The position numbers and the translations under genes are program-made. A stretch of DNA of 64,000 nucleotides, taken from NCBI RefSeq assembly GCF_004010055.1, contig NZ_RQVT01000050.1, positions 186,001 to 250,000 of the forward strand. Direction: 5' to 3'. Positions 1 to 64,000 of the stretch are shown piece after piece (the first letter of the stretch is position 1; each line of letters opens with the position of its first letter). The notes under the pieces are model-generated. The model was not told where the DNA came from and did not search any database. It worked only from the letters and a program-made list of their open reading frames with translations. Source of the stretch: Psychroflexus aestuariivivens. GTDB lineage: Bacteria > Bacteroidota > Bacteroidia > Flavobacteriales > Flavobacteriaceae.

Positions 1-1380
1 ATGACTTCCGTCCGGATTGGTTGCTGCACTTACTTGTAAATCTTTATCTGTTGATTCAAAATCTATGCGTTTTGCTCCTGGTCTAATGTATTTACTAAAA
101 TGTGCCATGGTGTAATATAATGGTGTAAAGTAAACTTCATCCTGGTCCGGATCTACGATAACAGGTGCAACACACCAGTTTTCGAACCAGTTTGGTCCAC
201 CTTGACGGTTCAGAACCATGTTCCAATCTACCCAACCGTCTACCCAGTTGTTCATACAGCCGATAATATCTCTGGCATAGCGATAAACTGGACGGTATTT
301 TGGATGTAAGTGTTTTTGATCTTCTGGAGCCCAATCCCAACCCCAGTCAGTGGCTTCTTTTTGCCAGTACCAATCATCATTTTGCCATTTAGGGACTTCA
401 GCATCTACACATGCTTCTGTCTGAATCAAATATTTGTCTGGTGCTTTTTGGTGAGCATACTGCAGGGCTTCTTCAAAAACCTTAAAAGTACTTTCATACC
501 AATGTATTGCAGTACCATCGTAATATTTTGCATTTGCCTCATTTTTATACATTACATCTACCCATTCCTTTATGCCTTCTCTGTTCTGATCATAGCCAAG
601 TATTTTCAAATCTCCTTTCCCGTCTTTTTCCAGTTGAGGACCGAGATGCTCTCTCACAAATTCAGTCATTTCTTCTGGTGTATAATGCATGCTTTCCCAG
701 TTATTACCATTTCCGTGTGGCTCATTTTCTACCGTAAAGCCCCATATATCAATACCTTCAGATTTGTATGCATCAGCATATTTTGAAAAGAAAAGTGCCC
801 AAGTATCGTAATATTCTGGCTTTAACTTTCCTCCAACCCAATCGTTATTGGTTTTCATCCATGGCGGAGCTGTCCAAGGTGAAGCTATAATATTGAAGCC
901 TTCAGACGAAGTCGACATAGCATCTTTAATCATAGGAATAATGTCATCTTTATCCTCTTCAATTGAAAAATTATTTAATAAAGTATCTCCTTCTACTGGA
1001 GCGTATGAATATTGACTTAAAGAAAAATCACTAGAATTCATATGAGTTCTAGTTAATGAATATCTAGCTCCACTATCAGCAAAATAAGCATCAATAATTT
1101 TCTTACGATTTTCCGTACCCAATTGGTTTAACAAATAAGCTGAAGATTCAGTAAAAGAGCCACCAAAACCAGTAAAAGTTTGAAAGGTTTTCTTAGGATT
1201 TAGTGTAATTTTCGAAGTTGCTTCCTCCTTACTGAGTGAATCTAGCTTTGTAAGTTTATGACCACTTCTTGAAGTTTCTACAACTTCTAAATCTAAACTT
1301 TTTTCTTCTTTTATCTCTGCACAAGAACTAACCAGCATAAGCGCAAATAAATTTATAGATAAAATTTTCAAATTTTTCAT
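1..1380 (-). CDS. GH30 family glycoside hydrolase lipoprotein (partial, runs off left edge)
   Basis: The reading frame opens at an ATG at 1380 and stays open for 460 codons to base 1, so the C-terminus lies outside the window. The N-terminus is a lipoprotein signal ending in a SSC lipobox. The body has GH30 landmarks: FGGSFTESSA near residue 70, the acid/base Glu in VENEP (E220) and the nucleophile Glu in QTEACVD (E322), about 100 residues apart as usual in clan GH-A. GH30 members in laminarin loci act on beta-1,6-linked glucose (debranching) or as beta-glucosidases. It starts 22 bp after the GH17 gene and is the last visible gene of the glucan operon. Exact subfamily and linkage specificity are inferred, not shown. 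Confidence 0.9.
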   Translation of the reverse strand, partial: MKNLKILSINLFALMLVSSCAEIKEEKSLDLEVVETSRSGHKLTKLDSLSKEEATSKITLNPKKTFQTFTGFGGSFTESSAYLLNQLGTENRKKIIDAYFADSGARYSLTRTHMNSSDFSLSQYSYAPVEGDTLLNNFSIEEDKDDIIPMIKDAMSTSSEGFNIIASPWTAPPWMKTNNDWVGGKLKPEYYDTWALFFSKYADAYKSEGIDIWGFTVENEPHGNGNNWESMHYTPEEMTEFVREHLGPQLEKDGKGDLKILGYDQNREGIKEWVDVMYKNEANAKYYDGTAIHWYESTFKVFEEALQYAHQKAPDKYLIQTEACVDAEVPKWQNDDWYWQKEATDWGWDWAPEDQKHLHPKYRPVYRYARDIIGCMNNWVDGWVDWNMVLNRQGGPNWFENWCVAPVIVDPDQDEVYFTPLYYTMAHFSKYIRPGAKRIDFESTDKDLQVSAATNPDGSH

Positions 1381-1402
1381 AAAATCGGTATTTCATAGTT
1401 AA

Positions 1403-2686
1403 CTAATGATTGAGCATTATTTCATTTTTAACTGGAGGAATATGCACATCCAGAAGTAGGTCTTCTAATTTTCCATCGTAGGTTTTTGTAATTTCATTTT
1501 TGTCACGCTTTAGATTTTCAAAGGTTTTTTTATCTACAGCATCCCATAATGCATATTTTGCTTTTCCATCTACGGTGAATAATCCAAAGTAATTTTCTGA
1601 TCCATTAGGATATTCAGCGTCTTTCCAAGGCTCATCAAAAGCTTCGAAATAGAAACATTTTGTTTTATTTTTTGTAGCCCATTCTCTCATTTTGTGATAG
1701 TATAAGGCTTGTTTGTATTCGTCTGTGGCTTTAGATCCTGCTGGACCATAATGCCTGTCGGAAAAACTGGCCCATCCGGTTTCACCTATATGAATTGGTT
1801 TTTTAATCCCTAAAGATTTCACATAGCTCGCCACACTATCATATTGTGATACTGCATAAGTTAATGATCTATTCATAACTTTATCGAGTTTTTCTGTATT
1901 GCTGAGCTTTTTTTCTTTTGGAAGAACTCCCCAAAATACAGGGTTATAATGCGTATCATGCATTGGATAAGTATGAATAGAAAGATAATCAACTGTTTCA
2001 ATAATTTCTTCGAGTTCTGGAGTGTGGTATTCGCTCTCTCCACCGCCCCATGATGCAAAATTGTCTGAGCTAGTAATCCAAAGATCTTTTCTTATTTCGC
2101 CCTTAGATTTCAAATCCTGAAGATGTTTTACCCATTTAAGAATAATATGTGGTTGAACGTAGTAAGCACTAGCCCATTTTACCATAGCTTCATTGCCTAC
2201 TGCTATAATTTTTACAATATCAGGGTACTGATTAGCCAATTCAACCGCACGATTTATTTCAGAAGCATTATGAATGCTACCTTCATTATGATTAAGTGGA
2301 AGTTCTGTCCAGGCATTTTTACAATCAATCCAAGCCCCAAGCATAACATACATCTCAAAATTATCGTCCTCTTGCTTAAGCTCTTTAATGGCTTTTAGAA
2401 TATTGGAAGCATGAGGTAGGCGAACATTATAAGTACGTAGAACGCGAATATCCATAGCATAAAGAATTTTCAAATCATCCTTAAGCTGTGAAATGGAAGG
2501 CTGAGAATCTCGTGTTTTTTTTCGATAACCTCCGTATGATATTGCTAAATAATCGGGTTTATTCAGTATTTCTTCAGCTGTTAAATTGCGTTTGTCTTGC
2601 ATCGATTTTTGCTCTTTTGTATTTTGTTGACATGAAGCCAGCACAACTACACTCACTACTAATAAAAATTGCATGGCTGACTTCAT
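1403..2686 (-). CDS. GH17 family beta-1,3-glucanase lipoprotein
   Basis: This 427-residue protein has a lipoprotein signal with the lipobox LASC (Cys19) and then one GH17 TIM barrel. The two GH17 catalytic signatures are visible: the acid/base Glu in AVGNEA (E166) and the nucleophile Glu in GETGW (E302). GH17 enzymes cleave or rearrange beta-1,3-glucan chains; flavobacterial relatives in laminarin loci are endo-beta-1,3-glucanases or exo-acting variants. A lipid anchor suggests the outer membrane or its periplasmic face. The gene lies 6 bp downstream of the GH149 gene and 22 bp upstream of the GH30 gene, so co-transcription is very likely. Endo versus exo mode cannot be told from sequence. 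Confidence 0.9.
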   Translation of the reverse strand: MKSAMQFLLVVSVVVLASCQQNTKEQKSMQDKRNLTAEEILNKPDYLAISYGGYRKKTRDSQPSISQLKDDLKILYAMDIRVLRTYNVRLPHASNILKAIKELKQEDDNFEMYVMLGAWIDCKNAWTELPLNHNEGSIHNASEINRAVELANQYPDIVKIIAVGNEAMVKWASAYYVQPHIILKWVKHLQDLKSKGEIRKDLWITSSDNFASWGGGESEYHTPELEEIIETVDYLSIHTYPMHDTHYNPVFWGVLPKEKKLSNTEKLDKVMNRSLTYAVSQYDSVASYVKSLGIKKPIHIGETGWASFSDRHYGPAGSKATDEYKQALYYHKMREWATKNKTKCFYFEAFDEPWKDAEYPNGSENYFGLFTVDGKAKYALWDAVDKKTFENLKRDKNEITKTYDGKLEDLLLDVHIPPVKNEIMLNH

Positions 2687-2692
2687 ATGGTT

Positions 2693-5600
2693 TTATTTTA
2701 AAATATTATCTTCTATCTGAACGTGAATAACTTTTATGTTTCCAGATCGATCAAAAACCTCTTGGCTTAATTCTTTAGACAAACTAAATCCATCTATATT
2801 TTGAAAACTACCATCGCTAAATTCGACCTCAACTTTATTTTGAGTAGAAATAGAATAAATTACTGGAATTTGACAGAAAGTGAAACCAAGTGAATTTGGT
2901 TGGAGTTGAAGTTTGTGTTTCTGATTATGGATATTCACATATCTAAAAACATGTTCCTCCTCCAAAAACTCTGTTTTTCTTAATAAATGTGGTTTAAACT
3001 GAAGCATTCCTTTTTTAATGCTTACACCCAACTCTCCAAATCTGCTAAGAATATCTTCTTTCACCTGACCAGTCATACCTGGCTGTTGTGCTCCTTTTCC
3101 AAGTGGTGTATGAGAGTATGGATCAGTTGGAAATGCTCCGTATAATTTTGGTGATTTGTGAACACCAATACCTTCGTTTATTTCATAATAATGTTCGAGT
3201 AAACCACCAATTATTTCAGCAGAAGCATTTGCATTTATTGCTTGAATACAGGTTTCTAAAACTGCTAGCTGAAGTTTTGATACCATGTGCCAATAAATCG
3301 AGCCTAAGCCTTCGTAACCGTAAAAAGTTCCTGAACGACCAGTAAAAGATTTATGATTGAAAACTTCTTCATAAACCTTAAGAATGTCATCGAGCTCTTT
3401 TTCTGCTAAAGCTGAATATTCATTGTTATCGAATGACAATAAAGCTTTTTTTAACTTCTTAGCATTATTGAAATTTGCATTAAAATGATAATTATTTTCT
3501 GCATCTTTTTCAATAATTTTTCGGTTTCCGTCTTCAACCAATTTTTGAAGTAATTCTGACGATTTTACTGAAGCTTCTGGTATATTATTACGCTCTAAAA
3601 AGCCTTTTAAATCTTTATTTGGATACAATAAATAGCTGTACTGATCTGGTCTAAACAATGCACTTTGTTTTAGAGCGTCTAGTAAACTTAAAGATTGGCT
3701 AGAATTCAAGTATCCAGAACTTAGCACAGCCACCTGTCCTTCAAGCATTTCAGAAAGGTAATCTATAGAAACCTTGTCTTTATTTACTGTCATTAAATTA
3801 TACGCATGGTATAAATTATCTGTACGTTTATTTGCTTCTATAGCATGTTCTAGATATCCTAAACTTGTGCTTATAAAATCACTGATTTCCCCAGCTGAAA
3901 TTTTAGTTTTACTACCTGAAAAACCTGACTTGTAAACTTCAGTTCTAAATAAGCTTGCAGCTTCACCAAGTTCATCTAAAATTTCTTTGCGCTGAGCATC
4001 ATTAAATTTATTTTCAGTTAAATTCTGGTATTTATCAAAAGTCACATGCATTTTAGAAAACATCTTAGACAATTCTTCTGAAACCTCATAGCTTTCTGAA
4101 TCATCAACGTTTTCAAGAACAGTTTTGAAAAATGCTAAGAATCGTCTTAGGTAAGACAATGTAACCATTGAAACACCATTGCCCACTAATGCATTATTAG
4201 CATCATTCCATTCTGGTCGCTGTGTATTCATCCAAATTCCAGCTTCTGGAATAAAATTTGACAGTTTTGCTAGAGTTGTAGATAATATTTTTTCAATAAA
4301 ATTGACATGAAGAATTTCACCTTTTTTATCAAATAGCAAAGCTCCGTCAGCACCGATTTCATTTCGTTTTTTACGAATTTTAGTGTCGGCATTGTGGTCA
4401 AATTCTATAGTATCTTTTGGATCTTCTAATATGTCTTGATAAGGTTTTATTTTATAAGGTACGTTAGCGTAAACAAATTGAGAATTACTGAATAATCCAG
4501 CTAAGCTATTCGGTTTATAATCTTCATAAAATTCTAAAAATTTAAGTAAATAAATAATTTGATGATCTCCCCAATAACCAATATAAGACCAAGGATCATC
4601 CGGTTCGATGGTTTCCCAATCAAAGCCATCTTTGGTCACGCGATATGGGTTGTAGCCATCAAAAGTTGTAGCGTTTAAAAATTTATAGATCATACTTTCT
4701 ATAAATTCAGGGTAGGAATGTACAAGACTTTCCCAGTTTTGAAAAATATCACGCCAGTTGCCTTCGTAATCTAGTATTTTAGAACCATCATCGTCTTTGG
4801 TGTTTATCGAAAATTGATTCCAAGGTCTACTTGGGTCGCCATGTCTGCGACTAAATTTTAAAGGTAAATACTCTATCGATAGTCGTGTAAAGTCTTCATC
4901 AGCAATACTAGAAATTAAACTTTTCAAATCAAAAAGAGAAAAAACTTCTGGTAACTCTTCAATTTTATTAACAAAACTGTTAGCTAATGGTTTGTTAGCT
5001 TTATTGAGGTATTTCGTAAAATCCCACTTTTCAATTTGATAATTATTGTCGAAAATACCACCACGCATAATATTGAACATCGTGTTTGAATAGTGGCGAA
5101 TATCTCTTAAATTGTCGTTAGATCTTTGGAGACCGTCTGCTGCTGCATTTAGCTGAACTAACTTTTCTGTACCGACTTTGATATCTTCTTCTAAATCACT
5201 TAAAATATTATCTTTCTTTATCTCTTTCTGAAGTTTTACTACTGATGCATGGTTGTAGTTTACATCTGCAATAATGTGCCAAGATTTTTTAGCTTCTGCT
5301 TCCAGACTAAATGTTTTGTTGATAAAATAAGCTCCCTTTTCTGCTTTGACATCATTTTCCTCTGAAATACTTTGGCCTGTTCTAAATTTTTCAAGTTGTA
5401 ATGAAGAAAGTAGATGTTTCGGGTTTTCGATACCTAAAGACCATACCACATTAGCTTTTAATGCTTCGCTAGGCTCTGCTTTATCAACAGGAACAGCACT
5501 TAACGCAAAAATCCCCAAGCCTGTTTGGTTATCGAGTTCACTTCGTTTATAAGCGTCTACTAAGTTACTGCTTTGGGTTTGCAAATCACTAACAACTCCA

Positions 5601-6139
5601 GCTGGCAGTACATTTTGAAGTCCATCTAAAACTTCTATTGAAATAGGTGAGGGATTCTGGCTACTGATTTGAGATTTTTTGATAAAACCATATTTATCGC
5701 TATTCGACCATTGGTAGGTAAAGCAAAGATTTAGACTATGATTTATTTCTTCAAAAAGAAGCTTATTACCATAGATGTTTTTGTAGATGTTTCTTGTAAT
5801 CTTATATTGCTCTACAAATCTATTAGAAAAAGGTTCCCAAAATTTGATTGTTTCATCAAAATGAATTTTGAAAATCGTCTTACTTCCTGTATAATGAGCA
5901 GATTCAGTAATCTTATCATCTGTGTAGTATGGAAATAATGCATACTCTGCATTTCTCCTTCCTGCAGTTAAGCCACCATTACTGGAAATAAACATCCAGT
6001 GGTTAGAATCACTAACAATACTCATAAAAAATGGTCGTAAAGCATCGTTATTAGTGATTTTTAAAAACTTTTCACCATGAAGCCTAACCTGTTCTAAGTG
6101 ACTTTCTTTAGAAGTTTGATTTTCAATTTTATTAATCAT
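2693..6139 (-). CDS. GH149-type beta-1,3-oligoglucan phosphorylase
   Basis: This 1148-residue protein has no signal peptide and should be cytosolic. Its length and composition fit family GH149, phosphorylases related to GH94 that convert beta-1,3-oligoglucosides plus phosphate into alpha-glucose 1-phosphate and a shortened chain. A WND motif typical of GH94/GH149 catalytic acids is present, with Asp at about residue 646, followed by a glycine-containing NALVGNG stretch. The neighbouring laminarin-type hydrolases support this assignment. A cytosolic phosphorylase implies that oligosaccharides, not only glucose, cross the inner membrane. GH161 is the main alternative family, but its members are shorter as I recall them. 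Assignment rests on recognition of length, motif and context rather than alignment. Confidence 0.8.
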   Translation of the reverse strand: MINKIENQTSKESHLEQVRLHGEKFLKITNNDALRPFFMSIVSDSNHWMFISSNGGLTAGRRNAEYALFPYYTDDKITESAHYTGSKTIFKIHFDETIKFWEPFSNRFVEQYKITRNIYKNIYGNKLLFEEINHSLNLCFTYQWSNSDKYGFIKKSQISSQNPSPISIEVLDGLQNVLPAGVVSDLQTQSSNLVDAYKRSELDNQTGLGIFALSAVPVDKAEPSEALKANVVWSLGIENPKHLLSSLQLEKFRTGQSISEENDVKAEKGAYFINKTFSLEAEAKKSWHIIADVNYNHASVVKLQKEIKKDNILSDLEEDIKVGTEKLVQLNAAADGLQRSNDNLRDIRHYSNTMFNIMRGGIFDNNYQIEKWDFTKYLNKANKPLANSFVNKIEELPEVFSLFDLKSLISSIADEDFTRLSIEYLPLKFSRRHGDPSRPWNQFSINTKDDDGSKILDYEGNWRDIFQNWESLVHSYPEFIESMIYKFLNATTFDGYNPYRVTKDGFDWETIEPDDPWSYIGYWGDHQIIYLLKFLEFYEDYKPNSLAGLFSNSQFVYANVPYKIKPYQDILEDPKDTIEFDHNADTKIRKKRNEIGADGALLFDKKGEILHVNFIEKILSTTLAKLSNFIPEAGIWMNTQRPEWNDANNALVGNGVSMVTLSYLRRFLAFFKTVLENVDDSESYEVSEELSKMFSKMHVTFDKYQNLTENKFNDAQRKEILDELGEAASLFRTEVYKSGFSGSKTKISAGEISDFISTSLGYLEHAIEANKRTDNLYHAYNLMTVNKDKVSIDYLSEMLEGQVAVLSSGYLNSSQSLSLLDALKQSALFRPDQYSYLLYPNKDLKGFLERNNIPEASVKSSELLQKLVEDGNRKIIEKDAENNYHFNANFNNAKKLKKALLSFDNNEYSALAEKELDDILKVYEEVFNHKSFTGRSGTFYGYEGLGSIYWHMVSKLQLAVLETCIQAINANASAEIIGGLLEHYYEINEGIGVHKSPKLYGAFPTDPYSHTPLGKGAQQPGMTGQVKEDILSRFGELGVSIKKGMLQFKPHLLRKTEFLEEEHVFRYVNIHNQKHKLQLQPNSLGFTFCQIPVIYSISTQNKVEVEFSDGSFQNIDGFSLSKELSQEVFDRSGNIKVIHVQIEDNILK

Positions 6140-6203
6140 AAAAAATTATTGTAAAAAAATTTGGTAACTAGATTATAATTGATTGTTACTTACATTAAAT
6201 TAT

Positions 6204-7049
6204 TTATTCTTGTCTTAAGTCATCAAAATAATATATATCTCCATCACAAGGAGCGTCTCGTTCAAAATAAATTATGACGCTTTTATAAGTTCCTACATTG
6301 ATTTCTGAGAAGTCGAAAGTCAATGTTTGCCATTCTCCAACTTGAGTGATACTGGCTATTCTTTCCTGAAAAGGATTTACATTAGGAAAAGGCATGAATT
6401 CTAACCTAAGTGTAACTTCTGTAACTTGGCTCTGAGCAAGCACCTTCATTTTAAATATTTTGCTTGTATTTGGGTCAGTAAAATCTAAAGGTGTGTTTAG
6501 TTCTTTACCGAGTCCAGCAAAAGTTTGACAACCAGAAACTTTAATGAATTGTTCAACATTACAGCTAGAGTTTACATCATCTAGAATAGGGTTTGCAACA
6601 ATTTCACCAGAAGTATCTCCAAAAGCACTAAAAAGTGCAGATTCATTTTCAGTGAGAAAAGTCCAGTTGAGGTCTCCATTTGCAGGATCTAGATTTTCAC
6701 TAGTTTCATCAACACAAACAGGTACATCAATGGTAATAGTATCTTGGAAAGTACTTGAATTTCCATTATTATCATAGGCTGTCAGTATTACAGTGTAAGT
6801 ACCATTCTCGAATTCTTTCACTGGATTTATAAGATTAGAGGTTGAGCCATCCCCAAAATCCCACATGTAAGTGTTAGAGTTTTCAGAGATATTGATAAAA
6901 TTGATCGTCTGAACATCTATCGTAAATGTAAATCGAGCCAAAGGTTCACCTGCATCTGTTGAACCAGAATCATCTTCCTCACAACTCGTAAAAGTTATTC
7001 CTAATAAAAGGACAAAAAGTAAACAAATTTTATTTTCGAAAAATTTCAT
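6204..7049 (-). CDS. PKD-domain surface glycan-binding lipoprotein
   Basis: This 281-residue lipoprotein has its lipobox TSC at Cys23. A PKD domain follows at about residues 36-110, recognised by the WDFGDGS motif and the ending GTYTVILTAYDNNGN. The C-terminal part (about 115-281) is a jelly-roll-like module ending in DIYYFDDL, a pattern common in carbohydrate-binding modules. No catalytic motif is seen. PKD lipoproteins next to GH16 enzymes are common in flavobacterial laminarin loci, where they are thought to hold glycan at the cell surface. It lies 18 bp after the GH16 gene in the same operon. Binding to beta-glucan is inferred from context. Confidence 0.8.
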   Translation of the reverse strand: MKFFENKICLLFVLLLGITFTSCEEDDSGSTDAGEPLARFTFTIDVQTINFINISENSNTYMWDFGDGSTSNLINPVKEFENGTYTVILTAYDNNGNSSTFQDTITIDVPVCVDETSENLDPANGDLNWTFLTENESALFSAFGDTSGEIVANPILDDVNSSCNVEQFIKVSGCQTFAGLGKELNTPLDFTDPNTSKIFKMKVLAQSQVTEVTLRLEFMPFPNVNPFQERIASITQVGEWQTLTFDFSEINVGTYKSVIIYFERDAPCDGDIYYFDDLRQE

Positions 7050-7067
7050 ATTTTTAGGTATTATTAT

Positions 7068-7925
7068 TTATTTATAAACTCTTACATAATCTACCAACAT
7101 GCTTTGTGGAAACACTGTATCTTGATTTGGGTTACCAGGTAAATTACCTCCAACAGCCACGTTGAGTATGATATAAAATGGATTATCAAAAACCCATTCA
7201 CCTTCACCATCTGTTTCTTCAGCAACATCTTCACGAGTAAGTGAGTGGTAAATATTGCCATCTACATAATAATTTATGTATGACGGAGTCCATTCTACAC
7301 CAAAAACATGAAACCCGGTATCAAAACGATCATTTTGAAGTGTAAATTCTTTTGAAATTGACTCTGCTCCAGAAAATCCAGGACCATGTAAAGTTCCAAA
7401 CATAGATGCAGGTTCATCACCTAAATATTCCATAATATCAATTTCTCCACATTGCGGCCAAGGGTTGACGTTACAGTCATTTCCCAATAACCAAAATGCT
7501 GGCCAATAACCTTGTCCATATGGAACTCTAATGCGAGCTTCAAAACGTCCATATTGTTGTTCAAACAAACCTCTTGTAATTAATCTCGCAGAAGTATAAC
7601 TTGCTCCTTGATATGCTTCCTCTCTTGCTGTAATAATAAGCACTCCGTTTTCTACAGTTACATTCTCTGGTCGATCTGTATAATATTGTAATTCATTATT
7701 ACCCCAACCTGGAATACCTTGTGCAGATCCATCTCCAATTTCATAACCCCAAATGCTTGAGTCAGGCGTTCCGTCTTCATCAAACTCATCTGCCATAACT
7801 AAATTATTGAGTGTAGCTACTTCTTGAGTTTCATCTAAGTCACAACTCAAAGTCATTAATAAAACACACGTGAATAATGCTATTTTACAATGATTTAATT
7901 TTTTATTTAAAATTATCTTTTTCAT
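7068..7925 (-). CDS. GH16 family endo-beta-1,3-glucanase (laminarinase) lipoprotein
   Basis: The GH16 signature GEIDIMEY is intact, giving nucleophile E161, assisting D163 and acid/base E166 in the 285-residue form used here. The fold boundaries (LVMADEFDEDG near the start, VDYVRVYK at the end) match a single GH16_3-like catalytic domain. I chose the ATG at 7925 because it starts a clean lipoprotein signal (two lysines, a hydrophobic core, lipobox LSC at Cys28) and lies 13 bp after the upstream stop. In-frame ATGs at 7949 and 7970 would overlap the upstream gene. The enzyme should cut internal beta-1,3 bonds of laminarin-like glucan, probably at the cell surface. Confidence 0.92.
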   Translation of the reverse strand: MKKIILNKKLNHCKIALFTCVLLMTLSCDLDETQEVATLNNLVMADEFDEDGTPDSSIWGYEIGDGSAQGIPGWGNNELQYYTDRPENVTVENGVLIITAREEAYQGASYTSARLITRGLFEQQYGRFEARIRVPYGQGYWPAFWLLGNDCNVNPWPQCGEIDIMEYLGDEPASMFGTLHGPGFSGAESISKEFTLQNDRFDTGFHVFGVEWTPSYINYYVDGNIYHSLTREDVAEETDGEGEWVFDNPFYIILNVAVGGNLPGNPNQDTVFPQSMLVDYVRVYK

Positions 7926-7938
7926 AAAATTATTTATT

Positions 7939-9372
7939 TTATTGTTCATTATAGTAGTAAATATTATCAACGTATATATTCGAAATCGAATTTGATATAA
8001 AAAATATTAATCCAATTTGTGATCTACTAGATAGTCCATTAAAATCACTCAATGGAATATCAAAACCTCTCCATTCGTTTTGAGCTAAATTTGCTGAAGT
8101 AATTGTTACTGTTGCAGATGTTTCATTACCACCTACGTCATTAAGAAGTTGAAGTTGAATGTTGTCGCCCGCATTTAAGGTTTCATTTACGTTGAGGTCA
8201 ACATGGATATGTGTCATCGATGATGCATCAATGGTTGGTACATTCATAAACGTTCCAATACCAACGAAATTAAGGTTAGTATAATTAATAATACCGTTTC
8301 CGTCAACACTAAGATCAGCACCACCTGGACCTGTTCCACCTTGAGTTGTTTGACCGTCAGCATTAAAAAATCCATTGTAATAATCAACAGTTACATTTGG
8401 GTATGCATCACTGAAAATAGAGATCACATTTTCTGGATCTCTTGTAGGCGTAGGTGCAGGAGTGAAGTCTCCTAAGGATTCAATTGTAATTGAACCTTGA
8501 GCCTCAGTACCACCTAAAGTAGCTGTGATCTGAGATATACCTGCTCCAATAATATTTACTAAACCATTTTCATCCACTGTTGCAACTTCGACATCTGAAG
8601 ATTCAAATTCAAAATAAGCTGGAGCAGCATTAACAGTTACGTCTCCTTGAGCAACCGTATTGAATGTTTGTGTGAGTCCAGTAATATTGACAGTTCCCCC
8701 TATAAAATTTTGAACAACAACTTCTTCACCATTTTGAATTCTAGGTCTAGGTTGAGCAACTGTACCTAAACTTTCAAATTTTATTTCATCAATCCAAATC
8801 GTGTATCCCATACCATTTGTGCTTTGTGTTCCAGCTGAAAACAAAAACATTCCTCTTTCTTGAACTAATTTTGAAGGATCTGGTATAGGAAGTACGTACT
8901 TTTTCCAATCTGTTGATAATTGAAGATTAGAATTAGAGACAGGATATTTATCTTCAATAAAATCTGTCCCAAAGCCAGCTTCAAAAACTGCAGTTGTAGA
9001 TCCTTTTGCCCAAAACGTCAGTGCATCATAACCAGTCAAATCTCTTCCTTCGCCTCTATCTCTAAAAATGCCTCCTATGAAGTTTCCGTCTGAATCATTA
9101 GGAGCAGGAACATCAACTCTAATAGAAGTATTACCTAGGTAAGCTTCATTTTGATCCGTACCAAAACCATTTGTATTAGCTCCTACAGCTGGGTCAAAGG
9201 AAATGAAAAACTCATCTGTGAGTCCAACTGGGTTATCTGTAAAGACTTCTGCATTACTTGGGAAAGTTGCTGGTACGGCATCTTCAGAAACTTCTCTCTC
9301 GCAGCTTGTTGTAACTACGACTAACAAAAGAAGCCCCATTAATCGAGAATATTTTATTTTACTTAGTTTCAT
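7939..9372 (-). CDS. Multi-module surface glycan-binding lipoprotein
   Basis: This 477-residue lipoprotein has its lipobox TTSC at Cys24. Three modules can be seen. The first is an N-terminal beta-sandwich at about 48-205, with WAKGSTTAVFEAGFG and IWIDEIKFE, a galactose-binding-like pattern. The second is a bacterial Ig-like (BIG2) domain at about 220-300. The third is a C-terminal module at about 312-477 of the type often found attached to flavobacterial polysaccharide proteins, ending in IYVDNIYYY. There are no glycosidase motifs. It sits 19 bp after the glycosidase-barrel fusion, the place usually held by SusD or SusE-like proteins, so a role as the glycan-capturing partner of that barrel is a reasonable inference. 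It shows no SusD-like helical repeat character. Confidence 0.75.
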   Translation of the reverse strand: MKLSKIKYSRLMGLLLLVVVTTSCEREVSEDAVPATFPSNAEVFTDNPVGLTDEFFISFDPAVGANTNGFGTDQNEAYLGNTSIRVDVPAPNDSDGNFIGGIFRDRGEGRDLTGYDALTFWAKGSTTAVFEAGFGTDFIEDKYPVSNSNLQLSTDWKKYVLPIPDPSKLVQERGMFLFSAGTQSTNGMGYTIWIDEIKFESLGTVAQPRPRIQNGEEVVVQNFIGGTVNITGLTQTFNTVAQGDVTVNAAPAYFEFESSDVEVATVDENGLVNIIGAGISQITATLGGTEAQGSITIESLGDFTPAPTPTRDPENVISIFSDAYPNVTVDYYNGFFNADGQTTQGGTGPGGADLSVDGNGIINYTNLNFVGIGTFMNVPTIDASSMTHIHVDLNVNETLNAGDNIQLQLLNDVGGNETSATVTITSANLAQNEWRGFDIPLSDFNGLSSRSQIGLIFFISNSISNIYVDNIYYYNEQ

Positions 9373-9391
9373 TTTGTTTATTTTTTTATAA

Positions 9392-12300
9392 TTATTTACC
9401 TATGTTGAATCTAATATATGTCATTATTTCCCATTCTGAACCATTTGGAAAGCCAACAGGACTTACTATTGGTTCAGCATTGAAAGATCCAATTGGTGTA
9501 GCGTTTGGAGAATATCTAGGAGAAAATTCATTTAAAGATCTCCAAATACCTCTAATACCAATTTGTGTGCTTGGTAAAATATACCATTCTGGCTTACCTA
9601 AAGTCGTAGATAAATCGAGCATTAATTGTAGAGGGAAAGTCAAGTTAAAATCTCTATGATAATCGAAAGGTCCCCAATCGTTTACTTTTACATCACCATT
9701 AATAATAAATTTTTTGTAGAAAACATTAATATTGGCACCCATTCTGTTTGTAAGTAACCTATCAGAATCACCTTGAGCTTGACCATTACCATAATAAAAA
9801 GAGCCTACCATTCCAAAATCAGGACTTAATTTTGATACTAATCTAGCGTGTGCTTCCCAAAGGTCTTCTGCTGGAACAGAGGTTCCAAAAGCAAAAAATT
9901 CTCTGGTGTCAAGAAAACCAATATGCGCATCCATTGTTGTTGGTAAATGTCTGAAAACAAAACCAGCACTCATTGCAAACTTTGCATCCTCAGCTTTATT
10001 GTTATCCCAATCATACATGTAAGTTCCAGGAGTAGGATCGTAGGTAAATAGAATTTCTGCAGCAGTTGTCTCTCTGTTTCCTCTTACAGCAAAAGGGTCA
10101 TCAATAACATTTCTTAAACGACCTGGAGCGTCAACGTTATTTGGCATTGGATCTACCAAAGGTTTTTGCCATAAAAAATTAGGAGCTATTTGCCATTTCC
10201 CAATGTTGTAAGTTAAACCTGTGAGAAAGTTGCTTTGGTTGCCGCTTCCGTTATCTTTCAGTTTCCATCCAGTAAAAGTTAAGGTTGGATCAGCTCCACC
10301 ATTTGCAACAAGTCCCATCACAGAACCTTGTGCGTACCAGTTAAATTTTCCTGCAGAATAAGTTAACTTCGCTTTACCACCCCAATTATCTTCTGAATTA
10401 ACTTTATCTACAACTACTTCTCCATTATCATTAATATCTTGATAGGTACTACCATTCAATGGTCTTCCTGCCCAAATACCTCCCAATGTAATTCCAAAAC
10501 TACCAAGGTCGCGTTCGAAAGCCAAAGTTGCTCTTTCAGTAGGCCATGGTGGAATAACACCACTTCGTACTTGATTTGGATCGAGAATTCGTCGGCCATT
10601 TTCGTCAAATTCTAAAGATGTTTCGACATCTCTGTGATAAATACCTGTTATATCCCATTTTTCTATAGTTTTACTATATTTAAAAAGCATTGTTGGATTA
10701 GCTCCCCACCACAATTGAGGACCAAACGCAGCTTTCAGACCGTCTAATTCACCTTTTGCGTCAACTTCTATTCCTGATATAACACCACCATAAATATCTA
10801 AATTTGGACCATAGTTAGCTTCAGGATACAAGCCGAAAATATCTCCTTCGTAACCCCAGTGATAATGACCTGTTCTATAAAACCCTCTTAAGTCAAATAA
10901 TTCGTTATTCCATTCAAATTCTGCTTGATAAAGTGCTACTCTATTAATATCATCTTGAATAATCTGACCATCGTTAGTTTGAAGTGTAACTGGTCTTGCA
11001 CGATTTTCATAGAAAATTTCGTTAATCGGATTTTCAGCAATCTCACCTATAATATTGAAATCGGCATTAAACCTAACATTTGGAGCAGGCTTTCCACCTA
11101 CGCCAATAAAATATGACTGCATTTGGTCAAATCCAAGTTGATTTGGATAAGTATTATCATCAGGGTTTGGATTATCTGGAGTAGTAATTAAGCTACCACC
11201 AGTATAAAATGTAGATAAATGCGCTGCAACTCTACTGATTTCAACTTTTTTAGCATTTCCACCTCCCATTGCTGCTTTATCTCCTCTAGCTTTTAAAACT
11301 GCATCCATCAAGGAAATATTACTAAAATAGTTATCGACAAAATCAGCATCGACTCCTTCTGCGTATGGGTCTAATTTATGAGCTTCTTTTAATGCATAGT
11401 ATGATGCACGTGGATATAAGTCGTACAAACCTCTTGCATTTGTAGCACCTTTTGCACAAATCCCAAACCATTCTTCATTCATATTATTTTCACCCTCTTC
11501 ATGGTCTCTGTCGTAACCTCCATTTGACCAAGATGCGTTGCTATCATGAACATCAAGGTTTTTGGTTTGTCCATACTTCCACCAGCCATCGCTAAATTGA
11601 AAAGTGAAACCACCTATGGAATTACCAGCTTTTCCAAGTCCGGCAGCATTTTCATAGATATCTTTCCAATTGTTTACCATGTAGTAAGCCTGAGATTTCT
11701 GATCTTCTTGATTTTCAATAGCATTAAATGCATCGGCTCCAAATTCTGTAAATAATACTGGTTTACCATAGACTTCTTTGATGGTTTCAAATGCATCACC
11801 AAAAGATTTTCCTCTATACATATTTGTTCCATAAATATCTACATCAGGACATTCTTCAGCAATAATTTCTAGAAATAGAACATCTCCGTTACAAATTGCT
11901 ACTGGTAATGAGCTGTTAATCTCTTTCATTTTAATAGCAGCTTCATTCATTAATCGATACATCGGACGTCCTCTATTCTCTCCAACAGCTTGTTTTTGAT
12001 CTTCTTCGTCAGGAAAATCCTCAGTTTCAGCGCCAGCCCAAAACAAACCGTAATTATTTTCATTTCCTAAAAGGAAAAGCAAAAGACCTGGTGTTCCTTT
12101 ATAATCTTTAGCCAATTTAGTGACTTCGGAAAGAAGTAATTTTTCGGTAGCAGGATCATCATATTTAGTAACTGGTGTCCAAACACCATCGATAGTCAAA
12201 CCGTATCTACCAAAAGAATGATTAAGCATTGTGTAAATGCCATAATTTTCATAAATATATTTTATCCATTTTGGTTGAATACCAGTATAAAGTCTTATTG

Positions 12301-12562
12301 TGTTGACTCCCATATTTTTGAGTAAACCCATCTCGGAGTCAAGGGCTGCTTTAATTACTTCATCTGATTGATTCCATAAACTGTAATTAAAATTTGTTCC
12401 AATAGGAAAATAATCCCAGTTCATACCGTTTACGATGAAGTCTTTACCATCTACCTGTAGCTTCATGTCTTGGTTTTCGTTTACAACTTTTACTTTTTGT
12501 GCTTGAGAAAAACTCAGTGATGTGAAAAGCAATAGTGTGCTTGCAATTAGAAATTTTTTCAT
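9392..12562 (-). CDS. Glycoside hydrolase TIM barrel fused to an outer-membrane beta-barrel
   Basis: This 1056-residue protein begins with a signal peptide (MKKFLIAS, cleavage near residue 20). Residues about 25-400 form a clan GH-A-like TIM barrel: NTIRLYTGI near 87, a putative acid/base Glu in LLGNEN (E168) and a putative nucleophile Glu in FTEFGADA (E273), 105 residues apart. GH2, GH5 and GH72 catalytic domains all resemble it and I cannot choose between them. From about residue 440 to the end the sequence changes to alternating amphipathic strands with aromatic girdles, ending MTYIRFNIGK, as in outer-membrane porin barrels. There is no TonB box or plug domain, so it is not a SusC. It leads the glucan operon. 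The enzyme part should face the periplasm. The fusion is seen directly; the porin function is inferred. Confidence 0.8.
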   Translation of the reverse strand: MKKFLIASTLLLFTSLSFSQAQKVKVVNENQDMKLQVDGKDFIVNGMNWDYFPIGTNFNYSLWNQSDEVIKAALDSEMGLLKNMGVNTIRLYTGIQPKWIKYIYENYGIYTMLNHSFGRYGLTIDGVWTPVTKYDDPATEKLLLSEVTKLAKDYKGTPGLLLFLLGNENNYGLFWAGAETEDFPDEEDQKQAVGENRGRPMYRLMNEAAIKMKEINSSLPVAICNGDVLFLEIIAEECPDVDIYGTNMYRGKSFGDAFETIKEVYGKPVLFTEFGADAFNAIENQEDQKSQAYYMVNNWKDIYENAAGLGKAGNSIGGFTFQFSDGWWKYGQTKNLDVHDSNASWSNGGYDRDHEEGENNMNEEWFGICAKGATNARGLYDLYPRASYYALKEAHKLDPYAEGVDADFVDNYFSNISLMDAVLKARGDKAAMGGGNAKKVEISRVAAHLSTFYTGGSLITTPDNPNPDDNTYPNQLGFDQMQSYFIGVGGKPAPNVRFNADFNIIGEIAENPINEIFYENRARPVTLQTNDGQIIQDDINRVALYQAEFEWNNELFDLRGFYRTGHYHWGYEGDIFGLYPEANYGPNLDIYGGVISGIEVDAKGELDGLKAAFGPQLWWGANPTMLFKYSKTIEKWDITGIYHRDVETSLEFDENGRRILDPNQVRSGVIPPWPTERATLAFERDLGSFGITLGGIWAGRPLNGSTYQDINDNGEVVVDKVNSEDNWGGKAKLTYSAGKFNWYAQGSVMGLVANGGADPTLTFTGWKLKDNGSGNQSNFLTGLTYNIGKWQIAPNFLWQKPLVDPMPNNVDAPGRLRNVIDDPFAVRGNRETTAAEILFTYDPTPGTYMYDWDNNKAEDAKFAMSAGFVFRHLPTTMDAHIGFLDTREFFAFGTSVPAEDLWEAHARLVSKLSPDFGMVGSFYYGNGQAQGDSDRLLTNRMGANINVFYKKFIINGDVKVNDWGPFDYHRDFNLTFPLQLMLDLSTTLGKPEWYILPSTQIGIRGIWRSLNEFSPRYSPNATPIGSFNAEPIVSPVGFPNGSEWEIMTYIRFNIGK

Positions 12563-12591
12563 ATTTTAGAATATTGTAAATTCATTATTTT

Positions 12592-12625
12592 CAAACTTAA
12601 AGGTTTTAGTTGTTAAATATTCAAA
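12592..12625 (-). promoter_or_regulatory. Candidate Bacteroidota promoter for the glucan operon
   Basis: On the minus strand 12599-12592 reads TAAGTTTG, an exact match to the -7 consensus TAnnTTTG. A TTTG that could serve as the -33 element lies at 12625-12622, 22 bp away, close to the usual spacing. The start codon of the fusion gene is 29 bp downstream of the -7 element. Confidence 0.55.
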
Positions 12626-12760
12626 AAAATACACTACAAAAAACATACACTGTATTATTATATCAATTTTTATACATTATTCATAAAAATATTCTAAATA
12701 GCTACAATACTGGGATGTTAAAGCCATCATAAAAACAGGCATAAAAAAACAATTATCAGG

Positions 12761-12771
12761 TTTGTATAGGT
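12761..12771 (-). promoter_or_regulatory. Shared motif ACCTATACAAA, candidate operator
   Basis: The minus strand reads ACCTATACAAA about 200 bp upstream of the glucan operon start codon. The same 11 bases occur in the same orientation about 85-95 bp upstream of the sugar porter gene (19959-19969). Both targets belong to one pathway and a regulator gene lies next to the porter, so this may be its operator. That link is inference. Confidence 0.4.
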
Positions 12772-12802
12772 GTTGTAGGGTTTTTTTTAGTTGTTGTAAA
12801 GG
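12771..12802. repeat. Direct repeats TGTTGTA(G/A)GG in the glucan operon control region
   Basis: TGTTGTAGGG at 12771-12780 and TGTTGTAAAGG at 12792-12802 start 21 bp apart, two helical turns, and each is followed by a run of T. They adjoin the TTTGTATAGGT motif. Such phased repeats often mark regulator sites, but poly-T slippage could also explain part of the similarity. Confidence 0.35.
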
Positions 12803-12964
12803 TCTTTTTTTTTAATATGCAGGTCAAAAATCGCTTTTTATGATGATTTTCGTGTCTCTTCGAAATCGTTGTCGATAAAATTAAAACTGAAATTTTAGAG
12901 TAAAAACTATATAAATCGATTCTGAAAGCTATTTAAATTCAAAAATTTTAGAAATTATTTGGTT

Positions 12965-13010
12965 TTTAAAACTAAGTTTAAAATGAAGCAGGATTAAACT
13001 TAGTTTTAAA
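12965..13010 (-). terminator. Long inverted repeat after the GH3 gene
   Basis: Bases 12965-12981 and 12994-13010 are perfect 17-bp inverted arms with a 12-base loop, starting 35 bp downstream of the GH3 stop codon. The stem is AT-rich and lacks a strong T run immediately after it, so it may act as a terminator or as an mRNA 3-prime stabiliser. Confidence 0.6.
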
Positions 13011-13045
13011 TGTGATAGATAGAAGTTGAAATAAGATTAATGTAT

Positions 13046-15319
13046 TTATAATTCAAATGAATTGGAAAGGTCAGCTTGAGAATCTTCACCAACGAATACA
13101 TTAAAGCTGCCTTTTTCAACTAAAAATTCTCCTTTAGTGTTGTAAAACCCCAGATGTTCGTCTTTAAGTTTAAAGTTGATTATTCTATTTTCACCAGCTT
13201 CTAATTCAACTTGCTCAAAGCTTTTCAATTCTTTTAAAGGCCTTGTAACACTAGCAAATTCATCTTGAATGTACAATTGAACAGTAGTTTTTCCTTTTCG
13301 CTTTCCTGTGTTAGTCACTTTTACTGAAATTAAAACAGTGTTATCTTCAGTATAAGTATTTTTAACTTTTAGATCTTCAAAACTAAAAGTAGTATAGCTC
13401 AGACCATAACCAAAAGGATATAAAGGTGAATTTTTTTCGTCTGTATAATGTGACCAAAATACCTCACCAGGAGAAGGAAGTTTAGGTCTTCCTGTAGATT
13501 TTTGATTATAATAAATAGGAACTTGTCCGACATGACGTGGAAATGTCATCGGTAATTTTCCGCTAGGATTATATGCTCCATAAAGTACTTTAGCAATAGC
13601 GTTTCCACTTTCAGTACCTAGATGCCAAGCCTCTACAATAGCGGGAATATGCTCGTCTGCCCATGGTAAAGCAAGCGGTCTTCCGTTTTGCAAAACCAAA
13701 ACAATATTCTTATTGACTTTATAAACTTCCTCCAAGAGCTCCTGCTGAACGCCAGGTAAATCGAGTCTAGTTCTACTTCTTGCTTCTCCACTTTGTAAAC
13801 CATGTTCACCTAAAACCATAATTACAACATTTGCTGATTTTGCTGCTGAAATGGCTCTTGCAAAGCCGCTTTTATCTATATTATTCACATTAAGTTCTCT
13901 TGTGAAAGAAACTTCACCAGTGACAACATCTGCTCCCTTTGAATAAGTATAATTGTTTTTATCATACTTTTTTAAACCTTCAAGAACTGTGATGGCTGTA
14001 CCTTCGTCTGCACCTAATCTCCAGCTTCCTAATGGGGACGTTTTGTCATCGGCTAGAGCTCCAATGACGGCAATATTTTGACCTGAGGTTTCTAAAGGAA
14101 GTAAATCGTTTTCATTTTTAAGTAAAACAATTGACTTTTTTGCCATTTCAAGAACATCGTCTCTAAATTTTGTATTGTATAAAGTCTCTTTTTGTCTTTC
14201 AACTGAACAATATTTGTAAGGATCATCAAAAAGACCAAGTTCATATTTTACTTTCAATATTCGTCTTACCGCATCATCAATTAATTTTTCATCAATTTCA
14301 CCATCTTCTACTAAAGTTTTAAGCTCTTCAATATAATGATAAGATTCCATATCCATATCAGAGCCAGCAATTACTGCTTGTTTAGCTGCTTCTCGACCGT
14401 CTTTAACAAAACCATGAGCAACCATTTCACCAACGGAATCCCAATCTGAAACCACAAAGCCTTCGAAATCCCATTTTTCTTTTAGAATTTCTCTTAAAAG
14501 GAATTCATCGCCCGTAGCAGGAACACCGTTTAGGACATTAAAGGCATTCATAAAAGATTTTACATCTGCATCGACTGCTGCTCTAAAAGGAGGAAAAACA
14601 ACATTGTACAGAGTTGAAGTACCAATATCTACAGTGTTATATTCCCTACCTGCTTCTGCAAAACCATAAGCAGCAAAATGCTTGGCAGTAGCAGCAATTG
14701 TATTTAATGAAGACAGATCGTCACCCTGGAAACCATTAATTCTGGCTTTTGCAATTTGGCTACCTAAATAAGGATCCTCTCCTGCGCCCTCCATGGCTCT
14801 ACCCCATCTGGCATCTCTGGAAATATCTACCATTGGAGCGAATGTCCAATTTATTCCTGCAGCTGAAGCTTCTTCTGCGGCAATTTCTGCAGAACGTTTC
14901 ATGGCTTCGAGATCCCAACTTGCAGCTTCAGCAAGAGGAATTGGGCTAATGGTTTTATAACCGTGTACAACATCAAAACCAAACAAGAGTGGAATACCAA
15001 GTCTAGACTCTTCCACAGCCATTTTTTGTACAGCCCTTACATTTTTAACCCCATGAACATTGAGCATAGATCCTACCATACCGCTTTTGATATGTTCTAA
15101 CTTTTTGGCTGTTCTTCCCTTGTCAGGTTGTGGTCCTGTGAAATCCATGAAACCACTATATTGATTCATCTGACCTATTTTTTCTTGTAAAGTCATTTTC
15201 GACAGAAGTTCTTCCACTTTTTGGTCAATTTTTAATTCTTCTGTTTTATTATTTAAAGAAGGGTTTTGCTGGCAACTAAAAAAAAGAATGCCAACAAAAC
15301 CCAATAAAATTAATCTCAT
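13046..15319 (-). CDS. bglX: GH3 family beta-glucosidase lipoprotein (BglX-like)
   Basis: This 757-residue protein is a typical three-domain GH3 enzyme. A lipoprotein signal ends at FFSC (Cys16). The N-terminal TIM barrel carries KHFAAYG near 213-219 and the nucleophile Asp in VVSDWD (D292). The alpha/beta sandwich has VIMVLGEHGLQSGEARSR, and a fibronectin-III-like domain closes the protein. It should release glucose from the non-reducing ends of beta-glucan oligosaccharides, probably in the periplasm. The gene stands alone: 373 bp separate it from the regulator gene upstream and 483 bp from the operon downstream, so it probably has its own promoter, though I found no exact -7 element upstream of it. 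Confidence 0.93.
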   Translation of the reverse strand: MRLILLGFVGILFFSCQQNPSLNNKTEELKIDQKVEELLSKMTLQEKIGQMNQYSGFMDFTGPQPDKGRTAKKLEHIKSGMVGSMLNVHGVKNVRAVQKMAVEESRLGIPLLFGFDVVHGYKTISPIPLAEAASWDLEAMKRSAEIAAEEASAAGINWTFAPMVDISRDARWGRAMEGAGEDPYLGSQIAKARINGFQGDDLSSLNTIAATAKHFAAYGFAEAGREYNTVDIGTSTLYNVVFPPFRAAVDADVKSFMNAFNVLNGVPATGDEFLLREILKEKWDFEGFVVSDWDSVGEMVAHGFVKDGREAAKQAVIAGSDMDMESYHYIEELKTLVEDGEIDEKLIDDAVRRILKVKYELGLFDDPYKYCSVERQKETLYNTKFRDDVLEMAKKSIVLLKNENDLLPLETSGQNIAVIGALADDKTSPLGSWRLGADEGTAITVLEGLKKYDKNNYTYSKGADVVTGEVSFTRELNVNNIDKSGFARAISAAKSANVVIMVLGEHGLQSGEARSRTRLDLPGVQQELLEEVYKVNKNIVLVLQNGRPLALPWADEHIPAIVEAWHLGTESGNAIAKVLYGAYNPSGKLPMTFPRHVGQVPIYYNQKSTGRPKLPSPGEVFWSHYTDEKNSPLYPFGYGLSYTTFSFEDLKVKNTYTEDNTVLISVKVTNTGKRKGKTTVQLYIQDEFASVTRPLKELKSFEQVELEAGENRIINFKLKDEHLGFYNTKGEFLVEKGSFNVFVGEDSQADLSNSFEL

Positions 15320-15692
15320 AAACAGTTGTGCATTTTGATTTAAAATAAATAAAGTTGCTCATGTTACTAATAATCTATGAATTGTTTTTAGCTACAAAAC
15401 TTTAAACATGAACAACTTAAATACAAATTACGAAAGAATTTTTGAAGTATTACAAAAGATATCAAAACAACCACTACTAATTTAACACCGACGACGTCCA
15501 AAACTGAGTGACTTAGAGCTTATAAGCTTATTTTCAACTACTAAATTTGTAGGCATAAATAGTAAAAATTGACTTATTCAGAAGACTTCCCTCAAGCTTT
15601 ACTTATAAAATTGATTTAGTTTGTATAAATTTACTTTTGATAGAAATATCAATAACATTAAAATCAACATTTTTTAAAATACACAACTGGTT
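15320..15692. other. Intergenic region upstream of the GH3 gene
   Basis: This 373-bp gap has no supportable gene or RNA. It contains a perfect 12-bp palindrome AGCTTATAAGCT (15517-15528), about 200 bp upstream of the GH3 start, and at 15620-15630 a 9-of-11 match to the motif shared by the other two glucan promoters. No exact TAnnTTTG element was found for the minus strand. Confidence 0.4.
15517..15528. promoter_or_regulatory. Perfect 12-bp palindrome upstream of the GH3 gene
   Basis: AGCTTATAAGCT is a perfect palindrome in the otherwise empty gap upstream of the GH3 beta-glucosidase gene. It could be an operator, but short AT-rich palindromes also arise by chance. Confidence 0.25.
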
Positions 15693-18485
15693 TTACAATT
15701 CAAGGATATAATTTGTCAAGCTATCATTTCGGCTTAAATCCATTTTTTTTCGCAATCGATATCGCTTAACTTCAACGCTCCTTGTTGAAATATTAAATAG
15801 TGGTGCAATTTCTTTAGATGAAAGATTTAATCTCAAGTAAGCACATAGCTTAAGGTCATTAGGTGTTAGTGATGGATGCTTAGATTTTATTTTTTTCAGG
15901 AAGTCTTTATCCGCATTATTAAATGCTTCTTCAAAAAATTTCCAATCGTCAGAATTATTCAAATTACGGTTTATTACTTTAAGAACCTTGTCTAGCTTGT
16001 CGTCCTTAGTTTTGACCATCTTCAAATCACTTTTTATACCTGAAAGAAATTCATTCTTTTTAATTAAACTCATAGTAGAAATAGCTAATTCTTTATTTTT
16101 ATTCTCTATATCTTGTTTGAGTTTTTCATTATTAATCTTCATGATTTTCTGCTTGCTTTCTAAGTCTTTTAGCTCAAGTTCTTTATTGGCTTTTTCTTGT
16201 AGTTTACGCTTCTGCTTTTTATAATATTGTTTGTAGAAAACGTGAATCACTATTCCTAAGATTATTAGAACCAGTATATAAAATGCAATCATGAGATTAC
16301 TTAAATAAAATGGTTTTAAAATTGTAAATGAAAAGGTAAGGACTTCACTTATATTATTTTTACCGATTCTTGATCTCACTTTAAAAACATAATCTCCGTG
16401 TGGTAAGTTTTTGAAGCTAACTTCACTTTCTTTTTGCCAATTACTCCAATTAGGTGTGTAATTTTCGAGTTTATATTGATACTCTGTTTCAAAAGACGCT
16501 TCGAAATTGTATGAACTAACATCAAAATTTAGATTGTTGTTTTTATATTTTAATTCATGTTTATTAGTCAAACCAGAAATTACTTCATCCCATTTATTTT
16601 GTACACTTATAGAGTTAATAAACACCTCTGGCTTAGGTTGTGTGAAATCCTTCAAATTTAAAAGCTGGTATCCATTGCTATTTCCCAACAAATAAGTATC
16701 CGGATAAATAAGGCTAACATTCTCGTAGCCTGAAATTTGCTCACGATTTCCATGGTTTAAAGGAATATGTTCTATTATAAATTCATTTTTAACAGAACTA
16801 GGAATAAGTAAGGTAATATCAGTCTGAGAAAATACCCAAATCCTATCATCTTCAGTTTTAACCAACCTTCCAGAAGTATATGTTTCTGGATCATAAACAG
16901 ATGATAATTTTGCATTTTTTATAAAGGTTGAACTACTTTCATCGTAAGTAAATATTCCATTTTTAAAAGCATATAAAATTTTGTCCTGATATTTTATAAT
17001 TGAAGAGTACAAACCTTTTGGTACAGAGCTATCCTTTTTTAAATCAATAACTTCTGTTAAGTTTTGATTTAAAGTAAGTTTATAGACGCCCTTATATTCA
17101 TGGTTAACCAGGATAGTGGTGCTATCTATAAATTCGAAGTATTTAGTTGAAATATCAAAGCCTTTAACTTTATTGACATAGGTAAGACTATCATTACTTT
17201 CTCTTTTTAAAATGTGTAATCCATTATAATTTCCAGATATGATCGTTGAATCATTCGCCGCTCTAAACATCCATGTTCCTTGCAAGTTTTTAATGAGTTT
17301 TGCTTTATTTCCTTCAATCTGAAATGTCCCTACATTATGACCGCAGAGTAGGATGTTATCATGTTTAAATAATGACCAGACCTGACCTTTTGTACCTTTT
17401 ATAAATTTGAATTTCTTTTCTGAAATGTCACGATAAAACAAGCCTTGATTTGTGCCTAAATATATTGTATCCCTAAAATTGACAGAACAATATACCGTAC
17501 CAAGTTCTCCATTATCATCATTATAGATAGAAATACTTGAACTCTTATTAACACAATTAATACCGTTATCAAGGCCAAGCCATATATTAGAATTTTGGTC
17601 TTCAAACAAATTTAAAACAGTATTGTTTGTTAATGCATTTTCTTGTGTAAGTTGGTATTCTACTTGTTTATTATGCAGCTTTAGCAATCCGTGTGAAATT
17701 GTTCCTAAATAGATTTCACCATTGTCAAGTTGAATACTACTATAAATAGAAATTTTTGACCAAATTTCCTCGAAATTGTCTGGTATAAATTCCTCATTAG
17801 TTTCTAGATTTATAATTCCATTATACTGGGTCTGAGCATAAAGTTCATTGTTAATTTTGTACAAATTAATAAGTAAGCTATTCTTAAAAATTTCAGAAGT
17901 ATTTACAGCGACCTCTTCACCATTTACTTGTTTAAATATTCCCTTATTGATTTTATGATAATAAAGAATATTATCAATCACCACCATTTTGCTAATTCCA
18001 AAATTCGAGGTGATTATATCAAACTTATTGTCTAAAGTATTATAAAGATAAATCGAGTTAAGTGATTGAAAAACGATATAATGTTCAAGTTGATCAATTT
18101 TCCAAAATTGTTCGTCTTCTAATAAGTCAAGATCATTAGAAAGTGACTGGTATTGATAATCACCCAAACTGTCTTTTGTCCATACGCCAAAATCCATATA
18201 CGCTCCGCTGTAAACTTTATTTTCTAAAGCAAAAACAGACCGTAAAATTGTTTTATTAGGAGAATCTTTCAATTCCCATTTTTCACCATCAAATTTTAGT
18301 AAACCTTTGCTATTTGCAAAAAAAATATTTTTTTCTGCAGTTTGAGTAATAGACCAATTTTGATTATCAGCACCATAATCACCAGTCGAATATTTTGAAA
18401 CAGGCGGCAGTTCTTGAGCTACCATATTTGCTGTCAAGCATAATAAGAAACAGCTCTTGATAAGTAATAAAATACTTTGATTCAA
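15693..18485 (-). CDS. SusR-like propeller / Y_Y_Y / LuxR-type membrane regulator
   Basis: The product (930 residues from the TTG at 18485) has a signal peptide and a long region of beta-propeller repeats (motifs such as NIWLGLDNGIN and LYLGTNQGL). A triple-tyrosine domain follows (about 662-715, EYQYKLENYTPNWSNW), then one transmembrane helix (about 728-752), a coiled coil, and a C-terminal LuxR-type helix-turn-helix (about 873-925, with LRLNLSSKEIA). This is the SusR-like layout: periplasmic sugar sensing coupled to a cytosolic DNA-binding domain. I prefer the TTG at 18485, 10 bp after the porter stop, because it starts the signal peptide. The only upstream ATG (18620) overlaps the porter gene by 125 bp. 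It is probably co-transcribed with the porter and controls the glucan genes (inference). Confidence 0.85.
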   Translation of the reverse strand: MNQSILLLIKSCFLLCLTANMVAQELPPVSKYSTGDYGADNQNWSITQTAEKNIFFANSKGLLKFDGEKWELKDSPNKTILRSVFALENKVYSGAYMDFGVWTKDSLGDYQYQSLSNDLDLLEDEQFWKIDQLEHYIVFQSLNSIYLYNTLDNKFDIITSNFGISKMVVIDNILYYHKINKGIFKQVNGEEVAVNTSEIFKNSLLINLYKINNELYAQTQYNGIINLETNEEFIPDNFEEIWSKISIYSSIQLDNGEIYLGTISHGLLKLHNKQVEYQLTQENALTNNTVLNLFEDQNSNIWLGLDNGINCVNKSSSISIYNDDNGELGTVYCSVNFRDTIYLGTNQGLFYRDISEKKFKFIKGTKGQVWSLFKHDNILLCGHNVGTFQIEGNKAKLIKNLQGTWMFRAANDSTIISGNYNGLHILKRESNDSLTYVNKVKGFDISTKYFEFIDSTTILVNHEYKGVYKLTLNQNLTEVIDLKKDSSVPKGLYSSIIKYQDKILYAFKNGIFTYDESSSTFIKNAKLSSVYDPETYTSGRLVKTEDDRIWVFSQTDITLLIPSSVKNEFIIEHIPLNHGNREQISGYENVSLIYPDTYLLGNSNGYQLLNLKDFTQPKPEVFINSISVQNKWDEVISGLTNKHELKYKNNNLNFDVSSYNFEASFETEYQYKLENYTPNWSNWQKESEVSFKNLPHGDYVFKVRSRIGKNNISEVLTFSFTILKPFYLSNLMIAFYILVLIILGIVIHVFYKQYYKKQKRKLQEKANKELELKDLESKQKIMKINNEKLKQDIENKNKELAISTMSLIKKNEFLSGIKSDLKMVKTKDDKLDKVLKVINRNLNNSDDWKFFEEAFNNADKDFLKKIKSKHPSLTPNDLKLCAYLRLNLSSKEIAPLFNISTRSVEVKRYRLRKKMDLSRNDSLTNYILEL

Positions 18486-18495
18486 AAGATCAACA

Positions 18496-19875
18496 TTATT
18501 TTTCCCATATGTCTTCAAGTTCTTCAAGTGATTTATTTTTAGTTTCAGGTATAAATTTATAAGTAAAAATGATGATAAATATGATGAACCCAATGAAAAT
18601 GAAATACGGCAGTGAACCATTCCAAAAAGAATTCATATTGGTTTCGCTTTCAGAAATAACTGGAAAAAACTGTGAAACCAAATAATTAGTTGCCCACTGC
18701 GCTGCAACTGCTATAGACATAGCTGTACTTCTAATTCTATTGGGAAACATTTCTGACAATAATACCCAAACCACTGGTCCCATAGACATCGCAAATGAAG
18801 CAATAAAAAGCAGGACACCTATCAAAGAAATTATTCCTACACTTTCTTGTTGAAGTGATACGCCAAGCAAGAGAAAACCCGTAATCATACCAACAGATCC
18901 AATATAAATCAAAGGTTTTCGCCCAAACTTATCTACAGAAAACATGGCAATAAATGTAAAAACTAGATTAACCGTTGCCAGAAGTATTTGTTGCTGAAGT
19001 ACGTCATCTTTGCCAAAACCAAGCGCTTTTTCAAAAATATCTGCTCCGTAATATAATACAGCGTTAATTCCTGTAAACTGCTGAAGCATAGATAAAACAG
19101 TACCTATTATGATGATTGATAGTATTGTTTTAGAAAAGAAATTGACATTCTTCTTTTTTTTGTTTTCTTTAATTGAGTCGTTAATTTGTTTAGATTCTAA
19201 CTCAGCAAGTTTTTCACCATGTATCTTAACCAATGTCTTTTCAGCTTCTTCAGGTTTTTCGTTCAAATAAAGCCAACGTGGGCTTTTAGGAACGAAAAAT
19301 AATAAAATCAAAAACATGGTACTAGGAATGAGTTCTGACCAAAACATTCTGCGCCAACCAAATTCAATATTTTCAGCGACGCTCAAATTTTTCCCAATTA
19401 AATAAGTCACAAGAAAAACTATGAAAAAACCAACCACAATTGCCAGTTGATAAAAGGTAACAAGAATTCCACGTTTCTTAGATGGGGCAATTTCAGCAAT
19501 ATACATAGGCGCACACATGGAAGCAATTCCAATTCCTAAACCACCTAGAATTCTAAAAAAGACTAACAATGATACAGATTCAGGTAAAAACGCTGGCAAA
19601 CCTGAACCCCAAGCAGAAAGTGTAAACAAAACCGCAGAAATTATAAGTGCATATTTTCGACCTATTTTAGCACTTATGTATCCAGCGGCAAGTGCTCCAA
19701 ATAAACATCCAAGAAGCGCACTTGCAACAACCCAACCTTTCATAGTTGAATCCAAATCAAAATACTGACTCAAAAAATATTGAGCACCGTTTATCACTCC
19801 AGTATCAAAACCAAATAATAGGCCTCCCAAAGCTGAAACCGATGTGATTAGTATTAAATATAACTTCCTGTTCAT
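18496..19875 (-). CDS. MFS sugar porter family transporter
   Basis: This 459-residue protein has about twelve hydrophobic helices and the sugar-porter signatures: GGLLFGFDTGVINGA in helix 1, IGRK and FGRK in the loops between helices 2-3 and 8-9, PKSPRWL after helix 6, QQFTGINAVLYYG in helix 7, and PETKNKSLEE at the C-terminus. It is related to XylE/GLUT-type proton or facilitated transporters and should move a hexose or a small glucoside across the inner membrane. It is divergent from the alcohol dehydrogenase gene and lies directly upstream of the SusR-like regulator gene. Together with a cytosolic phosphorylase in the locus, it may carry oligosaccharides as well as glucose (inference). Confidence 0.92.
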   Translation of the reverse strand: MNRKLYLILITSVSALGGLLFGFDTGVINGAQYFLSQYFDLDSTMKGWVVASALLGCLFGALAAGYISAKIGRKYALIISAVLFTLSAWGSGLPAFLPESVSLLVFFRILGGLGIGIASMCAPMYIAEIAPSKKRGILVTFYQLAIVVGFFIVFLVTYLIGKNLSVAENIEFGWRRMFWSELIPSTMFLILLFFVPKSPRWLYLNEKPEEAEKTLVKIHGEKLAELESKQINDSIKENKKKKNVNFFSKTILSIIIIGTVLSMLQQFTGINAVLYYGADIFEKALGFGKDDVLQQQILLATVNLVFTFIAMFSVDKFGRKPLIYIGSVGMITGFLLLGVSLQQESVGIISLIGVLLFIASFAMSMGPVVWVLLSEMFPNRIRSTAMSIAVAAQWATNYLVSQFFPVISESETNMNSFWNGSLPYFIFIGFIIFIIIFTYKFIPETKNKSLEELEDIWEK

Positions 19876-19914
19876 TATTGTTAATTTTAAGTTAGCAAAG
19901 TAATAAGATTTTAC

Positions 19915-19928
19915 AGACTGTATAGTCT
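19915..19928. promoter_or_regulatory. Hyphenated palindrome upstream of the sugar porter gene
   Basis: AGACT and AGTCT form 5-bp inverted arms around GTAT, 40-53 bp upstream of the porter start codon. The position suits an operator. It lies close to the shared motif at 19959-19969. Confidence 0.3.
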
Positions 19929-19958
19929 ATATTTTTAGAATCTGTCCAATGTTTGGTT

Positions 19959-19969
19959 TTTGTATAGGT
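19959..19969 (-). promoter_or_regulatory. Shared motif ACCTATACAAA upstream of the sugar porter
   Basis: The same 11-base sequence and orientation as at 12761-12771, here about 85-95 bp upstream of the porter gene. Recurrence in two promoter regions of one pathway is the only evidence for function. Confidence 0.4.
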
Positions 19970-20079
19970 AAATGAACACGAAAACTATAACGATTTAGAT
20001 GTCGCAAGTTAAATAAGGTTAAATCATATAAATTGTCCACCACTTTTAAGTAAATTTCAATCAAATCTAAGAAAAATTT

Positions 20080-21129
20080 ATGGATCAAATTAAAGCTTAT
20101 GGAGCTAAGTCTAGTGATGCTGATTTAGCAGAATTAGAAATAAAAAGAAGAGATGTTTTAGCAGATGATATCAAAATTGAAATCGACTATTGTGGTGTCT
20201 GTCATAGTGATATTCATCAGGTCAGAAACGACTGGAAAAACTCAAGATATCCTGTTGTTCCAGGGCATGAAATTATTGGACGTGTCACTGAAATTGGTTC
20301 CAATGTAAAGAACTTCAAAAAAGGTGATGTGGTCGGTGTTGGTTGTTTAGTTGATTCTTGTCAGGAATGTGAAGCCTGCAAAGACAACTTAGAACAGTAC
20401 TGCGAAAATGGAATGGTAGCCACTTACAATGGTAAAGATGAACATTTGGGTGGACATACTTTTGGTGGTTATTCTGAAAACATTATTGTTAACAAAAAGT
20501 TTGTGCTAAGCATTCCTAAAAATATTGACATCAAAGCCACACCTCCATTACTTTGTGCAGGAATTACAACTTGGTCACCTTTAAGACAATGGAATGTTCA
20601 AAAAGGAGATAAAGTTGGTGTTGTTGGTCTCGGTGGTTTAGGACATATGGGAATCAAGTTTGCTCACGCTTTAGGTGCACATGTAGTAATGATTACCACT
20701 TCCCCAAACAAAAGTGAAGATGCTGAAAAACTAGGTGCTGATGAAGTCTTGATTTCAAAAGATGAAAAACAGATGAAAGCTCACGCCAACTCATTTGATT
20801 TTATATTGAACACAGTCCCAGTTGGTCATGATGTTAATCCATATTTGAATTTACTAAAACGCGACAAAACAATGTGTTTAGTTGGTGCTATAGAACCACT
20901 TAAAGAGGTGAATGGTGGCGCTTTGATTATTAAAAGAAAACGCTTAGCTGGTTCACTTATAGGTGGGATTGAAGAAACCCAAGAAATGTTGAACTTTTGT
21001 GGAGAACATAATATTGTTTCAGATGTAGAAATGATAGATATTCAAAACATCAATAATGCTTACGAAAGAGTCGTTAATTCTGATGTTAAGTACAGATTTG
21101 TTATTGATATGCAATCCTTGAAAAGCTAA
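20080..21129 (+). CDS. Zinc-dependent NAD(P) alcohol dehydrogenase (YahK/CAD type)
   Basis: This 349-residue medium-chain dehydrogenase has all expected zinc ligands: catalytic Cys38 in DYCGVCHSD and His63-Glu64 in PGHE, and structural cysteines 94, 97, 100 and 108 (CQECEAC and QYC). A Rossmann motif VGLGGLGHMG follows at about 187-196. Relatives of the cinnamyl-alcohol dehydrogenase/YahK group reduce a wide range of aldehydes, usually with NADPH. It is divergent from the glucan locus and followed by a strong bidirectional terminator. There is no sequence sign that it belongs to the glucan pathway. The physiological aldehyde is unknown. Confidence 0.92.
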   Translation: MDQIKAYGAKSSDADLAELEIKRRDVLADDIKIEIDYCGVCHSDIHQVRNDWKNSRYPVVPGHEIIGRVTEIGSNVKNFKKGDVVGVGCLVDSCQECEACKDNLEQYCENGMVATYNGKDEHLGGHTFGGYSENIIVNKKFVLSIPKNIDIKATPPLLCAGITTWSPLRQWNVQKGDKVGVVGLGGLGHMGIKFAHALGAHVVMITTSPNKSEDAEKLGADEVLISKDEKQMKAHANSFDFILNTVPVGHDVNPYLNLLKRDKTMCLVGAIEPLKEVNGGALIIKRKRLAGSLIGGIEETQEMLNFCGEHNIVSDVEMIDIQNINNAYERVVNSDVKYRFVIDMQSLKS

Positions 21130-21150
21130 GAAACCCTTTTAGAAAAAACC

Positions 21151-21191
21151 AAACTCCCTTTCGAAAATTAATTCAAAAGGGAGTTTTTTTA
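21151..21191. terminator. Bidirectional Rho-independent terminator
   Basis: Arms AAACTCCCTTT (21151-21161) and AAAGGGAGTTT (21176-21186), extendable by four pairs with one mismatch, are followed by a T run on the plus strand and preceded by an A-rich stretch. It lies between the convergent dehydrogenase and DUF2237 genes and overlaps the DUF2237 stop. Confidence 0.9.
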
Positions 21192-21548
21192 TTCCTTATA
21201 TTCCCACTTTTTTAAAGTCTCCAAAGAAGTATAATCTAACATTTTTTCATGGCAAGATTCTAATTTAAGATATAGTGGATATCCAGCTTCCTTACTTTTC
21301 AACCAAACGCCCATACAAACGCACCACCAGTCTCCAGGTTTTAATCCAAGAAAACTCCATTGTGGTTTTGGAGATATAAGGTCATTACCTCTAGATTTAT
21401 TCCAATCCAAAAACTCTTTTGTAACTTTAGCTGCCACGATATGCAAACCAGGATCTTGTTCAGAATACTTACAAAACCCATCTCTAAACGCACCAGTCAT
21501 AGGGTCGTAAGAACAAGATTTTAGCGCTGAACCTAATACATTTTTCAT
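21189..21548 (-). CDS. DUF2237 family protein
   Basis: This 119-residue protein matches the DUF2237 pattern: NVLGSALKSCSYDPMTGAFRDG at the start, LDWNKSRGNDL, then FLGLKPGDWWCVCMGVWLKS with two closely spaced cysteines, and a late CHEKML. No function is established for the family. It is cytosolic, without signal or membrane segments. It lies about 32 bp downstream of the aldo/keto reductase gene on the same strand and may be co-transcribed with it and trpS. Its full family length is present. Confidence 0.85.
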   Translation of the reverse strand: MKNVLGSALKSCSYDPMTGAFRDGFCKYSEQDPGLHIVAAKVTKEFLDWNKSRGNDLISPKPQWSFLGLKPGDWWCVCMGVWLKSKEAGYPLYLKLESCHEKMLDYTSLETLKKWEYKE

Positions 21549-21580
21549 AATTTTTCTGAATTTGCTCTAAATTAATAAAA

Positions 21581-22411
21581 TTAGTCAACTTCACTTTCTC
21601 TACTTGCTTCTAAAAGAATAAACCAGTCTTGCAAACTTAGCTCTATAGATAAAGCTTCGTGAAGTTGTTTCAATCTTGAATATTGTGTTGTCCCAACTAC
21701 AGGAACTATACCAGCGGGATGCTTTCTTAAAAATGCTACTGCAAGTTGAGATCTGGTGCATTTGTATTTTGATTCTAAAGTGGTCAAAATCTCATCTAAA
21801 GTTGAGTTTTCTTTCTTCAGAGTATTTATTTTACCCAAGGGACTCCAGGCCATAGGTAGAATGTTATCAGATTTATATTGAAGTAGTGTGTCGTCCATAA
21901 AAGGATTGCAATGGGTAATTGAGCATTCCAACTGATTTACTTCAACAGGTATGAGTTTAGCTAATAATTCTATTTGTCTTAAGCTAAAATTAGACACGCC
22001 AAAATGCTTAATTTTGCCCTCGCTTTTCAATTGAGTTATCGCTTCAGCAATGTCTTCAAGATTCATGAGTGGACTGGGTCTGTGCAATAGAAAAATGTCT
22101 AAATAATCCGATTTCAAATTAGAAATAGATTGTTCAGCTTGTGTTTTGATATAATCAAAATCATACTGATAATGTTTCACGCGATTTCCACGAACGTCAT
22201 CAACAAGTTGTATTCCACATTTAGAAATCAATTGAATGGATTCTCGATCAATATCACTTTGCGCAAAGGCTTTTCCAAATTCAGCTTCAGTAGTATATCC
22301 GCCATAAATGTCTGCATGATCAAATGTGGAAACTCCAAGACTTAAACAGTCTTCGATTTTGCTTGTCATTTGATTAGTAGAAAATTGCCTTCCCCACTTT
22401 CCCCAGGTCAT
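21581..22411 (-). CDS. Aldo/keto reductase
   Basis: The protein has aldo/keto reductase landmarks: the active-site FDHADIYGGYTTE (catalytic Asp and Tyr), the HRPSPLM strand, KIKHFGVSNF, and a C-terminal NADPH-binding region with PVVGTTQYSRL. It should reduce small aldehydes or ketones with NADPH. The first ATG, at 22411, cuts off the usual first strand. In the same frame upstream the sequence reads NIIYASNLIQGC before MTWGKWG, which looks like a normal family N-terminus, but only ATA (22450) or ATT (22444) codons are available as starts before the trpS stop. The true start may therefore be non-standard. The gene follows trpS closely. Confidence 0.88.
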   Translation of the reverse strand: MTWGKWGRQFSTNQMTSKIEDCLSLGVSTFDHADIYGGYTTEAEFGKAFAQSDIDRESIQLISKCGIQLVDDVRGNRVKHYQYDFDYIKTQAEQSISNLKSDYLDIFLLHRPSPLMNLEDIAEAITQLKSEGKIKHFGVSNFSLRQIELLAKLIPVEVNQLECSITHCNPFMDDTLLQYKSDNILPMAWSPLGKINTLKKENSTLDEILTTLESKYKCTRSQLAVAFLRKHPAGIVPVVGTTQYSRLKQLHEALSIELSLQDWFILLEASRESEVD

Positions 22412-22456
22412 GCAACCTTGAATAAGATTAGATGCGTAGATAATATTTATTTTAAG

Positions 22457-23425
22457 TTAGTAACCTATTTTGGTCCGAACACGTTTCAGTACTTCATCGG
22501 CAACCACTTTAGCCTTTTCTGCTCCAATAGATAATAATCTATCAATTTCTGGTTTATTATTCATGAAATATTCAAACTTCTCGCGTTCCTCTTTATATGT
22601 ATCGCAAATCAATTCAAATAAAGCTTGTTTGGCATGACCATAACCAAAACCGCCGGCTATATATTTTGATCTCAAATCAGCGACCTGATTGTCTGATGCT
22701 ATCAATTTATAAATCTGAAAAACATTACAAGTATTTGGGTCTTTTGGTTCTTCCAAAGGAGTACTGTCTGTTTCAATACTCATAATTTGTTTACGCAACT
22801 TTTTATCAGTTTGAAACAAATTAATAATGTTTCCTTTGGATTTACTCATCTTTTCACCATCAGTACCAGGAACATATTTTGTAGATTCTGAAATGTAAGA
22901 TTCTGGTAAAACGAAAGTTTCACCAAATTTAGCATGGAAACGTTCGGCAACATCTCTTGTCATTTCAATATGTTGCAATTGATCTTTGCCCACCGGAATT
23001 TGTTCCGCATCGTATAATAAAATATCTGCAGCCATCAACATTGGATACGTGAACAATCCAGCATTAACATCACTAAGACGATCCGATTTATCTTTGAATG
23101 AATGAGCTAAAGTTAGGCGTTGGTATGGAAACATACAGCTTAAGTACCAGTTTAATTCAGTAACCTGAGGAACATCGCTTTGTCTATAAAAAGTTGTTCT
23201 TTCAACATCCAAACCAAAAGCTAACCAAGTTGCTGCTGTAGCATAAGTGTTATTTCTAAGCACTTCAGCATCTTTAATTTGCGTAAGTGTATGCAAATTA
23301 GCAATGAATAAAAAAGATTCATTATTTGGCGTATTGGCCATTTCTATAGCAGGGATGATTGCACCCAGTAAATTCCCTAAATGCGGCGTTCCTGTACTTT
23401 GAATACCGGTCAAAATTCTAGACAT
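22457..23425 (-). CDS. trpS: Tryptophanyl-tRNA synthetase
   Basis: This 322-residue class I synthetase has the HIGH-like motif PHLGN near residue 14 and the KMSKS loop GEKMSKSKGN near 190, and ends at normal family length. It charges tRNA-Trp. I start it at the ATG at 23425 (MSRILTGIQSTG), the conserved N-terminus; an upstream ATG at 23452 would overlap the promoter element at 23450-23457. It is divergent from the acyltransferase gene and upstream of the aldo/keto reductase gene. Confidence 0.96.
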   Translation of the reverse strand: MSRILTGIQSTGTPHLGNLLGAIIPAIEMANTPNNESFLFIANLHTLTQIKDAEVLRNNTYATAATWLAFGLDVERTTFYRQSDVPQVTELNWYLSCMFPYQRLTLAHSFKDKSDRLSDVNAGLFTYPMLMAADILLYDAEQIPVGKDQLQHIEMTRDVAERFHAKFGETFVLPESYISESTKYVPGTDGEKMSKSKGNIINLFQTDKKLRKQIMSIETDSTPLEEPKDPNTCNVFQIYKLIASDNQVADLRSKYIAGGFGYGHAKQALFELICDTYKEEREKFEYFMNNKPEIDRLLSIGAEKAKVVADEVLKRVRTKIGY

Positions 23426-23449
23426 AATTGCAATTTTTATCAAAAGGAC

Positions 23450-23457
23450 CAAAGATA
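23450..23457 (-). promoter_or_regulatory. -7 element (TAnnTTTG) of trpS
   Basis: The minus strand reads TATCTTTG, an exact match, 24 bp before the trpS ATG at 23425. It faces a second element for the divergent plsC-like gene only 33 bp away. Confidence 0.6.
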
Positions 23458-23490
23458 AATCTTTTGTTCAACTGAAACCATTCTATTTAT

Positions 23491-23498
23491 TAAATTTG
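23491..23498 (+). promoter_or_regulatory. -7 element (TAnnTTTG) of the plsC-like gene
   Basis: TAAATTTG matches exactly and ends only 6 bases before the ATG at 23505. Transcription starting a few bases after this element would give a nearly leaderless mRNA. Confidence 0.6.
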
Positions 23499-23504
23499 CC
23501 GACT

Positions 23505-24242
23505 ATGAAATGGTATAGAAAAATATTGATCTTCATTTGGCGAATTTGGTTTTACATCTTGGTCATTGTACCGATTATTATTCTATTGCCTGTATTACTA
23601 ATAACCACTTCCAAAGAAAAATGGTATAAAAGCACATACAAAATAGGCAGATTCTGGGCTAAAGTTGTGCTTTATGGCATGGGGTTTTACCCAAAAACTT
23701 ATTACGCAACAAAGCTAAAAAAAGAAGAAAGCTATATGTTGACAGCCAATCATACAAGTATGATCGATATCATGATGATGATTTATGTGTCCAAATATCC
23801 GTTTGTATTTATTGGTAAAAAAGAATTGGCTAAGCTTCCCGTTTTTGGTTTGGTATATCGTCGTTCTTGTATTTTGGTAGATCGCAAAAATCCAAGAAGT
23901 AGAAAGAAAGCATTTGAGGAAGCCCAGCGCCGTTTGAAAAATGGCACTAGTATTTGTATTTTCCCAGAAGGCGGTGTTCCTGCTGATATTAACAAAAAGC
24001 TAGATGAATTTAAAGATGGTGCATTTAGACTTTCTATAGAGCACCAAATCCCTATCGTTCCAATTTCATTTCCAGATAATAAAACCCATTTTAGATATGA
24101 GTTTTTGACAGGAAAGCCAGGAAAACTTCGCGCTTATGTACACCCGATGATTCACACAAAAGGTTTAGAATTGAACCTTGCCAACAGAAAACTGTTAAAG
24201 CAGAAAACTGCTGAACTCATTAGCAGTAAACTGACTTGGTAA
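23505..24242 (+). CDS. plsC: 1-acyl-sn-glycerol-3-phosphate acyltransferase (PlsC family)
   Basis: This 245-residue protein has an N-terminal membrane anchor (about residues 8-36), the catalytic NHTSMID motif (His83, Asp88) and the phosphate-binding FPEGG motif (about 153-157). It should transfer a fatty acyl group to lysophosphatidic acid in phospholipid synthesis at the inner membrane. A related role in acylating another lipid cannot be excluded. The ATG at 23505 is preferred over an in-frame TTG at 23496, because that TTG lies inside the promoter element. Gene order (divergent from trpS, upstream of yebC) suggests a monocistronic unit. Confidence 0.92.
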   Translation: MKWYRKILIFIWRIWFYILVIVPIIILLPVLLITTSKEKWYKSTYKIGRFWAKVVLYGMGFYPKTYYATKLKKEESYMLTANHTSMIDIMMMIYVSKYPFVFIGKKELAKLPVFGLVYRRSCILVDRKNPRSRKKAFEEAQRRLKNGTSICIFPEGGVPADINKKLDEFKDGAFRLSIEHQIPIVPISFPDNKTHFRYEFLTGKPGKLRAYVHPMIHTKGLELNLANRKLLKQKTAELISSKLTW

Positions 24243-24319
24243 GAACATTAAACGCATTTTTGTATTAAATTTCATTTTTATATATTGTTGTTTTCTATTA
24301 ATTTTTAAATAAAAATCTA

Positions 24320-25078
24320 ATGGCAGGACACAGTAAGTGGGCGAATATCAAACACAGAAAAGGCGCTCAAGATAAAAAGCGAGCAAAAGAATTTACCCGA
24401 GCAATCAAAGAAATCACAGTAGCTGTAAAAGAAGGTGGTGGGCCAGACCCCGAAACCAATCCGACCTTAAGAAATGCTATTTCAAACGCCAAAGGTGTCA
24501 ATATGCCAAAAGACACAATACAACGAGCGGTCAAAAAAGCTTCAGGCGCTGATGCTGAAAATTACGACACAGTTACTTTTGAAGGTTATGGTCCAAATGG
24601 CATTGCTATTTTTGTAGAATGTACAACCGACAATACCAATAGAACAGTTGCTTCTGTACGATCCATTTTTACTAAAAATGGTGGAAGTCTAGGCACAAAC
24701 GGCTCTTTGGAATTTCTTTTTGACCGCAAAGGAGTTTTTGTAATAAATACCGAGAATTTAGAACTTGAAGAAGATGAATTAGAGTTGGAATTGATCGATG
24801 GTGGCGCTACGGATATTGAAAAAGAAGACAATTTGATTACTGTTTTTACTGAATTTACAGATTTTGGTAAAATGTCCACCAAATTAGAAAATCTCAACAT
24901 AGAGCCAAAAAACGCTGAAGTCCAGCGCATTCCTCTGAATACTTCAGAACTCCCTTTAGAAGATGCCAAGAAAATTATGAACCTGATCGAAAAATTTGAA
25001 GACGATGACGACGTTCAAAACGTGTATCATAATTTAGAAATCACAGATGAATTGATTGAATCCTTTGAAGAAGAATGA
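24320..25078 (+). CDS. YebC/PmpR family protein
   Basis: This 252-residue protein begins MAGHSKWANIKHRKGAQDKKR, the strongly conserved YebC start, and keeps the three-domain length of the family. YebC/TACO1 proteins were first described as transcription regulators; some members are now known to help ribosomes through proline-rich stretches. It is cytosolic. The C-terminus is acidic. It lies between the acyltransferase and an outer-membrane protein gene, with 77 bp upstream that contain no exact -7 element. Confidence 0.95.
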   Translation: MAGHSKWANIKHRKGAQDKKRAKEFTRAIKEITVAVKEGGGPDPETNPTLRNAISNAKGVNMPKDTIQRAVKKASGADAENYDTVTFEGYGPNGIAIFVECTTDNTNRTVASVRSIFTKNGGSLGTNGSLEFLFDRKGVFVINTENLELEEDELELELIDGGATDIEKEDNLITVFTEFTDFGKMSTKLENLNIEPKNAEVQRIPLNTSELPLEDAKKIMNLIEKFEDDDDVQNVYHNLEITDELIESFEEE

Positions 25079-25130
25079 TTTTGTGGCATCGATTTTGTTG
25101 ATTTCACTAGAACAAAAAACCAAAAATGCA

Positions 25131-25859
25131 ATGAACAAATTCTACTTAACGCTCGTTTTCCTATTTTGTATAACTTCAGGATTTAGTCAAAGCGAGAATG
25201 AATCACAAAACTTGACTTTAGACAGTGAAAAATCTGATACTAAAGAAGACAATAATTTTTTCTTAGAATACTATTTTGGAGTAGGTATGAATTACACCGA
25301 TGCCCTGAATATAAACCCACATCTCAGTGAAATTGGTGTACCAACTGTAAGGCGTTTTCCTTTTGAAATTTCATTTGGTCTAGGATTCTATTTCAAAGAA
25401 AAAAACAAAATAGAAATAGACTTAGGTGTGGCCAATATGTCTAGGGAAGACGGTAATTTTGGACATGAAATCAGAAATGTTTCAGCTGGCGTACGTTATA
25501 CCAGAAACATTCTTGAAACCAAAGGCATAAACTTCTTAAATGTAGGTTTGGGTTTAAGTTCTTTTAATGGTAGTCTAGAGTTCTTCAATAAAAGTTCAAA
25601 TATCGATTTGGACGATCCGAATAGCTTTGGAGAAATCGCAAAAATAAATCATCAACAATTTATGATAGGTCCCACAATTGGCTACGTGTTTAGAGATAAA
25701 GACAAACCAAAAAAAGAACAATTAAGAATTCAATTGTCTTACGATATCAATATTAGTGAAAATGACTGGGAATCTGAATACGCAAATGTTTCCAACAGCA
25801 TGAATGAAAATATGAATCGCTTCCGTTTACAGCTTATTTTCCCTTTCCTACACTTATAA
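25131..25859 (+). CDS. Outer-membrane beta-barrel protein of unknown function
   Basis: The product (242 residues from the ATG at 25131) has a clear signal peptide ending CITSGFSQ. Alternating beta-strand segments follow (VGMNYTDALNINP, FGLGFYFKEKNKIEIDLGVANM, VSAGVRYTRNI, LNVGLGLSS, MIGPTIGYVFRD), and it ends with FRLQLIFPFLHL, consistent with a small outer-membrane barrel of eight to ten strands. I do not recognise a specific family. An upstream ATG at 25056 would overlap yebC and place a non-signal extension before the signal peptide, so it is rejected. Confidence 0.75.
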   Translation: MNKFYLTLVFLFCITSGFSQSENESQNLTLDSEKSDTKEDNNFFLEYYFGVGMNYTDALNINPHLSEIGVPTVRRFPFEISFGLGFYFKEKNKIEIDLGVANMSREDGNFGHEIRNVSAGVRYTRNILETKGINFLNVGLGLSSFNGSLEFFNKSSNIDLDDPNSFGEIAKINHQQFMIGPTIGYVFRDKDKPKKEQLRIQLSYDINISENDWESEYANVSNSMNENMNRFRLQLIFPFLHL

Positions 25860-25866
25860 AAAATAT

Positions 25867-25899
25867 AAAACACTTCATGTTTGAAAATTGAAGTGTTTT
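25867..25899. terminator. Bidirectional terminator between convergent genes
   Basis: AAAACACTTCA (25867-25877) and TGAAGTGTTTT (25889-25899) are perfect 11-bp arms with an 11-base loop. They separate the plus-strand barrel gene from the minus-strand DUF4199 gene. Confidence 0.88.
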
Positions 25900-26379
25900 C
25901 TATTTCTCCTTTTTCTTTAAAACCAAAGCTATAATCGCAGATAAAAATACACCTGTAGCCAAATTATTGAAAATAGCTTGAGTTATATAAGAATTGAGAT
26001 TATAAATTTGTTCCAAACCTTCTCTTGGCACACCTTCAGCAGCTCGATATTCTACAATATTAGAAAAAAATGCTGGTGAGATAATTTCTACCATCAAATA
26101 AATTGCAGCTGGAGACAAGCCAGCTATAACCGCAGAAAGTACCACACCAGACAAAAAAGCCTTTTGCCATGTAATTGTGCCATTATAGTATCGTTCTCTT
26201 TTTTGACGAATAGATACTATATAAATTAAAGCTTGTGGAATAATCAGAAACAAGCTGAACAAAGCTTGCTTGGAAACAAATTCGTCATGGTAACCAAAAT
26301 ATTTTTCAAGATAAACCCAAGCTATACTAATGGCTGTAAAAGCCGTCGCCCATTTCAGTTCAATTTCAAACTTTTTCAT
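25900..26379 (-). CDS. DUF4199 family membrane protein
   Basis: This 159-residue protein has about four hydrophobic helices (near 10-26, 38-56, 73-98 and 135-153) and the family-like segments FSLFLIIPQALIYIV and YYNGTITWQKAFLSGVVLS. DUF4199 proteins are small inner-membrane proteins common in Bacteroidota, with no known function. It lies 6 bp after the secA stop codon and is probably co-transcribed with secA. Confidence 0.85.
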   Translation of the reverse strand: MKKFEIELKWATAFTAISIAWVYLEKYFGYHDEFVSKQALFSLFLIIPQALIYIVSIRQKRERYYNGTITWQKAFLSGVVLSAVIAGLSPAAIYLMVEIISPAFFSNIVEYRAAEGVPREGLEQIYNLNSYITQAIFNNLATGVFLSAIIALVLKKKEK

Positions 26380-26385
26380 CTCTTA

Positions 26386-29300
26386 TTATTGGTTTACCAA
26401 CACCCATTCGCCTTTTTCTAAAAGCGGAATAGCTTGTTTATATTTCACTGTTTTTTCTTCACCATTGGTCACGTTCTTGATGTTTACTTTATCATTTCTA
26501 CCAATTTTTGGTTGATCTCTAACAATCGTTTCTGTGACTTGTTGTTGTGGTTGACTAGCTTGAGCACCAGCTTGTCTAGATTGTGCCGCACGTTGGTCTA
26601 AATTCTGAATTTCTTCCTTTTGAGTTTCAAGATTTTCCTTTGGTCGCCTTTGTTTGGCCTCGGTAATTTGCTCAGCTTCTCGCTGTGGCAATTCACCTTT
26701 GAATAAAAATGAAATAACATCTTTATTCACTTCCTCCAACATAACTTTAAACAATTCAAAAGCTTCAAATTTGTAAATCAAAAGTGGATCTTTCTGCTCA
26801 TGTACCGCCAACTGAACACTTTGTTTCAGCTCATCCATTTTTCGTAAATGGTTTTTCCAAGCTTCGTCTATAATGGCTAGAGAAATATTTTTTTCAAAAT
26901 CTGTAATGAGCTCTTTACCTTCACTTTCATAGGCTTTTTTCAAATTAGTAACAACCTGAAGCGATTTTTGTCCGTCTGTAAAGGGTACTGCAATACGTTC
27001 GAATTTTTCGCCTTGTCTTTCATAGACTTCTTTTATTACTGGAAAAGCTTCTTCGGCGTTGCTTTCCATTTTGTTTTTATAATTTTCATAAGCTTGTTTA
27101 TAAACGATTCCTGCTGTTTTCTGAATTGCTTGTTTTTCAAATTCAGCTTTGCTTACTGGAGAATTCATTGAGAAAAAACGAATCAATTCAAATTCGAAAT
27201 TTTCAAAATTATTGGCTTTATGATTGGATTCTGTAATTACTTCCGCTGTGTCGAAAATCATATTGGCAATATCGATTCGTAATCTTTCACCAAATAATGC
27301 ATTGTAACGACGTTTATAAATAACTTCGCGTTGAGCATTCATAACATCATCATATTCCAACAATCGTTTTCTGATGCCGAAATTGTTTTCTTCAACCTTC
27401 TTCTGGGCGCGTTCTATGGATTTTGAAATCATGGAATGCTGAATGACTTCGCCTTCTTCCAAGCCCATTCTATCCATCAGTTTGGCAATTTTTTCACTTC
27501 CGAAAAGTCGCATTAAATTGTCTTCTAAAGACACATAAAACTGAGAGCTTCCTGGATCACCTTGACGTCCGGCACGACCACGCAATTGTCTGTCTACACG
27601 CCTAGAATCGTGACGCTCTGTACCAATAATCGCTAAACCACCGGCTTCTTTAACTTCTTTGGACAATTTAATATCCGTACCACGACCCGCCATGTTGGTT
27701 GCAATTGTAACGATGCCTTTATTCCCAGCTTCGGCTACAATATCGGCTTCACGTTTGTGAAGTTTCGCGTTCAAAACATTGTGCTTTACTGAGCGCAATT
27801 TCAGCATTCGGCTAAGCAATTCTGAAATTTCTACGGAAGTTGTACCAATCAAAATTGGTCTGCCTTGTGCAGAAAGATTGGCGACTTCATCGATAATAGC
27901 GTTGTATTTTTCACGCTTAGTTTTATAAACTTTATCTTGTTTATCGTCTCTGGCAATTGGTTTATTGGTTGGTATTTCTACCACATCCAATTCATAGATT
28001 TCCCAAAATTCGCCAGCTTCAGTTACGGCTGTACCTGTCATCCCAGACAGTTTGTTGTACATTCTAAAATAGTTCTGAAGCGTTACCGTAGCGAAAGTTT
28101 GAGTTGCGTCTTCAATTTTGACATTTTCTTTGGCTTCAATCGCTTGGTGAAGTCCATCAGAATAACGTCTGCCGTCCATAATACGGCCAGTTTGTTCGTC
28201 AACGATTTTTACTTTGTTTTCCATCACGACATATTCTGTGTCTTTTTCAAACAAAGTATAAGCTTTCAGTAGTTGTCTTAGTGTATGAATTCTTTCACTT
28301 TTGACGCTGAAATCTCTATATAATTCTTCTTTTTTCTCGGCTTCTTCTTCTTTTGAAAGTCCTTCCTTTTCAATTTTGGCAATTTCTAAACCAATTTCTG
28401 GCATCACGAAAAAGTCTTTATCTTCTTCTCCAGATAGAAAATCAATACCTTTATCTGTGAGGTCTATTTGGTTGCTTTTTTCTTCAATCGTGAAATATAA
28501 TTCCGCATCAACTTTATGCATTTCACGATTATTGTCTTGCATGTAATGGTTTTCTGTTTTCTGAAGTAATTGCCTTACACCTTCTTCACTCAGAAATTTA
28601 ATCAATGCCTTATTTTTTGGTAAACCACGGTAAACTCTTAGTAATTGTAGACCGCCTTCTTTGGTATCACCAGCTTTGATAAGTTTTTTGGCTTCTGCTA
28701 GAACGCCAGTTAAATACTTTCTTTGAACTTCAACAATTTTTGAGATTTGTGGCTTTAAAGCTTCAAATTCGTGAACATCTCCTTTAGGAACTGGTCCTGA
28801 AATAATCAAAGGTGTTCTCGCATCATCAATCAACACAGAATCGACCTCGTCTACTATCGCAAAATTATGTGGTTTCTGCACCAAATCACCTGGTGCATGA
28901 CTCATATTATCTCTTAAGTAATCAAAACCAAATTCATTGTTAGTACCGTATGTAATATCTGCATTGTAAGCATGTCTTCTTGCGGCAGAATTTGGTTTGT
29001 AATAATCTATACAATCGACACGCAGTCCGTGAAATTCAAAAATTGGTGCCATCCAGGCGCTGTCTCGTTTAGCAAGATAATCGTTGACCGTAACTAGATG
29101 AACACCGTTGCCAGTAAGCGCATTTAAATACATCGGCAAAGTAGCGACCAAGGTTTTCCCTTCTCCAGTTTGCATTTCTGCAATTTTTCCTTGATGCATG
29201 GCAATTCCGCCAATCAATTGGACATCGTAGTGAATCATGTCCCAAGTGATAGGTTTTCCTGCAGCATCCCAAGAATTTTTCCAAATGGCTTTTTCGCCCT

Positions 29301-29748
29301 CTAAAGTGACATAATCTTTGGTTGCAGAAATCGTACGGTCAAATTCTGAGGCTGAAACTTCCATTGTTTCATTATGAAAAAAGCGTTTAGCCGTTTCTTT
29401 AACGGTTGCAAAGGCTTCTGGCAAAATATCGTTAAGTACAAATTCTGAAACCTCGTAAATCTTCGATTTCAAATCATCTATTTCTGTGTAGATATTTTCT
29501 TTAACGTCTATATCCTGCTCAGCTTCTGCTTTGTCCTTAAGGCTTGCAATTTCTGTTCGAAATTCTTCTGTCGCCTCATTGATTTTCGATTTGAACTTTA
29601 CTGTGTTATAACGGAGCTCGTCTATACTTAGCGCTTCAAATTCTTTTTCGAAGCTTTTTATTTTATCAACGATTGGCATAATAGCCTTGACGTCTTTTTT
29701 GGCTTTATCGCCAACAAATACTTTTAATACTGAATCTAAAACACCCAT
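26386..29748 (-). CDS. secA: Preprotein translocase ATPase SecA
   Basis: This 1120-residue protein has the SecA DEAD motor: Walker A MQTGEGKT near residue 190, DEVDSVLIDDARTPLI, and GRAGRQGDPG in the second nucleotide-binding fold, followed by scaffold and wing domains. It is long for SecA (about 900 in Escherichia coli), as is usual in Flavobacteriia because of insertions in the middle region. The C-terminus has a Gln/Ala-rich linker and ends without the CxCxSGKxYKxCC zinc motif used elsewhere for SecB binding. It drives protein export through SecYEG. An exact -7 promoter element lies 25 bp upstream. Confidence 0.97.
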   Translation of the reverse strand: MGVLDSVLKVFVGDKAKKDVKAIMPIVDKIKSFEKEFEALSIDELRYNTVKFKSKINEATEEFRTEIASLKDKAEAEQDIDVKENIYTEIDDLKSKIYEVSEFVLNDILPEAFATVKETAKRFFHNETMEVSASEFDRTISATKDYVTLEGEKAIWKNSWDAAGKPITWDMIHYDVQLIGGIAMHQGKIAEMQTGEGKTLVATLPMYLNALTGNGVHLVTVNDYLAKRDSAWMAPIFEFHGLRVDCIDYYKPNSAARRHAYNADITYGTNNEFGFDYLRDNMSHAPGDLVQKPHNFAIVDEVDSVLIDDARTPLIISGPVPKGDVHEFEALKPQISKIVEVQRKYLTGVLAEAKKLIKAGDTKEGGLQLLRVYRGLPKNKALIKFLSEEGVRQLLQKTENHYMQDNNREMHKVDAELYFTIEEKSNQIDLTDKGIDFLSGEEDKDFFVMPEIGLEIAKIEKEGLSKEEEAEKKEELYRDFSVKSERIHTLRQLLKAYTLFEKDTEYVVMENKVKIVDEQTGRIMDGRRYSDGLHQAIEAKENVKIEDATQTFATVTLQNYFRMYNKLSGMTGTAVTEAGEFWEIYELDVVEIPTNKPIARDDKQDKVYKTKREKYNAIIDEVANLSAQGRPILIGTTSVEISELLSRMLKLRSVKHNVLNAKLHKREADIVAEAGNKGIVTIATNMAGRGTDIKLSKEVKEAGGLAIIGTERHDSRRVDRQLRGRAGRQGDPGSSQFYVSLEDNLMRLFGSEKIAKLMDRMGLEEGEVIQHSMISKSIERAQKKVEENNFGIRKRLLEYDDVMNAQREVIYKRRYNALFGERLRIDIANMIFDTAEVITESNHKANNFENFEFELIRFFSMNSPVSKAEFEKQAIQKTAGIVYKQAYENYKNKMESNAEEAFPVIKEVYERQGEKFERIAVPFTDGQKSLQVVTNLKKAYESEGKELITDFEKNISLAIIDEAWKNHLRKMDELKQSVQLAVHEQKDPLLIYKFEAFELFKVMLEEVNKDVISFLFKGELPQREAEQITEAKQRRPKENLETQKEEIQNLDQRAAQSRQAGAQASQPQQQVTETIVRDQPKIGRNDKVNIKNVTNGEEKTVKYKQAIPLLEKGEWVLVNQ

Positions 29749-29773
29749 ATTTGGATTTTATTTTTTGAATAGT

Positions 29774-29781
29774 CAAAGGTA
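29774..29781 (-). promoter_or_regulatory. -7 element (TAnnTTTG) of secA
   Basis: The minus strand reads TACCTTTG, an exact match, 25 bp before the secA ATG and immediately after the terminator of the upstream DUF2795 gene. Confidence 0.6.
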
Positions 29782-29784
29782 ACG

Positions 29785-29813
29785 AAAAAAAAAAGTCCCT
29801 TTACGAGACTTTT
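29785..29813 (-). terminator. Terminator of the DUF2795 gene
   Basis: Arms at 29791-29797 and 29807-29813 (AAAAGTC / GACTTTT) form a 7-bp stem. On the minus strand it runs into a stretch of ten T, a standard Rho-independent arrangement. Confidence 0.75.
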
Positions 29814-29841
29814 AGAGTGATTTTTTTATTTGAACGAGGAA

Positions 29842-30063
29842 TTAATATTCGTCTTCGTTCCAAAGATAGTCTTCGTCTGTAGGATAATCTGGCCAGATTT
29901 CTTCTATAGAATCATATGTATCGCCTTCATCCTCTATGGATTGCAAGTTTTCTACAACTTCTAATGGTGCACCCGTTCTTATGGCATAATCTATCAATTC
30001 GTCTTTGGTGGCAGGCCACGGCGCATCACTTAAGTAGGATGCTAGTTCTAAGGTCCAATACAT
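29842..30063 (-). CDS. DUF2795 domain protein
   Basis: This 73-residue acidic protein begins MYWTLELASYLSDAPWPATKDELIDYAIRTG and continues GAPLEVVENLQSIEDEG, a pattern I recognise as DUF2795, a small helical domain of unknown function. The tail is rich in Asp, Glu and Trp. It is conserved next to secA in my recollection of flavobacterial genomes, but this cannot be checked here. It has its own promoter element (30089-30096) and terminator, so it is an independent unit. Confidence 0.85.
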   Translation of the reverse strand: MYWTLELASYLSDAPWPATKDELIDYAIRTGAPLEVVENLQSIEDEGDTYDSIEEIWPDYPTDEDYLWNEDEY

Positions 30064-30088
30064 CTTATAACGTCATTTATAATTTTTG

Positions 30089-30096
30089 CAAATGTA
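30089..30096 (-). promoter_or_regulatory. -7 element (TAnnTTTG) of the DUF2795 gene
   Basis: The minus strand reads TACATTTG, an exact match, 25 bp before the ATG at 30063. Confidence 0.6.
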
Positions 30097-30358
30097 ATTT
30101 TTTTGAATTAACTATCAAGTATTTTACAAATTTTTTACCTAAGTTTTTTTGCTAATTCTCTGATTTCAAATTGATTTTGAAAACTGGTTCATACTTATGC
30201 TTTATTGGGAACTTCTTGATGATATTTGTTTTAAATTTAAAGGATTGAAAAAGATAAAGTGAATATCAAATAATATTAATCACAAAAAAACATTAAACTT
30301 GAAGCTAATGTGTATTTTTTCGCAAATTTTGAAATTCAGTATGACACAAACTAATTTT

Positions 30359-31126
30359 ATGAAACTAATCATTTTTTCTTTTTTACTTTCCGTGAGTGTT
30401 CTTCAGGCACAAAATGAAAATGCCTACAAGGATGGTGAATGGTTGAGTTTTAAAATAAAATATGGCTGGTTTAAAGCCAGTACCGCAACGTTGGAAATCA
30501 ACGATACAATTTATAATGGCAAGAAATTATTTCATGTCATTGGTAAAGGAAAAAGCGTAGGACTTTTGGATGTATTTTTTAAAGTCCGTGACCAGTACGA
30601 AACCTTTATAGATGCCTATGGTTTGCCGCATAAGTTTGTCAGAGATATCAATGAAGGTGGCTACAAGAAACACAAAGAATTGTACTTTGACCATCAAAAA
30701 AACACGGTGAAAGTGCAAGATTTCAAACACAACACAACCGATCATTTTGAAATCGAACCAAACTCTCAAGACATGTTGTCCGCTTTTTATAAATTGAGAA
30801 ATATAATTGGTAATGATGATTTGAAAAAAGGACAAGAATTCAACCTCAATATGTTTTTTGACAATGAAAATTATTACTTCAAAACCAAGTTTTTAGGAAC
30901 GGAGGTTATTGAAACTGAATTTGGAAAAGTAAAGTGTCTAAAGTTCCGTCCTTATGTTATGGCAGATCGAGTTTTTGAAGCCGAAGAAAGTCTGACCTTT
31001 TGGGTCTCTGACGATCAAAATAAAATACCTATAAAAATTGAAGCCCAGCTTGCTGTTGGTTCACTTGTGGCAGAATTGGATAATTTCAAAAATCTGGCGC
31101 ATTCTTTCAAAATTGTGGTGGATTGA
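30359..31126 (+). CDS. DUF3108 family periplasmic protein
   Basis: From the ATG at 30359 the 255-residue product has a signal peptide ending SVSVLQAQ, then the DUF3108 pattern DGEWLSFKIKYGWFKASTATLEI, a VRDQYETFIDAYGLPHKFVRDINEGGY segment and the late SLTFWVSDDQNKIPIKIEA. DUF3108 proteins are soluble or outer-membrane-associated envelope proteins of beta-rich fold with no proven function. In-frame upstream starts at 30299-30341 would put about 6-20 residues before the signal peptide and are less likely. A bidirectional terminator follows the gene. Confidence 0.85.
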   Translation: MKLIIFSFLLSVSVLQAQNENAYKDGEWLSFKIKYGWFKASTATLEINDTIYNGKKLFHVIGKGKSVGLLDVFFKVRDQYETFIDAYGLPHKFVRDINEGGYKKHKELYFDHQKNTVKVQDFKHNTTDHFEIEPNSQDMLSAFYKLRNIIGNDDLKKGQEFNLNMFFDNENYYFKTKFLGTEVIETEFGKVKCLKFRPYVMADRVFEAEESLTFWVSDDQNKIPIKIEAQLAVGSLVAELDNFKNLAHSFKIVVD

Positions 31127-31174
31127 GTAAATTTTGATCTCAAATCAAAGCTTTATTCAGCTAGTTTCAAAATA

Positions 31175-31215
31175 ATAAACCCGTGTTAAGCTATGCAAAA
31201 CACGGGTTTATTTGT
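31175..31215. terminator. Bidirectional terminator between DUF3108 and prolyl oligopeptidase genes
   Basis: Perfect 13-bp arms ATAAACCCGTGTT (31175-31187) and AACACGGGTTTAT (31199-31211) with an 11-base loop, followed by a T-rich tail. Both flanking genes end here. Confidence 0.92.
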
Positions 31216-31230
31216 TTTAAAAATTAATTT

Positions 31231-33360
31231 CTACAATTCTTCGTATCCCATATTATAAAAAGTAAAGGCAAAAATATCTGCGTATTCCTGAATAATCATT
31301 TCTGTGGGTTTTCCAGCACCATGTCCAGCATTGGTTTCTATACGAATCAAAGTCGGATTATTACCGCTCTGTTTACTTTGCAATTCTGCTGCAAATTTAA
31401 AACTGTGCGCCGGTACAACACGATCATCATGGTCACCAGTAGTGATTAAAGTTGCTGGATATTCCGTCTCACCTTTGATATTATGCAAAGGCGAATATCC
31501 TCTTAAATAATGAAACATTTCTGGACTATCTTCAGATGTACCATAATCATAAGCCCAACCTGCACCAGAAGTAAATGTGTGATAACGTAACATATCCAAA
31601 ACACCAACTGCTGGCAAAGCAACTTGAACTAAATCTGGTCTTTGCGTCATTGTTGCTCCTACTAAAAGCCCGCCATTGGAACCACCTCTAATGGCTAGTT
31701 TTTCTGAAGATGTATATTTTTCATCAATCAAATACTCTGCAGCGGCTATAAAATCGTCAAAAACATTTTGCTTTTTCATTTTTATACCAGCATTATGCCA
31801 TTTTTTGCCGTACTCACCACCACCACGAAGATTTGCGACAGCATAAACACCGCCATTTTCCAACCAAACTGTGTTTGCTGTACTGAAAGATGGCGTTAAC
31901 GAAATATTGAAACCGCCATAACCATAAAGCATAGTTGGATTAGTGCCGTCTAGTTTGATGCCTTTTTTATGGGTGATAATCATTGGAATTTCTGTTCCGT
32001 CCTTAGATTTATAAAACACTTGCTTGCTTTCGTAATCTTCAGTATCAAAATTAATATCTGGTTTTTGGTAAACTTCAGAATCTCCTGTTTCAGGGTTGTA
32101 CTTATAAATCGTACCAGGTGTGGTATAGTTTGTAAATGAATAATACAATTCTTCAGCTTCCTTTTTACCACCAAAACCGCCAAAAGATCCAACGCCTGGT
32201 AATTCAACTTCTCTAACCAAATTGCCGTCGTAATCATATTGTTTCACCTTAGAAACTGCATCTACCATATATTCCGCAAAGAAATATCCAGCGCCAGTTG
32301 AGGGAGACAAAACGTGTTCTGTTTCAGGAATGAAATCTTCCCAATTTTCTGGTTGTGGATTTTTAGCATCTACGCTTACAATGCGTTTGTTGGGTGCATC
32401 TTTATCTGTGACGATAAATAATTTTGACCCTTGATTCTCAATCACATAAACATCGTTGTCATAATGATCCACAACTTCTATGAATTCTGAATTTGACTGT
32501 GTCAAATCTTTAATTAGCAATTTGTTTCCAGATGTAGAAATGGATGCGGAAACCACCAAGTATTTATTGTCTTCTGTAACATTTCCAGAAACATAACGGT
32601 GTTTTTCTGCTTCAGTCCCACCAAAAACTAATTTGTCTTCACTTTGTGCAGTTCCTAATTTATGATAAAACAATTTGTGCTGATCTGTTTTGGCGGAAAG
32701 TTCACTGCCTTCTGGCTTATCGTAGCTTGAGTAATAAAACCCATCATTGCTTTTCCAAGAAATACCACTGAATTTCACATCAACTAAAGTGTCTCCTTTT
32801 TGTGCTTTCGTTTCAGCATCGAGCACGATTATTTTTCGCCAGTCGCTACCGCCTTCAGATATTGAATAAGCCAGCATTTCTCCATCTTTAGTAAAACTCA
32901 TCCCAGCTAAGGAAGTTGTTCCGTCTTCACTGAATTTGTTAGGATCTAAAAAAACTTCAGCCTCTTCTGGACTTTTTTCATTTTTGTAGCGATAGTAGAC
33001 GGCCTGATTTTGTAAACCGTCGTTTTTGCTGAAATATGTGTAATCTCCTCTTTTAAACGGTGCACCGATTTTTTCATAATTCCAAACTTCGGTTAAACGC
33101 TTTTTCAATGAATCACGATATGGAATATCTTCCAAATAGTTAAAAGTCAATGCATTTTGTGCTTTCACCCATTCTTCAGTTTCATCGCTTCGGTCGTTTT
33201 CTAACCAACGATATGGATCTCTTACTTCGGTATCAAAATATGAATCTACCGAATCTACTTGTTTAGTTTCTGGGTATGTCAAAGCGGTTTCTTTTTCTGT
33301 GTTTTCATTGCAAGCTATCAGAATGCCAGCAATAGCCACAGGTATAATTTTATATTTCAT
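31231..33360 (-). CDS. S9 family prolyl oligopeptidase lipoprotein
   Basis: This 709-residue protein has the S9A layout: an N-terminal segment with DPYRWLEN, a seven-bladed beta-propeller and a C-terminal alpha/beta hydrolase. The nucleophile Ser is in RGGSNGGLL (S561), the Asp in GDHDDRVVP and the His in NAGHGAGKP. It should cleave short peptides after proline. Unlike classical cytosolic prolyl oligopeptidases, it starts with a lipoprotein signal (lipobox IAC, Cys17), so it probably works in the periplasm or at the outer membrane. Lipidated copies are common in Bacteroidota. It is monocistronic: terminators lie on both sides. Confidence 0.94.
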
Positions 33361-33418
33361 TGTTTTGATTTTGATGTAAATATAATCATTCAGAATCTAT
33401 TTATTAAATCGTAAAACA

Positions 33419-33450
33419 ATAAAAGCTGTCCTTTTCTGAACAGCTTTTAT
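33419..33450 (-). terminator. Terminator of asd
   Basis: Perfect 11-bp arms ATAAAAGCTGT (33419-33429) and ACAGCTTTTAT (33440-33450) with a 10-base loop, 16 bp after the asd stop on the minus strand. Confidence 0.85.
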
Positions 33451-33466
33451 AAGATTCACAAAAAAA

Positions 33467-34462
33467 TTATTGATTATTGAAACGGTGTTCCACCAAATAT
33501 TCTGCAATCTGAACTGCATTTGTGGCAGCGCCTTTTCTCAAATTATCGGCAACAATCCACAAATTCAATGCATTTTCTCTAGTAAAATCTCGTCGAATTC
33601 TGCCAATAAACACATCGTTTTTACCTTCAGCATAAATCGGCATCGGATAGGTGTTTACTTCTGGATTATCTTGTAAAGTAATTCCAGGTGTTTCACTCAA
33701 TATTTTTTTAATTTCAGAAACCTCAAAAGGTTTATTAAATTCAATATTCACAGATTCTGAATGCCCGCCAACCACAGGAATTCTAACCGCGGTTGCCGCA
33801 ACTTTCACGCTTTCGTCTGAAAGAATTTTTTTGGTTTCCTGAGTCAGTTTCATTTCTTCTTTGGTGTAATCGTTTTCCAAAAATACATCACAATGTGGAA
33901 TGGCATTTTTATGAATTGGGTACGGATACGCCATTTCGCCTTTGCTGCCAGTATATTCATTTTCTAATTGCTGAACAGCTTTCACACCAGTTCCTGTAAT
34001 GGATTGGTAAGTTGAAATAATCACGCGATCAATTTGAAAAGCATCATGAAGCGGTTTCAATGCCATCACCAACTGAATTGTAGAACAATTTGGGTTGGCA
34101 ATAATCAAATCTTCATTAGTAATTTCATTAGCATTGATTTCTGGAACCACCAATTTTTTGCTTGGATCCATGCGCCAAGCTGAAGAATTATCGATCACGC
34201 TCGTGCCCACTTCAGCAAATTTTGGTGCCCAAATTAAGGAAGTTTCACCTCCAGCAGAAAACAAAGCGATTTCAGGTTTTCGTTTCACTGCGTCTTCAAG
34301 ACCTACTATTTTGTAAGTTTTTCCTTTGAATTCAATATTCTTTCCCACAGATTTTTCTGAAGCTACGGGAATCAATTCAGTTAAAGGAAAATCACGCTCC
34401 GCCAAAATCTGGAGCATCACTTGGCCAACCATTCCGGTGGCACCAACTACAGCTACTTTCAT
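33467..34462 (-). CDS. asd: Aspartate-semialdehyde dehydrogenase
   Basis: This 331-residue enzyme starts MKVAVVGATGMVGQVML with the NADP-binding glycine motif and carries the catalytic Cys in ANPNCSTIQ. It reduces aspartyl phosphate to aspartate semialdehyde, the branch point to lysine/diaminopimelate, threonine and methionine. The ATG at 34462 is chosen because an upstream start at 34495 would lie inside the -7 promoter element at 34493-34500 and would add residues not found in the family. Confidence 0.96.
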   Translation of the reverse strand: MKVAVVGATGMVGQVMLQILAERDFPLTELIPVASEKSVGKNIEFKGKTYKIVGLEDAVKRKPEIALFSAGGETSLIWAPKFAEVGTSVIDNSSAWRMDPSKKLVVPEINANEITNEDLIIANPNCSTIQLVMALKPLHDAFQIDRVIISTYQSITGTGVKAVQQLENEYTGSKGEMAYPYPIHKNAIPHCDVFLENDYTKEEMKLTQETKKILSDESVKVAATAVRIPVVGGHSESVNIEFNKPFEVSEIKKILSETPGITLQDNPEVNTYPMPIYAEGKNDVFIGRIRRDFTRENALNLWIVADNLRKGAATNAVQIAEYLVEHRFNNQ

Positions 34463-34492
34463 CGTTTTAAATTTATTATTTGAATTTTGTCG

Positions 34493-34500
34493 CAAAAGTA
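34493..34500 (-). promoter_or_regulatory. -7 element (TAnnTTTG) of asd
   Basis: The minus strand reads TACTTTTG, an exact match, 30 bp before the asd ATG. Confidence 0.6.
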
Positions 34501-34623
34501 AGATAATGCATTTTTGAAGTCCTATATTTTACAAATATTTATCTGCGTTTGGTATAAAACTGAAGTTTGGTAGAATTAGCAATTTCAAGCTTTCTTAAGT
34601 ACTTTAGCAAAAAATTTATCACA

Positions 34624-36489
34624 TTGAATTATTTATCAGTTGAAGAGGTTTCCAAATCTTATGGAACTCTAGTATTATTTGAAAATCTATCTTTTGGCAT
34701 CAGTCAAGGTCAGAAAATAGCATTGATTGCCAAAAACGGTACTGGCAAAACCACTTTGATGGACATTATTGCTGGCAAAGAAGCCCCAGACAACGGTCAA
34801 GTGGTGTACAGAAAAGGCGTGAAAGTTGGTTTTTTACCACAAGAACCGAATTTAGAACCGAGCTTGAGCATTGAGGAAACAATTTTGGCGTCTGATAACG
34901 AAGTGCTTCAAATAATCAATAATTATGAAAAAGCGCTTCAAAATCCTGATGATTCTGAAGCCTATCAAGCCGCTTTTGACCAAATGGAAGCTAAGCAAGC
35001 TTGGGATTTTGAAACGACATACCAGCAAATTCTTTCCAAATTAAAATTGGATGATATGTCTAAAAAAGTCAGGGATTTGTCAGGCGGACAGAAAAAACGC
35101 TTAGCGTTGGCAAATTTGTTGTTGGACAAACCAGATTTGCTCATTTTGGACGAGCCAACCAACCACCTGGATTTGGAAATGATAGAATGGCTGGAAGAAT
35201 TTTTGAAAAGTGAAAACCTGACTTTATTTATGGTCACACACGACCGGTATTTCTTAGATCGCGTGTGTAACCATATCATAGAATTGGAGGATAAAACGTT
35301 ATATAATTACAAAGGCAACTATAGCTATTATGTAGAGAAGCGCGCCGAACGTATGGAAATAGAAGCTTCCACAACGGCCAAAGCTAAACAACTTTATAAG
35401 AAAGAATTGGACTGGATGCGTCGCCAACCTAAAGCAAGAACAACCAAATCCAAATCTAGAATAGAAAGTTTTGGCGATGTAAAAGCCAGAGCTAGCCAAA
35501 GGCGAAAAGACCATAAAGTAGAGTTGGAAATCAATATGGAACGTTTGGGTTCCAAAGTTGTTGAAATGCATCAGGTTTCCAAATCTTTTGAAAACAAGCA
35601 ATTGTTTCAAGGTTTTAGTTACAATTTCAAAAAGCAAGAACGGATTGGTATTATTGGTAAAAATGGTTCTGGAAAATCAACTTTTCTAAATATTCTTACT
35701 GGAAATATTCAACCAGATCAAGGTAAAGTTGTTCACGGCGAAACCTTGAAATTTGGTTACTACACACAAGGCGGCATTCAGGCAAAAGAAGGTCAAAAAG
35801 TAATTGAGGTGATTCGAGATTACGGCGATTACATTCCACTGGCTAAAGGCAGGCAAATTTCTGCGCAACAACTTTTGGAGAAATTTTTATTCGATCGTAA
35901 GAAGCAATATGATTTTGTGGAAAAGCTAAGTGGTGGCGAGAAAAAACGCCTCTACCTGTGTACGGTTTTAATTCAAAATCCGAATTTCTTGATTCTGGAT
36001 GAACCGACTAACGATTTGGATATTGTCACACTCAATGTTTTGGAAAACTTCTTATTGGATTTCCCAGGTTGCTTGATAGTGGTGAGTCACGACCGTTATT
36101 TCATGGATAAAATTGTAGATCATTTATTTGTATTTGGTGAAGGAGAAATTAAAGATTTCCCTGGCAATTATTCCGATTATAGAGAGTTGAAGTCATTGGA
36201 AAGTCTGCAAAACGAAGCGCCTAAAACCAAAGAAAAAGTTGAGGACAAACCCAAACAAAAGACTCAACCAAGCAACAAACTTACTTACAATGAGCAAAAA
36301 GCTTTCAAAAAATTAGAAAAGGATATCAAGAATTTAGAGCAACAAAAAGCAAATTTAGAAACTGAATTTCTAAAAGATTTATCGCCAGAAGAAATTAAAG
36401 ACAACACAATCAAGCTTCAGGAAATTCAACAAAACATAGACGCTAAGACCGAAGAATGGTTCGAGTTGTCTATGAAAAATGAAAGCTAG
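34624..36489 (+). CDS. ABC-F family ATPase (Uup-like)
   Basis: This soluble protein of about 621 residues has two ABC ATPase domains and no membrane segments. Walker A motifs are AKNGTGKTT (near residue 40) and GKNGSGKST (near 350). Signature motifs LSGGQKKRLALA and LSGGEKKRLYLC are each followed by LILDEPTN. A linker rich in Arg/Lys joins them, and a C-terminal coiled coil (about 540-621) is present, as in Uup. ABC-F proteins act on ribosomes or, for Uup, in genome stability. I start the gene at the TTG at 34624, which yields the usual MNYLSVEEVSKSYG beginning; no ATG is available there. Confidence 0.92.
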   Translation: MNYLSVEEVSKSYGTLVLFENLSFGISQGQKIALIAKNGTGKTTLMDIIAGKEAPDNGQVVYRKGVKVGFLPQEPNLEPSLSIEETILASDNEVLQIINNYEKALQNPDDSEAYQAAFDQMEAKQAWDFETTYQQILSKLKLDDMSKKVRDLSGGQKKRLALANLLLDKPDLLILDEPTNHLDLEMIEWLEEFLKSENLTLFMVTHDRYFLDRVCNHIIELEDKTLYNYKGNYSYYVEKRAERMEIEASTTAKAKQLYKKELDWMRRQPKARTTKSKSRIESFGDVKARASQRRKDHKVELEINMERLGSKVVEMHQVSKSFENKQLFQGFSYNFKKQERIGIIGKNGSGKSTFLNILTGNIQPDQGKVVHGETLKFGYYTQGGIQAKEGQKVIEVIRDYGDYIPLAKGRQISAQQLLEKFLFDRKKQYDFVEKLSGGEKKRLYLCTVLIQNPNFLILDEPTNDLDIVTLNVLENFLLDFPGCLIVVSHDRYFMDKIVDHLFVFGEGEIKDFPGNYSDYRELKSLESLQNEAPKTKEKVEDKPKQKTQPSNKLTYNEQKAFKKLEKDIKNLEQQKANLETEFLKDLSPEEIKDNTIKLQEIQQNIDAKTEEWFELSMKNES

Positions 36490-36537
36490 TCTAGGTTTTC
36501 TTAGTTTTTTGTGTTTCAAAATGTTGGTAATAATAAC

Positions 36538-36545
36538 TATATTTG
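36538..36545 (+). promoter_or_regulatory. -7 element (TAnnTTTG) of the toxin-antitoxin operon
   Basis: TATATTTG matches exactly, 17 bases before the antitoxin ATG at 36563, so the pair has its own promoter. A purine-rich AAGGAAAA lies between them. Confidence 0.55.
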
Positions 36546-36562
36546 ACATAAAGGAAAATGTT

Positions 36563-36805
36563 ATGAAAATAGTAGAACTAAGAGATAAATGGGAAAAATC
36601 AATTTCTGAAGTTGATGATGAATTTTTACTCATGATTGATGCGCTTTATGAAAGATACAATAAAGAGGTGAAAGATGATTTTTTCGATGAATTACCTAAA
36701 AATGTTCAAGACTTACTAATTCTGAGTAGAAAACAAGCTAAAGAAGGAAAGTTAGCTTCTCACCAACAAGTCATGGAGAAGTACAGAAATAAATATAATG
36801 TCTAA
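36563..36805 (+). CDS. Putative antitoxin component
   Basis: From the ATG at 36563 the product has 80 residues, mostly charged helices (IVELRDKWEKSISEVDDEFL, KVDD-like acidic segments, and a C-terminal KYRNKYNV). The segment EGKLASHQQVMEKYRNKY resembles the C-terminus of small antitoxins that pair with RelE/ParE-type toxins. It overlaps the next gene by 8 bp, a typical antitoxin-first arrangement. No DNA-binding fold is obvious. The assignment rests on size and gene pairing; no search was run. An upstream frame beginning inside the ABC-F gene is less likely, since a -7 promoter element lies between. Confidence 0.7.
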   Translation: MKIVELRDKWEKSISEVDDEFLLMIDALYERYNKEVKDDFFDELPKNVQDLLILSRKQAKEGKLASHQQVMEKYRNKYNV

Positions 36806-37127
36806 CAGTAAACTCTACGAGATAAATTGGACTGAATTAGCAGATACTTCTTATAATCAGGAACTTGAATTCATATACAAAAAGTGGAATACGAAAGAAG
36901 TCCTTAAGTTTATGGATTTGGTAGATCACTGTATTATCAATCTTAGATCAGGAATGGTAGCTGGCAAAAATTCACAAAAAACTGGTTTTAAAAGTCTTGT
37001 CATTTCTAAGCAAACAACATTATTTTATGAACTCTTAGAAGATAATTATCAGATTAATTTATTACTTTTTTGGAATAATAAAAGTGACCCTAAAAATTTA
37101 GAACAGTTACTAAACATTGATAAATAA
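36798..37127 (+). CDS. Putative RelE/ParE-superfamily toxin
   Basis: This 109-residue protein begins YEINWTELADTSYNQELEFI, a strand-helix start like that of RelE/ParE toxins (I-x-W-T-x-x-A). The region GMVAGKNSQKTGFKSLVISKQTTLFYELLEDNYQINLLLFWNNKSDP then fits their beta-sheet core, and it ends with a short helix. ParE toxins target gyrase; RelE toxins cut mRNA on ribosomes. The key residues do not allow a choice. The start ATG overlaps the antitoxin stop by 8 bp. It may act as a stable locus-maintenance module next to a housekeeping ABC-F gene. Confidence 0.75.
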   Translation: MSNSKLYEINWTELADTSYNQELEFIYKKWNTKEVLKFMDLVDHCIINLRSGMVAGKNSQKTGFKSLVISKQTTLFYELLEDNYQINLLLFWNNKSDPKNLEQLLNIDK

Positions 37128-37171
37128 AGCCCTATAATACATCACTAAAATTTTAAAAAAAGAAAGCTATT

Positions 37172-37333
37172 TTAATCTTGATTGTCATCCCTTCGTTTTC
37201 GGTCTTTTTTTGAAGCATTATTGATGAAAATCAACACAGCAGCGATTAAACCCAAAATTACCAATCCAAAAATGATGGTCATAATAAACGCACCATTAGA
37301 CCAGTTTACAAATAAAGTTTGAAGTGTCATCAT
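37172..37333 (-). CDS. Small single-helix membrane protein
   Basis: From the ATG at 37333 (or 37330) the product has about 53 residues: a short N-terminal segment, one hydrophobic helix (ITTFGLVILG-like, about residues 17-38), and a highly charged tail KKDRKRRDDNQD. It is supported by an exact -7 promoter element 14 bp upstream and by a plausible reading frame, not by family recognition. The function is unknown. Its topology should place the basic tail in the cytosol. Confidence 0.6.
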   Translation of the reverse strand: MMTLQTLFVNWSNGAFIMTIIFGLVILGLIAAVLIFINNASKKDRKRRDDNQD

Positions 37334-37347
37334 GATTAAATTTTTAT

Positions 37348-37355
37348 CAAAAATA
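37348..37355 (-). promoter_or_regulatory. -7 element (TAnnTTTG) of the small membrane protein gene
   Basis: The minus strand reads TATTTTTG, an exact match, 14 bp before the ATG at 37333. Confidence 0.5.
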
Positions 37356-37414
37356 AACAAGCCTAGATTTCAAATTAATGACAAAAATCAGTTTTTGATG
37401 TAAAATATTGAAAA

Positions 37415-38095
37415 ATGAAAAATTTCTCATACCTCAAATTTCTGCTCAGTTCCAAGAATCAACATGGCATTCATTCGCCATTTGTATACAAATTAATTAC
37501 TGAATGTTTTTATGACAAAACCCAATATGAAGCTTATAAAGACATTTCAAGTCTAAAAAAATCACTACCAAAATTCACCAAAACACCAAGTCTGAAACGT
37601 TTGAAATTTCTATTCAGATTAGTCAATTATTTGAACATCTCTTCTGTTTTGGAAATTGGAAAATCCAGTGGAATTTCAAGTTTAACAATGAGTTTATCTG
37701 CTTCAGAAGTTAGAAAAATAGATGGTTCAAACGCTGCATTTGATTTTTTAAGCAAAAAAAATACTCAAATTCAATTTCAGAATATAAAAGTTCTTCAACA
37801 GAAGTTTTCGGAATATGCAGCGCAAATTCCCCAAAGCAAAACTTTCGATTTGGTCTTTGTCAATCAATGTGAAAATACTGAAATTTGCCAAGCCTATTTT
37901 CAGAAACTTCTCAAACACTACCACAACGACACCGTTTTTATTTTCGATGCCATTTATTCTTCAGAAGCTATGCAAAATGTCTGGAGCAACATCAAAAGTC
38001 ATCCAGAAGTTCGTGTAACCATCGATACTTTTCGTTGGGGACTCGTATTTTTTAGAACCGAACAAGTGAAACAGAATTTTAAAATCCGTTTATAA
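37415..38095 (+). CDS. SAM-dependent methyltransferase-like protein
   Basis: This 226-residue protein begins with a conserved-looking NQHGIHSPFVYKLI segment. It then has a Rossmann methyltransferase core: VLEIGKSSGISSLTMSL (motif I, near 82-98), KIDGSNAAFDFL, FDLVFVNQCE (motif III-IV region) and DTVFIFDAIYSS. It resembles O-methyltransferase-like proteins found in Bacteroidota. The usual acidic residue pattern after motif I is weak, so catalytic activity is uncertain. Substrate unknown. It is followed by a 58-residue membrane protein gene on the same strand. Confidence 0.75.
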   Translation: MKNFSYLKFLLSSKNQHGIHSPFVYKLITECFYDKTQYEAYKDISSLKKSLPKFTKTPSLKRLKFLFRLVNYLNISSVLEIGKSSGISSLTMSLSASEVRKIDGSNAAFDFLSKKNTQIQFQNIKVLQQKFSEYAAQIPQSKTFDLVFVNQCENTEICQAYFQKLLKHYHNDTVFIFDAIYSSEAMQNVWSNIKSHPEVRVTIDTFRWGLVFFRTEQVKQNFKIRL

Positions 38096-38140
38096 TTTTC
38101 AAATTCCAATTTTAAACTTAATTTTATAGAAAAATAAATT

Positions 38141-38317
38141 ATGCTTGAAGAACTCTCGCCAGAAATGCAGTTTATTTTGATCATTGTTGGCTTGGCCGTT
38201 TTGTTTTTATTAGTGTTTTGGAACAACAAACGCAATAAAAGCAAACGCTTTGATCGTGACAAAAGAAATTTTAGGAAAAATTTTTATGAGAAAAAACAAA
38301 AGCAAAAAGATCCCTAA
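38141..38317 (+). CDS. Small single-helix membrane protein, 58 residues
   Basis: An ATG at 38141 opens a frame of 58 codons ending TAA at 38315-38317. The product starts MLEELSPEMQFILIIVGLAV, with one hydrophobic helix (about 10-28), then a strongly basic, Lys/Arg/Asn-rich tail to the end. It lies between the methyltransferase-like gene (45 bp upstream) and mfd (63 bp downstream), both on the same strand. Coding status is supported by the membrane-helix-plus-basic-tail design and gene context only. Confidence 0.6.
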   Translation: MLEELSPEMQFILIIVGLAVLFLLVFWNNKRNKSKRFDRDKRNFRKNFYEKKQKQKDP

Positions 38318-38366
38318 AGCTTATTTCCGCAGGACAGTTTTTGAAGAATTTTCCAGCTTTTTCTAC

Positions 38367-38374
38367 TATCTTTG
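38367..38374 (+). promoter_or_regulatory. -7 element (TAnnTTTG) of mfd
   Basis: TATCTTTG matches exactly and ends 6 bases before the mfd ATG at 38381, the same spacing as for the plsC-like gene. The mRNA would be nearly leaderless. Confidence 0.6.
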
Positions 38375-38380
38375 CGCGCG

Positions 38381-41300
38381 ATGACAAAAACAGCAATCAC
38401 AGAGCAGTTTTCTAACAACGCAGCCACCAAAAAACTAATTGAAGCGCTTTCAACAGCAGAAGCGCAATCTATTTTCGTCAAAGGTTTAGTCGGCTCGGCA
38501 GTGTCGTTTTTGCAAGCCGAAGTTTTCCGAAAAACTGAAAAACCTTTTCTTTTAATCTTCAACGACAAGGAAGAAGCTGCTTACCACCTCAACGATTTAG
38601 AGCAACTTTTAGACGAAAAAAACGTGTTGTTTTATCCTGGAAGTTACCGCAGACCATACCAAATTGAAGAAACCGACAATGCTAATGTATTGTTGCGTGC
38701 CGAGGTACTTAACCGCATTAATTCCAGAAAAAAACCTTCGGTAATTGTTACCTATCCCGAAGCACTTTTTGAAAAAGTAGTGACCAAAAAAGAACTGGAC
38801 AAAAGTATTTTGAAAATCAAACTCAACGACGAATTGTCCATAGATTTTGTCAACGAAGTACTGTTTGAATACAAATTCAAACGTGTAGATTTTGTCACAG
38901 AACCTGGCGAATTTTCAGTGAGAGGCGGCATTATAGATGTTTTTTCATTCAGTAATGACGAGCCTTACCGGATCGAATTTTTTGGCGATGATGTGGACAG
39001 CATCAGAACTTTTGATGTTGAAACCCAACTGTCTACCGACCAAAAAAAGAAAATCGGCATTATGCCGAATGTTGAAAAAAAACAGCTTGATGAAGTCCGA
39101 GAAACTTTTCTGGAATACATCAGCAACAAAGCGGTGGTTTTCATCAAAAATATTGATTTTCTGTCCAACACTTTAGACAACTTGTTTGCCAAAGCAGAAA
39201 CCGCATTTTCTGAATTGTCTGAAGATATCAAACACAGTAAACCTGAAGAATTATTTTGCCAAAGTGAAGTCCTAAAACGGCAATTGCTCAATTTTCACCT
39301 GGTAGAATTCGGCACACAAAACTTTTTCAAATCAGATCTTAAAATTGATTATCCCACAAGACCACAACCGTCTTTCAATAAAAAATTCGATTTGCTGATT
39401 GAAGATTTGAACAAAAATCACGAATCAGGTTATCAAAATTATATTTGTTGTACCAGTGAACAACAAGCTAAGCGTTTCAAAGATATTTTCGATCCAGAAA
39501 GCGGACTTCTGGATGACAATAAAACCGTGCCATACGAAACGCTGGTTTTATCGATGCATCAAGGTTTTATAGACGATTTGAACAAAATTGTTTGCTACAC
39601 CGATCATCAAATTTTTGATCGCTATCATAAATTTCATCTAAAAAACGGTTACGCCAAAAAACAAGCCATTACGCTCAAAGAGTTGACGAGTCTTGAAATT
39701 GGCGACTACGTTACTCATATCGACCACGGCATTGGAAAATTTGGCGGTCTTCAGAAAATAGACGTTGAAGGCAAACAGCAAGAAGCGGTGAAATTGGTTT
39801 ATGGCGATCGCGATATTTTGTACCTCAGCATTCACTCGCTACACAAGATTTCAAAATACAACGGCAAAGATAGCAAACCGCCACAAGTCTATAAACTCGG
39901 CAGTAAAGCTTGGAAAAATTTAAAGAAAAAAACCAAAGCCCGAGTCAAAAAAGTTGCTTTCGATCTCATCAAATTATATGCGAAACGTCGATTGGAAAAA
40001 GGCCATCAATTCGGACCAGATTCTTATTTGCAACATGAATTGGAAGCTTCATTTATTTATGAAGACACGCCCGATCAAAGTACCGCCACTCAAGCTGTGA
40101 AAGAAGACATGGAAAAAGAACAACCCATGGACAGATTGGTTTGTGGCGATGTTGGTTTTGGCAAAACAGAAGTTGCCATTCGTGCTGCTTTCAAAGCGGT
40201 GGATAATGGTAAACAAGTTGCGATTTTAGTACCGACAACGATTTTGGCGTTTCAACATCATAAAACTTTTTCAGAACGATTGAAAGAATTTCCAGTAACG
40301 GTAGATTATTTGAATCGTTTCCGAACCGCCAAAGAACGCCGAACCGTTTTGGAAGGTTTAGAAAACGGACAAGTGGATATTGTCATCGGAACGCATCAGC
40401 TGGTGAATAAAGCCGTAAAATTTAAAGATTTAGGCTTACTCATTATCGATGAGGAGCAAAAATTTGGCGTTTCCGTGAAAGACAAGTTGAAAACCATCAA
40501 AGCCAATGTCGATACCTTGACACTTACAGCGACACCAATTCCGAGAACATTACAATTCAGTTTGATGGCGGCCAGAGATTTGTCTACTATTAAAACGCCA
40601 CCACCGAATCGTTATCCTATAGAAACCCACGTCATTCGTTTTTCTGAAGATCAAATTCGGGATGCGGTTTCATATGAAATCCAGCGTGGCGGACAAGTGT
40701 TTTTCATCAACAATCGCATTGAAAATATTCAGGAAGTCGCTGGTTTGATTCAGCGTTTGGTACCAGATGCTAAAATTGGCATCGGTCATGGTCAAATGGA
40801 AGGCAAGAAGTTAGAAAAACTGATGCTAAGTTTTATGAACAACGAATTTGATGTTTTGGTGTCCACCACAATTATCGAAAGCGGTTTGGATGTAACCAAC
40901 GCCAATACGATTTTAATCAACGATGCTAATAATTTCGGTATGTCCGATTTACACCAAATGCGCGGACGTGTCGGGCGAAGCAATAAAAAAGCGTTTTGTT
41001 ACCTCATCACACCACCTCTGACCATGATGACAGATGATGCCCGAAAGCGAATCACGGCTTTGGAGCAATTTTCAGATTTGGGCAGCGGCATCAATATCGC
41101 GATGAAAGATTTGGAAATCCGTGGAGCTGGAGATTTGTTAGGCGGTGAACAAAGTGGTTTTATTTCCGATATTGGTTTTGAAACCTACCAAAAAATTCTC
41201 AATGAAGCCATTGAAGAATTGAAAGAAAATGAGTTCAAAACGGTGTATCAAGAAGATGAGAAAGATGAAGATAAGGTTTATGTAAAAGATGCTCAAATTG

Positions 41301-41764
41301 ATACGGATTTTGAAATTTTATTTCCAGATGACTATATCAATAGCATCAAAGAACGTTTGAATTTGTACACCAAATTGAATGAAGTCAACAACGAAGACGG
41401 GCTTTTAGCTTTCGAAAAAGAACTCGTTGACCGTTTTGGAGAATTGCCACAAGAAGCCGAAGATTTGCTAAATAGTGTCCGTTTGAAATGGATTGCCGCC
41501 AGTATTGGTTTAGAGAAAATCGTACTCAAAAAAGGCAAAATGATTGGCTACTTCTTGTCCAATCAACAATCGGATTTTTACCAATCCAAACGTTTTAGAG
41601 AAGTGCTTCAATATGTGCAAACGCATCCTCGCAATTGCCAAATGAAAGAAAAAGAAACCAGAAACGGATTGCGTTTATTATTGACTTTTGAAAAAATCAC
41701 TTCGGTCAATCGTGCTTTAGAAGTTTTGAAACCATTGGAACAAAAAGACTTGGCTGAAAGCTGA
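38381..41764 (+). CDS. mfd: Transcription-repair coupling factor Mfd
   Basis: This 1127-residue protein has the Mfd domain order. A UvrB-like N-terminal part comes first, then a CarD-like RNA-polymerase-interacting domain (DYVTHIDHGIGKFGG). The RecG-like translocase follows, with Walker A GDVGFGKTEVA near 590 and IIDEEQKFGV, then helicase motif VI (HQMRGRVGRS) and a C-terminal TRCF domain. It removes RNA polymerase stalled at DNA damage and recruits UvrA. The ATG at 38381 is preferred to an in-frame TTG at 38372, which lies within the promoter element. The stop is 5 bp from the convergent rfbD stop. Confidence 0.96.
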   Translation: MTKTAITEQFSNNAATKKLIEALSTAEAQSIFVKGLVGSAVSFLQAEVFRKTEKPFLLIFNDKEEAAYHLNDLEQLLDEKNVLFYPGSYRRPYQIEETDNANVLLRAEVLNRINSRKKPSVIVTYPEALFEKVVTKKELDKSILKIKLNDELSIDFVNEVLFEYKFKRVDFVTEPGEFSVRGGIIDVFSFSNDEPYRIEFFGDDVDSIRTFDVETQLSTDQKKKIGIMPNVEKKQLDEVRETFLEYISNKAVVFIKNIDFLSNTLDNLFAKAETAFSELSEDIKHSKPEELFCQSEVLKRQLLNFHLVEFGTQNFFKSDLKIDYPTRPQPSFNKKFDLLIEDLNKNHESGYQNYICCTSEQQAKRFKDIFDPESGLLDDNKTVPYETLVLSMHQGFIDDLNKIVCYTDHQIFDRYHKFHLKNGYAKKQAITLKELTSLEIGDYVTHIDHGIGKFGGLQKIDVEGKQQEAVKLVYGDRDILYLSIHSLHKISKYNGKDSKPPQVYKLGSKAWKNLKKKTKARVKKVAFDLIKLYAKRRLEKGHQFGPDSYLQHELEASFIYEDTPDQSTATQAVKEDMEKEQPMDRLVCGDVGFGKTEVAIRAAFKAVDNGKQVAILVPTTILAFQHHKTFSERLKEFPVTVDYLNRFRTAKERRTVLEGLENGQVDIVIGTHQLVNKAVKFKDLGLLIIDEEQKFGVSVKDKLKTIKANVDTLTLTATPIPRTLQFSLMAARDLSTIKTPPPNRYPIETHVIRFSEDQIRDAVSYEIQRGGQVFFINNRIENIQEVAGLIQRLVPDAKIGIGHGQMEGKKLEKLMLSFMNNEFDVLVSTTIIESGLDVTNANTILINDANNFGMSDLHQMRGRVGRSNKKAFCYLITPPLTMMTDDARKRITALEQFSDLGSGINIAMKDLEIRGAGDLLGGEQSGFISDIGFETYQKILNEAIEELKENEFKTVYQEDEKDEDKVYVKDAQIDTDFEILFPDDYINSIKERLNLYTKLNEVNNEDGLLAFEKELVDRFGELPQEAEDLLNSVRLKWIAASIGLEKIVLKKGKMIGYFLSNQQSDFYQSKRFREVLQYVQTHPRNCQMKEKETRNGLRLLLTFEKITSVNRALEVLKPLEQKDLAES

Positions 41765-41769
41765 ATTGA

Positions 41770-42618
41770 CTAAGCGTTTTTAATAAGTTCAACCAAAGTT
41801 TCACGCCAATGCGGAATTTTATATTCAAAATGCTGCTGTAATTTCGACTTATCTAAAACGCTAAATTTTGGGCGTTTTGCTTTTGTCGGATATGCAAAAG
41901 TAGCGTTCAGAATTGTTTTGTCTGCAAGTTGATTTTCTTCCAAAATCAATCTGGCGAAATCGTACCAAGTAGCTTCACCCAAATTACTGAAATGATACAA
42001 TCCAAATGTTTCACTTTGATTCTGAATAATTTTCAAAATAAAAACCGCCAAATCATTTGCATTAGTTGGTGTTCCGGTTTGTTCTGTGGTGATATTTAGC
42101 GTTTCACCTGATTTTGCTTTTTTTGAAATTGTATTGAAAAAATTGTGACCAAATTCTGAATACAACCAACTGGTTCTTAAAATGAAATATTCCGCTAAAG
42201 TTTGTTGAATATGAGCTTCACCTTGAAGTTTTGAAGCCCCGTAAACATTAATCGGTTGGGTAGAATCGTCTTCAGTATAAGGTCGATTCAAAACGCCATT
42301 GAACACGTAATCTGTGGAAATATGAATTAGTTTTGTGTGGTGGGTTTTGCAAATTTCAGCTAAATTTTTCACCGCTTTAGCATTGATTTCAAAAGCCGTT
42401 TCAGTTTCTGTTTCAGCTTGTTCTACGCTGGTATAAGCAGCACAATTCACACAAAAATCAGGTTGATGTGTGTTGAAAAAAGTTTTGAGTTCAAAAGGAG
42501 AAGAAATATCTAAAGTCGAGCGGTTTTCAAATAAAAATTGAATTTCTGGAATAGATTTGGCACGTTTTTGCAAACATTGTCCGAGTTGTCCTTCTGCGCC
42601 TGTGACTAAAACTTTCAT
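41770..42618 (-). CDS. rfbD: dTDP-4-dehydrorhamnose reductase
   Basis: This 282-residue short-chain dehydrogenase-like enzyme begins MKVLVTGAEGQLGQ (NADPH-binding) and has the Tyr-Lys pair in YGASKLQGE. It catalyses the last step of dTDP-L-rhamnose synthesis. Its ATG overlaps the rfbC stop as ATGA, showing translational coupling. It is the last gene of the minus-strand envelope operon and converges on mfd. Confidence 0.95.
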   Translation of the reverse strand: MKVLVTGAEGQLGQCLQKRAKSIPEIQFLFENRSTLDISSPFELKTFFNTHQPDFCVNCAAYTSVEQAETETETAFEINAKAVKNLAEICKTHHTKLIHISTDYVFNGVLNRPYTEDDSTQPINVYGASKLQGEAHIQQTLAEYFILRTSWLYSEFGHNFFNTISKKAKSGETLNITTEQTGTPTNANDLAVFILKIIQNQSETFGLYHFSNLGEATWYDFARLILEENQLADKTILNATFAYPTKAKRPKFSVLDKSKLQQHFEYKIPHWRETLVELIKNA

Positions 42619-43178
42619 TGTTTCAAATAAGTTTCTAGAGTTGGTTGGTGTTGGTCTTTTTCAGAAATTATTTGCTGATCCTTTGGAATTTGCCAATCCA
42701 AATTCAACTGGGAATCATTGTATAAAATACCGCGTTCAGAAGTTTTGTCATAAAAATTATCGCACTTATAAACAAAAATTGCTTCTTCTGATAAAGTGGC
42801 AAATCCATGTGCAAATCCACGTGGCACAAAAAGTTGGTGGTTATTTTCGTCATTTAGCAGGCAACTAAAATGTTTCAAATAAGTTTCAGAATCTGGTCGC
42901 ATATCTACGACAATATCTAAAACCTCGCCTTTGGCAACTCGAATGAGTTTCGCCTGAGCAAAATCTCCGACTTGAAAGTGAAGTCCGCGAATTGTACCGT
43001 ATTGAGAAACCGATTGGTTATCCTGAACAAAATTTATTTCTAATCCTGTAGCTGCCGAAAATTCTTTTTTGTTGAATATTTCAAAAAAACTACCTCTTTC
43101 GTCTTTAAATACGAGAGGTATTACAATAAAGCAATCTTTTAGTGTGGTCTGTTCTATTGTCATTTTTTCACTTCTCAT
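42615..43178 (-). CDS. rfbC: dTDP-4-dehydrorhamnose 3,5-epimerase
   Basis: This 187-residue cupin-fold enzyme shows the RfbC signatures DERGSFFEIFNKKEF, FVQDNQSVS, IRGLHFQ (with the active-site His) and VPRGFAHGFATLSEEA. It epimerises C3 and C5 of dTDP-4-keto-6-deoxyglucose. The start may be the ATG at 43178 or one five codons later at 43163 (MTIEQTTLKDC); the sequence does not decide this. It is 10 bp after rfbB and overlaps rfbD by 4 bp. Confidence 0.95.
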   Translation of the reverse strand: MRSEKMTIEQTTLKDCFIVIPLVFKDERGSFFEIFNKKEFSAATGLEINFVQDNQSVSQYGTIRGLHFQVGDFAQAKLIRVAKGEVLDIVVDMRPDSETYLKHFSCLLNDENNHQLFVPRGFAHGFATLSEEAIFVYKCDNFYDKTSERGILYNDSQLNLDWQIPKDQQIISEKDQHQPTLETYLKQ

Positions 43179-43188
43179 TATTACAATT

Positions 43189-44196
43189 CTACTTTTCGTA
43201 TTTTTTCAAATACCAATCTACGGTTTTTTTAATTCCGCTTTCAAAGTTTTCATCTGCTTTCCAACCTAAATTATTTTCGATTTTACTGGCATCAATAGCA
43301 TATCTAAAATCGTGTCCTGGGCGATCTTTAACAAAAGATATTTGATCTTTATAATTTGAATCTAATGGTTTCAACTCGTCAAGGATTTCACAAATTTTAT
43401 GAGCTATGTATAAATTGTTTCTTTCATTTTTACCACCAATATTGTAGGTTTCACCAATTTTACCTTCATGAATTGCCAAATTAATACCTTTACAATGATC
43501 CAAAACATACAACCAGTCACGGATATTTTTACCATCACCATAAATCGGAATATCTTCACCATGAATAGCTTTTCTGATGATGGTTGGAATGAGTTTCTCA
43601 TCATGCTGATGCGGTCCGTAATTATTGGAACAATTTGTAGTAATTACGGGCATGCCGTATGTGTGAAAAAAACTCCGAACAATAAAGTCTGAAGATGCTT
43701 TGGATGCGCTATACGGACTGTTTGGTGCATAAGCTGTTTCTTCTGTGAACAAACTTTCGTCGTCTTCTAAAGTGCCGTAAACTTCATCTGTAGAAATGTG
43801 TAAAAATCTGGCATTTTCAAATTCAGCGTTGAATTGAAATGGTTCAGACATCCACAATTGATAGGCTTCATGAAGCAAATTAAAAGTTCCTGTAATGTTT
43901 GTTTTGATGAAAGCATCTGGATTGGAAATTGAATTGTCCACATGAGATTCTGCTGCAAAATGAATTACTTTTTGAAATTCATATTGTTCAAAAAGCGATT
44001 TTAAAAGTGACTTGTCGCAAATATCACCTTCTATAAAAGTGTAATTTTCTGCATCTGAAACTTCTATATTATCGAGATCGCCAGCATAGGTAAGCAAATC
44101 TAAATTGACAAAATGATATTTATTTTGTGGTACAAAATGATTGATAAAATTTGAACCGATAAATCCGGCTCCACCTGTGACAAGAATATTTTGCAT
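43189..44196 (-). CDS. rfbB: dTDP-glucose 4,6-dehydratase
   Basis: This 335-residue enzyme has the NAD-binding GGAGFIGSN start, HFAAESHVDNSI, STDEVYG and the catalytic YSASKASSD (Tyr-Lys). It converts dTDP-glucose to dTDP-4-keto-6-deoxyglucose. The next two steps are encoded directly downstream. The first enzyme of the pathway, RfbA, is not encoded in this window, so it must be elsewhere. The gene is 19 bp after the nucleosidase-like gene. Confidence 0.95.
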   Translation of the reverse strand: MQNILVTGGAGFIGSNFINHFVPQNKYHFVNLDLLTYAGDLDNIEVSDAENYTFIEGDICDKSLLKSLFEQYEFQKVIHFAAESHVDNSISNPDAFIKTNITGTFNLLHEAYQLWMSEPFQFNAEFENARFLHISTDEVYGTLEDDESLFTEETAYAPNSPYSASKASSDFIVRSFFHTYGMPVITTNCSNNYGPHQHDEKLIPTIIRKAIHGEDIPIYGDGKNIRDWLYVLDHCKGINLAIHEGKIGETYNIGGKNERNNLYIAHKICEILDELKPLDSNYKDQISFVKDRPGHDFRYAIDASKIENNLGWKADENFESGIKKTVDWYLKKYEK

Positions 44197-44215
44197 TGTT
44201 TTTTATTTAGAGATG

Positions 44216-45904
44216 TTAGTTTCTGGCGTCGTTAAAAATTTGTTCAAGAATTTTTTCTGTAATTAAATAAGTTGGTTTTACACCAGTTGTACCAAGACCA
44301 CCAGAAGCCAGAGTGCTTCCTGTTTCTAAAGGGTTATCACTGGCATAATAGGCATATCTGACTTTGACGTCTGCATTGATGTTTCCTCTCAATTTTGAAG
44401 CGGCTTGAATGGCTTTTTGGTAATGTGCGCCTTCCATTTCCAAACCGATAACATTCCATGTAGAATCGTGAAAAAACTTCAACAAATCTTTGTTTTGAAG
44501 TGACGTTCCTAAAACAGTAACCATAGAACCGTCAAAAACTTGAAGTCCTTCGCCTTCAAATTGGTCTTTTTTCAATTCATTATGAAAAGGATAATTGTCT
44601 GCTGTGCCTTCAAATAAATGGGCGTCTGGAATCATCAAATCGCCTTTTCCTCCTTGCAAAATCCCAGCTTTTCCCATAATTGATATGGAATCGACATTCA
44701 TATAGACTTGCTTGTTTTCCTTTTTATAAGGCTTCAGCAGTTCGTCCATCGTCTCATATGCTTGTTCTCCAAAAGCATAATCCATCACTATAATGACGGG
44801 CGCATCTTTAGTTTTCAACTTAAATTTTTCTTCAGGATGATTCAGTTTTGCCAAATCGAAAATTTGAACATCTATGTTTGTTCCACTTTGGTCATCGATA
44901 GAAATCATGCCTTTAGACAAAGCTTTTTCGGTCACAGTTTGTCTTAATTTTTGATTGGTTGCACTACTCAGTGCTTCATATACCTGAAATCTGGATTTTT
45001 CTTCACACATTTTCGGTAGTGACAAGGATGCATACAATGTATTCATTACACTATGCATATTTGCACTGATGATATGAATCTTTCTGTCCATTAAATCGTT
45101 TTCGAAAAGAGTTTGTTTAATTTTGTTAGCCCAGATTTCACCATGAATGTGGTGCCCCAAACGCTCACGAACTACTGGACTAAAAGTAATTATTCGTTTT
45201 TCACCTTGAATTGTTTCTTTTATTGCTAATTTTCCTAAATTATAGATAATGTGCAGGAATTTATCAGGATTCTTTTCTGTTGAAAACCTGTTGTAAACGG
45301 CATTTATTTCAGCAAAAGTTCGACCTAAAATATTGGCTGTATGTGTAATGGCGATTTCTTTATCTTGTTGACTAAGTTGCCCTTTTTGAGTAACCGCACT
45401 TCTAAGTTTTTCCCAATCTCTAGAAGTTTGCCCGCTGTCATTTATCACGACACTTTGCATTATTTTATGAGATTCTATAAACAAGAAAGTCAAATGAGTA
45501 AGAATATCATAAATCTCTGAACGTCCTCGAGTGATTTCGATATTCATCTGTTCATCATCGATACGATAGCAATTTCTGCGACGTTTTGGTGGTACGATAG
45601 GTTTGAAGTGAGAATTAGAATAGCCTTCGTCGCTAGTTAAATTGATGTAACTACATTCTTCTATGCCTTCTGGTAAACGTTCAATAATATATTGCAAACC
45701 GTTCAGTTCAACTTTAGATTCAGCTATAGAACCATATATTTCAGGTCTTAGAGTTAACAAAGCTTCTCTTAGAGTTTCACCCGAAACACCCATAGGTTTA
45801 TAAAAACCACGGATAAAAAGATGTCGCATTGTGATGTACATTCGCTCGATGGCGTTTGTGCTTTCCTGCGCTCTGTTTCTTCCTAAATTTAATTGATCTA
45901 TCAT
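44216..45904 (-). CDS. Uncharacterised two-part protein with nucleosidase-like C-terminal half (DUF6909-like)
   Basis: This 562-residue cytosolic protein resembles a conserved flavobacterial family that I recall as DUF6909. The N-terminal half (about 1-270) is helical, with IERMYITMRHLFIRGFY and no known motif. The C-terminal half contains VIIVMDYAFGEQAYETMDELL, GKAGILQGGKGDLMIPDAHLFEG and WNVIGLEMEGAHYQKAIQAA (E489-M490-E491). These resemble the strand-loop, G-x-AG...GD...P and EMEGA signatures of purine nucleoside phosphorylases and MTA/SAH nucleosidases. Whether it has enzymatic activity is unknown. It lies 18 bp after an adenylate-forming enzyme gene and 19 bp before rfbB, in one operon. 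Confidence 0.65.
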   Translation of the reverse strand: MIDQLNLGRNRAQESTNAIERMYITMRHLFIRGFYKPMGVSGETLREALLTLRPEIYGSIAESKVELNGLQYIIERLPEGIEECSYINLTSDEGYSNSHFKPIVPPKRRRNCYRIDDEQMNIEITRGRSEIYDILTHLTFLFIESHKIMQSVVINDSGQTSRDWEKLRSAVTQKGQLSQQDKEIAITHTANILGRTFAEINAVYNRFSTEKNPDKFLHIIYNLGKLAIKETIQGEKRIITFSPVVRERLGHHIHGEIWANKIKQTLFENDLMDRKIHIISANMHSVMNTLYASLSLPKMCEEKSRFQVYEALSSATNQKLRQTVTEKALSKGMISIDDQSGTNIDVQIFDLAKLNHPEEKFKLKTKDAPVIIVMDYAFGEQAYETMDELLKPYKKENKQVYMNVDSISIMGKAGILQGGKGDLMIPDAHLFEGTADNYPFHNELKKDQFEGEGLQVFDGSMVTVLGTSLQNKDLLKFFHDSTWNVIGLEMEGAHYQKAIQAASKLRGNINADVKVRYAYYASDNPLETGSTLASGGLGTTGVKPTYLITEKILEQIFNDARN

Positions 45905-45922
45905 TGGTGTAAATGTAATTAT

Positions 45923-47416
45923 TTAAGATATAATTTTGTGTAAAGCTTCTGCAATTTTCCTATCGTTGGATAATCGTGGCACTTTATTTTGTCCACCCAA
46001 TTTGCCTATTGATTTCATGTATTTTTGAAATCCGTTTTTAGGAACTTTAGTAATCACAAGAGTTCGCAACATATTTCCTTCAATTAAATCCTTATAATAA
46101 GAATTTTGTTTTTGAAGCAATTGATCCATACGCAAAGCGAAATCTTCCAAATCTTCAGGTGTTTTTTCAAATTCTATAAACCATTCGTGATAAGGTAATC
46201 CGCTTTCGGGTGTGATTTGTGGTGCAACAGTAAATTCGTTGATTTGAGCTTCAAATTCTTCAGAAGCCTTTTGAATTGTATATTCAACTTCTTGTGCAAT
46301 AACGTGCTCACCAAATGCTGAAGTGAAATGTTTAATTCTTCCAGAAACTCTAAGTCTATAGGGCTTCAAAGATGTAAACATTACTGTATCACCAACATTA
46401 TAACGCCACAAACCGGCAGTTGTGGACACAATCATGACATAATTGACGTCTTTTTCTACATCTTGAATGGTATAAACTTTGGGGTTTTCGTCAAAAAATT
46501 CTGAAGATTTGATAAATTCATAAAAAATTCCAGAATCTAATTGCAGTAACATCCCGTCTTCTTTTTGTGAATCTTGAAAGGCAAAGAATCCTTCTGAAGC
46601 TGGATACAATTCTATACTGTCGACTGGTTTTCCAATTAGGTTTTCAAATTTAGCGCGATAAGGTTCGTAATTGACGCCACCATAAATGAAAAGTTGAAAA
46701 TTAGGAAATAAGTCTGCGATTTTCTTTCCTGACTTTTCTTTTAACTTTTCAAAATAAATCTGAACCCATGACGGAATTCCACTAATGAGTGTCATATTCG
46801 CTTTGTAGGTTTCTTCAACAACTGCCTTCAACTTTTGATCCCAATCTTCAATAGAGTTGGTTTTCCAACTAGGCATTCTATTTTGTTGAAGATAGTTTGG
46901 AACAAAATGCGCCACAATTCCAGATAATCGGCCAAAGTAAATACCATTTTTTTTGTCTAACTTGGGACTGCCTTGCAAGAAAATCATTTTCCCATTCACA
47001 AAATCTGCATTTCCTGTTTCTGCGACATAACATAAAATGGCGTTTCTAGCAGCTTTGGTGTGTGTCGGAATGGAATCTCGGGTCAAAGGAATATATTTGG
47101 CACCACTAGTTGTGCCAGAAGTTTTGGCAAAATAAAGTGGTTTTCCTGGCCATAAAATATCCGTTTCGCCTTCTACAGATTTTTCTATGTAAGGTTTAAG
47201 GCTTTCATAATCTTGAATTGGAAGTTGTTCTGAAAAAGATTTGAAATCTGTGATATTTTCAAAATTGAAATCTTTACCGTAATGTGTTTTTTTGCCTTTT
47301 TTTATCAGATTTTCAAAGACTTTTTGTTGAGTTTGAAGCGGTTTTTCTGCCCACTTATCAATTTGATATTTTTTTATTTTAGCAAATATTTTTGCTCCTA
47401 TAGATTTTATAGACAT
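45923..47416 (-). CDS. GH3 auxin-responsive-type acyl-adenylating enzyme
   Basis: This 497-residue protein belongs to the GH3/JAR1-like branch of adenylate-forming enzymes (not glycoside hydrolase family 3). It shows the P-loop KTSGTTSGAKYIPLT (near 96-110), YPASEGFFAFQ and LWRYNVGDTVMFT, all landmarks of the family. Plant members conjugate amino acids to hormones; the bacterial substrates are unknown. Homologues are widespread in Bacteroidota. It is 5 bp downstream of the M23 peptidase gene. An acyl-amino acid or acyl-lipid product is possible, but is only inference. Confidence 0.88.
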   Translation of the reverse strand: MSIKSIGAKIFAKIKKYQIDKWAEKPLQTQQKVFENLIKKGKKTHYGKDFNFENITDFKSFSEQLPIQDYESLKPYIEKSVEGETDILWPGKPLYFAKTSGTTSGAKYIPLTRDSIPTHTKAARNAILCYVAETGNADFVNGKMIFLQGSPKLDKKNGIYFGRLSGIVAHFVPNYLQQNRMPSWKTNSIEDWDQKLKAVVEETYKANMTLISGIPSWVQIYFEKLKEKSGKKIADLFPNFQLFIYGGVNYEPYRAKFENLIGKPVDSIELYPASEGFFAFQDSQKEDGMLLQLDSGIFYEFIKSSEFFDENPKVYTIQDVEKDVNYVMIVSTTAGLWRYNVGDTVMFTSLKPYRLRVSGRIKHFTSAFGEHVIAQEVEYTIQKASEEFEAQINEFTVAPQITPESGLPYHEWFIEFEKTPEDLEDFALRMDQLLQKQNSYYKDLIEGNMLRTLVITKVPKNGFQKYMKSIGKLGGQNKVPRLSNDRKIAEALHKIIS

Positions 47417-47421
47417 GTTTT

Positions 47422-48294
47422 TTATTCAAAATTTAAATAATCGGCTGGATTAATCGGATACCCATCGACCCAAAGTTCGAAATGCAAATGTGGGCCAAAA
47501 GAAAACTCTCCAGTATTACCAACAATAGCAATAACTTCGCCAGCTTTGACCAAGTCGCCTTGAGCTTTCAACAGAGAATCGTTGTGTTTATAAACAGAAA
47601 TTAATCCGAAACTGTGTTCAATAATTATAACGTAACCTGTTTCTGCGGTCCATTCAGAAAAAATAACTGTACCATCTGCAGTTGCTTTTACTGGTTCATC
47701 TTTTTGAGTAACAATATCGACTGCATAATGTTTTTTGTCCGCATCATATCCTTCAGAAATTTCGCCATCTACAGGCGGAAATAATGTGAAATTAGGTTGA
47801 AAAGTTGCTTTTTCTAATAAATTATATTTGTCCTCTTGTTCAACTTCTGCACGCAGAAGAGAATCTTCCTTGGAAGCCTGAAGGTTAACAATTTCTGATT
47901 CTAAAGAATTAGCTTCATCTAAAATTTCAATATCCTGACGACTTACAGAATCCAATTCTCCGGTGAGCATTCTCCGTATAGATTTGAAATAAGCTTCATT
48001 TTTTCGCACCTCTGTTTCCAAAGAATCTACAGTAATAGCTAATCTTGTAGCTTTTTGTTTTAAAGCGGTGGAGGAATATCCTGGAATATATTCACGAATT
48101 GGTGTAAAAGCAATTAATAGTGCCGTTCCTGAAATTAAAATTATAGACGAAAAAACCACGAGTAAAATCACGTTGAGTCTAGATAATTTGAAAGAGACAC
48201 GCTCTTCAAAAGTGTCTTCGTTGAGGATGACTAAACGATACTTATGAAGCAGCTTCTGCTTGACTTTGCGTTTATTTTCTTTTGGTTGTTCCAT
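47422..48294 (-). CDS. M23 family metallopeptidase with one membrane anchor
   Basis: This 290-residue protein has a cytosolic basic N-terminus, one transmembrane helix (about 42-66), a coiled-coil segment, and a C-terminal LytM/M23 domain. The zinc ligands are visible in HYAVDI (His and Asp) and HLHFEL (His). M23 enzymes cut peptidoglycan cross-links, or act as inactive activators when ligands are missing; here the ligands are present. The ATG at 48294 is preferred because a start at 48312 would fall inside the -7 promoter element. It is the first gene of a six-gene envelope operon. Confidence 0.92.
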   Translation of the reverse strand: MEQPKENKRKVKQKLLHKYRLVILNEDTFEERVSFKLSRLNVILLVVFSSIILISGTALLIAFTPIREYIPGYSSTALKQKATRLAITVDSLETEVRKNEAYFKSIRRMLTGELDSVSRQDIEILDEANSLESEIVNLQASKEDSLLRAEVEQEDKYNLLEKATFQPNFTLFPPVDGEISEGYDADKKHYAVDIVTQKDEPVKATADGTVIFSEWTAETGYVIIIEHSFGLISVYKHNDSLLKAQGDLVKAGEVIAIVGNTGEFSFGPHLHFELWVDGYPINPADYLNFE

Positions 48295-48309
48295 AAATTT
48301 GTACTTCTG

Positions 48310-48317
48310 CAAAGATA
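48310..48317 (-). promoter_or_regulatory. -7 element (TAnnTTTG) of the M23-rfb operon
   Basis: The minus strand reads TATCTTTG, an exact match, 15 bp before the M23 peptidase ATG. No other exact element was seen in the short gaps of the following five genes. Confidence 0.6.
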
Positions 48318-48377
48318 GAATAAAGTTAATTTATGCAGGTTTTAGTTGTATAAACCTTTGGTTTAGTTTTTTATTAT

Positions 48378-48385
48378 TATTTTTG
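48378..48385 (+). promoter_or_regulatory. -7 element (TAnnTTTG) of tatA
   Basis: TATTTTTG matches exactly and ends 16 bases before the tatA ATG at 48402. Confidence 0.55.
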
Positions 48386-48401
48386 TAGCAAATTTTTAGT
48401 C

Positions 48402-48602
48402 ATGAATATACTGAATGTAATAATGGGAATGGTTGGTCCTTGGCAATGGGTGATTATTGGCGTTGCTATCTTGCTCCTTTTTGGCGGTAAGAAAATACCA
48501 GAATTGATGCGTGGTTTGGGCAGCGGCATCAAAGAATTCAAAGATGCTTCCAAGGATGAAGATGGTGACAAAAATAATGCAGAATCGAAATCTTTGAAAT
48601 AA
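48402..48602 (+). CDS. tatA: Twin-arginine translocase subunit TatA
   Basis: This 66-residue protein has the TatA design: one N-terminal helix (about 13-28, [16 protein letters not shown]), the FGG hinge followed by [20 protein letters not shown] (amphipathic helix), and an acidic tail. TatA forms the pore for folded proteins exported by the Tat pathway. No tatC is in the window. A strong terminator follows the stop codon by about 22 bp, so it is a single-gene unit. Confidence 0.93.
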
Positions 48603-48624
48603 AAAATTTCAATAAATTATATAC

Positions 48625-48655
48625 AAAACCTGAGTTGAAACACTCAGGTTTTTTT
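48625..48655. terminator. Terminator after tatA, converging on lpxH
   Basis: Perfect 11-bp arms AAAACCTGAGT (48625-48635) and ACTCAGGTTTT (48642-48652), a 6-base loop and a T run. The run overlaps the stop codon of the minus-strand lpxH-like gene. Confidence 0.92.
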
Positions 48656-49409
48656 ATGTCCAAGTTTTAAGCTCGAAATTTTCACCATCAAAAACACCGT
48701 AGGTATAATAAGAAATCCAATCGCCCAAATTGTGGTAAAAAACCTTGTTGTCAACTTCAATTTTCATCGGTAAATGTCGGTGACCAAAAATAAAATAATC
48801 ATAATGTCCTTGGCTTAATTTTCGTTTTGCATATTGCACCAGCCACTCATTGTCTTCGCCTAAAAATTTGGCATCTTCATCGCCAGAAATCAGTTTGTTT
48901 TTTACTGATAAATGTCTTGCCAAACGCACGCCCAAATCTGGATGCAACCAACGAAACAGCCATTTAGATAGCGGATTTGTAAACACTTTTTTCATGCGTT
49001 TGTAACCTTTATCTCCAGGACCGAGCCCGTCACCATGACCGATCAAAAACTTTTTTTTATTCAAATGGAAAACTTGAGGTTTATGAAAAACAGGAATATT
49101 CAATTCTTTTTCAAAATAATCATTCATCCACAAATCGTGGTTGCCGACAAAAAAATAAATCAAAATCCCTTGATCACGGATTTCAGCCAATTTCCCTAAA
49201 GTTCTAACAAATCCTTTCGGCACAACTTCTTTGTATTCAAACCAAAAATCGAACAAATCGCCCAAAAGGAAAATAGCGTGTGCATCTTTTTTAATTTCAT
49301 CCAGCCAAGCCACAAATTTCTTTTCGCGCACCAAACTAGATTCATGATTTGGCGCACCCAAATGGTTGTCACTGGAAAAATAAACTTTTTTGCTTTCGGG
49401 AATTGTCAT
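48654..49409 (-). CDS. lpxH: UDP-2,3-diacylglucosamine diphosphatase (LpxH family)
   Basis: This 251-residue calcineurin-like phosphoesterase has the metal-binding motifs YFSSDNHLGA, FLLGDLFDFWFEY, FVGNHD, IGHGDGLGPGD and FGHRH, which fit LpxH/LpxH2. The enzyme removes UMP from UDP-diacylglucosamine in lipid A synthesis at the inner membrane. The Asp in SSDNH replaces the more usual SDxHL, a minor difference seen in some homologues. It has its own promoter element upstream and is divergent from a head-GIN protein gene. Confidence 0.92.
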   Translation of the reverse strand: MTIPESKKVYFSSDNHLGAPNHESSLVREKKFVAWLDEIKKDAHAIFLLGDLFDFWFEYKEVVPKGFVRTLGKLAEIRDQGILIYFFVGNHDLWMNDYFEKELNIPVFHKPQVFHLNKKKFLIGHGDGLGPGDKGYKRMKKVFTNPLSKWLFRWLHPDLGVRLARHLSVKNKLISGDEDAKFLGEDNEWLVQYAKRKLSQGHYDYFIFGHRHLPMKIEVDNKVFYHNLGDWISYYTYGVFDGENFELKTWT

Positions 49410-49435
49410 ACTTCAAATTCTGCGTCAAATATACT

Positions 49436-49443
49436 AAACATCT
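49436..49443 (-). promoter_or_regulatory. -7 element (TAnnTTTG) of lpxH
   Basis: The minus strand reads TATATTTG, an exact match, 26 bp before the lpxH ATG. Confidence 0.6.
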
Positions 49444-49503
49444 GAAAACATCAGGATTTTCAGTTTTGGCGAAATTTTAAAATCATCGCAACTCAGAATA
49501 CTT

Positions 49504-49511
49504 TATTTTTG
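49504..49511 (+). promoter_or_regulatory. -7 element (TAnnTTTG) of the head-GIN gene
   Basis: TATTTTTG matches exactly and ends 29 bases before the ATG at 49541. Confidence 0.55.
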
Positions 49512-49540
49512 AAGTTAATTTTCAACTAAACTCAAATAAA

Positions 49541-50227
49541 ATGTATTCAAAAATAACATTCTCCTTTCTCGTTTTTTGGCTTATTCCGTTTTCAATATTT
49601 GCCCAAATCAGAATTGAAAAAATTTCAGAAAATATAAATGAAGTTTCAGTTTTCAACGGTCTTTTTGTTGAAATTGTTTCTGATGCTTCAGAAAACAAAA
49701 TCGAAATTAAAGGTGAGGATCGCGGTGATGTAAAAGTTAAAATCAAAAATGGGAAATTAAAACTCAGCTTACCGATAAATCATATTTTTTCTGAATCGGA
49801 TATCAGCATCGTTTTATCGCTTATAGATTTTTCAAAAATCAACGCCAATCAAGGTGCTGAAGTTGAATTCAAAAATAAAATCAATAGGAAAACATTAGAT
49901 TTAGAATCTTCTGAAGGCAGTCTTATTTCTGGTGAAATCGATTTGCAGCAACTCAATATTAAAGCCGTCACCGGAGGTATTTTCAATCTTTATGGAGAGG
50001 TGGTTTCTCAAGACATTACAATCAATTCGGGAGGGATTTATGACAGCAAAGCGGTTGAATCCGAAAATACAGAGGTAAAAGTTAGTTATGGTGGTGAAGC
50101 AAAAATATTTGCAAGCAAAAAATGTGATGCTAAAGTTACAGCAGGCGGAAATATTAAAATTTTTGGACAACCGAAAGAATTAACTCAGGTCATAAAACTC
50201 GGCGGAAATATTGAAGAAATGGAGTAA
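49541..50227 (+). CDS. Head-GIN domain (DUF2807) secreted protein
   Basis: This 228-residue protein has a signal peptide ending PFSIFAQ and then a repetitive beta-structure with the GIN-type pattern: FNGLFVEIVSDASENKIEIKGEDR, INANQGAEVEFKN, LNIKAVTGGIFNLYG, INSGGIYDSKAV and a late VTAGGNIKIFG. DUF2807 proteins form right-handed beta-helix-like modules in the envelope, with no defined function. It is 9 bp before the metallo-beta-lactamase gene, so the two may be co-transcribed. Confidence 0.88.
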   Translation: MYSKITFSFLVFWLIPFSIFAQIRIEKISENINEVSVFNGLFVEIVSDASENKIEIKGEDRGDVKVKIKNGKLKLSLPINHIFSESDISIVLSLIDFSKINANQGAEVEFKNKINRKTLDLESSEGSLISGEIDLQQLNIKAVTGGIFNLYGEVVSQDITINSGGIYDSKAVESENTEVKVSYGGEAKIFASKKCDAKVTAGGNIKIFGQPKELTQVIKLGGNIEEME

Positions 50228-50236
50228 AATAAAATT

Positions 50237-51238
50237 ATGAAAACACCCCTTTTAGCTTTCAACCAAAATGGGATTTATTGCGCTGTAGCAGATGTTTATA
50301 TCGATCCGTGGAAACGCGTAGATAAAGCGATTATTACGCATGGACACGCCGACCATTCCAGATGGGGTAATAAAAAATATATCACACACCATCATAATAT
50401 TCCAATTATGAAACATCGTTTGGGTGATATTGATGTTGGAGGCAAAAATTATGGTGAAACATTTACGATCAACAATGTAAAGTTCAGTTTGCATCCTGCC
50501 GGACATATTGTTGGAAGTTCACAAGTTCGAGTTGAATACAAAGGTGAAGTTTGGGTATGTTCTGGTGATTACAAAACTGAAGATGACGGCGTTTCTACAC
50601 CTTTTGAACCCATAAAATGTCACACTTTTATCACTGAATGTACTTTTGGTTTACCAGCTTTCAAATGGAAATCACAGACTGAAGTTATGTCAGAAATTAA
50701 CAACTGGTGGAAAGAAAATAAAACTGAAGAGCGAACGTCGGTATTGTTTGGATATTCTCTTGGAAAAGCGCAGCGCTTATTGAAACATTTGGACACTGAT
50801 ATTGGAGAAATCTACACGCATGGCGCCATTGAAAATATGACTGATGTTTTGCGCCTAATGATTGATTTTCCGTCAACAAAACTCATTACAAAGGAAACCA
50901 CTAAAAAAGAACTGAACGGAAATTTAGTTTTAGCACCACCAAGCGCACATGGTAGTACCTGGATTCGTAAAATGGTCCCATTTGTCACTGCGTCTGCAAG
51001 TGGCTGGATGACATTTCGTAGCGCAAGACGACGACGTGCCATCGACAAAGGTTTTGTAATGAGCGACCATTGCGATTGGGATGGATTACTTTCCAGCATA
51101 AAAGCTACAAAGTGCGAAAAAGTAATTTGCACACACGGCTACACTGAAATTTTTTCTAAATATTTACGAGAAATAGGTTACGACGCCAGGACGGAAGCGA
51201 CGCAATACGAAGGCGAAGCTGCTGACGTTGATCAATAG
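50237..51238 (+). CDS. Ligase-associated metallo-beta-lactamase exonuclease
   Basis: This 333-residue protein has a metallo-beta-lactamase core with THGHADHSRWG (metal-binding), HPAGHIVGSSQVRVE, VCSGDYKTE and the late MSDHCDWDGL and ICTHGYTE. It fits the ligase-associated DNA exonuclease group, related to mRNA 3-prime processing nucleases. In many bacteria this gene sits with an ATP-dependent DNA ligase, a helicase and a phosphoesterase. None of these partners is next to it here; the neighbours are a GIN protein and an ABC transporter. Confidence 0.85.
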   Translation: MKTPLLAFNQNGIYCAVADVYIDPWKRVDKAIITHGHADHSRWGNKKYITHHHNIPIMKHRLGDIDVGGKNYGETFTINNVKFSLHPAGHIVGSSQVRVEYKGEVWVCSGDYKTEDDGVSTPFEPIKCHTFITECTFGLPAFKWKSQTEVMSEINNWWKENKTEERTSVLFGYSLGKAQRLLKHLDTDIGEIYTHGAIENMTDVLRLMIDFPSTKLITKETTKKELNGNLVLAPPSAHGSTWIRKMVPFVTASASGWMTFRSARRRRAIDKGFVMSDHCDWDGLLSSIKATKCEKVICTHGYTEIFSKYLREIGYDARTEATQYEGEAADVDQ

Positions 51239-51370
51239 ATTGTCAATCTTTTGACTCTTGAATTTAGTTGAGTTTTTATTTGAATTACTAGAAATTGATG
51301 ATTGTTTGTAACATTTTAATAAGTTTACTACAAATAAGTTAAACATTTTCTATCATCAAAAACTAGACTC

Positions 51371-52273
51371 ATGAATCAACTTCAACTACACAATGTTTCC
51401 AAAACCTACAAAAATGGCGTTAAAGCGCTTGACGATATTTCAATAGAAATTAATTCGGGCATGTTTGGTTTGCTTGGTCCAAATGGCGCTGGCAAATCTA
51501 CACTAATGCGAACCATAGCAACTCTGCAACAACCAGATTCTGGTGAAATCTACTTGGATGATATTGATATTTTAAATCAAAAAATGGAATTACGTAAAGT
51601 TTTGGGCTATTTGCCACAATCTTTTGGCGTGTATCCAAAACTTTCAGCAGAAAGATTATTGCATTATTTTGCTGAACTGAAAGGTTTGTCCAGCAAAGCT
51701 GAGCGAAATAAAATTGTAGATTATGCGCTTGAAGTTACGAATCTTTATACGGTTAAAAATAAACATGTCGCTGGCTATTCTGGCGGGATGAAACAACGTT
51801 TTGGAATTGCGCAATTGTTGTTGAATAATCCAAAACTAATTATTGTCGATGAGCCAACCGCCGGTCTGGATCCTGCGGAACGCCACCGTTTCCTAAATGT
51901 TTTAAGAGAAATTGGAACCAACCACATCGTTATTCTTTCAACACATATTGTGGACGATGTGAAAGAATTGTGCACAGATATGGCAATTCTGAACGGTGGA
52001 AAATTATTGAGCCATAAAAAACCGATTGATGCTGTTTTAGATTTGGAAGGTAAAATCTGGGGAATGACGATCGATCGTGAAAACTTGGAAACTTACGAGT
52101 CTAGTTTCAATTTGATTTCTTCTAATTATAACCAAGATAATTCTTTGAATATTCGGGTTTATGGCGATTCTCAACCCGGAGAAGGTTTTCAAAAAGTACA
52201 GCCAGATTTGGCCGATGTATATTTTGTGCATCTTAAAGCCGACGAAACTGAAGCCACTAACCTTCAATCTTAA
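51371..52273 (+). CDS. ABC transporter ATP-binding protein
   Basis: This 300-residue ATPase has Walker A LLGPNGAGKST (near residue 37), the signature YSGGMKQRFGIA, Walker B LIIVDEPTAG and a C-terminal regulatory tail to about residue 300. It is 5 bp upstream of the permease-peptidase fusion, and the two should form one exporter or membrane-maintenance complex. The substrate is unknown. Confidence 0.93.
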   Translation: MNQLQLHNVSKTYKNGVKALDDISIEINSGMFGLLGPNGAGKSTLMRTIATLQQPDSGEIYLDDIDILNQKMELRKVLGYLPQSFGVYPKLSAERLLHYFAELKGLSSKAERNKIVDYALEVTNLYTVKNKHVAGYSGGMKQRFGIAQLLLNNPKLIIVDEPTAGLDPAERHRFLNVLREIGTNHIVILSTHIVDDVKELCTDMAILNGGKLLSHKKPIDAVLDLEGKIWGMTIDRENLETYESSFNLISSNYNQDNSLNIRVYGDSQPGEGFQKVQPDLADVYFVHLKADETEATNLQS

Positions 52274-52278
52274 TCCTC

Positions 52279-55200
52279 ATGTTTTCAAGTATATTTAAAT
52301 TCGAAATCAAAACTTGGTTTAAAACACCAATTACATATATCTACACAGTAGTCATGTTTGTTTTTGCCATGATTATGATGGCATCTTCAGGTGGACTTTT
52401 CGACAATTTTACGGTGATGACTACTTCGCCTACTTTTCAGAATTCTGCTTTAGCCATTAATAGTATGATTAATGGATTATCTGTCTTTCTATATTTTCTG
52501 CTGCCTTCCATCATTGGCGCTTCTGTGAGTAAAGACTTCAAATACGATATGCATCAAGTGATGTTTTCTTATCCGATTTCAAAATTCAGTTATCTTTTTG
52601 GAAAGTTTTTGAGTTCTTTGAGTATTGTCGTAATGATTATTGTATTTGCATGTTTTGGTCTGTATCTCGGTACTATTTTCCCAGGAACAAATCCAGAACT
52701 TTTTATGGATTTTGACATTTGGAATTATCTTCAACCGCTGTTAATTTTCATTTTACCAAACATCATTTTCTTCGGTGCTTTTGTGTTTGCTGTGGTGACT
52801 TTTTCAAGAAATATCTTTATAGGATTTATTAGCGTTTTGATCTTAATTGTCATTCAGGGTTTTGCACAATCTTTAACTGCAGATATTGATAATAAAACGC
52901 TCGCTGCACTAATTGATCCGCTTGGCTCTCAAGCATTGTCTTATGAAACTGAATACTGGACTGTTTTCGATAGAAACAATAACTATTTGCCTTTTGAAAA
53001 TTACGTACTTTATAACCGTTTATTATGGGCTGGAGTCAGTGTTTTGATTTTTGCATTTGTATTTTGGAAATTTAAATTTAACCAGCAAGCCATACAATTT
53101 AAACTTTTCAAAAGCAAAGCTGAACGTGTCATCAAAAAGAATTTTGGTATCGTGATTCGCATTAAATTGCCAGAAGTTAGCAAAACTTATCATTTCAAAC
53201 ATTGGTTGAAAATGGCCTGGAAACACAGCCGTTTTGAAGTTGCATATATTTTCAAAAACTGGGTATTTATTTCGTTTGCTTTGGTGAGTTTACTGGTAAC
53301 TTTGTCTAATCTTTCCATGCGTTTTCCTATTTATGGAACATCGACCTATCCAGTTACTCGAGAAATGATGCAAACTGCTTCAGGCATTATCAGTGGTTTT
53401 ATGATTATCATTACATTTTTAATCGCCGGAATGCTCATCAATCGTGCTCAAAATACGAATATGAATCAATTGGTTGATGTGACACCTTTTCCAAATTGGT
53501 CATTTATGTTGGCAAAGTTTATTGCTATTTTCAAAATGCAAGCTTTCTTCTACATCATGGCCTTGATTTTAGCAGTTGGCGTTCAGATTTATAATGAATA
53601 TTACAAATTGGAAATCGATTTGTATCTGTTTCAATTTTTCGCTATAGATTATTTGCGTGTGTTGGCTTGGACAGTCATGGCGTTTTTCTTTCACACGCTT
53701 ATCAAAAATCACATTGTTGGATTTGTATCGCTTTTGGCGTTTATGATTCTGCTTGGATTTTTTCCAGATTTTGGCATCGAGCAGAGTATTTTCAGATTCA
53801 ATTCTGGCGGCGGCGCAACCTATTCTGATATGGCTGGTTATGGTCCAGGACTGAAAGTTTTTTATGTGTATAGAATTTATTGGTTGGCTTTAGCTGTAGC
53901 TTTGTATATCATCGCCCTTTTGTTTTATCGCAGAGGCGAATCTTATTCAGCAAAACAACGCATTCAGCGTGCTAAACAACATTTCAGCCCGTTGAAAAAA
54001 TCTGTGCTTGCCGTTTGTTTACTTATATTTGTTGGTATCGGCACTTGGATTTATTATACCGACAATATCGCCAACAAGAGATATTCTGGAAATGAATTTG
54101 AACAGCTCAGGGTCGATTTTGAAAAACAATATTCAAAATATGGTAATTTAGAAAATCCTAGAATTACGGATGTTAATATCGATTTAGAATTGTTTCCTGA
54201 AACCAGAGATTTCAAAGTTAAAGGTGAATTCATTTTAAAAAATAAAACTGAAAACCCAATCGATTCAGTATTTATTGAAATGAATGACTATCCGCAATCT
54301 TATGCATTCAATAAAACTGGAAAGTCAGTATTTGAAGACAGCATTTATAATTTTGAAATATTCAAATTCGATGAATCATTAGCACCGGGAGAAGAAGTTA
54401 CATTTACTTTTGAAATGGAAAATGAACCCAATACCATTTTGCGTTCAAATTCACCAATACGGGCAAATGGCACTTTTATCAATAACAGCATTTTTCCCAA
54501 TTTTGGTTACAATGAGAATTATGAAATTACCAGTAATCAAATCCGTGAAAAATACGGCTTGGAGCCAAAAGAACGCATGAAATCACCACATGATTCTACG
54601 GCTTTAGGCAACACTTATATTTCTAGTGATGCCGATTGGATTGATTTTGAAACCACGGTTTCGACCTCCAAAAATCAAACAGCCATTGCACCTGGTTATC
54701 TTCAAAAAGAATGGACAGAAGGCGATAGAAGATATTTTCACTACAAAATGGATAAGAAAATATTGAATTTTTATGCCTTCAATTCTGCCGAATATGAAGT
54801 TTATGAAGATCAGTGGAAGGATGTCGATATTCAGGTGTTTTATCATAAACCGCACGATTATAACATTGAAAGAATGGTGAATGCTACCAAAAAATCTTTG
54901 GCTTATTATTCAGAAAATTTCAGTCCGTACCAGTTCAATCAACTCCGGATTTTGGAATTTCCGCTCACTTCCGGCTCGTTTGCACAATCGTTTGCCAACA
55001 CTGTACCGTATTCTGAAGCGATTGGTTTTATTGCTAAAGTTGATGAAGAAGACAATGAAAGTGTGGATTATCCATTTAGTGTAACTTCACATGAAGTTGC
55101 GCATCAGTGGTGGGCGCATCAAGTGATTGGCGCAGATGTTCGCGGTGCAACTCTGCTTTCTGAAAGCATGTCTGAATACAGTTCACTGAAAGTTCTTGAA

Positions 55201-55941
55201 AAAGAGTATGGTGCAGGACAAATGCGTACTTTTTTGAAAGATGCTTTGGATAAGTATTTAAGAAGTCGCCGTTTTGAACGCCAAAAAGAATTGCCTTTGA
55301 TGTATAACGAGAATCAACAATACATCCATTACAACAAAGGTTCGTTGGTGCTTTACGCCATGAGTGATTATTTAGGTGAAAAACGGATGAACAGTATTTT
55401 AAAAGATTATATTGATAAAGTCGCTTTTCAGGAACCGCCGTACACGACTTCCGTTGAATTTGTAAACCTTTTGAAAACAAAAACGCCAGATTCGCTTCAG
55501 TATTTGGTTAAAGATATGTTTGAAACCATTACGCTTTATGATAATCGCGCTTTTCATGCTAATTATGAAACTTTGGAGAATGGCAAATACGAAGTTACTT
55601 TTAAAGCTAAAGCGATGAAATATCGATCTTCAGAAAAAGGAGAAAAAGAATACACAAATTCAGAAGGTGAAAGTTTAGTAATTGAAAAGGAAAATGAAAC
55701 TTTAGAATCCTTGCCATTGAAAGATTATATTGAAATTGGTGTTTTTGGAGAAGTTAACGACACCATCGATGGCATCAAAAAAGAAAATGTGCTTTATCTG
55801 AAAAAGCATTTGATTTCTGAAATTGAAAATGAATTCAGTATTATTGTAAATGAAAAACCAGTGGAAGTTGGGATTGATCCTTACAACAAACTAATTGACA
55901 CTGATTCTGATGACAATCGGGTAGAGATTTCAGAAGAATAA
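52279..55941 (+). CDS. ABC transporter permease fused to M1-type aminopeptidase
   Basis: This 1220-residue protein joins a multi-helix permease (about 1-590, some twelve hydrophobic segments) to a periplasmic M1-like metallopeptidase (about 610-1220). The zinc motif HEVAH lies at 938-942. The expected third ligand Glu is E962, 19 residues after the second His instead of the 18 usual in M1. The GXMEN exopeptidase motif is not found; its place reads SGSFAQSFANT. The fusion itself is known from other Bacteroidota. Whether the peptidase is active, and what the pump moves, is unknown. A terminator follows. Confidence 0.9.
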   Translation: MFSSIFKFEIKTWFKTPITYIYTVVMFVFAMIMMASSGGLFDNFTVMTTSPTFQNSALAINSMINGLSVFLYFLLPSIIGASVSKDFKYDMHQVMFSYPISKFSYLFGKFLSSLSIVVMIIVFACFGLYLGTIFPGTNPELFMDFDIWNYLQPLLIFILPNIIFFGAFVFAVVTFSRNIFIGFISVLILIVIQGFAQSLTADIDNKTLAALIDPLGSQALSYETEYWTVFDRNNNYLPFENYVLYNRLLWAGVSVLIFAFVFWKFKFNQQAIQFKLFKSKAERVIKKNFGIVIRIKLPEVSKTYHFKHWLKMAWKHSRFEVAYIFKNWVFISFALVSLLVTLSNLSMRFPIYGTSTYPVTREMMQTASGIISGFMIIITFLIAGMLINRAQNTNMNQLVDVTPFPNWSFMLAKFIAIFKMQAFFYIMALILAVGVQIYNEYYKLEIDLYLFQFFAIDYLRVLAWTVMAFFFHTLIKNHIVGFVSLLAFMILLGFFPDFGIEQSIFRFNSGGGATYSDMAGYGPGLKVFYVYRIYWLALAVALYIIALLFYRRGESYSAKQRIQRAKQHFSPLKKSVLAVCLLIFVGIGTWIYYTDNIANKRYSGNEFEQLRVDFEKQYSKYGNLENPRITDVNIDLELFPETRDFKVKGEFILKNKTENPIDSVFIEMNDYPQSYAFNKTGKSVFEDSIYNFEIFKFDESLAPGEEVTFTFEMENEPNTILRSNSPIRANGTFINNSIFPNFGYNENYEITSNQIREKYGLEPKERMKSPHDSTALGNTYISSDADWIDFETTVSTSKNQTAIAPGYLQKEWTEGDRRYFHYKMDKKILNFYAFNSAEYEVYEDQWKDVDIQVFYHKPHDYNIERMVNATKKSLAYYSENFSPYQFNQLRILEFPLTSGSFAQSFANTVPYSEAIGFIAKVDEEDNESVDYPFSVTSHEVAHQWWAHQVIGADVRGATLLSESMSEYSSLKVLEKEYGAGQMRTFLKDALDKYLRSRRFERQKELPLMYNENQQYIHYNKGSLVLYAMSDYLGEKRMNSILKDYIDKVAFQEPPYTTSVEFVNLLKTKTPDSLQYLVKDMFETITLYDNRAFHANYETLENGKYEVTFKAKAMKYRSSEKGEKEYTNSEGESLVIEKENETLESLPLKDYIEIGVFGEVNDTIDGIKKENVLYLKKHLISEIENEFSIIVNEKPVEVGIDPYNKLIDTDSDDNRVEISEE

Positions 55942-55963
55942 TTTATTAAATAATAAATCATAA

Positions 55964-56002
55964 AAAAACACTTCAGAATTCATTTTTCTGAAGTGTTTTT
56001 TA
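55964..56002. terminator. Bidirectional terminator after the permease-peptidase gene
   Basis: Perfect 15-bp arms at 55964-55978 and 55986-56000 with a 7-base loop and flanking A and T runs. Its core arms AAAACACTTCA/TGAAGTGTTTT equal those of the terminator at 25867-25899. Confidence 0.92.
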
Positions 56003-56030
56003 ATTTTATAATAAGGTTAAATACGGATTT

Positions 56031-56231
56031 TTAGCCGTCGTATTTTTCTTTGATTTGTTTAGACAACAAAAGAATAAATAAAAGTATGATGGTGCAAAGA
56101 CAAACCAAAACACCAACTAATGCTGTAAAACTTTGTTCATCGCCGAGTAGATTCTCAAAATTCAAAAAAGTAGCACTTAAGATCATTAGTCCAACGGCAG
56201 ATATAATAAGGAAATAAATAAAATACTTCAT
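56031..56231 (-). CDS. Small membrane protein with two helices
   Basis: From the ATG at 56231 the 66-residue product starts MKYFIYFLIISAVGL, has two hydrophobic helices (about 2-24 and 36-56), and ends with a charged KQIKEKYDG. I do not recognise the family. An upstream ATG at 56267 would overlap marC by 32 bp; the later start lies 4 bp after the marC stop and fits a translation-coupled operon. Confidence 0.7.
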   Translation of the reverse strand: MKYFIYFLIISAVGLMILSATFLNFENLLGDEQSFTALVGVLVCLCTIILLFILLLSKQIKEKYDG

Positions 56232-56235
56232 GACT

Positions 56236-56808
56236 TTAATTAAATAAATTCTGAATATTAGCTGCAAACAATTTCACTGCTATGGCTAACAAAATTACAC
56301 CAAATATTTTGCGAATTACAGAAATTCCTTGTTTTCCGAAAAGTTTTTCAATTTTTTTAGAAGATTTTAAGACAGCATAAACTACAATCACATTCAGAAT
56401 TATTGCTACAATAATATTTGGCGTCTCAAATTCAGATTTCAAAGACAAAATAGACGTCATTGTTCCAGCACCAGCAATTAATGGAAAAGCAAGCGGAACA
56501 ATTGCTGCAGTTTCTGGCGCATCATCTTTGTAAAGCTGAACGCCCAAAATCATTTCGATAGCCAAAAAGAAAATAATAAAAGCTCCAGCAACAGCAAACG
56601 AATTCACATCGATACCGATTAGGTTCAGAATAGTTTCGCCAACGAACAGAAATGCAATCATCAAAATACAAGCCACAATAGAAGCTTTTTCACTCTGAAT
56701 ATGGCCTGCTTTTTTTCGCAAATCAACAATAATAGGAATGCTGCCAATGATATCTATTACAGCAAAAAGAATCATTCCAGCGGTAAAAATTTGTTTAAAA
56801 TCAAACAT
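56236..56808 (-). CDS. MarC family membrane protein
   Basis: This 190-residue protein has six hydrophobic helices and MarC landmarks: FTAGMILFAVIDIIGSIPIIVDL at the start, FAVAGAFIIFFLAIEMILG in the middle and VPLAFPLIAGAGTMTSIL. MarC proteins are inner-membrane proteins; a transport role is suggested for some, but is not firmly known. It has its own promoter element and is divergent from the DUF3109 gene. Confidence 0.92.
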   Translation of the reverse strand: MFDFKQIFTAGMILFAVIDIIGSIPIIVDLRKKAGHIQSEKASIVACILMIAFLFVGETILNLIGIDVNSFAVAGAFIIFFLAIEMILGVQLYKDDAPETAAIVPLAFPLIAGAGTMTSILSLKSEFETPNIIVAIILNVIVVYAVLKSSKKIEKLFGKQGISVIRKIFGVILLAIAVKLFAANIQNLFN

Positions 56809-56831
56809 AATAAAATACTCAAAAATTTTTG

Positions 56832-56839
56832 CAAAAGTA
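56832..56839 (-). promoter_or_regulatory. -7 element (TAnnTTTG) of marC
   Basis: The minus strand reads TACTTTTG, an exact match, 23 bp before the marC ATG. Confidence 0.6.
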
Positions 56840-56953
56840 ATTCTTGAAAATTGATTTTAAATCATGCTTAGTTGCCTTTTAATATGAAATAAAAGTTAAT
56901 ATTTTCAGGTTTGAAATAGATGTAATTTTATATCGTTCAAAGCAAGATTTCAC

Positions 56954-56961
56954 TAAATTTG
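56954..56961 (+). promoter_or_regulatory. -7 element (TAnnTTTG) of the DUF3109 gene
   Basis: TAAATTTG matches exactly and ends 4 bases before the ATG at 56966, the tightest spacing in the window. Confidence 0.6.
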
Positions 56962-56965
56962 CAAC

Positions 56966-57529
56966 ATGATTCAAATTGGAAAAACACTTATTTCAGATTC
57001 AATAATCGACAACGAATTTGCTTGTAATCTTTCAGCTTGTAAAGGTGAATGTTGTGTCGCTGGTGATGCTGGCGCGCCATTAGAAGAGTCAGAATTGCAA
57101 ATCTTGGAGGATATTTATCCAAAAGTCAAACCCTTTTTGCGTCAAGAAGGAATCAATGCCATTGAAGCGCAAGGCAAACACATCATGTCGGATTTCGGCG
57201 AACCAGAAACGCCACTTGTGGACGGTAAAGAATGTGCTTACGTCACTTTTGCTGCAAACGGCACTGCATTGTGCGGTATAGAATCAGCATTCAGAGCTGG
57301 TGAGATCGATTTCAAAAAACCTGTGTCTTGCGAACTTTATCCGATTCGCGTTCAGAAATTATCGGAATTACAGGCTGTCAATTACGACCGTTGGGAGATT
57401 TGTAGCGATGCTTGTACGCTCGGCAAGAGTTTAGAAATGCCAGTGTATCGTTTTACAAAAGATGCTTTAATTCGCAAATTTGGACATGAATGGTATAAAG
57501 ATTTAGAAACTATTGCAGAAAAAATGTAG
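56966..57529 (+). CDS. DUF3109 cysteine-rich protein
   Basis: This 187-residue cytosolic protein has several cysteines in a DUF3109 pattern: FACNLSACKGECCVAGDAGAPLE at the start, KECAYVTFAANGTALCGIE, PVSCELYPIR, and EICSDACTLG. The cysteine spacing suggests a metal or iron-sulfur site, which is also seen in related DUF/YkgJ-like proteins. Function unknown. The gene is preceded by an exact -7 element at leaderless distance. The gap to nrdB contains DnaA-box-like sites. Confidence 0.88.
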   Translation: MIQIGKTLISDSIIDNEFACNLSACKGECCVAGDAGAPLEESELQILEDIYPKVKPFLRQEGINAIEAQGKHIMSDFGEPETPLVDGKECAYVTFAANGTALCGIESAFRAGEIDFKKPVSCELYPIRVQKLSELQAVNYDRWEICSDACTLGKSLEMPVYRFTKDALIRKFGHEWYKDLETIAEKM

Positions 57530-57627
57530 AGAATTTTGATCTATTTTTTAGAAGATAAATTCAACAATTCATAAAACTTTTCATTTCCATTTCCATAAAG
57601 CTTTTGATAATAGGCAACAAACCAAAT

Positions 57628-57648
57628 TGTGGAAAACTCTGTGGATAA
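57628..57648. promoter_or_regulatory. Pair of DnaA-box-like sites upstream of nrdB
   Basis: TGTGGATAA at 57640-57648 is the exact complement of the DnaA box TTATCCACA, and TGTGGAAAA at 57628-57636 differs in one base. They start 12 bp apart, about one helical turn, and lie about 92 bp upstream of the nrdB ATG. DnaA control of ribonucleotide reductase is known in Escherichia coli; here it is inferred. Confidence 0.5.
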
Positions 57649-57739
57649 CTTTCTGTCGAATTCGAAAAAAAATAGGTGATTTATTTTGATATTTGTTTAG
57701 AATTATTTTACATAATAACCTTCTCAAAACCATAAGAAT

Positions 57740-58717
57740 ATGTCAAAGGTAGAGCCTATTTTAGAAGAAAATGAAAACAGATTTGTGTTATTTCCTATCA
57801 AACATCACGATATTTGGGAATGGTACAAAAAATGCGAAGCGAGTTTTTGGACTGCAGAAGAAATTGACTTGCATCAAGATTTGACAGATTGGAAAACCAA
57901 ACTGAATAAAGATGAGCAATATTTCATCAAACATATTTTGGCATTTTTTGCCGCTTCAGATGGTATTGTGAACGAAAATTTAGCAGAAAATTTCGTCAAC
58001 GAAGTTCAATATACAGAAGCCAAATTCTTCTATGGTTTCCAAATTATGATGGAAAATATTCATTCTGAAACTTATTCTTTACTTATCGATACTTACGTCG
58101 ATGATGAAAAAGAAAAAGACCAATTGTTTAAAGCCATCGAAAATTTTCCTGCAATTAAAAAGAAAGCCGACTGGGCTTTGAAATGGATAGAATCTGACTC
58201 GTTTGCCGAGCGATTGATCGCTTTTGCTGCTGTGGAAGGAATTTTCTTTTCTGGTGCATTTTGTTCTATTTTCTGGTTGAAAAAACGTGGTTTGATGCCA
58301 GGACTTACTTTTTCTAACGAATTGATTTCTAGAGATGAAGGTGTACATTGCGATTTTGCTGTGCATTTGCACAACGAACATCTAGTCAATCAAGTTCCTA
58401 AAAAACGCATCCGAAGTATTATTGTAGATGCGCTAAATATAGAACGTGAGTTCATTACAGAATCTTTACCAGCAAGTTTAATTGGTATGAATTCAAATTT
58501 AATGACGCAGTATCTGGAATTTGTTACAGACAGATTATTACTAGAATTAGGTTGCGACAAAGAATATGGCACCAAAAATCCATTTGATTTTATGGATATG
58601 ATTTCACTCCAAGGGAAAACAAATTTCTTTGAAAAAAGAGTAGGAGAGTACCAAAAAGCTGGGGTGATGAACAAGAATAAAGAAGAAGATCAAATTAGTT
58701 TTGACGCTGATTTTTAA
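57740..58717 (+). CDS. nrdB: Class I ribonucleotide reductase beta subunit
   Basis: This 325-residue protein has the di-iron and tyrosyl radical signatures: [11 protein letters not shown] near 37-47 (the first metal ligands) and MENIHSETY, giving Glu105, His108 and the radical-forming Tyr112 with the same E-x-x-H-x-x-x-Y spacing as the E. coli protein. It generates the radical needed by NrdA to make deoxyribonucleotides. It is 85 bp upstream of nrdA, and DnaA-box-like sites lie before it. Confidence 0.95.
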
Positions 58718-58802
58718 TTTATTCCATTCACATAAATCACTTAAAATCAGAATCATCATACAATAACTGCTGAAATATTCGGCGCCCAAAATAATATCTA
58801 CT

Positions 58803-61250
58803 ATGTACGTCATCAAAAGAAATGGTCAGAAAGAACCGGTAATGTTCGACAAAATTACCGCCAGAATTAGAAAATTATGCTACGGACTCAATCCTTTGGT
58901 AGAACCGCCAAAAGTGGCAATGCGCGTTATCGAAGGACTTTATGATGGCGTAACCACGAGCGAATTGGATAATCTGGCTGCAGAAATTGCCGCGACAATG
59001 ACTGTTAGTCATCCAGATTATGCACATTTGGCTGCAAGAATTTCGGTTTCTAATCTTCACAAAAACACAAAGAAAACTTTCAGTGAAGTGATGACGGATT
59101 TGTACAAATATGTGAATCCGAGAACCAACAAAAAATCACCACTCATCGCTGATGATGTGTATAAAATTATCGAAGAAAACAAAGATTTGTTAGATTCTAG
59201 ATTGATTTACAGTCGCGATTTCAATTATGATTATTTCGGGTTCAAAACACTTGAACGCTCTTATTTATTGAAATTGAATGGTAAAATTGCAGAACGTCCG
59301 CAACACATGTTGATGCGTGTTTCTATAGGAATTCATGGTGAAGATTTGGACTCGGCGTTAGAAACTTACGAGTTGATGTCTAAAAAGTTTTTTACACACG
59401 CCACGCCAACACTTTTCAATGCTGGCACACCAAAACCGCAGATGTCATCTTGCTTTTTATTAACGATGAAAGACGACAGTATCGACGGCATTTACGACAC
59501 GCTGAAACAAACCGCCAAGATTTCACAATCGGCAGGAGGCATTGGCTTGTCAATTCACAATATTCGTGCTACAGGCTCGTATATTGCCGGCACCAATGGA
59601 ACTTCTAACGGAATTGTTCCTATGTTGAGAGTTTTCAACGATACCGCAAGATATGTAGACCAAGGCGGTGGCAAACGCAAAGGTTCTTTTGCAATGTATG
59701 TAGAACCTTGGCATGCCGATATTTTTAGCTTTTTGGATTTGAAGAAAAATCACGGCGCAGAAGAAATGAGAGCGCGTGATTTGTTTTATGCCATGTGGAT
59801 TCCAGATTTGTTTATGAAACGTGTGGAAGAAAATGCCAATTGGACTTTAATGTGTCCAAATGAATGTCCAAATCTCTTTAACGTTCACGGCGAAGAATTT
59901 GAAGAATTGTACCTAAAATACGAAAGTGAAAATAAAGGCAGACGTACAGTAAGAGCGAGAGAATTGTGGGAGAAAATCCTAGAATCTCAAATCGAAACGG
60001 GGACGCCTTACATGCTTTACAAAGATTCTGCCAACAGAAAATCCAACCAGAAAAATTTGGGTACCATCCGTTCGTCCAACTTGTGTACAGAAATTATGGA
60101 GTACACCAGTCCAGATGAAGTTGCGGTTTGTAATTTGGCTTCCATCGCTTTGCCAATGTTTGTGAAAAACAACAGTTTTGACCACAAAGAATTATACAAA
60201 ATCACCAAACAAGTTATCAGAAACTTGAATAAAGTGATCGACAGAAATTATTATCCGGTTAAAGAAGCTGAAAATTCTAACATGCGTCACAGACCTGTTG
60301 GATTGGGAATTCAAGGCTTGGCAGACGCATTTATTATGTTGCGCTTGCCATTTACTTCAGATGAAGCTAAAACGCTAAATCAGGAGATTTTTGAAACGCT
60401 TTATTTCGCCGCTGTTGAATCGTCTATGGAATTGGCACAAAAAGAAGGTGCTTATTCTACTTACGAAGGTTCGCCAATTAGCCAAGGTGAATTTCAATAT
60501 AACCTTTGGGGATTGAAAGACGATGATTTGAGTGGTCGTTGGAACTGGAACAAATTGAGAGAACAAGTGATGAAACACGGCGTTCGTAATTCATTATTGA
60601 TGGCACCAATGCCAACAGCTTCAACGTCTCAAATTCTTGGAAATAATGAAGCTTTTGAACCTTACACATCCAATATTTACACCAGACGTGTACTTTCAGG
60701 TGAATTTATTGTCGTCAACAAACATTTATTGAAAGATTTGGTAAAATTAGGACTTTGGAACGACGATGTGAAAGACGCCATTATGCGTGCTAATGGTTCT
60801 GTACAAGGCATCGATATTATTCCAGACGACATCAAAGAATTGTATAAAACGGTTTGGGAATTGTCCATGAAAGATATTATTGACATGTCCAGACATCGTG
60901 GCTATTTCATCGACCAATCGCAATCTTTGAATTTATTTATGGAAGGCGCAACGATGGCAAAACTGACCTCTATGCATTTCTACGCTTGGAAAAGTGGCTT
61001 GAAAACCGGCATGTATTACCTGAGAACAAAATCTGCAGTAGATGCAATTAAGTTTACATTGAAAAATGAAAAGAAAGAAAAAGTAGCGCCAAGTCAAGTG
61101 GCAGAACATGCGGCAGAAACTTATCAAAATGCACAACAACAGCAAGTCAAAGTCTCTGACGATTCTTCTTTGAGTCCAGAAGAGCTGAAAGCTTTGATAC
61201 AGCAATCTAAAGAATCTGAAGGTGATGATTGCCTGATGTGCGGGTCTTAA
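58803..61250 (+). CDS. nrdA: Class I ribonucleotide reductase alpha subunit
   Basis: This 815-residue protein starts with an ATP-cone allosteric domain ([20 protein letters not shown], about 1-90). It carries the catalytic-core motifs [13 protein letters not shown] and [14 protein letters not shown], and the tail Cys pair DDCLMCGS (Cys810 and Cys813) that is reduced by thioredoxin-type partners. It reduces ribonucleoside diphosphates together with NrdB. It is followed by a strong terminator, so nrdB-nrdA form one unit. Confidence 0.96.
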
Positions 61251-61276
61251 GCTTATAAAAATTTGTTTATTTCATT

Positions 61277-61310
61277 AAAAATCCAGCTTAGCAATGAGCT
61301 GGATTTTTTT
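61277..61310 (+). terminator. Terminator of nrdB-nrdA
   Basis: Perfect 12-bp arms at 61277-61288 and 61297-61308 with an 8-base loop, then a T run, 26 bp after the nrdA stop. Confidence 0.93.
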
Positions 61311-61418
61311 ATGCTTTATATTTTAGTAAGTTTTTATATCCATAGTTTAAAATCGAACAGGCATTTAAAAAAATTTAAAACCAATACTATAAAATCTTAA
61401 TGTCTGTTAAAAAATATC

Positions 61419-61426
61419 TATTTTTG
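61419..61426 (+). promoter_or_regulatory. -7 element (TAnnTTTG) of the BspA-repeat gene
   Basis: TATTTTTG matches exactly, 35 bases before the ATG at 61462. An alternative TTG start at 61435 lies close after it, but the signal peptide begins at 61462. Confidence 0.55.
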
Positions 61427-61461
61427 ATTAAAATTTGAAAAGCAAAGCAAAACGATTTATT

Positions 61462-63858
61462 ATGAATTTTAAATTATTTTTTTCTTCCATCCTGTTCCTA
61501 TTATTGACAACAACCAGTTTAAAGGCTCAGAACAATCCAGATTTTTATGTAGAAAACGGCACCTGTAAATGCCCGGATGCTGCAATTGGCGATACGGGAA
61601 CATTGACCATAAATGGCGAAACCAACACCTTTACTAAAAGAACCAGAGCTCAACTTGATGCTTTAATAGATAATTATATTTCTGACCCACAAATTGCACT
61701 GACCTGTACATCAGGGATTACGGATATGAACAGTTTATTTCAACAAACTGATTTTAATCAAGATATCAACCATTGGGATACTTCTAATGTGACGGATATG
61801 AGTGAGATGTTTGCTTGGGCTTATTGGTTCAATCAAGACATCGGCAATTGGGATACTTCTAGTGTAACTGATATGAATTATATGTTTCAAGATGCTAATG
61901 TATTTAATCAAGACATCGGCAGTTGGGACACCTCTAATGTGTCTGATATGAGAGGTATGTTTTCTTTTTCTTTTTTGTTCAATCAAGATATCGGATCTTG
62001 GGATACTTCTAATATTACTAATATGTTTGGAATGTTTTCTAGTGCAAATGCATTCAATCAAGATATCAGTTCTTGGGACACCTCTAGTGTTACTAGTATG
62101 TATGCTATGTTTTTTGATGCTGTTGCATTCAATCAAGACATCGGTAATTGGAATACGGCTAATGTGACTGATATGGGTAGTATGTTTGGTTCTGCTTGGG
62201 AATTCGATCAAGACATCAGCAATTGGGACACAGCTAATGTGATTGATTTTGAGGATATGTTTGAAAATGCTCAAAGTTTTAATCAAAATTTATCAAACTG
62301 GGATTTTGCAACAAATGATTTAACTGATTTTATAAGTGAGTCTGGTATGAGTAGTTCAAATTATGACCTACTTATCGATAGACTTGTTGAACTAAATATA
62401 AATAATGGCACTTTAGGAGCAGAAAATATAGAATACTGTGATGCTTTTTCACGTCAGCAACTTATTAATGCTGGTTGGACCATTACAGATGCTGGCACAG
62501 CTGATGGATGTGATTTAAATTATGTTTCTGGTCAAATATTGTATGATGAAATGAATGATGGCTGTGATGCTAGTGATAACAATTTGTCGGGTTATTTGAT
62601 CAATGTCAATAATGGAACTGAAGATCTAGGCTTTGCCATAGATGAAAATAGTCAATTTCTTATTCCATTAAATTCAGGAAATTATACCTTAAGTATTTTA
62701 AACTTAAATTCTAATTTTACCGCGACACCTTCCAGTCAATCTATCAACTTCTCTGGTCAAAATGAAATTATAGAAAATATAGACTTCTGTATTACCGCTA
62801 ACCAGCAATTTGAAGATTTATCTGTAGATATTTTCCCGCTTGAAGATGCAATTCCAGGTTTTGAAACGGATTATCAAATTGTAGTCAGCAATAATGGCAC
62901 GCAAACGGTTCCTAATGTTCAAGTTACTTTTGCCTATGATGGAAATTTCCAAAGTTTTATGTCTGCTACTGAAACACCTTCAGGAAATACTACTGATTTA
63001 TTAACTTTCGATTTTACTGATATTGAACCTTTTTCTCAGGAAGTCTTTGAAATCACCTTAATTAATGTTGTGCCGCCAACCTTAAATGGCGGTGAAATCT
63101 TGACCTTTACAGCGCAAGTAACGCCAGATGTAAATGATGAGAATGCTGAAGATAATACAGCTATTTACGATCAAACTGTTGTTAATTCTTATGACCCTAA
63201 TGACAAAATGGTGGTTCAAGGTGAGGAAATTGTAGATGAAGACATCAACCAATATCTCGATTACAGAATTCGTTTTCAAAATTTAGGGACGGCTAATGCG
63301 CTTAACGTCAAGATTACAGATACAATCAGCGATAAGTTAGACTGGACGACTTTTCAGCCGATCAGTTCAAGTCATGATTTCCGAGTAGAAATTGTGGATG
63401 GTGAGCAAATTAATTATTATTTTGATAATATCAATTTACCGTACGAAGATTTAGACGAAGAAGGTAGTAACGGCTATATCACTTACAAAATCAAACCCAA
63501 ATCGAATGTTCAAATCAGTGATGTTATAGAAAATACGGCTTATATCTATTTTGATTTTAATTTACCGATTGTTACCAACACCGCCACAACAACAGTGGTT
63601 GATGAGTTGAGTGTAGAGAATTTTAACCTAGGTGAAATAAATGTCTATCCAAATCCAGTTGAAAATATGCTTCATTTTGATTGGTCTTCACACTTAAATG
63701 TAGAGTCTATAAGTCTTTATGACCTCAATGGAAAACTTATCAAAACTTTTGAAAATCAAAAAGTTTTAGATGTTAGTCAAATTGAAAATGGAATTTATAT
63801 TTTGAAAGTAAAAACGGACAAAGGAAGTTTTCATGAGAAAGTAATCAAAGGAATATAG
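61462..63858 (+). CDS. BspA-type repeat surface protein with type IX sorting domain
   Basis: The 798-residue product starts with a signal peptide ending SLKAQ. Residues about 88-286 hold eight tandem 25-residue repeats of the DUF285/BspA type (consensus D-M-x-x-M-F...FNQDI-x-x-W-D-T-S-N-V-T). Later come a SdrD-like or DUF11-like region ([31 protein letters not shown]) and a C-terminal type IX sorting domain ([44 protein letters not shown]). It should be exported through the Sec and type IX systems and attached to or released from the surface. BspA repeats are often adhesive; that role is inferred. The ATG at 61462 is chosen over an upstream TTG. Confidence 0.9.
61723..62319 (+). repeat. Eight tandem 75-bp repeats inside the BspA-type gene
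   Basis: Seven units of exactly 25 codons follow a first unit of 24, each carrying FNQDI-x-x-W-D-T or a close variant. Unit sequences have diverged at the bump positions but keep the frame, so the array is in-frame and coding. Confidence 0.9.
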
Positions 63859-63880
63859 AAAATTAATATTAGAAAAAACT

Positions 63881-63915
63881 AAACCCACAAGATTTTGGAA
63901 AACTTGTGGGTTTTT
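63881..63915. terminator. Bidirectional terminator after the BspA-type gene
   Basis: Perfect 11-bp arms AAACCCACAAG (63881-63891) and CTTGTGGGTTT (63903-63913), an 11-base loop and flanking A and T runs, between two convergent genes. Confidence 0.9.
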
Positions 63916-63928
63916 AGAATTTTAATTC

Positions 63929-64000
63929 CTACTCCTTCATCTGAATCTGTATCACGCTAGAGTAAGTTTTAGGATTGTAACCTAGGGCTTTGATTTCGGA
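63929..64000 (-). CDS. C-terminal end of a gene cut by the right window edge
   Basis: A minus-strand frame enters at base 64000 and ends at TAG (63929-63931). The visible 23 residues read SEIKALGYNPKTYSSVIQ and end IQMKE. A bidirectional terminator directly follows, which supports a real 3-prime gene end. Nothing can be said about the product. Confidence 0.6.
   Translation of the reverse strand, partial: SEIKALGYNPKTYSSVIQIQMKE

Follow-up and report, generated by a model that had tools for sequence, protein, structure and literature searches.

A fusion protein (FUS) encoded in the window, the 64,000-nucleotide stretch of Psychroflexus aestuariivivens DNA analysed here, joins a putative clan GH-A glycosidase with an intact catalytic pair to a predicted outer-membrane β-barrel. 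Computation supports the fusion, the catalytic pair, a barrel-type fold, a glucan neighbourhood and a partner lipoprotein. FUS probably acts as an outer-membrane entry port for β-1,3-glucan oligosaccharides with a built-in periplasmic hydrolase at its exit. Many algae store β-1,3-glucan. Laminarin ranks among the largest marine carbon flows, with Bacteroidota among its leading consumers; their laminarin uptake has been described chiefly via the TonB-dependent SusCD system. A conserved pore-enzyme fusion, standing without SusCD in many laminarin loci, would constitute an alternative means of entry. FUS, its parts and the surrounding features were located as follows.

9392..12562, minus strand: FUS, 1056 aa, signal peptide, GH-A TIM barrel, linker and predicted 24-strand outer-membrane barrel (sequence, alignments, AlphaFold)
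12497..12562, minus strand: signal peptide, FUS residues ~1-22, type I, without lipobox cysteine (read by eye)
11363..12496, minus strand: putative clan GH-A TIM barrel, residues ~23-400, with E168 (acid/base) and E273 (nucleophile) (alignments, AlphaFold)
11243..11362, minus strand: linker with two helices, residues 401-440 (AlphaFold)
9395..11242, minus strand: predicted 24-strand outer-membrane β-barrel, residues 441-1056 (model, strand analysis, Foldseek)
7939..9372, minus strand: partner lipoprotein (Lipo), weak Big/CBM-like matches, acidic residues after the lipid cysteine (Pfam)
7068..7970, minus strand: GH16 lipoprotein, putative surface endo-β-1,3-glucanase (Pfam)
6204..7049, minus strand: PKD-domain lipoprotein (Pfam)
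2693..6139, minus strand: GH149 1,3-β-glucan phosphorylase (NCBIfam NF058639, 1793 bits, cut-off 1150)
1403..2686, minus strand: GH17 lipoprotein (Pfam)
1..1380, minus strand: GH30, cut by the window edge
13046..15319, minus strand: GH3 β-glucosidase (Pfam)
15693..18620, minus strand: Y_Y_Y/LuxR-type regulator (REG) (Pfam)
18496..19875, minus strand: sugar-porter MFS transporter (Pfam, NCBIfam)
12592..12625, minus strand: weak match to the Bacteroidetes promoter consensus, ~30 bp 5' of the FUS start codon

The FUS reading frame runs from 12562 down to 9392 without internal stops. FUS leads its β-glucan gene block, as the original prediction had it: it is the first gene of a tightly packed block, ~20 bp from the next gene, and its neighbours there include GH16, GH149, GH17 and GH30. 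Upstream of FUS, that strand also carries the GH3, regulator and MFS genes; 483 bp separate GH3 from FUS. Matches to the promoter consensus were not in excess in the window (9, with 7.5 expected by chance). It is extremely improbable that FUS is a pore for glucan export or synthesis resembling the TPR-barrel exopolysaccharide secretins. Those systems are likewise reported to pair a hydrolase with a barrel, but the ten window genes scanned around FUS included no glycosyltransferase or synthase, and the neighbours (GH149, GH17, GH16, GH3 and GH30) are catabolic.

The fusion is a real family. Among 199 family genomes 61 matched FUS, with nearly full-length copies in 38, split or partial copies in 6 (G061, G062, G103, G147, G176 and G048, the last cut by a contig end) and distant matches only in 17. 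A search with the barrel alone matched 35 of 395 phylum genomes, and 33 of the 35 frames were at least 1028 aa, long enough for both halves; among these 33, that of G219 has an internal stop and that of G393 is truncated where its contig ends. Homologues with the same fusion were also present in at least 80 named loci; these, the best 80 out of 552 relatives confirmed, lean towards close relatives. An assembly artefact or a pair of joined genes was rejected on these three counts. The genome searches covered Bacteroidota, where the family occurs in at least three NCBI classes (marine Flavobacteriaceae, Persicobacter and a Bacteroides species). Among the papers listed in the literature searched, which did not extend to most subscription journals or to preprints, none was recognised as describing a FUS-type fusion; absence is not proven.

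The N-terminal half has the marks of clan GH-A in the alignment and the AlphaFold model: a TIM barrel, an NE acid/base after strand 4 and a Glu nucleophile after strand 7. The original prediction had numbered the two Glu correctly. E168 (GNE) and E273 (TEFG) were invariant in a 57-row alignment, and N167, E168 and E273 were invariant in 81 of 81 aligned full-length sequences (the window plus the best 80 of 552 relatives). A strict count of both motifs gave 60/81, because the residues beside the Glu vary; counting by aligned column gave 81/81 for both. A1 comprised 29 of 30 loci (L023 was left out, its start missing), A2 56 of 80 and A5 80 of 80.

The enzyme module appears weakly nearest to GH158 and GH157. 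In a PDB profile search with this module the top match was BuGH158 (whole-sequence E 8.4e-5, its single stretches individually not significant), followed by LaGH157 (E 1.8e-4), and both families headed the Foldseek list. A single-protein phmmer search with FUS against the PDB returned no match. FUS shares with BuGH158 and LaGH157 the predicted clan GH-A fold and both catalytic Glu in aligned motifs, and GH158, to which the endo-laminarinase BuGH158 belongs, also comes from β-1,3-glucan loci. However, the profile similarity is weak, and FUS carries a barrel in place of an Ig-like C-terminal domain; neither family-level similarity to GH158 nor that Ig-like domain was found by profile search and AlphaFold.

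The full-length FUS profile ranked a GH2 β-galactosidase first in the PDB (E 0.0037), and one public record of the family carries the name 'GH2'. The GH2 TIM-barrel model PF02836 passed its cut-off in 3 of 3 relatives scanned; it had no match in the window FUS at E up to 1. GH2 identity was rejected on domain make-up, since GH2 jelly-roll or Ig domains ahead of the TIM barrel gave no Pfam match in the window FUS, L058, L186 or L193. The protein under the public label is thus something else, and a FUS-type protein probably also bears the 'GH2' label in a 2026 publication about laminarin loci of Muricauda.

Stand-alone enzymes of ~340 aa are homologous to the enzyme half (hhalign probability 99.9, E 1.3e-33; 14 aligned, A6). 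They share the GH149 and GH17 neighbours of FUS but are only 25-30% identical to it, lack the barrel and are mostly lipoproteins. We examined 16 such loci, from 15 of the 17 family genomes with distant FUS matches only plus one other; GH17 adjoined the enzyme, with GH149 nearby, in 14. Of the 13 stand-alone enzymes with a candidate lipid cysteine, none carried two acidic residues behind this cysteine, in keeping with a periplasmic location of this type of enzyme. In L186 the enzyme half alone occurred in a locus with SusCD, and the usual downstream lipoprotein and GH16 were absent there.

Residues 441-1056 form a predicted outer-membrane β-barrel. Where the original prediction had ~600 residues of outer-membrane strands, ~615 were modelled as 24 strands with alternating hydrophobicity; where it proposed to look for a TIM barrel attached to a closed barrel of at least 16 strands, the models gave a TIM barrel and these 24 strands, closure being uncertain. 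The whole-protein AlphaFold model (pLDDT 73) placed the TIM barrel at ~22-400, helices at 406-432 and long strands at 441-1055; with a pTM of 0.49, this model does not fix where the enzyme sits with respect to the barrel. Residues 400-1056 alone gave 24 strands with pLDDT 73.7 and pTM 0.73. Hydrophobicity alternation in the barrel strands was 1.46, compared to 0.74 (sd 0.11) on average after shuffling and reached by 0 of 2000 shuffles, whereas the TIM-barrel strands, taken as a control, showed none (0.79, shuffled 0.88). Only 4 of the 24 strands reached p 0.05 individually, so the signal is collective. One side of the barrel has 12 loops with a mean of 24 residues (four of them below 20), and the other has 11 turns with a mean of 4.7 residues and one 20-residue exception. 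The even strand number and the long loop after the first strand would place both ends of the barrel in the periplasm.

All 50 of the 50 Foldseek matches listed for the barrel model were outer-membrane barrels. With TM values of 0.22-0.36 by query length these were weak fold matches, which leaves the size of the lumen and its closure uncertain. The barrel half had no Pfam match, and its profile gave one meaningless match in the PDB (E 1.5). The modelled strands are amphipathic, the inner turns short and the outer loops long, and the signal peptide of the original prediction, as read by eye, is present. A soluble β-sandwich array was rejected for the C-terminal part on the 24-strand model, the alternation and the Foldseek matches. 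Neither observation that would have told against the original prediction was made: the C-terminal part was not a soluble sandwich, and dozens of separate assemblies contain the fusion.

The barrel might pass the enzyme outside in the manner of an autotransporter, and the enzyme would then attack polysaccharide on the cell surface. The order of N-terminal passenger and C-terminal barrel agrees with this, and BuGH158 is a predicted cell-surface enzyme (PMC7157763). We nevertheless consider it quite unlikely, given that a GH16 with a surface-type signal is already present, that the stand-alone relatives have no acidic export-type residues (0 of 13) and that Pfam found no autotransporter domain in FUS at E up to 1. 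The size differs too, as a classical autotransporter barrel has 12 strands in ~300 residues.

The barrel could instead merely tether the glucanase to the outer membrane and transport no glucan. Membrane attachment by itself does seem to be favoured, since the enzyme half is found alone mostly as lipoproteins; a lipid anchor would, however, be cheaper, and most stand-alone relatives seem to rely on one. The 24 predicted strands would far exceed anchoring needs, and mean column conservation is as high in the barrel as in the enzyme half (0.79 and 0.80). Loci without SusCD would also be left with no adjoining glucan port (40 of 64 among the best 80 of 552 relatives, L101 having another TonB receptor). 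Such an anchoring role is therefore unlikely.

Pfam found neither the plug domain PF07715 nor a TonB-receptor domain in FUS at E up to 1, so the predicted lack of a plug was borne out and identity as a TonB receptor was rejected. The SusC of L031, a neighbouring locus type, does match PF07715. The idea that FUS stands in place of SusC fared less evenly. It holds for the window genome, whose two SusCD pairs both lie elsewhere, away from β-glucan genes and with no glucan-enzyme match within 19.5 kb around each, and for the 40 of 64 full-flank named loci in which no SusC/SusD match was found; in the other 24, SusCD lies beside FUS (best 80 of 552 relatives). These counts take the same strand only; L065, whose SusC match is on the opposite strand, was counted as without. 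In the 20 loci belonging to other families, blastp found no SusC/SusD match. The 40 loci contain 43 unlabelled same-strand upstream ORFs of at least 430 aa; of the nine scanned with Pfam, one, in L101, was an unclustered TonB receptor directly upstream of FUS. None was found among nine large unlabelled ORFs scanned in L151-L170.

FUS is thus no strict SusC substitute, and the 24 loci with SusCD, together with the receptor in L101, suggest that it may be accessory. FUS might accordingly import short products and SusCD long ones, complementing rather than replacing each other. We regard this division of labour as very unlikely, because no nearby SusC/SusD match was found in those 40 named loci or in the 20 loci from other families; SusCD elsewhere in the genome was checked for the window genome only.

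Like the SusC/SusD importers, FUS is predicted to be a large outer-membrane barrel, and its glycan locus likewise has an adjoining lipoprotein partner and a surface-type GH. It differs in lacking a plug, a carboxypeptidase-like domain and any TonB-receptor Pfam match, in carrying a glycosidase and in its partner, for which no SusD match was found in the window, L193 or L058; strand number may differ as well, with 24 modelled (mean pLDDT 73.7) as against the 22 of SusC. Lipo was the gene directly downstream of FUS in all 77 named loci having a downstream gene (best 80 of 552 relatives), and loci of other families showed the same order in 19 of 20 cases. Gene families were single-linkage blastp clusters, so 'Lipo' is a broad group. 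Among the best 80 of 552 relatives, 65 loci had a full downstream flank and contained GH16 (65), GH149 (57), GH17 (57) and GH30 (42), with GH149 or GH3 in 64.

Of the recognised lipoproteins (best 80 of 552 relatives), 46 of 58 Lipo, 49 of 56 GH16 and 15 of 18 control SusD proteins had at least two acidic residues behind the cysteine, compared to 3 of 36 GH17, 0 of 6 GH3 and 6 of 21 GH30. The custom lipobox pattern used for these calls recognised 58 of 77 Lipo, 56 of 76 GH16 and 36 of 67 GH17.

In the entry-port reading, the surface GH16 would cut laminarin-type glucan, and Lipo, judging by its acidic export-type signals and gene order, would hold the glucan near the pore. We infer that oligosaccharides then cross the 24-strand barrel and that the GH-A domain, periplasmic by predicted topology, cuts or transglycosylates them at the pore exit. 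Lacking a visible energy source, a barrel of this size must rely on diffusion, an unusual mode for Bacteroidota glycan uptake. Trimming at the exit would prevent back-diffusion, and flux could thereby be drawn in without TonB. From their families, GH17, GH3 and GH30 would complete the breakdown in the periplasm, the MFS carrier would import the sugars and GH149 would phosphorolyse the remainder.

We tentatively suggest that Bacteroidota possess a second glycan uptake route beside SusCD, present in at least three NCBI classes and hidden under 'GH2': a TonB-independent 24-strand pore through which β-1,3-glucan oligosaccharides are pulled in by cutting at the periplasmic exit, and whose own surface lipoprotein takes the SusD role. 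FbGH17B, a GH17-MFS fusion from Formosa laminarin loci (PMC6246565), similarly combines hydrolase and transporter in one polypeptide, in the same kind of locus and with the same proposed benefit. FbGH17B is an inner-membrane MFS carrier with a C-terminal GH17 (PMC6246565), whereas FUS is a predicted outer-membrane barrel with an N-terminal GH-A enzyme.

The fusion protein (FUS) and the lipoprotein gene directly after it lie on the minus strand of the window:
9392-12562, minus strand, intact FUS open reading frame, 1056 aa
7939-9372, minus strand, partner lipoprotein
The N-terminus of FUS looks like a type I signal peptide, and the model places a TIM barrel at ~23–400, followed by a two-helix linker and ~615 residues of beta strands. 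The sole Pfam match at E up to 1 was a weak, below-cut-off 'glycosyl hydrolase catalytic core' (E 0.018), NCBIfam gave a weak beta-galactosidase match far below cut-off (E 8.9e-5), and a PDB search with the single sequence returned no match.

FUS is a real, widespread two-domain family. Of 199 same-family genomes, 61 had a match: 38 were nearly full length (63–84% identity; the window genome itself, 100%), 6 were split or partial, and 17 were distant. Scanning named genomes yielded at least 552 confirmed relatives; we analyzed the best 80 of these (named loci), which, judged by genera, we take to be Flavobacteriales. Many matches came from another class of the phylum, and two records from a plasmid collection carried FUS over at least 98% of its length, at 60% identity in Persicobacter sp. 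JZB09 and at 55% in Bacteroides finegoldii, whose record names it 'glycoside hydrolase family 2 TIM barrel-domain containing protein'. A barrel-only profile matched 35 of 395 genomes across the phylum, 33 in open frames of 1028–1084 aa and two as fragments, and the enzyme motif was found in all 20 barrel-profile loci taken from other families. Across the order, the enzyme-only profile matched 36 of 296 genomes, 13 of them strongly within frames of 1042–1082 aa, one strongly within a 472-aa frame and 22 weakly. Thus, no complete barrel was seen without the enzyme, while the enzyme was seen without the barrel. The recurrence in the family and the frame lengths across the phylum bear out the original prediction of one genuine protein. 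At L187:8183-11328, in a single-contig genome, the fusion gene is broken into frames of 296 and 754 aa that overlap, reflecting a frameshift or a sequencing error.

Modeled alone from 81 sequences, the barrel half gave a predicted barrel of 24 strands (pLDDT 73.7, pTM 0.73), in agreement with the expectation of at least 16 strands. Hydrophobicity alternation along the barrel strands was 1.46 vs 0.74 (sd 0.11) in shuffled sequences, a value reached by 0 of 2000 shuffles; the TIM-barrel strands, as a control, showed no alternation (0.79 vs 0.88), and only 4 of 24 barrel strands tested singly stood out at p 0.05. Loops on one side averaged 24 residues (7 to 36, n = 12), and turns on the opposite side 4.7 (2 to 20, n = 11). 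Foldseek with the barrel model returned 338 matches at E up to 0.001, and all 50 listed were outer-membrane barrels, TonB receptors or porins; query TM-scores were just 0.22–0.36, so none was close. The even strand number and the long loop after strand 1 would place both barrel ends in the periplasm, and hence the enzyme domain probably also, provided that it does not pass through the barrel lumen.

E168 and E273, proposed as the catalytic Glu pair, and N167 were invariant in all 81 aligned sequences. A PDB profile search ranked BuGH158 first (whole-sequence E 8.4e-5), then LaGH157 (1.8e-4) and GH2 enzymes from 0.0019; the full-length FUS profile ranked a GH2 beta-galactosidase first (E 0.0037), and Foldseek of the full predicted model put GH158 and GH157 at the top, followed by GH2 glucuronidases. 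An excerpt of the BuGH158 study reports N136, E137 and E220 to be essential and describes a high specificity for Laminaria laminarin (PMC7157763). Fourteen stand-alone relatives of ~340 aa were homologous to the enzyme half by profile (hhalign probability 99.9); against the PDB, this set matched GH158 best (E 3.7e-12) and GH2-type enzymes second (9.6e-10). Their gene adjoined GH17, near GH149, in 14 of 16 loci (L171-L185, L188), as part of other laminarin loci, and these GH-A proteins may constitute a separate glycosidase family close to GH158. Together, these similarities and the neighborhood point to beta-1,3-glucan as the putative substrate. The reaction may be hydrolysis or transglycosylation: of three stand-alone relatives scanned, two were also matched by a GH72 model. 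Separately, L189:15059-18334 encodes a 1092-aa protein with a diverged enzyme-domain copy (24% identity) amid repeated modules and no barrel visible by eye.

In the window, FUS heads a tight block of partner lipoprotein, GH16, PKD lipoprotein, GH149 (1793 bits), GH17 and GH30, with GH3, a Y_Y_Y/LuxR regulator and an MFS carrier upstream. As listed, the regulator and MFS frames (15693-19875) share 125 bp; translation of the regulator probably begins further downstream. Elsewhere in the window, the 807-aa product of 61435-63858 combines DUF285 repeats with DUF7619 and a type IX secretion tail (Por_Secre_tail). Wherever a named locus (best 80 of at least 552 relatives) had a downstream gene, that next gene belonged to the same lipoprotein cluster (77 of 77), and the lipoprotein was also next in 19 of the 20 other-family loci. 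Among named loci whose downstream flank was complete (n = 65), 65 had GH16, 57 GH149, 57 GH17, 42 GH30 and 64 GH149 or GH3; of the 20 other-family loci, 19 had GH16 and 17 GH149. By blastp, the Persicobacter fusion was accompanied within 27 kb by the lipoprotein and GH16 alone. The B. finegoldii record (L193:9937-20594) has the order DUF6377 gene, fusion, lipoprotein, GH16, two further proteins, GH3, with no annotated SusC/SusD; the record is labeled a plasmid, yet it holds valine tRNA ligase and rpsA and so probably derives from a chromosome.

The surface-lipoprotein export signal of Bacteroidetes is acidic. At least two acidic residues followed the cysteine in 46 of 58 partner lipoproteins, 49 of 56 GH16 and 15 of 18 SusD proteins, and in 3 of 36 GH17, 0 of 6 GH3 and 6 of 21 GH30. 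Bacteroidetes surface lipoproteins are described, in an excerpt of PMC5080379, as carrying an export signal. The split in the counts suggests that the lipoprotein and GH16 may capture and cut glucan outside the cell, with further digestion inside.

The original prediction had FUS standing in for SusC/SusD, the TonB-dependent glycan importer pair, and this was sustained in part. With a full 10 kb upstream (n = 64), 40 named loci had no SusC/SusD match, as did all 20 other-family loci by blastp, where nine large unlabeled ORFs had no TonB plug; 24 named loci did have the pair, and one of the 40 (L101) had a TonB receptor directly upstream that the gene clusters overlooked. That receptor (L101:6114-9149; 1012 aa, STN domain) is unlike the SusC of other loci. 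The window genome had two SusD genes over cut-off, one adjoining genes that, on visual inspection, look like a maltose or starch locus and the other ribosomal genes, with no glucan-enzyme matches near either. At L186:9276-10631, a glucan locus with SusC and SusD encodes a 452-aa enzyme-half-only version that stops in the linker and directly precedes GH149; this locus lacks the lipoprotein and GH16 that normally follow. This one case fits a barrel that may be dispensable once SusC/SusD is present.

We favor, with moderate confidence, a role for FUS as an outer-membrane port: beta-1,3-glucan oligosaccharides would pass through the barrel, putatively independently of TonB, and be trimmed by the enzyme half on the putative periplasmic side. 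Literature searches for an enzyme-porin fusion yielded none that we recognized, and we could not find this architecture described in the literature searched. Formosa laminarin loci encode an inner-membrane GH17-MFS fusion, whose authors, in the part of the article consulted, state that to their knowledge no transporter-CAZyme fusion of that kind had been described in other bacteria (PMC6246565); FUS differs in joining a GH-A enzyme to a predicted outer-membrane barrel. A published 'GH0' could be FUS, but that is speculative. An excerpt on Muricauda laminarin loci reports a 'GH2 beta-glycosidase' upstream (PMC13188888); in L058, the locus from the strain and accession named there, FUS was the only GH2-type Pfam match (32 bits) among ten genes scanned, so by sequence the published 'GH2' is very probably FUS.
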